This document shows positions 1 through 27,255 of a DNA stretch of 27,255 nucleotides, piece by piece; within the stretch, counting starts at the first letter, position 1, and each line of letters starts with the position of its first letter. Source of the stretch: a virus. Location of the stretch: positions 1-27,255 of the IMG/VR virus record IMGVR_UViG_3300028548_005857; one strand, given 5' to 3'. Made by a program: the position numbers and the translations under genes. The notes beneath the pieces were generated by a model. The model had not been told where the DNA came from. It ran no database searches and saw only the letters and a list, made by a program, of their open reading frames with translations.

Positions 1-1020
1 CAGGTAAGACCCAGAGGTGGCCCCAAAGAACTTAACATCATAACCTGTATCGTCTACGCCTACCGTGATCGTTCCGTCTGCTTGTGTTGCGCCATCAATG
101 TCTACAACGTCTAGGTTAGCGGTGCCGTCTATGTCAATATTTCCGCTAATATCTAAGCTCGCCGCAATGATTTCACCACTGGCATTAATAGCGCCATTAA
201 TATCAATCGTAGTAGCGGCTATCTGAACCTCAGTATCAGCAACAATGTCTAGCTGTCCGTCTGCGCTAGAGTTAATGTAGATGGCGGCGTCACGAAACTG
301 AACCTTATCGGTTGTGGTCGTTTCTATATCTGTGCCGCTGGTGGTGTTACCGATAGCAAGCGTTTCAGCTAAAGTGTCAACCGTATCTACCTGCGCATCT
401 ACATAGGCTTTAATAGACTGCTGCGTGGCAAGAACGGTGGCACTATTAGAGGCCAGGTTGTCTTCGTCAAGGATATTTGTAACAGCTACCGATCCCGTAC
501 CGGACAAAGAATTAAACTCGACGGTCGCTGCATCAACGGCACCCGAGACAACCAAAGCATCAACTTTTAAGTTTGCGTAGACGTTAACTACCGTCGCGCC
601 GGTGCCCGCCCCGTTAAATTTGACAAGCACATCGGTGCCCGCAGCAATTTCAAGATCGTTGCTGGTGCTATAAGTGCCTTGGAAAATAAAAACAGATCGG
701 CTTCCTGCCAGGCTGTTCCGTATAAAACATATTTTTTCAGCGTCATTTGGAATAAGCTGGACATACGCTGCCGCGCTTAAATCGCCGCCATCGGCAAATT
801 CGATCCACTTATTACGTCCGGTAGAAGAGGCACCGTTGGTGATAGCTATTTGGTTAGGGGAGCCCGACGAACCTGCGGAAGACAATGTTATTGTAACAAC
901 CCCATTAATCGCTTCGTCTATAATATTAGAGTTGTCGTTAACGGTGTCGCCCCATGTTCCGGACTGTTCACCGGTAGCCGGTTTTTCAATACCGAGGTTA
1001 ACTGTATAAGTGCTAGGCAT
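1..1020 (-). CDS. Tail fibre / receptor-binding-like protein, 3' end outside window
   Basis: The frame is open from an ATG at 1020 to base 1 with no stop, so at least 340 residues are present and the C-terminus lies outside the window. It starts MPSTYTVNLGIEKPATGEQS and passes into a Ser/Thr/Gly/Asp-rich beta-type region with several IDIDG-like repeats and a TGYDVKFFGATSGSYL segment. Such segments are typical of trimeric tail-fibre proteins of aquatic phages. A run of tail adaptor and connector genes precedes it, which fits a distal tail role. A G-GAATT stretch 5-11 bases upstream is a weak ribosome site. The function (host attachment) is inferred from position and composition; no receptor-binding domain can be named. 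Confidence 0.75.
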   Translation of the reverse strand, partial: MPSTYTVNLGIEKPATGEQSGTWGDTVNDNSNIIDEAINGVVTITLSSAGSSGSPNQIAITNGASSTGRNKWIEFADGGDLSAAAYVQLIPNDAEKICFIRNSLAGSRSVFIFQGTYSTSNDLEIAAGTDVLVKFNGAGTGATVVNVYANLKVDALVVSGAVDAATVEFNSLSGTGSVAVTNILDEDNLASNSATVLATQQSIKAYVDAQVDTVDTLAETLAIGNTTSGTDIETTTTDKVQFRDAAIYINSSADGQLDIVADTEVQIAATTIDINGAINASGEIIAASLDISGNIDIDGTANLDVVDIDGATQADGTITVGVDDTGYDVKFFGATSGSYL

Positions 1021-1030
1021 TTTTAATTCC

Positions 1031-1204
1031 TCACGCTGCTAGGGTTGACCACTCGGCGTCTTGACTAGGCGTTTCCGCAGACCACGAGGGGGATTGGCTT
1101 GGTGTAAGACTACTGTAGCTTGGGCTTTGATCCGGCACAATCCTGCCGTAAACCAGGCCTTGCCCAACACTGCCCGTGGCATAAACTCCCGTTACATCAG
1201 CCAT
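1031..1204 (-). CDS. Small tail-associated protein (57 aa)
   Basis: A short frame of 57 residues starts MADVTGVYATGSVGQG and ends ETPSQDAEWSTLAA. Its ATG shares one base with the stop codon of the gene before it (TAATG), so translation is probably coupled, and the fibre gene begins 10 bases after its stop. The N-terminal VTG-x-x-ATG-x-VG pattern and the tryptophan-containing P-S-Q repeats (PSQSPSW, PSQDAEW) look like small proteins seen just before fibre genes in other aquatic phages. A structural or tail-accessory role is inferred from that position; nothing in the sequence identifies a biochemical activity. Confidence 0.65.
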   Translation of the reverse strand: MADVTGVYATGSVGQGLVYGRIVPDQSPSYSSLTPSQSPSWSAETPSQDAEWSTLAA

Positions 1205-1656
1205 TACACTATCCTAATAATTGCATTGCTGGCATCAGCCGTTGGAAACACCACTACAAAGTCCTCCGACGATGCCGTTTTATCTGAACCAAAATCCAAG
1301 ACCACTACCGCAGGGTTAGTTAAAGAAATAGAAGTGGTATTAGGAGTGGTGTTATAAATTAACGCCCCTCTAGCTGTAATCGACACGTTGGACCAAGTTT
1401 CGTCTGTAAAATCGGTTAGAGCGGTAGTGCCTGAAGACGTTGGGTCTACGGGGGTTAGAGCCTGGCCCCCTGCCGTATAGTTAGTTCCACTTGTTTCGTT
1501 AGTGGTTGCATAGGCTGTCGTGGCCGCCGTAAGCGACGCGGAGCTTGTGTAAAGCGCCATTTTAAAAGTGTCGCCGCTAGAAGCGTCGAAGTCGTGTGCG
1601 CCAAGCAGTAATTCTTTCTTAAAGCTGGTGCACATGAAGTTTCCGGTAAACGCCAT
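1204..1656 (-). CDS. Virion structural protein, tail-region (150 aa)
   Basis: Begins MAFTGNFMCTSFKKELLLG and continues with a Thr/Ser/Ala-rich, beta-type sequence including FKMALYTSSASL, ITARGALIYN and VVVLDFGSDKT, ending in an AIIRIV tail. I recognise this as a widespread small virion protein of aquatic phages, but its exact position in the particle is not known to me. I chose the ATG at 1656 because an AGGAG lies 9 bases upstream; a GTG two codons earlier at 1662 has only 3 bases after the same AGGAG. The stop overlaps the start of the next small gene by one base. No signal peptide or membrane segment is visible. Confidence 0.7.
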   Translation of the reverse strand: MAFTGNFMCTSFKKELLLGAHDFDASSGDTFKMALYTSSASLTAATTAYATTNETSGTNYTAGGQALTPVDPTSSGTTALTDFTDETWSNVSITARGALIYNTTPNTTSISLTNPAVVVLDFGSDKTASSEDFVVVFPTADASNAIIRIV

Positions 1657-1658
1657 GG

Positions 1659-1958
1659 TCACAGTCTCCTTATGTGGTTAGCAAGCTCAGGGTGGCCTGC
1701 GTCGGTTAAAGCATTATACACAGCGGTTCTATCGGACTGAACCGCTTCGCTAATATAAAACTCCAAGGTTTTTAGTAATTGCCTGCGGAAAGCACGGGCT
1801 TGTGCTTTAATAACAGGGTTTGCGTCATCAGAAATCTCAATTATCGTCTTGGCGCATCTTTCCGCTACCTCTTCCGGCGTAAACCTTTTTCTGCGTGTAA
1901 TGTTTACCTCCGCGTGGAAGGTTGCTATAGGTTCTACCTGTAAAGGGGAAATACTCAT
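1659..1958 (-). CDS. Conserved phage hypothetical protein (99 aa)
   Basis: A charged, mostly helical 99-residue protein beginning MSISPLQVEPIATFHAEVN, with RKRFTPEEVAERCAKTIIEI in its middle and HPELANHIRRL at the end. The start overlaps the stop of the adaptor gene by four bases (ATGA). Small helical proteins of this kind sit beside adaptor genes in other aquatic phage genomes, so a role in head-tail joining or tail assembly is possible. I cannot name a family with confidence, and nothing catalytic is visible. Confidence 0.65.
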   Translation of the reverse strand: MSISPLQVEPIATFHAEVNITRRKRFTPEEVAERCAKTIIEISDDANPVIKAQARAFRRQLLKTLEFYISEAVQSDRTAVYNALTDAGHPELANHIRRL

Positions 1959-2605
1959 TGTTTAGGCCTTATTACCTGCCCCGTTCGGTACTCATCCGTC
2001 ACTTCTTTCGCCTCACCAAACAGTTTCATTCCAGTAACCGCCTCGGCAAAGCGCTTCTCATACAAAGCCATCATGTCTTGTGAACCTTTCATATAAATAT
2101 AAGCTTCCAGCAAAGAACCATACAACAAGGCTATTTCCGCGTTTGTACTAAGCCACGTTGTTCCGCTACTTGCACCCGCAGTAAGGCTGGTGGGTCTGTA
2201 AAAATAATGAAGCTCTACCGAATAAGCACTATTTGGTGTAGGCCCTAAAATAAAATTATCAACGTCAAAAGTTGCATAAAAGCGAGGAGGTCCTGTTGTG
2301 GAGGCATTTGGATTAAACGACTGAACAAAATCTGGATCTTTAAACTGTAAAAAAACGTGATCGCTGCTGCTGTTTATAAACGACAACGAAAAAGGTGCTA
2401 AAAAATCGGTGGGCGCTGCTAAAAATCGGTTGCTGGAAGTCATCGCGCCGCTAACATTCTTTCTAAACAAACTTAGTTGGACGTTTTTTAAAATTCTTTC
2501 CTCCGCCTGAGTAATAAAAACAGGCAGATTGGTTACAAAAGACGTTTCGGTGTTCTCCGTATAGTCTTGGATAGCTTGTTTTAGCTGTGCATAAGTAAAA
2601 CTCAT
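1955..2605 (-). CDS. Head-tail adaptor protein, SU10-adaptor-like
   Basis: A 216-residue protein starting MSFTYAQLKQAIQDYTEN, with a helical N-terminal half (FITQAEERILKNVQL) followed by beta-rich sequence (PRFYATFDVDNFILGPTP) and a C-terminal helix (EALLYGSLLEAYIYM-like, YEKRFAEAVTGM). The layout matches the phage adaptor family typified by the podovirus SU10 adaptor, which docks under the portal and receives the tail. The assignment is by pattern, not search. It overlaps its upstream neighbour by four bases (ATGA) and the next gene by four bases, so it belongs to one coupled tail-completion operon (3572 to 1). Confidence 0.7.
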   Translation of the reverse strand: MSFTYAQLKQAIQDYTENTETSFVTNLPVFITQAEERILKNVQLSLFRKNVSGAMTSSNRFLAAPTDFLAPFSLSFINSSSDHVFLQFKDPDFVQSFNPNASTTGPPRFYATFDVDNFILGPTPNSAYSVELHYFYRPTSLTAGASSGTTWLSTNAEIALLYGSLLEAYIYMKGSQDMMALYEKRFAEAVTGMKLFGEAKEVTDEYRTGQVIRPKQ

Positions 2606-2904
2606 ATTGTCACCGTCACTGTTCCAACTTGACCACGGCCTTGTATAGGCCCTAAAGTAGGAGCGACCACTAGAGGCACTCCCACGTAAACATCCAAAGG
2701 CTCTATCCTGTCAGGACGTGCGTTTTGAAGTGCTTCGGGATCAACTACCTTACGGAAAGGCCCTAATTGAGGCTGCTTTGGCTCAAACTCGTCCGGACCC
2801 ACCAAAAGCCCGTTCCATTCCTTTTTCATTAAACGATAAGGGTAACGAAACCCTGACCTGTCGGAAATAGCCCACGCATTTTTTCCAGAAGCAAATTTAG
2901 CCAT
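2602..2904 (-). CDS. Conserved phage hypothetical protein (100 aa)
   Basis: Starts MAKFASGKNAWAISDRSGFR and continues YPYRLMKKEWNGLLVGPDEF, then a proline-rich, beta-type C-terminus. The SGKNAWAISDRSGFRYP opening is a pattern I associate with a small protein found between connector and adaptor genes in aquatic podovirus-like phages. I chose the ATG at 2904, which shares its A with the TGA stop of the upstream gene (TGATG); a TTG one codon earlier is a poorer choice. Its role is unknown; position suggests virion assembly or tail completion. Confidence 0.65.
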   Translation of the reverse strand: MAKFASGKNAWAISDRSGFRYPYRLMKKEWNGLLVGPDEFEPKQPQLGPFRKVVDPEALQNARPDRIEPLDVYVGVPLVVAPTLGPIQGRGQVGTVTVTI

Positions 2905-3572
2905 CAACCTACCCCGTAATAATCAAAATGGGGGGCAACATTAAAAGAGGCTCTGTCTCTATCCTCTACCGCAGCTCTTTCAAACTCTTCTTCATACACA
3001 CCTTTTAACATCTCGACACGGTTTGGAGCACGTTTTAACGCAATATAGTAAGCTAACCCTGCGGCTAAACAAGGGTAGAACCTAAAAGGTAAGTCTAAGG
3101 TGTTAATATAGGTGTCGGCGTCGTCCATGCGCGTTAAAGCATCATAATAAACAACATCGGTGCTATTGTCGGGGACAGGCCATAACTTCAAGTTAGGGGT
3201 AACTTGCCTGTCCAAAAAGAATTGATTAACGCGACCCTGGGTTGTTTTGTTTGGAATAGTGAGAAAGCCATCTCTACTCAAGCGCAATAACGAATAATCG
3301 GTACTATCCCGCTTAACGACCACGGACAAAACGTCAATAACGTCCGTACCAATAGCGTAGGCACCTGTTCCAGTAACCATCGAAAGAGTGCGCTGCTTGA
3401 TAGTCCACTGGTTAAGGCCGCGGTTTGCCCAGTCCGCCAGTAAAAGGTTTAAAGACCGCTTTGCAGATTTTAAATCATAACCTGCCCGTACTTCAAGACC
3501 GCACCGTTCAAAGGCTTCTTCGACATATTCGGCAACGTCTAGTTCAAAATCGGTGCTTCCGGATGTAGCCAT
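2904..3572 (-). CDS. Head-tail connector / tail accessory factor-like protein
   Basis: A 222-residue, largely helical protein. The N-terminal part (VEEAFERCGLEVRAGYDLKSAKRSLNLLL) resembles the start of P22 gp4-like tail accessory factors and related connectors, which bind below the portal. The middle carries KLWPVPDN and YYDALTRMDD, and the C-terminus a YYIALKRAPNRVEMLKGVYE helix. It opens the tail-completion operon after a 76-base gap following the cyclase gene. An AGGT lies 7 bases before the ATG. Connector is the best reading; the specific family is not certain. Confidence 0.65.
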   Translation of the reverse strand: MATSGSTDFELDVAEYVEEAFERCGLEVRAGYDLKSAKRSLNLLLADWANRGLNQWTIKQRTLSMVTGTGAYAIGTDVIDVLSVVVKRDSTDYSLLRLSRDGFLTIPNKTTQGRVNQFFLDRQVTPNLKLWPVPDNSTDVVYYDALTRMDDADTYINTLDLPFRFYPCLAAGLAYYIALKRAPNRVEMLKGVYEEEFERAAVEDRDRASFNVAPHFDYYGVG

Positions 3573-3648
3573 AGACCATACCTACCTTTATTTTGGCATA
3601 ATAAATAACATATTAGCCTTTTTTACCCCTCTTGTCTTTTTATATCTT

Positions 3649-5433
3649 TTACAAGCGGTAATTCAACCCGAGGTCAAAATCTGAGCCTAATGTGTAAATC
3701 TGAAGCTTATTTGCTTTACCTTTTACTTTAATAGGCTCAAGCTCTTTTAACAAATAATTGCAGTTTCTTGCAGTTTTGTCTCCAATGATTATATCAACCC
3801 CTACGTCTTTTGTAGAGGACTCATAACGCGCAGCCTCGTTCACCGAATTGCCAATAGCGGTATAGTCAAAGCGTTGAGATGACCCCATGTTGCCTATAAC
3901 CGCCCACCCTGTCTGTACTCCGACTCCGATTGCTATATCCGCCTCCATCGTCCCATTTAACGCCTTAACTCTTTCCTGTATTCGTACCGCAGCTTCAATT
4001 GCCCTGTTTTCATGTTCCGGCAAGTCCAGGGGGGCCGAAAAAATCCCCATGCAAGCATCTCCGATAAACTTGTCAACCATTCCACCTGCCCGTTGTATTT
4101 CTTCAACTTGAACGGTCAAGGTGGCGTTCATAATTTCCGTAACCTGCTCTGGCGTTAATTTTTCGCTCATTGAGGTAAATCCACGTAAATCAGTGAATAA
4201 AAACGTACAATACCGCGTTTCTCCCCCTAATTTAAGCAATTTTGGGTCTTTTTGTAGCAATTTTACCTGTCTAGGGTCTAAATAATGCTCGAACTGCTTC
4301 TTAATCTGCTGTCTCAGCTTAAATTGTTTCCGAAAATTCAAATAAAACGCCGTAGATGCCGTTAAAAACTGTGAAACAATCGTCCAAGTAACGTCGATCA
4401 AAACCCCTTTTTGTATCAAATACACCCCTAAATAACAGGTAGAAGCTGTTATTGCGCCCGCTAACACTAATCCCCACGTTACGCCCAACAGGTTCAATAA
4501 AACCCATACTAAAGACACTGTTATAAGAAAAATACCCAACTCCGCGGACAGGGCGTAATCAGGGATATAAGGGCTGTTTTGTACCAGCATTGATTCAGCT
4601 AAAGCAGCCTGAATGTAGTGCGGCTCTAAAAGACCTACGGGCGTTGCAATTTGGGGCATTACCCCTGAGGCCGTCACGCCCACGAAAACAAACCGCCCCG
4701 TTACGTCCATTTCCTTTAGAGAGGTTTCGTGTGGAACAGTCCAACTGATCCACTTTCGCCCTAGACTGTCCGTTTTGACGGGAGGTATTCCGCGTACGGC
4801 TATTTCTTGTATGCCGTTTTCATTAGTAGTGATGATATAAGTGCTTGAACCGGTTAAGGACTTTAACACTTGTGTGCCAAACGAGGCGACCCACCCGTCA
4901 GGACTTCTGAGAAGAAGGGGGATTCTTCTAACAAGAAGGTCTAATTCGGTGGGGGCTACGGCAATACCTTCTAGCGTGTTTTCTGTTAACCGGCTAAGAT
5001 TTTTCTTGACCCCTGAAGATAATATCCCGCCAATATCCTCACCTTTAAGGACAACGCCTGTTGGTGCAGGGAACATACCTTTGCCGTCTTCAAACATCGC
5101 AATTACAGAACTGCCTTGCCCCAAAGCAGCGGCAAAGTCGTTATCTCCCCCCAGCCTGTCCGCTTGCGGAAAAGAGATGACCCAACCAACGCCTGTTGCG
5201 CCTTTTGCTAATAACTCTTTATGTATCTCGGCTAAACGCTGTCGTGGAAAAGGATACCCACCCTCTCTTTCAACGTCTTCCTCAGTGATACTAAGGACGG
5301 TAAAGTTCCCGGAAGGTTCTTGCGGGGCTACAAAAGCGTCAAATGTTTTTAATTTTAATACTTCAGTCGGCATGAATTGCATAAGCAAAGGGGTTGCAAG
5401 TACCGCAAGTATTATAAATATCAGTCTTTTCAT
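3649..5433 (-). CDS. CHASE2-domain membrane adenylyl cyclase
   Basis: A 594-residue class III cyclase. Residues 3-21 form a first membrane helix, about 25-285 an extracytoplasmic CHASE2 sensor domain, about 297-363 three further membrane helices, and about 405-585 the cytoplasmic cyclase domain. Catalytic positions are present: metal-binding D415 (FTDLRGFT) and D459 (KFIGD), substrate residues K455 and T525 (FDYTAIG), and transition-state N532 and R536 (GNSVNEAAR). K plus T suggests ATP rather than GTP, so cAMP is the expected product. The start overlaps the FecR gene stop by one base (TAATG), and FecR next to a CHASE2 cyclase is a pairing seen in bacterial chromosomes. Nothing indicates a broken gene. 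The oddity is its location inside a phage late-gene cluster. Confidence 0.93.
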   Translation of the reverse strand: MKRLIFIILAVLATPLLMQFMPTEVLKLKTFDAFVAPQEPSGNFTVLSITEEDVEREGGYPFPRQRLAEIHKELLAKGATGVGWVISFPQADRLGGDNDFAAALGQGSSVIAMFEDGKGMFPAPTGVVLKGEDIGGILSSGVKKNLSRLTENTLEGIAVAPTELDLLVRRIPLLLRSPDGWVASFGTQVLKSLTGSSTYIITTNENGIQEIAVRGIPPVKTDSLGRKWISWTVPHETSLKEMDVTGRFVFVGVTASGVMPQIATPVGLLEPHYIQAALAESMLVQNSPYIPDYALSAELGIFLITVSLVWVLLNLLGVTWGLVLAGAITASTCYLGVYLIQKGVLIDVTWTIVSQFLTASTAFYLNFRKQFKLRQQIKKQFEHYLDPRQVKLLQKDPKLLKLGGETRYCTFLFTDLRGFTSMSEKLTPEQVTEIMNATLTVQVEEIQRAGGMVDKFIGDACMGIFSAPLDLPEHENRAIEAAVRIQERVKALNGTMEADIAIGVGVQTGWAVIGNMGSSQRFDYTAIGNSVNEAARYESSTKDVGVDIIIGDKTARNCNYLLKELEPIKVKGKANKLQIYTLGSDFDLGLNYRL

Positions 5434-6542
5434 TAGCTACCTTGACTTATCTTTATGGAGCTGTTGCTTCCACCATTGATGGTTATCACCCTGGACACGC
5501 CGTCTTGCACAAAAATAATTGTATAGCTTCCCGCCTTATCTATGTCTATTCTGGTTGAATCGCTAACATTTCTTTGCAGAGTCAATATTTCTCCAGTCAT
5601 GAACGTGGTAATTTGGGTATCCTTGTCCTGCCCGAAGGTCGTACCAACAATTTTTACTGCGCCAGCGTCTTGCAGGGCGTCTTCTTGTTTAGCGACCTCC
5701 AGGGCGTCTAATACATTTAGCATGTCTTCTAAAAAATTTACGTCTAAATAGTTAATATCTAGCTCAGTAAACTCCCAATCACCCTCTGTCAGTAAATCCT
5801 CCTCTAAGTAATCTATGTCTAAATCATTAAAATCTAGTAGGTTAGCCGACTGTGTTGTTTGTTGTTCTATAAAATTTTCTTTTTCTTTTGGTGGCGAAAC
5901 AATAAGCATGTTGTCAATAAGTTCTAGCGTCAGGTCCAAAATAACGGGCGCAGAGGGTGCGGATTCAAACACTGATACAGTGGTAGCCTCATAAGGCTTG
6001 TTAAGAAGTACACTTCCCATTGCCGTGACCACTTCAATTTCACCGCTAGATAACCCTAGCGCATCCGGTAACAGAATAATAAGTGACCTACCCAGCTCAT
6101 CTACTGTCGCAGTGAACATCGTTCCGCGAATTGCAATATTTGCCGTTGGTGTACGAAGGGTGATGTTTTGCTTGGCAATCCTACTAAGGTTGCCGGTAAT
6201 GAACCTAGCTGTTCCTAGCCCAAAAGTAAGCGCCATCTTAGATTTAGAAGGATCGGGGTCGTATATGTATTCGTCTATTGTTAGCTGAGAATGCTCGGTC
6301 AGGCTGACAGTAGAATCATCAAGAAAAGTAATGGCCATGCGACCATTATGGGTAATAGCCTGGTCGTTACTTTCTATAGCAAAATTTACTTCTGCACTAT
6401 ACGGTTGATCTCTGACTATTTGCGCTTGCCCGTTTAACTCCGATACATCGCCAATATTAACAGCTTGTGCTTGTACCTTGGTCGTTTTGGGAAACGCAAA
6501 CAGTGCCAGCAGAACCAATAGAGGTAATTTTAAGCCAATCAT
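5433..6542 (-). CDS. Exported FecR-domain protein
   Basis: A 369-residue protein with an N-terminal signal peptide (MIGLKLPLLVLLALFAFPKT, cleavage likely after VQA at 25 or AQA at 27). Residues about 30-190 are a FecR-type domain: GDVSELNGQAQIVR, then AITFLDDSTVSLTEHSQLTI, LGTARFITGNLS and TPTANIAIRGTMF. A long acidic stretch (about 230-285) holds near-repeats of the form LDINYLDVNFLED, and a C-terminal beta region follows. FecR domains act in the periplasm, often with a membrane signalling partner; the cyclase gene that follows is the obvious candidate. The first 86 bases overlap the curlin-like gene in another frame. This start must be used because the signal peptide lies inside the overlap. 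No clear Shine-Dalgarno is visible. Confidence 0.9.
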   Translation of the reverse strand: MIGLKLPLLVLLALFAFPKTTKVQAQAVNIGDVSELNGQAQIVRDQPYSAEVNFAIESNDQAITHNGRMAITFLDDSTVSLTEHSQLTIDEYIYDPDPSKSKMALTFGLGTARFITGNLSRIAKQNITLRTPTANIAIRGTMFTATVDELGRSLIILLPDALGLSSGEIEVVTAMGSVLLNKPYEATTVSVFESAPSAPVILDLTLELIDNMLIVSPPKEKENFIEQQTTQSANLLDFNDLDIDYLEEDLLTEGDWEFTELDINYLDVNFLEDMLNVLDALEVAKQEDALQDAGAVKIVGTTFGQDKDTQITTFMTGEILTLQRNVSDSTRIDIDKAGSYTIIFVQDGVSRVITINGGSNSSIKISQGS

Positions 6543-7179
6543 TGTTTAGGGTGCTTTGCTGAGATATTGTAAATGTTCTATCACTACCCGTGTGATCCAA
6601 ATAAAAGTAACCTCCCGAAGATGCCGTGACCCCATCACCGTCATAGGTAACCGTGTTATCTGAGCCATCAATATCCATGTAATTTGTTGCTCCATCTATA
6701 TCAATATTAGAGGTAACCGTGTTATCCGAACCTTGAATTACCCAATCTAAATCAAGCGTTTCAGCTAAAGCGTTAACAGCCTGGTTTAATGTTATAGTAT
6801 TGCCATTGCCTGATACATCTACATTCTGGTCAGAGCTGTCTGCGCCGTAAGTATTAAGGGGGTCTACTTGAATTGTGAATGTATTGGTGTCTCCAGTGAA
6901 CTCATAGAACCCTGTGAAGGACTCTGCCAAAATATCGCCTAGAAATATATTGGTATCGCCAAGCATGTTTATATCCAACGTCATGGTTGCACCGTCTAAG
7001 TCAAAGGCGGTAAGCGTACCTGCTACTGATTGCAGCCCCCCAATGATATTGGATTGCCCCAGTTGTTCTAGGTCTATGTTTGCCGTTGCGCCGGACTGAT
7101 CAAGATAAATTTCATTATCCGCAGCTTGGGTGTTACCGCAAAGCATAATTGCACAAAATAGATTAATTAATTTCTTCAT
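6457..7179 (-). CDS. Secreted curlin-like (CsgA/CsgB-type) amyloid subunit
   Basis: A 240-residue protein with a signal peptide (MKKLINLFCAIMLCGNTQA, then ADNEIY) and an N/Q/D/G/T-rich mature part built of irregular strand-turn units such as NEIYLDQSGATANIDLEQLG, GNGNTITLNQAV, GSDNTVTSNIDIDG and GSDNTVTYDGDG. This matches the style of curlin repeats, which are exported through CsgG and polymerise outside the cell, though the spacing is looser than in E. coli CsgA. It ends CVSQNDQGTSTSC with a cysteine pair. The ATG at 7179 is preceded by GAGGAGG ten bases upstream; an in-frame TTG further upstream lacks this and would not begin with a signal peptide. It overlaps csgG by 17 bases and the FecR gene by 86. 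Confidence 0.78.
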   Translation of the reverse strand: MKKLINLFCAIMLCGNTQAADNEIYLDQSGATANIDLEQLGQSNIIGGLQSVAGTLTAFDLDGATMTLDINMLGDTNIFLGDILAESFTGFYEFTGDTNTFTIQVDPLNTYGADSSDQNVDVSGNGNTITLNQAVNALAETLDLDWVIQGSDNTVTSNIDIDGATNYMDIDGSDNTVTYDGDGVTASSGGYFYLDHTGSDRTFTISQQSTLNNDWLKITSIGSAGTVCVSQNDQGTSTSC

Positions 7180-7984
7180 GTGTCCAAAACCTCCTCTCGT
7201 AGCCAATATTTATTAATTCTAAGACCGCCCCTTCTACGGCTTTCATTAAAGAAATTGTCCCCGATTCATTTCGTGAATTGCCTAACTCTATTTCAATGAG
7301 CTCCCTTCCTCGCTCTATAAACTTAAAAACATCTTCGGATTGACCATAACTAAAAATGGTTTTCTGGCTCAACACTTCTATAAGAATTTCACCCGTAGCT
7401 ACCGACACCATCCGTAACGATACGGTTACGTTGTCTTCACGGTACTGAATGCTTTTTCCTATACCGAGGTATCTAGCACCTATCCCGCCCGTAGTCAAGT
7501 TTGTATCATACGCTATCACCGCACCCTCTAGCAATACTCCAGCAAACAACAGCGGCATCAATGTTTTTTTACCCTTATTGTTCTGCAATTGTTCTCGCGC
7601 TGAACGGATCAACTGTCTTTCTTTGGTAAGATTATCTAACCCCACACGCTCCACGACTCTAAAAAACTTCCCGTGACTGGCGTGTTTTAATGCTCTAATC
7701 AGAAGGGAAGAAGGTTGTTGGGTCAATGCCGTGGAGAACAGTGCAAACTCTGAGTTACTTTTGCGTTGTCCTGTTTGGTCCGTAAAAGAATTGGGATAAA
7801 CGGCAACAACAGGCATAACCAGGGGCGGACGGACGCCAAGCAGTTCTTTAGACTGCAACGCCTCTATTTTGACTACGTTGTTTTCTTCAAACCTTTGGTT
7901 GTACGTGTCCTCAAACTGTTCAAAAATTGAACAGCTAGAAAGTAAAAGAACCAATAGGTAAGCTAATTTCCGTAATATTTGCAT
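7163..7984 (-). CDS. csgG: Curli secretion channel lipoprotein CsgG homologue
   Basis: A 273-residue protein with a lipoprotein signal (MQILRKLAYLLVLLLSSC, lipid-modified Cys18). The body follows CsgG along its length: VVAVYPNSFTDQTGQRK, FSTALTQQPSSLLIRALKHA, FFRVVERVGLDNLTKERQLI, LEGAVIAYDTNLTTGGIGAR, YLGIGKSIQYREDNVTVSLR and SVATGEILIEVLSQKTIFSY. CsgG forms a nonameric outer-membrane pore that exports unfolded curlin subunits. Its first 50 bases overlap the end of csgF in another frame; the ATG is fixed because the signal peptide begins there. The full expected length is present, so this looks functional rather than a remnant. Confidence 0.95.
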   Translation of the reverse strand: MQILRKLAYLLVLLLSSCSIFEQFEDTYNQRFEENNVVKIEALQSKELLGVRPPLVMPVVAVYPNSFTDQTGQRKSNSEFALFSTALTQQPSSLLIRALKHASHGKFFRVVERVGLDNLTKERQLIRSAREQLQNNKGKKTLMPLLFAGVLLEGAVIAYDTNLTTGGIGARYLGIGKSIQYREDNVTVSLRMVSVATGEILIEVLSQKTIFSYGQSEDVFKFIERGRELIEIELGNSRNESGTISLMKAVEGAVLELINIGYERRFWTHEEIN

Positions 7985-8435
7985 CTGCGTCCGTTATTAT
8001 TAAGGTTATAAAGCCATTTTCACTAGCATAGGTAATCGTATTTCCCTCAAGCTCTATTGTTCCGCTCGTGCTTGGCGTTTCGCCAAACAAGTTTTCTACC
8101 AACTGGCGCGAGAGTTGTGCATAAATTCTGGACTCAAGGTTGCGAATAAAACGAGACAGGGTGGTGTTATTTTTATCACGTTCTACGGCTTCTAGTAAGG
8201 CCGCAACTTCCTCTTTAACAGATAAAACGCGATTAAATTCTTGGTTCTCAATCGTTAGGTAGTGGCTGGATGTATTGGTGCCACTAAATGAGGGCGACTT
8301 AAATCGGTGCGTGAGGGTGTCGGCTAGTGCTGCGCCTATTACCCCGTGCAATAATAAAACAGCCAAAAACGACAACCAAAACACGCCAACCCAATAGTGG
8401 AACTTTCGGTTAAATTTAGCTGTTTTATTCATCAT
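7935..8435 (-). CDS. csgF: Curli assembly factor CsgF homologue
   Basis: A 166-residue protein with a signal peptide (about residues 1-38, ending GAALA before DTLTHRF). The mature N-terminus THRFKSPSFSGTN matches the F-R/K-x-P-x-F-x-G signature of CsgF, the segment that in E. coli inserts into and narrows the CsgG pore. Downstream, LSRFIRNLESRIYAQLSRQL and FITLIITDADANITEISLPI match the CsgF core and C-terminal half. Several starts are possible; the ATG at 8435 lies inside the end of the preceding gene and no strong Shine-Dalgarno precedes it, so coupling is likely. A GTG at 8447 is an alternative. Placement directly before csgG supports the call. Confidence 0.9.
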   Translation of the reverse strand: MMNKTAKFNRKFHYWVGVFWLSFLAVLLLHGVIGAALADTLTHRFKSPSFSGTNTSSHYLTIENQEFNRVLSVKEEVAALLEAVERDKNNTTLSRFIRNLESRIYAQLSRQLVENLFGETPSTSGTIELEGNTITYASENGFITLIITDADANITEISLPIGSFTF

Positions 8436-8667
8436 TGCTTTGCTCACGCAATTTCAGCACCGTGTTGACTTTTTCTTGCAACCGTATCATGTCTTGATCT
8501 AACAACCTTAGTTGGTCGGTTAGCCTGATAACGGTGGTTTTCATGTCTTGAACAGCAGGACCGATTACATTGGTAATTGTTTGCCACACAAAATACACAA
8601 AATACCCAAGACCTATCACCATGATTACTGGAAAGCCAAACTCTGCAACCAGTTGTGCTATGTCCAC
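8425..8667 (-). CDS. Small membrane protein with coiled coil, holin-like
   Basis: An 80-residue protein with one N-terminal membrane helix (FPVIMVIGLGYFVYFVWQTI) followed by an amphipathic helix rich in heptad-like Leu/Ile (VIRLTDQLRLLDQDMIRLQE). It starts at a GTG sharing one base with the stop of the gene before it (TAGTG). The layout resembles BhlA/UviB-type holin-like proteins and also small membrane adaptor proteins. It is similar in plan to its upstream neighbour (AELGLPI / AEFGFPV N-termini), suggesting an old duplication. Whether it punctures the inner membrane or serves the curli cassette cannot be decided from sequence. Confidence 0.75.
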   Translation of the reverse strand: MDIAQLVAEFGFPVIMVIGLGYFVYFVWQTITNVIGPAVQDMKTTVIRLTDQLRLLDQDMIRLQEKVNTVLKLREQSNDE

Positions 8668-8960
8668 TAATCCCGCCTTGCGTCTATCTTCCCATCTTCG
8701 ACAAAGTTCTCTGCTCGGGCAATTCGCTGTAAATCTGGTGAAATATTTAGTGCGCTAGAGACAGAAGTGTCTATGCGGATCATGTCGTTGTTCATAATAG
8801 AGGCCCGGGTAATAAGCATTTTGGTGATGCCTTTTATGGTATTAATCTCACCTACCAGGCCATCCATCAGTTGCTTCATTACCAAAAAAATAAAATAAGC
8901 CATAATTAAGCCACTGGCTATAGGCAGACCAAGTTCCGCGACTAAATTAAAGGCTTCCAA
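8667..8960 (-). CDS. Small membrane protein, paired with the next gene
   Basis: A 97-residue protein with an N-terminal membrane helix (LPIASGLIMAYFIFLVMKQL) and a helical, charged cytoplasmic tail. The best start I can find is a TTG at 8960, which keeps the NLVAELGLPI opening that mirrors the following protein's QLVAEFGFPV; the ribosome site is weak. It is the first gene of the seven-gene overlapping cassette that runs into csgF, csgG, curlin, FecR and cyclase. The pair may be holin-like or may form a small membrane complex. The family is not certain. Confidence 0.65.
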   Translation of the reverse strand: MEAFNLVAELGLPIASGLIMAYFIFLVMKQLMDGLVGEINTIKGITKMLITRASIMNNDMIRIDTSVSSALNISPDLQRIARAENFVEDGKIDARRD

Positions 8961-8988
8961 CGCTAGTCTTCGCCTTGTTAGTTAAGAA

Positions 8989-9018
8989 GTTTCAGTACGC
9001 GCTTATTAAGCGTGAAAC
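8989..9018 (-). promoter_or_regulatory. Bulged inverted repeat upstream of the curli cassette
   Basis: A perfect 13-base palindrome-like core, CGCTTATTAAGCG (9000-9012), is flanked by GTTTCA (8989-8994) and TGAAAC (9013-9018), giving a 12-bp stem with a five-base bulge (8995-8999). It overlaps the stop codon of the preceding structural gene and lies 29 bases before the first cassette gene. No T-run follows in the minus direction, so it is not a standard terminator. It could be a protein-binding site or an RNA structure controlling read-through into the cassette. Confidence 0.4.
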
Positions 9019-9620
9019 GCAGTAAGAGTTAAAAAAGTAGATACAGTGTATTGAATATATATCCCGGAACTAAATAATACACCTGATTCTGGAATTACTA
9101 CATCGCGTGTTGCATCAGCATCGCCTACAGAACTTAACCCCATAAGGCTTGTCCCAGAGGGGGAGGTGGTTAAAAGATCCACAGTTCCTGCCGTAGCTGT
9201 ACTTGTGAGATAAATACCTTTTAATCGACTTCTACCTTCAAATATTACATCTGCGGCTGAACCGTTTACTCCTGCTGAAACATTACCTGCTGGATTACCA
9301 ACGGCTGATATTCCAGAAATAGTTAAAAAGTATTTACTTCCAGTGGCGGTTCCCGCATTAGCTCCAGTGATTGATTCAGTTTGAGCGTCACTGTTCACAT
9401 CAGTGCCCGTAACCGTAAAAGATTTAGAGGAATCATTACCCGCAGAAAGAATAGTAACTACCCTCCCGTGACTTAACGCGACAGCACCGCCAGAGGCTAG
9501 TGCGCCCCCTATTACAAGTGCGGCATTATTTCCAACGGCTGCTGCGACAGATATGCCATCTGCATCTAAGGCCACTGTATCCGCAGTAATTGTAACTGCT
9601 ATTACATCTGAACTAGCCAT
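9006..9620 (-). CDS. Virion protein, decoration or fibre-like (204 aa)
   Basis: A 204-residue protein very rich in Ala, Gly, Ser, Thr and Val, starting MASSDVIAVTITADTVALDA and ending FLTLTAFHA. The pattern is beta-type throughout, without membrane segments or catalytic motifs. It has a clear GGAG ribosome site before the ATG and follows another beta-rich protein, both downstream of the major capsid gene. Capsid decoration or short fibre is the likeliest role, inferred from composition and position. It is the last virion gene before the curli cassette. Confidence 0.65.
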   Translation of the reverse strand: MASSDVIAVTITADTVALDADGISVAAAVGNNAALVIGGALASGGAVALSHGRVVTILSAGNDSSKSFTVTGTDVNSDAQTESITGANAGTATGSKYFLTISGISAVGNPAGNVSAGVNGSAADVIFEGRSRLKGIYLTSTATAGTVDLLTTSPSGTSLMGLSSVGDADATRDVVIPESGVLFSSGIYIQYTVSTFLTLTAFHA

Positions 9621-9681
9621 TGTCTTTCTCCCGTATGCGTAATTGGACGGGGCCGAAGCCCCACCCAGGATTAATCAACTA

Positions 9682-10266
9682 TTAGCTGTCGGTAAATGGA
9701 GTAGCTAGCGTTCCGTCACCCATCAAGAATGCTTCGACCCACCAAGTGGTTGCGTTGGTTCCAGTGAGCGTGATAAATCCGCCAGTCAACCAACCCTGCT
9801 CTACCGCACCTAAATCAATCACGTCGTTTGATGCTGCTGGGTGAAAGTTATCTGTTTCGCCGATTTGGCCTGTGTCAAACAGGAAAGCGGTGCCTAGAAA
9901 GCCATCGGTTCCGTCGGTGGTAGCAGTCTTAATTTGGCCAGCGCCAGTAAAAGTTGTTTCAACAAAAAACCTGTAAACAATTCCTGCTGCCGGTGTGGGA
10001 AGAGTAACTACAATACCCGCCGCTCTGTTAAAACCGTAAGCGGTTCCAGTGTCTGCCGCAGTGAGTGTTTTTGTTGCTGCTGTAATAGACTCATAATCAG
10101 AGAGGATATTAGCCGCTCCGGTTAGCTTCAGGGTGCCTGTGCCAGACACGTTTCCGCTTGAGTCTACGTCAAAATTGTTTGTGACCGCTCCGGTTACAGC
10201 AGTTTTGGTTATTTGCTCAAAACCGCCTTCAGACCGAACGGGGCCATTAAAAGTTGTGTTTGCCAT
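9682..10266 (-). CDS. Virion protein, decoration or fibre-like (194 aa)
   Basis: A 194-residue beta-rich protein beginning MANTTFNGPVRSEGGFEQIT, with FDVDSSGNVSGTGTLKLTG and a TLPTPAAGIVYRFFVE segment, and ending in WWVEAFLMGDGTLATPF. The NGPVRSEGGF opening is a recurring feature of aquatic-phage virion proteins coded just after the capsid gene. It is the first gene of a new transcription unit: a terminator and a TTGACA-type promoter separate it from the major capsid gene. A GAGG lies about 8 bases before the ATG. Role inferred as capsid decoration or head fibre. Confidence 0.68.
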   Translation of the reverse strand: MANTTFNGPVRSEGGFEQITKTAVTGAVTNNFDVDSSGNVSGTGTLKLTGAANILSDYESITAATKTLTAADTGTAYGFNRAAGIVVTLPTPAAGIVYRFFVETTFTGAGQIKTATTDGTDGFLGTAFLFDTGQIGETDNFHPAASNDVIDLGAVEQGWLTGGFITLTGTNATTWWVEAFLMGDGTLATPFTDS

Positions 10267-10292
10267 TAGATTGTCCTCACATGCGAGTTACG

Positions 10293-10329
10293 GAAAATCT
10301 GTCTGCATATCGTCAGTCGGGACTGTCAG
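10293..10329 (-). promoter_or_regulatory. Inverted repeat in the 5' leader of the post-capsid operon
   Basis: AATCTG and CAGATT form the outer arms, and an inner CAGTC-GG-GACTG palindrome lies inside. The element sits between the promoter at 10364-10393 and the ATG at 10266, so it would be in the 5' untranslated leader. It may be an operator or an RNA stem. Support is the symmetry alone. Confidence 0.3.
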
Positions 10330-10363
10330 ATTCACCGGATAATTTCCCGATTAAATTAAATAT

Positions 10364-10393
10364 ACCATAACATGCAGCAACATTAACTGTCAA
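10364..10393 (-). promoter_or_regulatory. Sigma70-type promoter for the post-capsid operon
   Basis: On the minus strand a perfect -35 TTGACA (10388-10393) is followed after 18 bases by TATGGT (10364-10369), which has a TG one base upstream (extended -10). It lies directly after the capsid-gene terminator and about 100 bases before the ATG at 10266. The downstream decoration genes, and perhaps the curli cassette and tail genes, would be read from it. Confidence 0.55.
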
Positions 10394-10398
10394 TATTC

Positions 10399-10428
10399 AA
10401 AAAAAAAGGGAGCCGAAGCCCCCTTTTT
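10399..10428 (-). terminator. Intrinsic terminator after the major capsid gene
   Basis: On the minus strand an 11-bp stem with a TTCG tetraloop (GGGGGCTTCGGCTCCC core, one G-T pair) is followed by a nine-T run. It lies 23 bases past the capsid stop codon. The A-rich flank on the other side means it may also work on plus-strand transcripts. It would lower expression of downstream genes relative to capsid. Confidence 0.85.
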
Positions 10429-10450
10429 AATACAACACTTTACCGCTAGG

Positions 10451-11362
10451 TTACGCAGCGCCAGGAGTACCGAAACAAGTCCTCCAGTCAGATACCCCGA
10501 AAGAGTACCGTTCTCTGGCCTTAAACCGCATGTTACCGGTATCAAAATCTCCTTCCATTGCCGTTTTAATAGGCGAACGGTTAAAGTATTTGAAGCCGTT
10601 AGGCGCATCAGTCTTAATAAAGAAGGCGTCTGTATCAGTGAGGAAGTGGTTTACCACCGCACCGTCTGGAAGCATTCCCATAGACTTTACTGCATTGTTG
10701 TCGTTATCCGCAGTGCCCGGACGCAGGTTCGAGTTCATAACTCGTTCTGCGATAAACTGAAGCTCTTTAGGAATAAGGAGCTTCATGCCGCGAACAGCGA
10801 TTTTCAGACCACGCTCATCCGTCAAACCAGCAACATCAATCAGCATCTGTTCCAACGAAGTTTCGTTGAGGTCAGCAGCAGTTGACAAGACGTTTGATTG
10901 ACTGCCCGAAAGAGACGGGTGAGATGCGGAACAAAGTGCTACACCATCGCCAATTGCATCAACACCTGCCGAGAACGCATTGTTCAGGATAGAGGCTGCT
11001 TTAATTTGCTTAGTCTGTGCCATGGAGCGGGCAAGCGCTTTGGTGTATCGCGATGCAAGCCGGTCATAAAGATTATCTTCAATTGCTTCTTCGGTAATGC
11101 TAAAAGCAAGTGCGATAGTTTGTGCGACATATCTTGCCGTGTAAGTTTCTTGAGCGTCGTCAAAACTGATGGACTGTCCCTCATTTTTAACCGGTGCCGT
11201 TGAGAAACCTCCCAGCATAACCTCTTCTTCAAAAGCTCTGTCCGAAGACTCTTCTTCAAAGATTTCAGAATGCTCGTTTTCGTAGCGTTGATACTCAAGG
11301 CCAAACAAAGCGTTTAACCCCGGCTCTAGTTCAGCCGCTAATTGTGCGCGAGAAATTGCCAT
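10451..11362 (-). CDS. Major capsid protein
   Basis: A 303-residue protein beginning MAISRAQLAAELEPGLNALF. It shows features of the Mu gpT-like HK97-fold capsid group: an acidic N-terminal segment (YENEHSEIFEEESSDRAFEE), a central helix-rich part (YTKALARSMAQTKQIKAASI), LIPKELQFIAERVMNSNLRP, and a C-terminal MRFKARERYSFGVSDWRTCF. It lies downstream of the scaffold gene and a decoration gene and is followed by a strong terminator, the usual setting for the most highly expressed virion gene. No N-terminal protease domain is fused. A GGGGGA ribosome site precedes the ATG. Confidence 0.85.
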   Translation of the reverse strand: MAISRAQLAAELEPGLNALFGLEYQRYENEHSEIFEEESSDRAFEEEVMLGGFSTAPVKNEGQSISFDDAQETYTARYVAQTIALAFSITEEAIEDNLYDRLASRYTKALARSMAQTKQIKAASILNNAFSAGVDAIGDGVALCSASHPSLSGSQSNVLSTAADLNETSLEQMLIDVAGLTDERGLKIAVRGMKLLIPKELQFIAERVMNSNLRPGTADNDNNAVKSMGMLPDGAVVNHFLTDTDAFFIKTDAPNGFKYFNRSPIKTAMEGDFDTGNMRFKARERYSFGVSDWRTCFGTPGAA

Positions 11363-11374
11363 AATGTGTCCCCC

Positions 11375-12019
11375 TTATAATCCAGTAGTCGAAACAGTAC
11401 CAGCCGCAATAGAGCCCGTAGGCGCATTGAAGTGGTTGTTTATCCGAACGATTGCACCAATTCCTGCCGCAGAAAAATCTTCATTGGCCGCGTCTTCCGT
11501 CCAGCCCATTAACCTTACATTAAGCGTGTTAGTAGTAGCCAGTGTGCTAATAGCTAACATTCCGTAAGATAGGCCGGTGTCGTCAGAGCCGGTGATACTG
11601 GTTGTAAAGTTCGCGTTTAAAAAAACTGACGCACGAGCCGTAGCTTCACTCGTCCACGTAGCATCCGTTGCAATCACAAACAACTGGTTGGGATCGTCGC
11701 AAATAAATGCCTTTACAGCATGAGACGAGTTAGCCCCAGAACCAGGCCAGTAATTACTCCAAACCGGTTTTCCGGTACTGCTTGAAATGTACTCACAGCC
11801 CTGGAACACGCCCAATAAACTGACCGTTCCGCCCGCAGCCGCTCCCGCAGCATCAATATACCCCGAAGCTAACGGAATAACAGGTTGACCGTGATACAGC
11901 TTGGTAGTGTTGTCGGAAGCAATTTCGTACATACTATAGCTCGAAACGCCCGTAGAATTGGACCCCGAACCTAATTTACTAAGAGGCCGAAGGCCCCACT
12001 TATCATTTGTATTCGCCAT
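11375..12019 (-). CDS. Capsid-associated / head decoration protein (214 aa)
   Basis: A 214-residue protein starting MANTNDKWGLRPLSKLGSGS, rich in Ser, Thr, Gly and Ala, with HGQPVIPLASGYIDAAGAA and GVFQGCEYISSSTGKPVWSN. I recognise the NDKWGLRP opening and the G-x-F-x-G-C-E-Y motif as common in head proteins encoded directly before the capsid gene in aquatic phages. GAGGTG lies 5 bases before the ATG. A capsid-binding role is inferred from position 12 bases upstream of the major capsid gene. Confidence 0.68.
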   Translation of the reverse strand: MANTNDKWGLRPLSKLGSGSNSTGVSSYSMYEIASDNTTKLYHGQPVIPLASGYIDAAGAAAGGTVSLLGVFQGCEYISSSTGKPVWSNYWPGSGANSSHAVKAFICDDPNQLFVIATDATWTSEATARASVFLNANFTTSITGSDDTGLSYGMLAISTLATTNTLNVRLMGWTEDAANEDFSAAGIGAIVRINNHFNAPTGSIAAGTVSTTGL

Positions 12020-12051
12020 TATAGCACCTCAAAAAGTTACATCGAATGTGC

Positions 12052-12540
12052 CTATTTTCTAGGCCCACCGAAAGTTACACGAGATTGACGGTCAGGTTGA
12101 CTGATCGTCATCGATGAATGTGCATTCTCTCTCATCATGTCGTGATCCACTGCGTCCATCTGGTCTTTACTTCGACTCTTAAAGTAAGCGGTCCTTTCGG
12201 CAACAGTTTCATCCGGAATCCGAGCAAGAAGCAATCCCCCTATCCCAAACACACCTTCAAATTTACCTGTTTCAACAACGGGGGATTCAAAATCAGGATA
12301 CTCGTCCTTTCGGACCAGTTCCCAACCTTCCCTCAGTTTTGCACTGATGTTCTTAGTGTCATCAAACCCACGCGTTTCGGCGCGAATCCAACGATGCCTA
12401 AACCCATCAGGAGCAGGCGGTGCGTCTAATATAGACGGTGGAGCCCAAGGCTTACGAACAGCCTTTTTCTCCCGAGTTTGACTAGCGCGAGAAGTACGGT
12501 TAACAACCGAACCGTCTGTCTGGTTTTTTTGTTCAGTCAT
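12052..12540 (-). CDS. Conserved phage hypothetical protein (162 aa), head module
   Basis: A 162-residue protein with a basic, disordered-looking N-terminus (about 1-35) followed by WAPPSILDAPPAPDGFRHRW, GFDDTKNISAKLREGWELVR and a C-terminal helix rich in charged residues (ETVAERTAYFKSRSKDQMDA). The combination of a P-x-P-x-G-x-x-H-R-W motif and a REGWELVR motif recurs in phage head modules between scaffold and capsid genes. Its biochemical role is not known to me. GGAG lies nine bases before the ATG and the gene starts six bases after the scaffold stop. Confidence 0.65.
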   Translation of the reverse strand: MTEQKNQTDGSVVNRTSRASQTREKKAVRKPWAPPSILDAPPAPDGFRHRWIRAETRGFDDTKNISAKLREGWELVRKDEYPDFESPVVETGKFEGVFGIGGLLLARIPDETVAERTAYFKSRSKDQMDAVDHDMMRENAHSSMTISQPDRQSRVTFGGPRK

Positions 12541-12546
12541 ATTCTT

Positions 12547-13416
12547 TTACTCCTTCACGTATTTCGCATATTCTTCAAGAGGCACACCCAATTTTTTTGC
12601 TATGGAGATTTGGCTCGGGGTGAGTCGAACCTTTCTCCCACTGCGCCCAGAAGATACTCTTGAAGCTCCCATAACTGTCTGAGCGGGGCGTTTAGTAACG
12701 TCGTTTTCGTTGTTTCCGAACTTGTCGGAAATACGTCGATCTAATTCAGTATAGTAGTCTTCGCCTTGCGGGTCAAATCCCTCGTCTTCAACCAATCTTT
12801 TGTGTATTCCAAAAGCTGCATAAGTCATAGCTTCGTCTGAGCCAAACCAGTTATTACGACTAGCCCACTGTTCTGCTTTAGGGTCAGGTCTTTTTGGTTG
12901 TTGAGCAGGCATAGGTTGACGCGCTTGGTGCTGTTGTGCCGCCGCTTGCTGCTGTTGTGCCGCCGCTTGCTGTTGTTGTGACCTTTCAGACTGCATTTTT
13001 GCCTGCGCTGCTCGGTCTTGTTGGATTGCCAAGCTGGTAAGGGCTCTTTGCGCCTCAACGGTTGCTTTACTGTCTCCAAGCTCAATAGCCCGCGTCAGTT
13101 CTGCTTCTGCTTGATGTACTTGAGTATTTACACGACTGGTGTACTCCGCAACATAGTTCGTGTCTAAACTAGACATCCGATGTTTAAGGTCTGTCGATTC
13201 ATTTTGAACAGCCTGGGCGTACTTTATAGCCTCCTGCTCACGCCGCTCGGCTTCACGCATCTTCTTGGTAAGACGACTAATACGCTTTTGAGTTGAGTTT
13301 TCTGCTTTTGAAAACTGATCTTCGGTATCTTTCGCGTCCTCGGTAACTTCAACTTCTATCTCTTCGACTTCAGTGTCTCCAACCTCTATTTCGACTTGAT
13401 CGTCTTTATCAGGCAT
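12547..13416 (-). CDS. Capsid scaffolding protein
   Basis: A 289-residue, very acidic N-terminus (DDQVEIEVGDTEVEEIEVEV) leads into a long predicted coiled coil (about 45-150), a Gln/Ala-rich linker with QQQQAAAQ repeats (about 143-170), and a C-terminal basic/helical segment (LTPSQISIAKKLGVPLEEYA). This plan is typical of phage scaffolding proteins, which organise capsid assembly and are then removed. It lies two genes upstream of the decoration and capsid genes. I chose the second of two adjacent ATGs because AGGAG is six bases from it and only three from the first. Confidence 0.8.
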   Translation of the reverse strand: MPDKDDQVEIEVGDTEVEEIEVEVTEDAKDTEDQFSKAENSTQKRISRLTKKMREAERREQEAIKYAQAVQNESTDLKHRMSSLDTNYVAEYTSRVNTQVHQAEAELTRAIELGDSKATVEAQRALTSLAIQQDRAAQAKMQSERSQQQQAAAQQQQAAAQQHQARQPMPAQQPKRPDPKAEQWASRNNWFGSDEAMTYAAFGIHKRLVEDEGFDPQGEDYYTELDRRISDKFGNNENDVTKRPAQTVMGASRVSSGRSGRKVRLTPSQISIAKKLGVPLEEYAKYVKE

Positions 13417-13426
13417 CATCCTCTCC

Positions 13427-13906
13427 TTAATTTAATTGATGAATGTCTTCGGGGTCCAAAATGGTCGATAAAATTTCATCGTCATTAAGGATTCGGACTT
13501 CTCCCCCATCTATCTGAAAGCGTGAGCCCGCATAACGGGCAAACATCACCCATTGCTTTTCATGGCACCATGCACCAGAAGGAAATTTAGTTGTGTCTTT
13601 GTAAGCAAGAGGGCCTACTTTAAGTACATATCCAACTTGGGTAGAGATTTGGCTTTTCTCCTGAGTTTCCGTTGGGAGAAAAATACCGCCTGTGGTTTTG
13701 TCTTTACCTTGATAGGGTAAGATTAAAATCCGCCAGCCCGTAGGGTTAGGCATCCGGTCTAAGAGAGTTTTACCGATTGCTTCCGGATTAAGGCGTGGTT
13801 TATCCACGTAAGCGTCAGCAAGGTTATCGGCAGTTTTTTCTTCATCTGCCTTTGCTTTTGCTGCGGCCCTTTCTTCGTTAGCAAGTTCTTTTGCAGTCTT
13901 TTTCAT
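13427..13906 (-). CDS. GroES-like co-chaperonin (Cpn10 fold)
   Basis: A 159-residue protein. A charged, Ala/Lys-rich extension (about 1-35) precedes a Cpn10-type domain: TGWRILILPYQGKDKTTGGI, with the GGIFLP mobile loop at about 73-78, then VGYVLKVGPLAYKDTTKFP, WVMFARYAGSRF and GGEVRILNDDEILSTILDP. GroES caps GroEL; phage versions such as T4 gp31 help fold the capsid protein. Its place in the head operon, just before the scaffold gene, fits that role. The start overlaps the upstream stop by four bases (ATGA). The long N-terminal extension is unusual for GroES. Confidence 0.85.
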   Translation of the reverse strand: MKKTAKELANEERAAAKAKADEEKTADNLADAYVDKPRLNPEAIGKTLLDRMPNPTGWRILILPYQGKDKTTGGIFLPTETQEKSQISTQVGYVLKVGPLAYKDTTKFPSGAWCHEKQWVMFARYAGSRFQIDGGEVRILNDDEILSTILDPEDIHQLN

Positions 13907-14097
13907 ACAGAATGCTCCTGTTTATCTAGCAGGCTCTTGAGTTCCTGTTCCACGTGAGTAAGGCTATCTAAATTACCCATAAGCTCACGATAGTGTTCCA
14001 TAGATTTGACATTACCGAACACCATCAAATCTGTTATGGCTTGCCGTCTTTCTTTTGAAATACGGAAAACCGCTTCAGCTACATAAAGTTCGTCCAT
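13903..14097 (-). CDS. Small helical hypothetical protein (64 aa)
   Basis: A 64-residue helical protein, MDELYVAEAVFRISKERRQA..., ending LTHVEQELKSLLDKQEHSV. The amphipathic C-terminal helix could form a coiled coil. GAGG lies five bases before the ATG, and the gene overlaps the GroES-like gene by four bases. It opens the GroES-scaffold-capsid operon below an apparent promoter and palindrome at 14105-14150. I do not recognise the family. Confidence 0.6.
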   Translation of the reverse strand: MDELYVAEAVFRISKERRQAITDLMVFGNVKSMEHYRELMGNLDSLTHVEQELKSLLDKQEHSV

Positions 14098-14113
14098 CTA
14101 CTCCTCGCATATA

Positions 14114-14130
14114 ATCAAACATTGTTTGAT
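14114..14130 (-). promoter_or_regulatory. Palindromic operator-like site before the head-assembly operon
   Basis: ATCAAACATTGTTTGAT is a perfect 8-bp-arm palindrome with a one-base centre. It sits 17 bases before the ATG at 14097. On the minus strand a -10-like TATATC and a -35-like TTGCGT about 17 bases apart lie just upstream (about 14127-14155), so the palindrome would overlap or directly follow the promoter, where a repressor or activator could act. Confidence 0.5.
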
Positions 14131-14178
14131 ATAATCCTATCACAACTTATACGCAAGGCGCTAGAACAAAATACTTGA

Positions 14179-14649
14179 TTAAGAAATTTTCTCGAAATGA
14201 GGGCCGTCAAGGAAAGGTCTACGCCCCTGCGAGCGCCGTAAATCTACATACGCCAGCATGGCAGCTTCAGAGGTTCCGGGGTAAGCTCGAATATCGCCCT
14301 CAGACCACGCCGCCCCCCACTTAACGGCAACACCTAGCTCTTCGGCAGCTTCTTTCATGGCGTCTGCAATCTCATCATAAACATTTATCTCCCAAACGCC
14401 TGTATTGTTTACATACGCCATAAGGTCTACCGCATGGGAATAGCCGTCTTCTTGGGGAAGGTGTTTGGATTTCATTGTTTGAGAGAGGCCTGCTGCTACG
14501 TTAGCCTCTTGTTCAGCAATCGTTCGAGTCCCTGCAATGCACCCGAAGTCCACCGTGGTCAATTCAATAGCGCGTTTAACCACCTCTATCAGTTCGGGAT
14601 GTACCCCCTCTAATTTAGACAAGCTACGCTGGGATAACTTAAAGCTCAT
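14179..14649 (-). CDS. M15-family peptidase endolysin
   Basis: A 156-residue protein starting MSFKLSQRSLSKLEGVHPEL, the classic start of phage M15C-type peptidoglycan peptidases. Zinc-site residues are visible: H63 and D75 in the SKHLPQEDGYSHAVDL segment, and H151 in DGPHFEK. The GTRTIAEQ motif at 40-47 and WGAAW at 111-115 are also typical. These enzymes cut the L-Ala-D-Glu or cross-link peptide bonds of peptidoglycan. No signal peptide is present, so a holin is needed for release; the two-helix protein at 26563-26871 is the best candidate. The start overlaps the upstream gene by four bases. Confidence 0.87.
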   Translation of the reverse strand: MSFKLSQRSLSKLEGVHPELIEVVKRAIELTTVDFGCIAGTRTIAEQEANVAAGLSQTMKSKHLPQEDGYSHAVDLMAYVNNTGVWEINVYDEIADAMKEAAEELGVAVKWGAAWSEGDIRAYPGTSEAAMLAYVDLRRSQGRRPFLDGPHFEKIS

Positions 14650-15203
14650 TCTTCTGGCCGTTTAAAAGGGTTGATTGGCGGAACAACTTGTGTTGTTTGC
14701 AATGGAGACGAATAATTAGTGGCAACCCTTACATTAGTGTCTCTTGGCGGCATAGGAGTAAGGTTTGCAATAGGGTCTACTACCGGAGCGGTAACATCTG
14801 GAACAACGCCCGTCCACGGACCGCCGTAGGGGTTAAACGGGTTAAATCCAGGTGGAACAGGAACTTCAGTGTCAGGAACAGGTGGAACAGGAACTCCAGT
14901 GGGGTTAAACGGGTTAAATCCAGGTGGAACAGGAACTCCAGTGTCAGGAACAGGTGGAACAGGAACTTCATAGCCAGGGTTAAAGGGTTTATCGTCTGGA
15001 CCAACAGAACCAGGAACTCCAGTGGGGTTAAACGGGTTAAAGCCCCTATAGTCAAAAGTTTCGGCGACAGGAACTTCCGCCGTAAAGTCGCCCATGCCCA
15101 CCTTGTCCGCCATCGTCTCTATACCCGTTGGCGGAGGAGTGGGTGGAGTCATAAGTTTTTTTAGCTGTTCCGGGGTAAAGCCGTAGTTCAAGTTATATGC
15201 CAT
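14646..15203 (-). CDS. Proline-rich repeat protein, head module (185 aa)
   Basis: A 185-residue protein with a short helical start (MAYNLNYGFTPEQLKKLMTP) and then a Pro/Val/Gly-rich region of repeats built on PPVPDT-GVPVPPGFNPFNP-like units (about residues 60-130). A similar opening and a FNPFNP motif recur at each copy. Such low-complexity tails occur in some virion-associated proteins. It lies between the small basic protein and the endolysin gene and overlaps the latter by four bases. The function is unknown; no domain is visible beyond the repeats. Confidence 0.65.
   Translation of the reverse strand: MAYNLNYGFTPEQLKKLMTPPTPPPTGIETMADKVGMGDFTAEVPVAETFDYRGFNPFNPTGVPGSVGPDDKPFNPGYEVPVPPVPDTGVPVPPGFNPFNPTGVPVPPVPDTEVPVPPGFNPFNPYGGPWTGVVPDVTAPVVDPIANLTPMPPRDTNVRVATNYSSPLQTTQVVPPINPFKRPEE
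14826..15031 (-). repeat. Tandem repeats inside the proline-rich gene
   Basis: Near-identical copies of a roughly 70-base unit encode GVPVPPGFNPFNPTGVPVPP-type blocks. Copies begin around 14830, 14900 and 15015, with partial units between. Nucleotide identity between copies is high, which points to recent slippage or unequal recombination, so copy number may vary between related phages. Confidence 0.6.
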
Positions 15204-15214
15204 CAGCTAACGCC

Positions 15215-15430
15215 TTATTTTGTAGACTCATTATAACCTATAAAACTTGTGCCTCTGGTCGCGGCACCCGCGCCCCGCATTTTTATCTTGCGCGGAACAT
15301 CACCGCACATTGGCGCGGGAGCAGTTTTTCCATAAGGAATACGACCTTGGCCTTTAATATCGGCATACGTTACCGCCTTTGGGCTCTTGCTGGGCGTAGC
15401 GCCATTTACTTTAATTTTTCGATTTTTCAT
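15215..15430 (-). CDS. Small basic hypothetical protein (71 aa)
   Basis: A 71-residue, Lys/Arg/Gly-rich protein (MKNRKIKVNGATPSKSPKAV...) with a C-terminal RKIKMRGAGAATRGTSFIGY motif. The R-G-x-G-A-A-T-R/K-G motif appears in small proteins near portal genes of many aquatic phages. The high positive charge could suit nucleic-acid or capsid contact, but this is only inference. A GAGG lies about ten bases before the ATG, within the end of the portal gene, which is two bases upstream. Confidence 0.6.
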   Translation of the reverse strand: MKNRKIKVNGATPSKSPKAVTYADIKGQGRIPYGKTAPAPMCGDVPRKIKMRGAGAATRGTSFIGYNESTK

Positions 15431-15432
15431 TG

Positions 15433-17883
15433 CTAAGTTCCCTCGTTGTTACGTTGTTTAAGTATCTCTCTCTCCATTGCGGCTTGAATACGAGCACTTG
15501 TTTGACGTTCTTGCGCCGCAATACGCTCGTCAAATTGTTCCGACCGCATTTCTTGATTTTGTGAATCCAACTGAAGTTTGGCTTGGTCGATCTCATTGTC
15601 CGCTTGATCATTCTGTGATTTCGCCTGAATTTCCTGTTCCTTTAATTGTATCAAAGGATCAGGTGCGCCCGCGCCCGACAACTCGCCGGATAGTTTTTTA
15701 ACCTCCTGCAAGCCTTCTGCAATGAACCTTGCGGTCGAACGCTCTATCTCCAGCATCTGTTCGTCGTCGGCAGGTTGTCCCCCACTTTGTTGAACCTGTT
15801 GTAGATAACCTTCCGCCGCTTGTTCCCGCGCAGCAATTTGAACGTGCTCCATAACGTGCTTTTGAATCGTCATTGCAACCGGAGGCATACTGCCAACAAT
15901 AGGAGATGTCCCAAAAACCAAATGCGCTGTAATGTGTGCCTGATGATCTTGCCCTTCAAAAGCTTTTAAAGGAAGCATGTCCAATGAATTTATGTTTTCT
16001 TGCGCCGGATCAATCGGTGCAGGCTCTTCCATCGGCACCGACTTCATTATACGATCTACGTCCGGAACACCCAAAGCTTCGTACATATCACGATAAACTT
16101 CGTGGATATTATGTATCTCCGGCGCTTGGGTTGCCAACTGCATCTTTGTCTGCGCCATCATTATACGCTGCGCTTGGCTAAATACATTCGGATTACTAAC
16201 CGGAACAACATCTACACGATCATTAAAATCGCTTTGCATGATCTTTTCATCGCCGCCAGGCACCGAATACGGGTACTCTTGGGGCAAACTCTCAGACATC
16301 ACACGGGCAAGGATCTTAAATTCTTTCCGCATGGCATAATGCAGCCGCTTGTGAACAGCGCTCATGACGCGAGCGCCTTGCTCCATCATAGCCATCGTCG
16401 TGCCAACCGCCGCCTGCTGATTACCGTCGCCAACTTTAAGATCAGTTATTGTCGCAAACCGTTGTGCAGCATCTACCACAAAACCAAGGAGTTGAAATAA
16501 TGTCTGGTCAGGCCCCTTGAAAGGCAAAGGCATTAAACTGTCGCGGATAGCACCGCCGGGGGCGTCCACGTCTCGAAACTCTCCGGGCTGTAACGGGTTG
16601 TCGTCATCCCTGATCCGTAGGCCGCGGGCCTTGAAACCAGCGGGAAGGTTCGACAACGTACCCGCATCAATCAACTGCCGAAGCGCCGACGTAGCCGTTC
16701 GCGACAAACCACCAATAGTGTGGATTAACCCTAGACCATAAAAGCCAAAGCCGGGTAAAAACTTATAATGTGTAAAATATTGTATTTTTTTACGGATAAC
16801 ATCTTCTTCAAGATAGTTTCGACGAATAGATAGAATTTGTCCGTTGTCCTCGGAGATTGTGACAACATAGGGTATTTTTATTCCCGTAAACTCGCCGTCT
16901 TCATCTTCGTCTTCGTAACCTTCTAAATCTAGATCTGCATGGCACTCTAAAATAGTGCAGTCATAATCTATTTGACCCGGCTCTTGACCGTCAATTCTAT
17001 TAAACTCATCCTCTAAAGAGGTCAATTCTTTCTGCGAAGGTATAACCTCAACGTCTAAGTAAACTCCGGCTACTTGACGCTTTCTCAAATCATTTAATGA
17101 CATGCGCACTACTTGAGTGATATTAGGGCATGTTTCAAGATCGCTAGTCTCGTACGGAACAACGAGGTTCTCCGCGGGTACAAACTTGGATACCGCTCTA
17201 TCGAGCGTTTCGTCGTAATACGTTTTCTTAAAAGTAGAACCCGCCAACGGCAAGAAGAACAACATCTGATCCATATCAGGCGTGTATTCTTCCATTACAT
17301 TAGTAATGTAATAGTTCATAAACTGTTTGACGCGCTGCGCTTGCTGCGTCTTCTTTTGCGTCTCTTTGCCCATCACAACGGTGCGAACCGGACCCGAAGG
17401 CGGCAAAAGTTCGTTAAAAGCTTGCGCCTGGAATTGCGTGGCAGCCTCGGCTAATAAAGGATGCGTTACGCCGGAGGCTCCCCGAAAAGGCTGTGTGCGC
17501 TCTTCGTAGCTAAATCCCAGCAACTCTAACCCATTAGAATACGCTTCTTCCCAATCTTGGCGACTTGCTTTGTTAGCGTCAAATTCACCTAAAAGCTCTG
17601 AGGAAAGACGCTGAAGGTCGCGGTCTGGTATCTCTTCTGCCAAATTAGCGCCAAAATCTTGGCTCTCGCCCCGCTGATCGCTCGGATCAAAGTCAATAGT
17701 AACCCCGCCGTCTTCTTCTGGCGTGATTTCAATACCTTCCACATCCTCGGCCTGTATCATTGCCATAACATCGTTTTGTGAGTCAGGCAGGATTAACTCG
17801 ATTTCCGCCGTCAAATCCTCTGGATCTAACTGCGACGGAACATTGTTATCCATAAAACCCGCATTTGTTTTTCCGTTAGCCAT
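15433..17883 (-). CDS. Portal protein
   Basis: An 816-residue protein placed after the terminase genes. After an acidic N-terminal region (about 1-75) it has the portal-type sequence RTQPFRGASGVTHPLLAEAA, then FMNYYITNVMEEYTPDMDQM and FLPLAGSTFKKTYYDETLDR, a central KFLPGFGFYGLGLIHTIGGL, and a C-terminal Gln/Glu-rich coiled coil (about 745-816). These features and the length resemble large podovirus-type portals, which form the dodecameric ring through which DNA is packaged. AGGAG lies five bases before the ATG. No frameshift or truncation is seen. Confidence 0.85.
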   Translation of the reverse strand: MANGKTNAGFMDNNVPSQLDPEDLTAEIELILPDSQNDVMAMIQAEDVEGIEITPEEDGGVTIDFDPSDQRGESQDFGANLAEEIPDRDLQRLSSELLGEFDANKASRQDWEEAYSNGLELLGFSYEERTQPFRGASGVTHPLLAEAATQFQAQAFNELLPPSGPVRTVVMGKETQKKTQQAQRVKQFMNYYITNVMEEYTPDMDQMLFFLPLAGSTFKKTYYDETLDRAVSKFVPAENLVVPYETSDLETCPNITQVVRMSLNDLRKRQVAGVYLDVEVIPSQKELTSLEDEFNRIDGQEPGQIDYDCTILECHADLDLEGYEDEDEDGEFTGIKIPYVVTISEDNGQILSIRRNYLEEDVIRKKIQYFTHYKFLPGFGFYGLGLIHTIGGLSRTATSALRQLIDAGTLSNLPAGFKARGLRIRDDDNPLQPGEFRDVDAPGGAIRDSLMPLPFKGPDQTLFQLLGFVVDAAQRFATITDLKVGDGNQQAAVGTTMAMMEQGARVMSAVHKRLHYAMRKEFKILARVMSESLPQEYPYSVPGGDEKIMQSDFNDRVDVVPVSNPNVFSQAQRIMMAQTKMQLATQAPEIHNIHEVYRDMYEALGVPDVDRIMKSVPMEEPAPIDPAQENINSLDMLPLKAFEGQDHQAHITAHLVFGTSPIVGSMPPVAMTIQKHVMEHVQIAAREQAAEGYLQQVQQSGGQPADDEQMLEIERSTARFIAEGLQEVKKLSGELSGAGAPDPLIQLKEQEIQAKSQNDQADNEIDQAKLQLDSQNQEMRSEQFDERIAAQERQTSARIQAAMEREILKQRNNEGT

Positions 17884-17891
17884 AATCGCTC

Positions 17892-19049
17892 CTAATCTTC
17901 GGGTTTTCTTCCAAGAATTTTGTCATATTGGTTCCGTATAATGTCCATCACGGTTGGCGGTTCTGGTTCTGGTTCTAATGGTGCATCCCTGGGTATTAAA
18001 TAACGGGGGTCACCTTTGCCTTTTTCTCTCAAAAACTCAGCGAAATCTTCGTTGAACATCGCAAGCCCGTCAAGGTTATCGACTTGGCCCTCAGTTAACG
18101 GATCACCAAACGTCATGTCTCCTGTGTCTTTGACCAATTGCATTGCTTCTTCTAAGCTAAGCTTGGGATTTTCCTCCAGAAGTTTTTCAATAGCTTCAGG
18201 GTTAGGCCACCCTTTTCCACTATCCATCGCCTTTTCTAGTAGGCTAGTAAGGCCATGCCCCTCCCCCGCGTCTTTATAAATCTTAGCGAGAGCGTGTGGT
18301 GCGCCATGGGCGCCCAGCGTTGAAGCATAGTCATCATAGGACTCCCGGATCTCAGGGGAGGACGACTGCCTGTGCAGGAGTTCATGCATCACAGCCGCTC
18401 CGGGAGAGCGAGATGTCTCGGGAGAATGCACGTTCAGCCTTGGATCATTAAAAGGCAGGCCTTGTTGAAAATAAATGCTGTCCGGCCTAAGGGAGCCTGG
18501 TCCCTCAACCGTCGTGGAGGCAAGATTCTTGTATTGTTTGTTGATTTTCTCAAAAAGTTCCTCTTCTCCTAAACTTCCTATGCCCTGCTCTGTTTCGGGG
18601 GGGTTAACATACACGCCTAAAAAAGTTGAACGAGGGTTCTCCCTGTCGAGGTAAAGTGTGTCGGCGGTGTCTACCATAGCGGTACCGCCAGGCCTGTAAG
18701 GGTGATGCCCAAAGGTGCGTATGTCCGCCATACGGTCTTTGTTGAAAGGGACGCCGCCAGTACGAGCAAGATAAGACGGAAGTCCGTACTTGCCGCTAAA
18801 TCTAAAATCCTCGGGGAGTTGCCCTTGGAGATCGACCATCATCTCAAGATCGGCTAAACTGTTAAACTCCGTCTTACGACGTTCCGCCTCAATACGCAAC
18901 TGCTCCTCTTCCGGCAACTGATTGAAAGCGGCTTGGGATTCTTCTGATGTAACAGCGCCGCCGTTGTCGAAATACGAAACAAGGCCTGCCTGCGGAAAGC
19001 CGCCTGCACCTAGATTAACTGCCGGACTATACTGTCCCGCTTGCGCCAT
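17892..19049 (-). CDS. Putative HExxH zinc metalloprotease-like protein
   Basis: A 385-residue protein between the large terminase and portal genes. It carries AAVMHELLHRQSSS (HExxH at about 222-226), the zinc-binding signature of many metallopeptidases; which downstream residue would be the third ligand is not clear. The N-terminus (MAQAGQYSPAVNLGAGGFPQ) is low-complexity and Gly-rich, and the C-terminus is acidic. The start is set at the ATG at 19049 because GGGGGG is seven bases upstream; an ATG five codons earlier at 19064 has none. A head-maturation or prohead role would fit the position but is not shown. The family is not recognised. Confidence 0.65.
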   Translation of the reverse strand: MAQAGQYSPAVNLGAGGFPQAGLVSYFDNGGAVTSEESQAAFNQLPEEEQLRIEAERRKTEFNSLADLEMMVDLQGQLPEDFRFSGKYGLPSYLARTGGVPFNKDRMADIRTFGHHPYRPGGTAMVDTADTLYLDRENPRSTFLGVYVNPPETEQGIGSLGEEELFEKINKQYKNLASTTVEGPGSLRPDSIYFQQGLPFNDPRLNVHSPETSRSPGAAVMHELLHRQSSSPEIRESYDDYASTLGAHGAPHALAKIYKDAGEGHGLTSLLEKAMDSGKGWPNPEAIEKLLEENPKLSLEEAMQLVKDTGDMTFGDPLTEGQVDNLDGLAMFNEDFAEFLREKGKGDPRYLIPRDAPLEPEPEPPTVMDIIRNQYDKILGRKPED

Positions 19050-19071
19050 TCGCAGTCCCCCCATCGTATTG

Positions 19072-20523
19072 TTAATAATACACCTCTACTTTAACAGAGT
19101 TTTCGTCATCTTCCCAATCATCCGTGGGCAACTGCACAAAATTACCTTGGCGATAACGCATAAGCGCCTGAGTCATACTATCCACTAAATCGTCAAACTC
19201 GCCGTTTGGAAAAGCCGCTACCTCCTCAATAAGCTCTTCTGCCCAAGTTTCATCGGGGGCCCAGACCATTCCGGCTTCAAACAAGGGCGACACGCTATGC
19301 ACCCGCGTTATCTTATCGTTACCGCGACTTGGTGTAAAATTAACAACTGGTATGCCCTGCACACGTAATTCCTGCGTCAAAGGCGTTCCACTGGCTTTCG
19401 CCTCGACAATAACTGTATCAGGTTCCCAGAAATTATAAAGTTCTAATGCCACTTCCTTCAACTCAGGAAAATCCCAGCGCCCTTTTTTACTGTCCAATAA
19501 TATTAAATTAGGCCCGCTGCCCCCCTCGTTCGGATAAAATACCCCCCACGTCGTAATGGCAGAATAATCCGCCGTCTCGCGCTTGGAAAAAGCAGTATCA
19601 TAACTTTGGATCACATATTCCAATTGCGGGATCTTGGGGCTTTCCCACACCTGCCACCACTCCCGCTTGATGATAGCGCTTTCTTCGCCCGTGGGGTTTT
19701 GCTGATACTGCGCGTTCCATTTGCTTATGGGGATAGAAGCGCGGACCGCGGTCAAATCCTCCAGGCTCCAATACTCAGGCCAACAGGGCGTCCCGTCCTC
19801 GAAAATTGCCGGAAGCTCCACTACCTCCCATTGATCCGCTAACGGATCTTTAGCCATCGCCCGCAATAACTGGCCCGTCATATCCTTCTCCGACCAGCGC
19901 GTCTGAACGATAACTATCGAACCGCCCGGCTGTAACCGCTGACGGGGGCCACCCGTATACCAATCCCAAGCGTCGTCAAAACCTGCCGCCGACATTGCCG
20001 TCTGCTCCGAGTGAGGATCGTCAATAATAATCAAATCGCCGCCGCGACCCGCTAAGTTCGAGCCAACGCCCACGGCATAGTACATACCCCCAGAGCTCGT
20101 GTCCCACCGACCAGAAGCCTTGCTGTCCGCCGCCAACTTGACGCTCGGAAATACCTCCCTGTACTCGTCCGAGTCCAAAAGATTCTTCGTCTTACGACCA
20201 AAGTTGACCGCAAGCTCCGTCGTGTGCGTCGCCTGGATAATCTTCATCTTCGGGTTCTTGCCCATCATCCACGCCGGAAAAAGAAAAGACGCAAACTCAC
20301 TCTTCGTGTGCCGCGGTGCCATGTTGATAATCAAGCGCTTTAACTCGCCGCTCGCGACCCTTTCAAGCTTGTCCGCAATAATCTTATGGTGCCGCCCCAC
20401 AATAAACTCGGGCCACATGACTTTTACAAAATTTAAAAACTTTTTCCGGCACGTCTCGTTTTTCTCAAGGTGCGCGAGCCGTAGCTCAAGTTTTAACTTC
20501 TTGTCGTCAATCGCTACATCCAT
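19072..20523 (-). CDS. terL: Terminase large subunit
   Basis: A 483-residue packaging motor. The ATPase domain has a Walker A-like APRHTKSE (69-76), Walker B LIIIDDP (164-170) and a coupling segment VIVQTRW (204-210). The C-terminal RNase H-like nuclease has D309 (SYDTAF), E374 (VIVEAKA) and D444/D445/D448 (FDDLVDS). TerL pumps DNA into the prohead and cuts it. AGGA is six bases before the ATG. Unusually, the small subunit gene is about 4.7 kb upstream, separated by moron-like units. The last residues lie seven bases from an alternative start of the HExxH gene. Confidence 0.95.
   Translation of the reverse strand: MDVAIDDKKLKLELRLAHLEKNETCRKKFLNFVKVMWPEFIVGRHHKIIADKLERVASGELKRLIINMAPRHTKSEFASFLFPAWMMGKNPKMKIIQATHTTELAVNFGRKTKNLLDSDEYREVFPSVKLAADSKASGRWDTSSGGMYYAVGVGSNLAGRGGDLIIIDDPHSEQTAMSAAGFDDAWDWYTGGPRQRLQPGGSIVIVQTRWSEKDMTGQLLRAMAKDPLADQWEVVELPAIFEDGTPCWPEYWSLEDLTAVRASIPISKWNAQYQQNPTGEESAIIKREWWQVWESPKIPQLEYVIQSYDTAFSKRETADYSAITTWGVFYPNEGGSGPNLILLDSKKGRWDFPELKEVALELYNFWEPDTVIVEAKASGTPLTQELRVQGIPVVNFTPSRGNDKITRVHSVSPLFEAGMVWAPDETWAEELIEEVAAFPNGEFDDLVDSMTQALMRYRQGNFVQLPTDDWEDDENSVKVEVYY
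20428..20452. repeat. Repeat copy 1, inside the terL 5' end
   Basis: A 25-base segment coding CRKKFLNF of TerL is repeated with one mismatch at 20557-20581 in the upstream leader. Weaker similarity continues for about 25 bases on the right side of both copies (GGTGCGCG). This suggests a local duplication of the start of terL. Confidence 0.75.
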
Positions 20524-20556
20524 ACAAGTTCCTATGGTTTAAAAGCCATACGTTTT

Positions 20557-20581
20557 AAAATTTAAAAATTTTTTCCGGCAC
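20557..20581. repeat. Repeat copy 2, in the terL leader
   Basis: Second copy of the 25-base segment at 20428-20452, with a C-to-T difference. It lies between the terL promoter and its start codon and is not part of an open frame of useful length. Confidence 0.75.
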
Positions 20582-20610
20582 AACTCTTTTGGTGCGCGGT
20601 CTTTTATAAA

Positions 20611-20626
20611 TGTTCCACGTGAAACG
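20611..20626. promoter_or_regulatory. parS-like palindrome
   Basis: TGTTCCACGTGAAACG differs by one base from the chromosomal parS consensus TGTTCCACGTGAAACA bound by ParB. It is centred on CACGTG and lies about 21 bases downstream of the -10 of the terL promoter, so it could act as a ParB-type site or as an operator for a repressor. No parB-like gene is in the window. Confidence 0.55.
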
Positions 20627-20646
20627 TTCCGCGGCTCACGGTACGT

Positions 20647-20652
20647 ATTATA
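20647..20652 (-). promoter_or_regulatory. Promoter -10 element upstream of terL
   Basis: A perfect TATAAT on the minus strand, about 125 bases before the terL ATG. The -35 (CTTATA or TTATAT) is weak. The spacer holds ATCGCATA, which is also found in the spacer of the three repeated promoter modules further right, suggesting shared control. Confidence 0.45.
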
Positions 20653-20833
20653 TGCGATATTACACGCTAATATAAGACAGTTAAAGCTCGTTTAAAAAAA
20701 CAGGTAACTATTTGAGAGAAACATGGCTCTAGCCCCCGTCTGGAAAAAAAGGCCCGCGCGAATTTTGGGACGCGATTTTTGGGATCTGGCCAAGGCAATT
20801 TGACCCGATAGGCAGGGGCCCCCAGCGATTGAT

Positions 20834-20935
20834 CGAGGTCCACGGTTCGAGGTCCGCGGCGCTGGCAACACGGACCCGGGGAAGAGTGCTATCACCTTGT
20901 CCGCGGTCCACGGCCCACGGCCCACGGTTCGCGAG
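20834..20935. repeat. GC-rich degenerate short repeats (GGTCCACGG type)
   Basis: Units such as GGTCCACGG, GGTCCGCGG, GGCCCACGG and CCACGGTTCG recur about eight times in 100 bases in a region much richer in GC than its surroundings. Function unknown; it may be a remnant of foreign DNA or a set of binding sites. Confidence 0.5.
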
Positions 20936-21001
20936 CCTGTACGTTTGAGCCATGGCCCGGGAGGCCCGGCCCGGAGTGATGCACTGGATTAAACCGAGGG
21001 C

Positions 21002-21026
21002 AAAAAAAAGCCCGCACGTGGCGGGC
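21002..21026 (-). terminator. Intrinsic terminator of moron unit 1
   Basis: On the minus strand GCCCGC and GCGGGC pair around a short loop and are followed by eight T. It lies about 24 bases past the stop of the 83-aa gene and ends transcription from the promoter at 21537-21566. Confidence 0.85.
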
Positions 21027-21049
21027 AAAAGGTGAGCGGTATTTAAGAA

Positions 21050-21301
21050 TCAGTACAGATCAGGAGCTATACTCATTCGCAGCGTCGCGACATAGTCGCC
21101 ATTAGGTAACATGCCGAAGCCTGATATAAGTGATGGCCAGCCCTGCTTAGTCGCGTAACGTTGGGCTAGTTGTTCGGCCTGATCGTAAATGTTCAACGAA
21201 TAGTCGAGGCCTTCGATCATGGTGCCCGCGCCCGTCCACGCTTTAAGCCTTGACCCTTTTGTATTGGTAGGCCCTAGATATTTTATTTGAATTGCTTTCA
21301 T
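21050..21301 (-). CDS. Conserved small hypothetical protein (83 aa)
   Basis: An 83-residue protein opening MKAIQIKYLGPTNTKGSRLK and ending in MLPNGDYVATLRMS. The N-terminal MKAIQIKYL-x-x-TNTKGSR-K pattern and the LPNGDYV motif belong to a widespread small protein on phages and plasmids that I recognise but whose function I do not know. It follows the 61-aa gene with a one-base overlap (TAATG), so the two are translationally coupled in one moron unit that ends in the terminator at 21002. Confidence 0.75.
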   Translation of the reverse strand: MKAIQIKYLGPTNTKGSRLKAWTGAGTMIEGLDYSLNIYDQAEQLAQRYATKQGWPSLISGFGMLPNGDYVATLRMSIAPDLY

Positions 21302-21486
21302 TATTGTTTAATCTCCATAGCTCGGCGTGTCTCTCCTAGCGCGTAACAATTATCCCCGTTGTAATATATCGCCCTATACTTTAATGCTTCAGTTTTAGAA
21401 GAATGGGTGGAAATAGTTGTCTCCCTGCATACTATTGAATAAGGGAAGTTTTTAACGCTGCCTTTGATAATCTTGTAAATGTTCAT
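21301..21486 (-). CDS. Small hypothetical protein (61 aa)
   Basis: A 61-residue protein, MNIYKIIKGSVKNFPYSIVC..., ending TRRAMEIKQ, with no recognised domain. A GGAG is placed 11 bases before the ATG and the promoter module PA lies 50 bases upstream. It is the first gene of moron unit 1. The sequence around its ribosome site (GGAGACTAAACAATTATG) is copied, with changes, in front of the following gene. Confidence 0.65.
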   Translation of the reverse strand: MNIYKIIKGSVKNFPYSIVCRETTISTHSSKTEALKYRAIYYNGDNCYALGETRRAMEIKQ

Positions 21487-21508
21487 AATTGTTTAGTCTC
21501 CATTAAAG

Positions 21509-21566
21509 GGCCAGCCCGTTGCCGACCGCTGAGCGTATTTTAGGCACAAGTATGCGATAATGTAAA
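21509..21566 (-). promoter_or_regulatory. Repeated promoter-leader module A
   Basis: On the minus strand TTTACA (21561-21566), an 18-base spacer and TAAAAT (21537-21542), followed by a 19-base leader segment (21509-21527) that can fold with G-U pairs. The same layout is seen at 22011-22068 and 23788-23845. It drives the genes at 21486 and 21301. Confidence 0.7.
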
Positions 21567-21584
21567 GCTGGCCTTTTATCAGGC

Positions 21585-21609
21585 AAAAAAAAGCCCGCAC
21601 GTGGCGGGC
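21585..21609 (-). terminator. Intrinsic terminator of moron unit 2
   Basis: GCCCGC/GCGGGC stem followed by eight T on the minus strand, about 20 bases past the stop at 21630. The sequence is nearly the same as the terminator at 21002. Confidence 0.85.
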
Positions 21610-21629
21610 AAAAGGTGCAGCGGGAAAGG

Positions 21630-21782
21630 TTAGTGTCCGGCGTCTACCAGCTCCTGTACCAGCTCCTGCGCTTTGACGTAAGCTTTGTCACGCTCTTCTG
21701 CCCGCCCACTCATTGCCATTAACCCCATAAATTGTAGCTGGAATTGGATCTTTTGCGCGGTCGTCTGCTCGGAATTATTCAT
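21630..21782 (-). CDS. Small hypothetical protein (50 aa)
   Basis: A 50-residue helical protein, MNNSEQTTAQKIQFQLQFMG..., ending VKAQELVQELVDAGH. The ATG overlaps the stop region of the preceding gene by eight bases and a GGAG lies about ten bases upstream. An ATG ten codons earlier would overlap more and has no better ribosome site. It shares moron unit 2 with the 71-aa gene. I do not recognise it. Confidence 0.55.
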   Translation of the reverse strand: MNNSEQTTAQKIQFQLQFMGLMAMSGRAEERDKAYVKAQELVQELVDAGH

Positions 21783-21990
21783 GATTAGACCACTCCGGAA
21801 GTAAGCCGCCAACTTGCGGCACGGATTGCCAACCCAGCTCTTTGCAGGCTTCCGTTATAAGGACGCCTTCCATATCAAAAAACTGCCCCTCGGACGTAAA
21901 AGTTAAATGCTCAACAGCTCTAAGCACATGATCTGCAATCTCCTGCTGGTGTGGCCCCATGTCGCAAGCTTCCATACATGTAATTCGCAT
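21775..21990 (-). CDS. Small hypothetical protein (71 aa)
   Basis: A 71-residue protein, MRITCMEACDMGPHQQEIAD..., ending GLLPEWSNHE, with no recognised domain. A strong GGAGGT stands seven bases before the ATG. It is the first gene after promoter module B (22011-22068). Acidic overall, with two N-terminal cysteines. Function unknown. Confidence 0.65.
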   Translation of the reverse strand: MRITCMEACDMGPHQQEIADHVLRAVEHLTFTSEGQFFDMEGVLITEACKELGWQSVPQVGGLLPEWSNHE

Positions 21991-22010
21991 TAGTCAAACC
22001 TCCATTAAAG

Positions 22011-22068
22011 GGCCAGCCCATTGCCGACCACTGGGCGTATTTTAAGCACAAGTATGGGATAATGTAAA
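22011..22068 (-). promoter_or_regulatory. Repeated promoter-leader module B
   Basis: TTTACA (22063-22068), 18-base spacer, TAAAAT (22039-22044) and the 19-base leader segment at 22011-22029, near-identical to module A. It drives the genes at 21990 and 21782. Confidence 0.7.
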
Positions 22069-22086
22069 GCCGCCCCTTTATCAGGC

Positions 22087-22113
22087 AAAAAAAAGCCCGC
22101 GATTAAGCGGGCT
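22087..22113 (-). terminator. Intrinsic terminator of moron unit 3
   Basis: An AGCCCGC/GCGGGCT stem with a six-base loop, followed by eight T on the minus strand, 18 bases past the stop at 22132. The 52 bases 22087-22138 match 22953-23004 with a single difference. Confidence 0.87.
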
Positions 22114-22131
22114 AAAATGACTCAACTGTGG

Positions 22132-22881
22132 TTATTTTTCCGCGCCAATATCCCCCGCCACGTGATGCCGCAAGATTGTACGCGGAGGCAGGCCCTTAAC
22201 AAAGCGGGTGAGCCTCTCGCCGTCGGTTTCGTCGGGCTGGTGGTGGTTGCTGGTGGCGTCCCAGTGTAGCCGAACGTTTCCGCCCGCGGCGTAACACCCG
22301 CCTTTGACGTCGGGATCGGCGGCTTTTTTCTTAGCAGCACCGTGCGCAGTAAATCCGATAATAAAGTTACGATCTAGCCGAGCGCATAAGGGCTCGCCGT
22401 TTCCACAATCGCGACACGTGAAGCCCTCGCGGTATTCTGCTGGGCATCTAACCACCGGGATACGATCCGTTTGAATAAAATCGCCGCGATCATTAGTTCG
22501 CCCAAATAATGGTGCGCTGGTTTTTTTCCTGTTATCCCACTCGGATTCCGGCAGCACTACAACGGTCGGGACCGCTCGCGATGCTGCGGCAGCACTTACT
22601 AAAGTATCCGCGGAAAAGTTAACCACCGTTTTATCCGGCTTTAATTTGTTGGCCCATAGATGCCAAGGGAAATGTGTATAGGTAAAAGACTGGCCCTTGT
22701 TCGGAACAGCACCTAACAACGCATCAAAATATTCGGCGTCAATTTCCTGCGCCCCTTTACCGGTGCAATTCATTTTGCAAGATGCCGGGCAAGTCCCATA
22801 CTTTTCGCCATTGCCTGCGCGGTAGGTTACTGCGATGCCTTTTGTCTTTTTTGCTCCGGACATTTCGACTGTTTTCAACAT
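22132..22881 (-). CDS. Cysteine-cluster phage protein, DUF/GP88-like
   Basis: A 249-residue protein with several conserved-looking motifs: YGTCPASCKMNCTGKG near the N-terminus, FTYTHFPWHLWANKL, VVNFSADT, VRCPAEYREGFTCRDCGNGE, KGGCYAAGGNVRLHWD and a C-terminal TILRHHVAGDIG. Cysteine-rich patterns together with CYA-G-N-R and H-x-x-GD motifs recall phage GP88-like proteins, but here the CYA...GD block is at the C-terminus rather than near the start. A metal or Fe-S site is possible. I chose the ATG at 22881, eight bases after AAGG, over a GTG at 22890. It stands alone in moron unit 3. Confidence 0.65.
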   Translation of the reverse strand: MLKTVEMSGAKKTKGIAVTYRAGNGEKYGTCPASCKMNCTGKGAQEIDAEYFDALLGAVPNKGQSFTYTHFPWHLWANKLKPDKTVVNFSADTLVSAAAASRAVPTVVVLPESEWDNRKKTSAPLFGRTNDRGDFIQTDRIPVVRCPAEYREGFTCRDCGNGEPLCARLDRNFIIGFTAHGAAKKKAADPDVKGGCYAAGGNVRLHWDATSNHHQPDETDGERLTRFVKGLPPRTILRHHVAGDIGAEK

Positions 22882-22922
22882 AATGATCACCTTTTCAATT
22901 GAACAGTTAATTACAGTGACGA

Positions 22923-22951
22923 ATAATGAACTAGTGTAACCAAAAAGTAAA
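22923..22951 (-). promoter_or_regulatory. Promoter of moron unit 3
   Basis: TTTACT (22946-22951), a 17-base spacer and CATTAT (22923-22928) on the minus strand, about 45 bases before the ATG. The spacer contains GGTTACACT, also seen in the GTTAC cluster upstream of the small terminase gene. It differs from modules A-C. Confidence 0.45.
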
Positions 22952-22952
22952 C

Positions 22953-22979
22953 AAAAAAAAGCCCGCGATTAAGCGGGCT
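22953..22979 (-). terminator. Intrinsic terminator of moron unit 4
   Basis: Same AGCCCGC/GCGGGCT stem and eight-T run as at 22087, about 25 bases past the stop at 23004. It belongs to the 52-base duplicated 3' segment. Confidence 0.87.
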
Positions 22980-23003
22980 AAAAGGACTCAACTGTGGTTA
23001 TTT

Positions 23004-23183
23004 TTATTCACCGTCATAAACAAAAGGTACTTTATGCTTAATGAGATATTCTAGGGCCGCTGTTTCTAGGGCCTCGGCAATCACGGCACTCCACTCATCC
23101 TCGGTAATGTTGTCAACAAATCCATGCGTTTCTGCAAAGTCAATAAGACGGTGAAAATTGACCGTCTTGTCGGGGCCGTTCAT
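23004..23183 (-). CDS. Small hypothetical protein (59 aa)
   Basis: A 59-residue helical, acidic protein, MNGPDKTVNFHRLIDFAETH..., ending EYLIKHKVPFVYDGE. The ATG overlaps the stop of the upstream gene by four bases (ATGA), which fixes the start; a longer frame upstream has no ribosome site. It is the last gene of moron unit 4. Function unknown. Confidence 0.6.
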   Translation of the reverse strand: MNGPDKTVNFHRLIDFAETHGFVDNITEDEWSAVIAEALETAALEYLIKHKVPFVYDGE

Positions 23184-23512
23184 GCGCCCGCCTTGTCCCA
23201 CGTTTCCGCCTCTTTTTCGGTCAAACAACCGGCGTGCACCCGGTGCGCCTTGTCTGAAAAAAGCCCCCCAAACCATTCGCCATACACCATGTCGGGGGTC
23301 ACATCTTCATCCATCCCTATAAGTTCCGGGCACCGATCACATTCCGTAGCCATGCATTCTGCGCAGGAATAGCCGTCTCGATATTCTTCCGTGCCATCTT
23401 CAAACTCATAATAAGTGTCGGCAGGAAGCCTGTTAACAAATCGTCCTGATCCCCAGTCGGTAGAGTGGTCGCAAAAAATGCATGGATACGGGTGTTCCAT
23501 ATACTTGTTCAT
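23180..23512 (-). CDS. Cysteine-rich, Zn-finger-like protein (110 aa)
   Basis: A 110-residue protein beginning MNKYMEHPYPCIFCDHSTDW. Cysteines occur as CIFC, CAEC, C-DRC and a final HAGC, with histidines nearby, enough for one or two zinc sites. The rest is acidic. The ATG overlaps the upstream stop by four bases (ATGA), which favours it over an earlier ATG. Proteins like this on phages are often small regulators or modifiers of host complexes, but nothing here shows the partner. Confidence 0.6.
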   Translation of the reverse strand: MNKYMEHPYPCIFCDHSTDWGSGRFVNRLPADTYYEFEDGTEEYRDGYSCAECMATECDRCPELIGMDEDVTPDMVYGEWFGGLFSDKAHRVHAGCLTEKEAETWDKAGA

Positions 23513-23763
23513 ACCTTGCTTTCCATGACCAGCCGGGCCTTTGGGTCGAACTCGAAATGATAATCTGTTTCCAACCACATCCACCCGCCGCTGGTCGAGT
23601 GTGGAAGAACAACTTCCACCATGTCTTCTGCCAGAATGTTCCCCTCGCGAATGAATTGCGCAATGTCCTCTTCTCCTGCGTCAAGGGGGACGTTTATGTC
23701 GAGGCACAAGTCAGTTTCCATCCTTGCATTTACCCGGACCGTTTTATGCGTTTTGCTGTTCAT
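23509..23763 (-). CDS. Small hypothetical protein (84 aa)
   Basis: An 84-residue acidic protein, MNSKTHKTVRVNARMETDLC..., with LDINVPLDAGEEDIAQFIRE and a Trp-rich GGWMWLETDYHFEF segment. The ATG at 23763 is preceded by AAGG about six bases away and follows promoter module C; a frame extending upstream runs through the promoter and is not credible. First gene of moron unit 4. Function unknown. Confidence 0.6.
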   Translation of the reverse strand: MNSKTHKTVRVNARMETDLCLDINVPLDAGEEDIAQFIREGNILAEDMVEVVLPHSTSGGWMWLETDYHFEFDPKARLVMESKV

Positions 23764-23787
23764 GATTAACCTTTCTCCCGGTGATGA

Positions 23788-23845
23788 GGCCAGCCTGTTG
23801 CCGACCCTCGGGCATATTATAGACACCGGTATGCGATAATGTAAA
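23788..23845 (-). promoter_or_regulatory. Repeated promoter-leader module C
   Basis: TTTACA (23840-23845), an 18-base spacer, a perfect TATAAT (23816-23821) and the same 19-base leader segment at 23788-23806. With the consensus -10 it should be the strongest of the three copies. It drives the genes from 23763 to 23004. Confidence 0.75.
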
Positions 23846-23864
23846 GCATTACCCGTTAGAACGT

Positions 23865-23890
23865 AAAAAAAGCCCACGATTAAGCGGGCT
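23865..23890 (-). terminator. Intrinsic terminator upstream of the moron array
   Basis: AGCCC/GGGCT stem and a seven-T run on the minus strand, similar in its loop to the terminators at 22087 and 22953. It would stop leftward transcripts coming from the terminase small-subunit side before module C. Confidence 0.75.
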
Positions 23891-23892
23891 AA

Positions 23893-24085
23893 ATTGTGGA
23901 TAAAAATTAATTTAATTTAATTTCGCTGGCGGCACAACTCACTCTTGGGGGCAAAAGTTGAGTTATTCACAGCCTTTCGCCCTATTTTTTACGGTGTCAA
24001 GTTTTTTTTCCACTACAGGGCCCTTGCCTTTCCGGCCCGAAAAGCCCTGTTTATGGGGGTTTCAGCCAATCCCCGCAAAGTCGAA
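23893..24085. other. Candidate replication origin / DnaA-box region
   Basis: No gene is seen. It holds a perfect DnaA box in reverse (TGTGGATAA, 23895-23903), another matching TTATNCACA (TTATTCACA, 23963-23971), an AT-only-like stretch between them (about 23901-23923), and an inverted repeat ACAGGGC...GCCCTGT at about 24016-24051. Two boxes flanking an AT-rich segment fit an origin, but may also be chance. A plus-strand promoter follows. Confidence 0.4.
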
Positions 24086-24094
24086 TGGTATAAT
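24086..24094 (+). promoter_or_regulatory. Extended -10 promoter for the plus-strand gene
   Basis: TGGTATAAT is a perfect extended -10. The -35 is poor (CCAATC at the 17-base position), as is common with extended -10 promoters. Transcription would start near 24101, just before the hairpin and boxA-like leader. Confidence 0.6.
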
Positions 24095-24103
24095 GGTGTT
24101 ATC

Positions 24104-24136
24104 GATCAGGTGTAATCTGATCCGTTCTTTAACAAT
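24104..24136 (+). promoter_or_regulatory. Leader hairpin and boxA-like antitermination site
   Basis: GATCAG (24104-24109) and CTGATC (24117-24122) form a perfect 6-bp stem with a seven-base loop. It is followed at once by CGTTCTTTAACA (24123-24134), matching 10 of 12 positions of the E. coli rrn boxA TGCTCTTTAACA. Stem then boxA is the order found in rRNA leaders. It would bind NusB/S10-type factors if functional; the palindrome could instead be an operator. Confidence 0.5.
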
Positions 24137-24178
24137 TCGGTGCAGCACCCTTTCTTAAATAAACTAGGAGACGCAATC

Positions 24179-24556
24179 ATGACAATCGTTAATAGCAAAG
24201 CACTAGACCCCGACTTATTCAAGGGCACTATGCCGGAAGAAGTCCTTCCGCATTTTAAAGAAGGCGAATATGAATGGTTTGTGCTAACCCCTAACTCTTG
24301 GGGTCGAAGTGAATCGTCTGAATATGAGGCTAGGAAAAATGCACTTTCATATATTGAATGGTCTTGCATAAGTTCCGAACGCAAGGAAGTTCCCGTAATT
24401 ATTTATCAAATTAAAGCCGGGTTAGACCTAGACTTAGACCGGTTTGATAAACTAAATTGGGAGGGCGATGATAGGGATATTCATAAAATAGCTAAAGTAA
24501 GATTTAAACGGCCCAAACGTGCAACAGGCTGGGCTTATGGAGCCACGTTAAAGTAG
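24179..24556 (+). CDS. Plus-strand hypothetical protein (125 aa)
   Basis: The only plus-strand gene. The 125-residue product starts MTIVNSKALDPDLFKGTMPE and is acidic with several Trp/Tyr, ending RPKRATGWAYGATLK. The start is fixed by AGGAG eight bases before the ATG at 24179; an ATG 13 codons earlier lacks one. It has a dedicated promoter, a hairpin/boxA-like leader and its own terminator (24568-24594), so it is an independent unit, transcribed opposite to the late genes. I do not recognise the family. Early expression or regulation is suggested only by the layout. Confidence 0.72.
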   Translation: MTIVNSKALDPDLFKGTMPEEVLPHFKEGEYEWFVLTPNSWGRSESSEYEARKNALSYIEWSCISSERKEVPVIIYQIKAGLDLDLDRFDKLNWEGDDRDIHKIAKVRFKRPKRATGWAYGATLK

Positions 24557-24567
24557 CCGCACGATTC

Positions 24568-24594
24568 AGCCCCGCTTCGGCGGGGCTTTTTTTT
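24568..24594 (+). terminator. Intrinsic terminator of the plus-strand gene
   Basis: AGCCCCGC-TTCG-GCGGGGCT, an 8-bp stem with a stable TTCG loop, followed by eight T, 12 bases past the stop at 24556. It touches the stop codon of the minus-strand gene on the other side. Confidence 0.92.
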
Positions 24595-24799
24595 ATCCAT
24601 AGTCTTTTTGTTCGCCCCTTTCAAGAGCTTCGCCGTATGCTTGGTGGTAGTCCAAGACCTGCTCGGCGGTCATATCCGCTTCGTCAACTTTTTGACCCTT
24701 TCCCGTGCCGTTCGGCCAAAAGTGCGGCTCGGGTAAACGGTGATACCAATAATCGGCGGCTCCCCTGTCCCCTGGTTGCCCGTGTTTATCTTTTTCCAC
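24593..24799 (-). CDS. Conserved small phage protein (68 aa)
   Basis: A 68-residue protein whose core, GDRGAADYWYHRLPEPHFWP, matches a short pattern RG-x-AD-x-x-Y-x-R-x-PxPH-x-x-P-x-GT that I know from many phages without a function. I chose the GTG at 24799, eight bases after AGGGG, because it places the conserved core near the N-terminus as in relatives; a TTG at 24838 has no good ribosome site. It overlaps the 36-aa gene by 14 bases. A structural or nucleic-acid role is not shown. Confidence 0.65.
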   Translation of the reverse strand: MEKDKHGQPGDRGAADYWYHRLPEPHFWPNGTGKGQKVDEADMTAEQVLDYHQAYGEALERGEQKDYG

Positions 24800-24896
24800 G
24801 ATTATTTCCCCTAGTTTTCCGCCTCGGTTTCTTTTCAAAACTATCTACGGCGTCCTTGCCATAAAGTAGAACTGCCAACCATTTGATTAAAAACAT
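24786..24896 (-). CDS. Very small basic membrane-like protein (36 aa)
   Basis: A 36-residue frame, MFLIKWLAVLLYGKDAVDSF followed by a strongly basic tail (KKPRRKTRGNNRGKR). It has a hydrophobic start and a clear GAGGGG five bases before the ATG. Its stop overlaps the GTG start of the next gene, so coupling is likely. Easily missed because of its size. A short membrane helix with a basic tail could be a holin-like or host-interaction peptide, but this is only a guess. Confidence 0.55.
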   Translation of the reverse strand: MFLIKWLAVLLYGKDAVDSFEKKPRRKTRGNNRGKR

Positions 24897-24941
24897 TAAA
24901 ACCCCTCAAGTCAGGTAAAAAAGATATATAACTATATAGAA

Positions 24942-25361
24942 TTAGATGGGAACAATCAACTGAAACACACTTTCCCACTCGAAAGGCTCTTCGGTTTTAA
25001 AAACAGCGTCAACCTTCAGGCCTTGCATCTTTAAATCCATCGCGTCCCGCCCATGATGCAGAAAAAGACAAGCCGGATTATTCTTTGTGATCATCTTCAG
25101 GGTTAATACCCAGACGCTGGCGTGGCGGTGTTGAGAAAGCCATGCGACTTGATGCGGGCGCAACTCAACAGCGTTACCCTTAGTTGCCTTTAACTCAATG
25201 AAATGAAACCCGCCTGATTCATCACACAACAACACATCTGGGACACCCGGAGTCGCCCAAGTTTCAAGACGTGTCGCTGTCAGCTTCCTCGGGCTTTTCT
25301 TCAATTCGCTTTTCATCTGTTTCCAAAAGCCGCTTTCGCGCTTTGTTGCGATTTTGGGCAT
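24942..25361 (-). CDS. VRR-NUC-type PD-(D/E)XK nuclease
   Basis: A 139-residue protein beginning MPKIATKRESGFWKQMKSEL. The catalytic set is visible: E33 region (RLETWATPGVPD), D42 in PGVPD, and E56-x-K58 in HFIELKATKGN, followed by a conserved LRPHQVAWLSQH helix. This is the VRR-NUC/Holliday-resolvase-like core, which cuts branched or free DNA ends and may trim concatemers for packaging. I chose the ATG at 25361 for its GAGG five bases upstream; one at 25403 has none. It overlaps the end of terS by 98 bases in another frame. Confidence 0.85.
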   Translation of the reverse strand: MPKIATKRESGFWKQMKSELKKSPRKLTATRLETWATPGVPDVLLCDESGGFHFIELKATKGNAVELRPHQVAWLSQHRHASVWVLTLKMITKNNPACLFLHHGRDAMDLKMQGLKVDAVFKTEEPFEWESVFQLIVPI

Positions 25362-25899
25362 TGCCCCCTCGCGTGGCAACAGCTTCGATAGTGACTGGGG
25401 CATAACTATGTTTGATCTCCTTTAGTGCACTGAGGACTTCTTCTCGGGTCATCGAATCAATACTACCGTGTCTGATTTCAGATTTGCTAACGTAGATGTC
25501 CCCTTGCGCCATGCCCCGGCGATACTCTGCCTGAACCGCCGCCGAATACGCGCCGTTAGTCATCGCGACATCCCGAATGGTTTGTAAGTCCCGCAAATGC
25601 CGTTGATAGTTGACGCCGTACTTTTGATCTAACTCAGTCCGATACGCTTGAATTTGCGAGACAACGTGCGGACTCATGTGCGGGTTGGTCAGTTCGTAAG
25701 CACGTGTGTGTGCGCTTGAAGCGGGGTAACCGGCATTGATGGCAGCCTCCCGCATTGTAATTTGCCCGTCCTTGGAAACAAGTTCTTTAACAAACAGCTC
25801 TTGCCGCCTGGTTAAGGGTTGGGCTTTGTGCGCCTTTGGCCTACCCGCCTTTCGCGGAACAACCACCGGATCAGACTTTGCCTTGGTTTTACGGGTCAC
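25264..25899 (-). CDS. terS: Terminase small subunit
   Basis: A 211-residue protein with a basic N-terminus (KAKSDPVVVPRKAGRPKAHK) and a helix-turn-helix region LTRRQELFVKELVSKDGQIT...EAAINAGYPASSAHTRAYEL, a Terminase_2-type signature. The middle is helical and the C-terminus highly charged. It recognises viral DNA and loads TerL. It begins at a GTG with GGAG six bases upstream. Downstream of it lie the nuclease and small genes, then the moron array; terL is about 4.7 kb away. The upstream gap holds motifs it might bind. Confidence 0.85.
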   Translation of the reverse strand: MTRKTKAKSDPVVVPRKAGRPKAHKAQPLTRRQELFVKELVSKDGQITMREAAINAGYPASSAHTRAYELTNPHMSPHVVSQIQAYRTELDQKYGVNYQRHLRDLQTIRDVAMTNGAYSAAVQAEYRRGMAQGDIYVSKSEIRHGSIDSMTREEVLSALKEIKHSYAPVTIEAVATRGGNAQNRNKARKRLLETDEKRIEEKPEEADSDTS

Positions 25900-25940
25900 T
25901 TATTTCTCCAGTGATTTTCAGAAAGTTTGCCTTAAAACGC

Positions 25941-25965
25941 CTTTCCTGTATAGGGCAATCTGAAA
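25941..25965 (+). repeat. Inverted repeat, left copy (TATAGGGCA core)
   Basis: A 25-base copy pointing right; its partner at 26161-26184 points left. Both share CTTTC-TG-TATAGGGCA-TCT-AAA with a few small gaps and mismatches. They enclose the GTTAC cluster. Confidence 0.6.
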
Positions 25966-26160
25966 AAAGAAAATAAAAAAAAACAAATCTCAAACCGCAT
26001 TGACGCATTTTTGCCTATTAGTTACATAAACTATTGATAGGTTACATTATTAAAAGTGACTTTGTGTTACCACTAAGTAATTGTATTTAAAAACATTTTG
26101 TACTAAAGTTACATGGTTACACTGGTTACGGGTATATTTAAAGAAAATATTTTTTTTATA

Positions 26161-26184
26161 TTTGAGATGCCCTATACCAGAAAG
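26161..26184 (-). repeat. Inverted repeat, right copy (TATAGGGCA core)
   Basis: Partner of the copy at 25941-25965, read on the minus strand as CTTTCTGGTATAGGGCATCT and on. In this orientation it points toward terS and the late genes. Confidence 0.6.
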
Positions 26185-26198
26185 CGCAATTAACTACC

Positions 26199-26375
26199 TC
26201 AACCCACTAATATTCGCGCCCAAGCCCTTCTAATATTTAACTTCAGCAACTCTCTTTCGGCAAAAGTCAAAACCTGGTCGTTCCCCAGTCGCTGGACGCG
26301 GTCGTTAACCACATCTTCAACCTGCTTGACCGCCCATTCCCAATTTACATCGCTGATCCGTTTGTCGGTTTCCAC
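26199..26375 (-). CDS. Small hypothetical protein (58 aa)
   Basis: A 58-residue protein, starting at GTG and reading ETDKRISDVNWEWAVKQVED after the initiator, ending LNIRRAWARILVG. The start is decided by a consensus GGAGGT six bases upstream of the GTG at 26375; an ATG seven codons earlier has no ribosome site and increases the overlap with its neighbour. It overlaps the upstream gene by 31 bases. Mostly helical. Function unknown. Confidence 0.6.
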   Translation of the reverse strand: METDKRISDVNWEWAVKQVEDVVNDRVQRLGNDQVLTFAERELLKLNIRRAWARILVG

Positions 26376-26566
26376 GTATCCACCTCCGCATACCATTTTC
26401 CGTTACGACTTTCACACACTTGCGCGTTGATCCAGTCCCCTGTTTGCTCCGTGAGCCACGACACGAGTTCTTCTCGCTTTATACTAAGGTTACACTTCAC
26501 CCATTCGGGGGCGTTGTCCCGTGGTTTTTTAGCCATGAGGCCGTTAACAAATACTTTTTCCGTCAT
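26345..26566 (-). CDS. Conserved small phage protein (73 aa)
   Basis: A 73-residue protein, MTEKVFVNGLMAKKPRDNAP, then EWVKCNLSIKREELVSWLTE and GKWYAEVDTWKP. This pattern (VFV-x-G-x-x-x-K-P, P-x-W/F-V-K, SIK-x-x-E) belongs to a small conserved protein found in many phages, whose function I do not know. It overlaps the holin-like gene by four bases, so they form one operon. A binding role is possible but unproven. Confidence 0.65.
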   Translation of the reverse strand: MTEKVFVNGLMAKKPRDNAPEWVKCNLSIKREELVSWLTEQTGDWINAQVCESRNGKWYAEVDTWKPTNGSAM

Positions 26567-26871
26567 TTTTCTTCTCCCTTGAAGTTTTTAGATTGCGAAG
26601 TCCCTGCATATATGCCAAAAACGGCGGCCATTGCCCCGACTACGACGGAAACAAGCCCGGCTTGCTCAAGATTTGGTGTATCTAGGGTCATGAACCACGT
26701 GACAACCTCGTACAGCAGGTAGATGTAGACAGAAACGAATGCTCTGGGGAATATACGCCACGCATCGACAGTTTTAGCCAAGTGTACCCACTTATGATAA
26801 GGATTTGCGCCAATGTTGTTTGTTGTTACCTCAAGTTCGAGGTCTACTCTTTTTTTGATTGGTGCATCCAT
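26563..26871 (-). CDS. Holin-like two-helix membrane protein (102 aa)
   Basis: A 102-residue protein with a charged N-terminal region, a first membrane helix (AFVSVYIYLLYEVVTWFM, about 44-61), a short DTPNLEQ loop, a second helix (AGLVSVVVGAMAAVFGIYAG, about 71-90) and a charged C-terminus. Size and layout fit class II holins, which make inner-membrane lesions that release the endolysin. It lies two bases after a lipoprotein gene, as expected for lysis genes, although the endolysin is about 12 kb away at 14179. Confidence 0.72.
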   Translation of the reverse strand: MDAPIKKRVDLELEVTTNNIGANPYHKWVHLAKTVDAWRIFPRAFVSVYIYLLYEVVTWFMTLDTPNLEQAGLVSVVVGAMAAVFGIYAGTSQSKNFKGEEK

Positions 26872-26873
26872 CG

Positions 26874-27255
26874 CTATTCTTCCTCTTTCTCTTCTTTTCG
26901 AGTCGGGTCGTTGTCCCGATAGTATTTTATAATATGGAGATTCTGTTTTATATAACGTCTGATGGCGGCCAGGTTGTTTGCCAAACTCTCATAGGCTTGA
27001 GCCGTCAATGCATAATACGCCACGGCGGGCGCATTTCCTGCATCATAATTTTCAATGTACTCACGCATAATACCGGTGTTTAAAATAATCCATTTAATTT
27101 CGGCTGGCGTAAGGCCCTCGGGCAGCGGCGGGTGATACATGGGCGCTGGCACAGTAATCGTGACAACCTCAACGGGAGCCACGACAGGCACGGCTGACTT
27201 ACCAAACATGCCGCCCAGCGTTGAACAACCGCTTAACAGTAAAACACTACTCAGG
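26874..27255 (-). CDS. Lipoprotein, 5' end outside window
   Basis: The frame is open to the window edge and reads LSSVLLLSGCSTLGGMFGKS, a lipoprotein signal with the lipobox LSGC, so the real start lies beyond 27255 and an internal ATG at 27209 should not be used. The mature part has a Pro-rich segment (VTVPAPMYHPPLPEGLTPAE region), a YESLANNLAAIRRYIKQNL helix and a Lys/Glu-rich end. A Pro-rich lipoprotein beside a holin suggests an outer-membrane spanin-type role, but the protein is larger than Rz1 and I cannot assign it with confidence. Confidence 0.7.
   Translation of the reverse strand, partial: LSSVLLLSGCSTLGGMFGKSAVPVVAPVEVVTITVPAPMYHPPLPEGLTPAEIKWIILNTGIMREYIENYDAGNAPAVAYYALTAQAYESLANNLAAIRRYIKQNLHIIKYYRDNDPTRKEEKEEE

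Follow-up and report, generated by a model that had tools for sequence, protein, structure and literature searches.

A probable hypervariable slot of small-gene cassettes with copied promoter–terminator joints in an HTVC023P-related podophage

The closest described systems are the promoter early stem-loops (PeSLs) of T4-type phages (Arbiol 2010; Comeau 2014; in the account given by PMC4503421), the morons, and the boxB–boxA leaders of nut sites and rrn, in the latter of which boxB precedes boxA (PMC10250234). As in PeSLs, putative sigma-70-type promoters are joined to stem-loop terminators between genes in the locus reported here, many similar promoter–terminator joints are found where small accessory genes make up a hypervariable region, and close relatives differ by units at the joints (here, one unit termed D, and recombinant alleles). 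PeSLs belong to T4-type phages and to several plastic regions, whereas here a single slot between terS and terL is involved, in a podophage lineage of the HTVC023P group, and the joints additionally include a leader hairpin, with a loop conserved in relatives, and sometimes boxA. Circular excision products belong to the description of PeSLs; the likeness here is known from sequence.

The window, i.e., the whole stretch of 27,255 nucleotides that was analyzed, carries on its minus strand, at 21,010–23,890, four units of small genes with one to three genes apiece, much as the initial annotation had placed a four-unit array at 21002–23890. The array runs past this end, with a fifth unit on the opposite strand (unit D, 23891–24583). 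Its left anchor (24942–25899, minus strand) is composed of terS (25264–25899) and a VRR-NUC-like nuclease (24942–25403), recognized by weak Pfam matches to Terminase_2 and VRR_NUC, and these neighbors are unchanged in the relatives that have both slot ends. The final gene before the array is a small gene with a TTG start (24593–24838, minus strand), whose family, F3, was found in nine of the compared loci by clustering of slot proteins. The right anchor consists of the large terminase gene (19072–20523, minus strand; phrog_38, E = 1e-111) and its conserved leader (20608–20741, minus strand), which contains a parS-like palindrome (20608–20623) and a block (20643–20741) that is conserved where the array is not. 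Portal and terminase relate to those of HTVC023P-type podophages and not of T4-like myoviruses, and a curli module, typical of the HTVC023P group (PMC9599517), is present; a nucleotide search of phage isolates with the window gave no match. Four GTDB contigs from MAGs named Verrucomicrobia (two), Planctomycetaceae and Maricaulis were considered as host indicators; they are possibly mis-binned, and therefore no host is claimed. Taken as a whole, the most convincing explanation, which we hold with high confidence, is that an HTVC023P-related podophage here carries a hypervariable slot for accessory genes, situated between the terS/VRR-NUC genes and terL and built of promoter–leader–genes–terminator cassettes whose joints are kept alike within a genome.

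A direct-repeat search identified three related segments, 21498–21598, 22000–22100 (92% identical) and 23777–23877 (68%), and self-BLAST of the 4.4-kb slot recovered three module pairs (E = 4e-34, 6e-20 and 2e-13). Repeat, promoter and folding searches place minus-strand promoter modules A, B and C at 21509–21566, 22011–22068 and 23788–23845, where the initial annotation had proposed copies of one −35, spacer, −10 and leader. In each, 18 bp separate TTTACA from TAAAAT or TATAAT (the latter in module C), and the 19-base leader GGTCGGCAAYRGGCTGGCC is common to all three; they outrank every other promoter-like site in the region, bar one intragenic 10/12 match. The proposed copying of terminators also held: 22086–22139 and 22952–23005 show one difference in 54 bases (E = 2e-18; given earlier as 22087–22138 and 22953–23004), and 20999–21034 is identical to 21582–21617 across 36 bases. 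Five strong terminators are predicted on the minus strand and one on the plus strand, against approximately zero in shuffled sequence; a looser definition gives 15 against 5.4. On the minus strand they end unit A (21010–21026), unit B (21593–21609, within the 36 bp shared with the terminator region of unit A), the DUF7227 unit (22094–22113) and unit C (22960–22979, a near-copy of the preceding one), and separate the VRR-NUC/F3 genes from the array (23871–23890); the plus-strand terminator ends unit D (24568–24587). An inter-unit joint of about 100 bp, comprising a terminator followed by promoter and leader, is present in several copies. The claim that every unit has its own promoter and terminator stood, at the level of sequence, for the terminators, and for the promoter copies in units A, B and C; the DUF7227 unit (22132–22881) has a terminator, but neither a copy of the promoter module nor a convincing promoter was found for it. 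Putative promoter and terminator sequences occur in units A, B, C and D, the promoter of D being weaker.

For the distant comparison, 20 IMG/VR relatives and two isolates with the same anchors were used. The slot between the anchors ranges from 79 bp to 6.3 kb in this set, and its genes are mostly different. Families recur in permuted order, namely F1–F0–F2 in L004 and L009, F0–F1–F2–F4 in L029, L052 and L063, F0–F1–F4–F2 in L036, and F2–F0 in L008; in L080 the slot is empty, so the units are dispensable there. The leaders of F2 and F4, two unrelated genes, are 69–89% identical inside one genome, whereas either leader is 77% identical or less to the leader of the same gene in other genomes. 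Within-genome likeness exceeded between-genome likeness in all five genomes having both leaders, which supports concerted evolution of the copied joints within a genome. Nearly all IMG/VR relatives that have an array contain more terminators than shuffled sequence does; the low-G+C cultured pelagiphages have almost none in the interval, and the full design is therefore not universal in the wider group. Recent duplication and selection for one regulator are alternative causes of similar leaders within a genome.

The leader common to modules A–C folds into a 7–8 bp hairpin (21509–21527, 22011–22029 and 23787–23807), which the initial annotation did not include. The folding energy of these three short sequences is not better than that of shuffled sequence, so that the hairpin claim for the window rests on the three copies together with the relatives. 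The array hairpins of the window have the loop AAYRG, unlike the GGGCAA of relatives. A hairpin occurs in most leaders, with this conserved loop and compensated stems in the relatives, and is sometimes followed by a perfect boxA, as in unit D of the window; this element is new here. In most cassettes of the relatives it lies directly after the −10 and before the ribosome site. A first count of GGGCAA sites required pairing and was biased; when it was repeated without this requirement, a stem of at least five pairs was found at 21 of 29 leader GGGCAA sites, compared with 5 of 136 for other orderings of the same bases. Rfam searches of the window, L063, L036 and L009 gave no match reaching the gathering threshold; sub-threshold matches linked terminator regions to the Trp leader model, and a single further one was to anti-hemB.

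Such a hairpin could simply be a general stabilizer of the mRNA 5′ end, or a tuner of translation, that is kept alike by gene conversion and has no trans-acting partner. Its position between −10 and ribosome site, and stems that vary freely while pairing is kept, are consistent with this, and we regard it as a serious contender, somewhat short of probable; an invariant GGGCAA loop, with the excess of stems counted above, is not something that a mere stabilizer would need. More speculatively, the leaders might represent an undescribed phage RNA family, with an invariant GGGCAA loop, a covarying stem and sometimes boxA, that travels with the cassettes and places new genes under common control, either by antitermination or by an RNA-binding protein. 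The slot would then be a plug-in regulon, not a set of independent genes; we advance this tentatively.

A rival explanation, which we consider rather unlikely, treats the leaders as antitermination sites, with the hairpin acting as boxB, boxA, where present, loading NusB/S10, and read-through into the next unit turning the array into one regulated relay. In unit D (24089–24134, plus strand), a −10-like TATAAT (24089–24094) precedes the hairpin GATCAG-GTGTAAT-CTGATC (24104–24122), followed almost immediately by boxA GTTCTTTAACA (24124–24134), a perfect match to the published consensus GYTCTTTAANA (PMC5725501), of which two copies were found in the whole window against 0.25 expected. Upstream of terS in relatives, the hairpin GGGGC-GGGCAA-GCCCC, or a similar one, is followed after two bases by the boxA-type sequence CTCTTTRACAAT (G001 42893, G002 24924, G003 11975). 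The hairpin-then-boxA order matches the boxB–boxA order of rrn leaders (PMC10250234). Unlike nut and rrn leaders, however, the elements here stand at many short units ending in terminators, and most array leaders have no clear boxA: modules A–C contain no perfect GYTCTTTAANA, their boxA being degenerate at best, and the array hairpins of the window carry the different AAYRG loop. To our knowledge, the GGGCAA hexaloop is not among the known GNRA-like boxB pentaloops, and this unlikeness to known boxB loops likewise counts against antitermination.

The genes themselves are small. On the minus strand, unit A (21050–21486) encodes proteins of 61 aa (21301–21486) and 83 aa (21050–21301; phrog_3199), the latter of family F9, also found in L014. 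Unit B (21630–21990) encodes proteins of 71 aa (21775–21990) and 50 aa (21630–21782); the 50-aa gene belongs to family F7, which comes after a different gene in L022, L027 and L036. Unit C (23004–23763) encodes proteins of 84 aa (23509–23763), 110 aa (23180–23512; phrog_35699) and 59 aa (23004–23183), and unit D, on the plus strand, a protein of 125 aa (24179–24556) with no family match; homology of the unit D gene with the one that follows boxA in L063/G002 was rejected (hhalign probability 0.3%). The 249-aa DUF7227 gene (22132–22881, minus strand; Pfam PF23872, E = 1e-29) is a core gene of the slot, present in all four sequences of the window's lineage, in 16 of the 20 distant IMG/VR relatives and in isolate DSL-LC04. 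Its AlphaFold2 model (mean pLDDT 69) had no PDB match at E < 0.3, and its profile gave no match worth reading against PDB sequences. The G+C content is 41.5% in the unit D gene and 44.2% in unit A, compared with 50–53% in neighboring genes; units B and C are not different.

The initial annotation regarded these genes as candidates for anti-defense or host-takeover functions, and the copied ends would then stem from repeated capture of such host-directed morons from other phages. Position, small size, poor conservation, and gain and loss are in line with this proposal, as is the early-to-middle expression of HTVC027P genes in the same interval (PMC12753301). On the other hand, PADLOC matched none of ten window proteins to any defense-system family, Pfam and PHROG gave no informative match of known function for the array proteins, no function is assigned to DUF7227, GP88 or DUF932, the commonest slot genes in relatives, and for unit D and one of the unit C genes, close relatives turned up in the same lineage only. 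We consider this proposal rather unlikely.

The close comparison was made with metagenome contigs approximately 97–99% identical to the window. These and most of the distant comparisons are metagenome contigs, in which short repeats and strain mixtures can give chimeric assemblies. Unit D (693 bp) is present in L084, L096, L106 and L116 and absent from L003 and L112, and the difference falls exactly between two terminators. The D-minus junction, the sole indel read at base level, falls at the stems of two opposed terminators, where about 5 bp are shared; it is not at the copied promoters, and either a gain or a loss may have produced it. The 59-aa gene of unit C has two alleles within the lineage, and all four combinations with unit D occur: D+/a in the window, D+/b in L106, D−/b in L003 and D−/a in L112. 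Around promoter C, 11 differences from L003, L106 and L112 fall within 96 bp (23785–23880), and in the adjoining 250-bp bin in the direction of transcription (23500–23750) L106 and L112 show none. A 33-bp insertion of L003 was dropped as a copy from elsewhere in the window, since the match covers 13 bp only. Misjoining of repeats in a mixed population could mimic gain, loss and exchange, and the near-identical contigs are all metagenomic with differences clustering near repeats, but the D-minus junction is identical in L003 and L112, which come from different samples, D-plus occurs in four others from several samples, and distant lineages, too, have copies within a genome and permuted orders, making such an artifact very improbable.

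Swaps of genes between conserved ends, as the initial annotation anticipated in relatives, were thus found as presence or absence of unit D between terminators and as recombinant alleles; the alternative, a fixed gene set with divergent flanks, was not, as flanks are conserved while units come and go, are exchanged and change their order. Its proposal that the locus grows by recombination between copied ends is borne out for this turnover in a fixed slot, and not for the route through the copies, as the sole junction read joins opposed terminators. Its term moron suits unit D, which is present or absent in near-identical genomes, is inserted between genes adjacent in close relatives, and has promoter-like and terminator sequences of its own and lower G+C than its neighbors, and does not suit the core gene DUF7227. 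In contrast to morons, the units here are stacked into an array, share copied ends and include this core gene, and the related records are without sign of lysogeny; no integrase was found in 14 of them, mostly incomplete, so that moron in the sense of prophage conversion is not established.

The preferred reading of a hypervariable cassette slot draws on these copies, unit differences, recombinant alleles, permuted orders and concerted joints, together with the structured leader of relatives. It is also favored by the cultured relative HTVC027P, where gp30, gp33 and gp34, located between terS (gp29) and terL (gp40), are the only genes assigned atypical expression timing (PMC12753301). Each cassette would consist of a promoter, a short hairpin leader, a ribosome site, one to three small genes and a terminator, with joints of about 100 bp kept alike within a genome. 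Because joints are alike while genes are unrelated, units could be exchanged without breaking expression: exchange at or between joints would add, drop, swap or reorder units while the other units and the flanking packaging genes stay expressed. The promoters presumably fire, the promoter–terminator copies may serve as the recombination substrate, and the leader hairpin may influence how the cassette mRNA is elongated, how stable it is or how it is translated.

Cassette shuffling through promoter–terminator joints, described for T4-type phages, would thereby extend to an unrelated, abundant group of marine phages, and the search for new host-interaction genes can be directed at the exact slot of accessory-gene turnover, which is named here. 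Since the wider group includes cultured isolates (HTVC023P, HTVC027P and DSL-LC04), the system is testable. Should the conserved leader hairpin turn out to act as a shared control element, the way in which a phage regulates newly acquired genes would be accounted for.

The 27-kb window comes from a virus, and its portal protein is related to those of the Pelagibacter phages HTVC023P and HTVC027P, phage DSL-LC04, and the Roseobacter phages CRP-901 and CRP-902. The array is flanked by terS and a VRR-NUC-like gene on one side and by terL on the other. At 3649-8447, genes for a CHASE2 adenylate cyclase, FecR, a possible curlin-like repeat protein, CsgG and CsgF are consecutive and form part of the curli module reported from HTVC023P-type podophages (PMC9599517); the phage here has 47% G+C. 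A second variable spot is located at 17895-18954 in the portal-terL interval, where the related contigs L002 and L106 carry shorter, non-matching sequence replacing most of a 390-aa gene.

Three promoter-leader modules (A-C) are present on the minus strand at 23788-23845, 22011-22068 and 21509-21566, as the initial annotation had claimed. Each is composed of TTTACA, an 18-bp spacer, TAAAAT or TATAAT, about 8-9 bp, a hairpin (GGTCGGC-AAYRG-GCTGGCC, with a stem one pair longer in module C) and a ribosome site. The repeats were confirmed and exceed chance by a wide margin: the modules as 101-bp copies 92% and 68% identical, the terminators as a 54-bp copy with one difference and a 36-bp copy with none. 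Five minus-strand terminators set the units apart, and two near-identical ones flank the DUF7227 gene; the claim that every unit has both elements holds for terminators, but the DUF7227 gene lacks a copy of the promoter module. The array had also been ended too early, at 23,890, omitting unit D on the opposite strand (23,891-24,583).

Among close relatives, metagenome assemblies about 97-99% identical to the window, the 693-bp unit D is either present or absent, precisely between two terminators (23,871-23,890 and 24,568-24,587). It is carried by L084, L096, L106 and L116 and is missing from L003 and L112, which have an identical junction where some 5 bp (AGCCC) are shared. The two alleles (a, b) of the gene at 23,004-23,183 occur in all four combinations with unit D: present with a in the window and with b in L106, absent with b in L003 and with a in L112. 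At promoter C, 11 sites in 96 bp separate the window type from that of L003, L106 and L112, which promoters A and B resemble more closely, and the adjoining 250-bp bin (23,500-23,750) shows zero differences in L106 and L112. Barring chimeric assemblies, this is recombination within the population.

The comparison was extended to 20 distant IMG/VR contigs (terL about 85-91% identical in protein) and the isolates DSL-LC04 (59%) and HTVC027P (62%). The relatives are mostly metagenome contigs and their ORFs were chosen mechanically; custom scripts were employed to count slot families, terminators, joint copies, leaders, hairpins, alleles, boxA and parS. Aligning the locus, the check originally suggested, revealed units gained, lost and reordered between conserved anchors. 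The slot between these ranges from 79 bp in L080, where it is empty, to 6.3 kb in L009; its genes mostly differ, and recurring families stand in permuted order. DUF7227 is the core gene: 16 of the 20 contigs carry it, as does DSL-LC04. Among slots without it, those of L061 and L014 contain a GP88-family gene, and L132 encodes a protein that weakly matches DUF7227. Terminators exceed shuffled-sequence counts in nearly all array-bearing IMG/VR relatives, and within-genome copies of the joints (terminator, promoter and leader) recur in L006, L008, L009, L029, L036, L050, L051, L052 and L063. Leaders of the unrelated families F2 and F4 are 69-89% identical within one genome, whereas F2-F2 or F4-F4 leaders reach at most 77% across genomes; in all five genomes having both, the within-genome likeness exceeds their own best between-genome match. 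Joints therefore co-evolve per genome, and the genes behind them do not. In the corresponding interval of DSL-LC04 (L138 3406, 3637, 4226, 5130), four copies of ACATACAGGAGAAA, one mismatched, precede mostly unrelated genes (0.11 expected), so copied leaders exist in a sequenced isolate too.

GGGCAA is enriched in leaders when counted without a pairing requirement: 21 of 29 occurrences are flanked by arms that form 5 or more pairs (21 of 26 excluding ribosome-site overlaps), against 5 of 136 for other orderings of its six bases (Fisher p about 1e-15). Swapping 3' flanks among instances gave a mean of 4.2 stems and a maximum of 10 over 2,000 trials, and the hairpins have 19 distinct 5' arms. 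In five longer contigs, leader-type hairpins are concentrated around terS-terL, with one other candidate (G001 6571). Modules A-C bear a hairpin at the equivalent position with a different loop; the energy of these three was not significant taken alone, and Rfam returned no family above threshold for the GGGCAA leader hairpin. In G001, G002 and G003, the hairpin that precedes terS has a boxA-type sequence almost immediately behind it. The unit D leader shares this layout, and its boxA is a perfect match to the published consensus GYTCTTTAANA (PMC5725501). BoxA leaders lie upstream of terS at G001 42893, G002 24924, G003 11975, L063 2186, L050 2335 and G005 18085; with mostly unrelated small genes behind them, they look like a second plug-in slot. 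At L004 2082 and L022 504 (slot coordinates), the GGGCAA hairpin directly abuts or covers the DUF7227 start codon, which would fit translational self-control.

Of 76 terL loci, 42 have a perfect parS (TGTTNCACGTGNAACA), a bacterial chromosome-partition site, in the 200 nt preceding terL (43-108 nt upstream in relatives), often paired at a distance of 24 bp; outside these positions, 733 kb of sequence holds just 2 sites. The window has a minus-strand site one base off at 20608-20623, and HTVC027P a near-match within its terS-terL interval; many other viral contigs also contain perfect parS. ParB was not found among 14 related records, nor did a literature search return a paper on parS/ParB use by these phages; they possibly recruit or titrate host ParB. 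A noncoding minus-strand block before terL (20643-20741; consensus GGGCCATGTTTCTC.CAAATA ... TTAACTGTCTTATAT) is kept in most relatives, including those with different arrays, and is a candidate promoter, packaging site or origin. Imperfect ~7-bp tandem repeats occur near terL or, in HTVC027P, elsewhere in the terS-terL interval (window 20829-20927; L137 2189-2322 and 3082-3124; L138 7440-7710; slot ends of L011 and L051); their unit varies by phage (GGTCCACGG-like, GCTTGAG-like, GGCCGCT-like).

No function is known for the common slot families DUF7227, GP88 and DUF932, and a structural search with the DUF7227 AlphaFold2 model gave no match. PADLOC matched no defence or counter-defence family among ten window proteins; the anti-defence role suggested in the initial annotation is a hypothesis.

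Most likely, each unit would act as a portable cassette; the units' transcription, recombination route and hairpin role are proposals from sequence comparison. In HTVC027P, RNA-seq identified gp30, gp33 and gp34 as the only three genes with atypical timing (PMC12753301), and their position between terS (gp29) and terL (gp40) lends independent, indirect support to the cassette view. Alike ends would allow units to be exchanged, lost or moved while neighbours and packaging genes stay undisturbed, the same cassette exchange that PeSLs reportedly allow in T4-type phages, as described in PMC4503421, which credits Arbiol 2010 and Comeau 2014.
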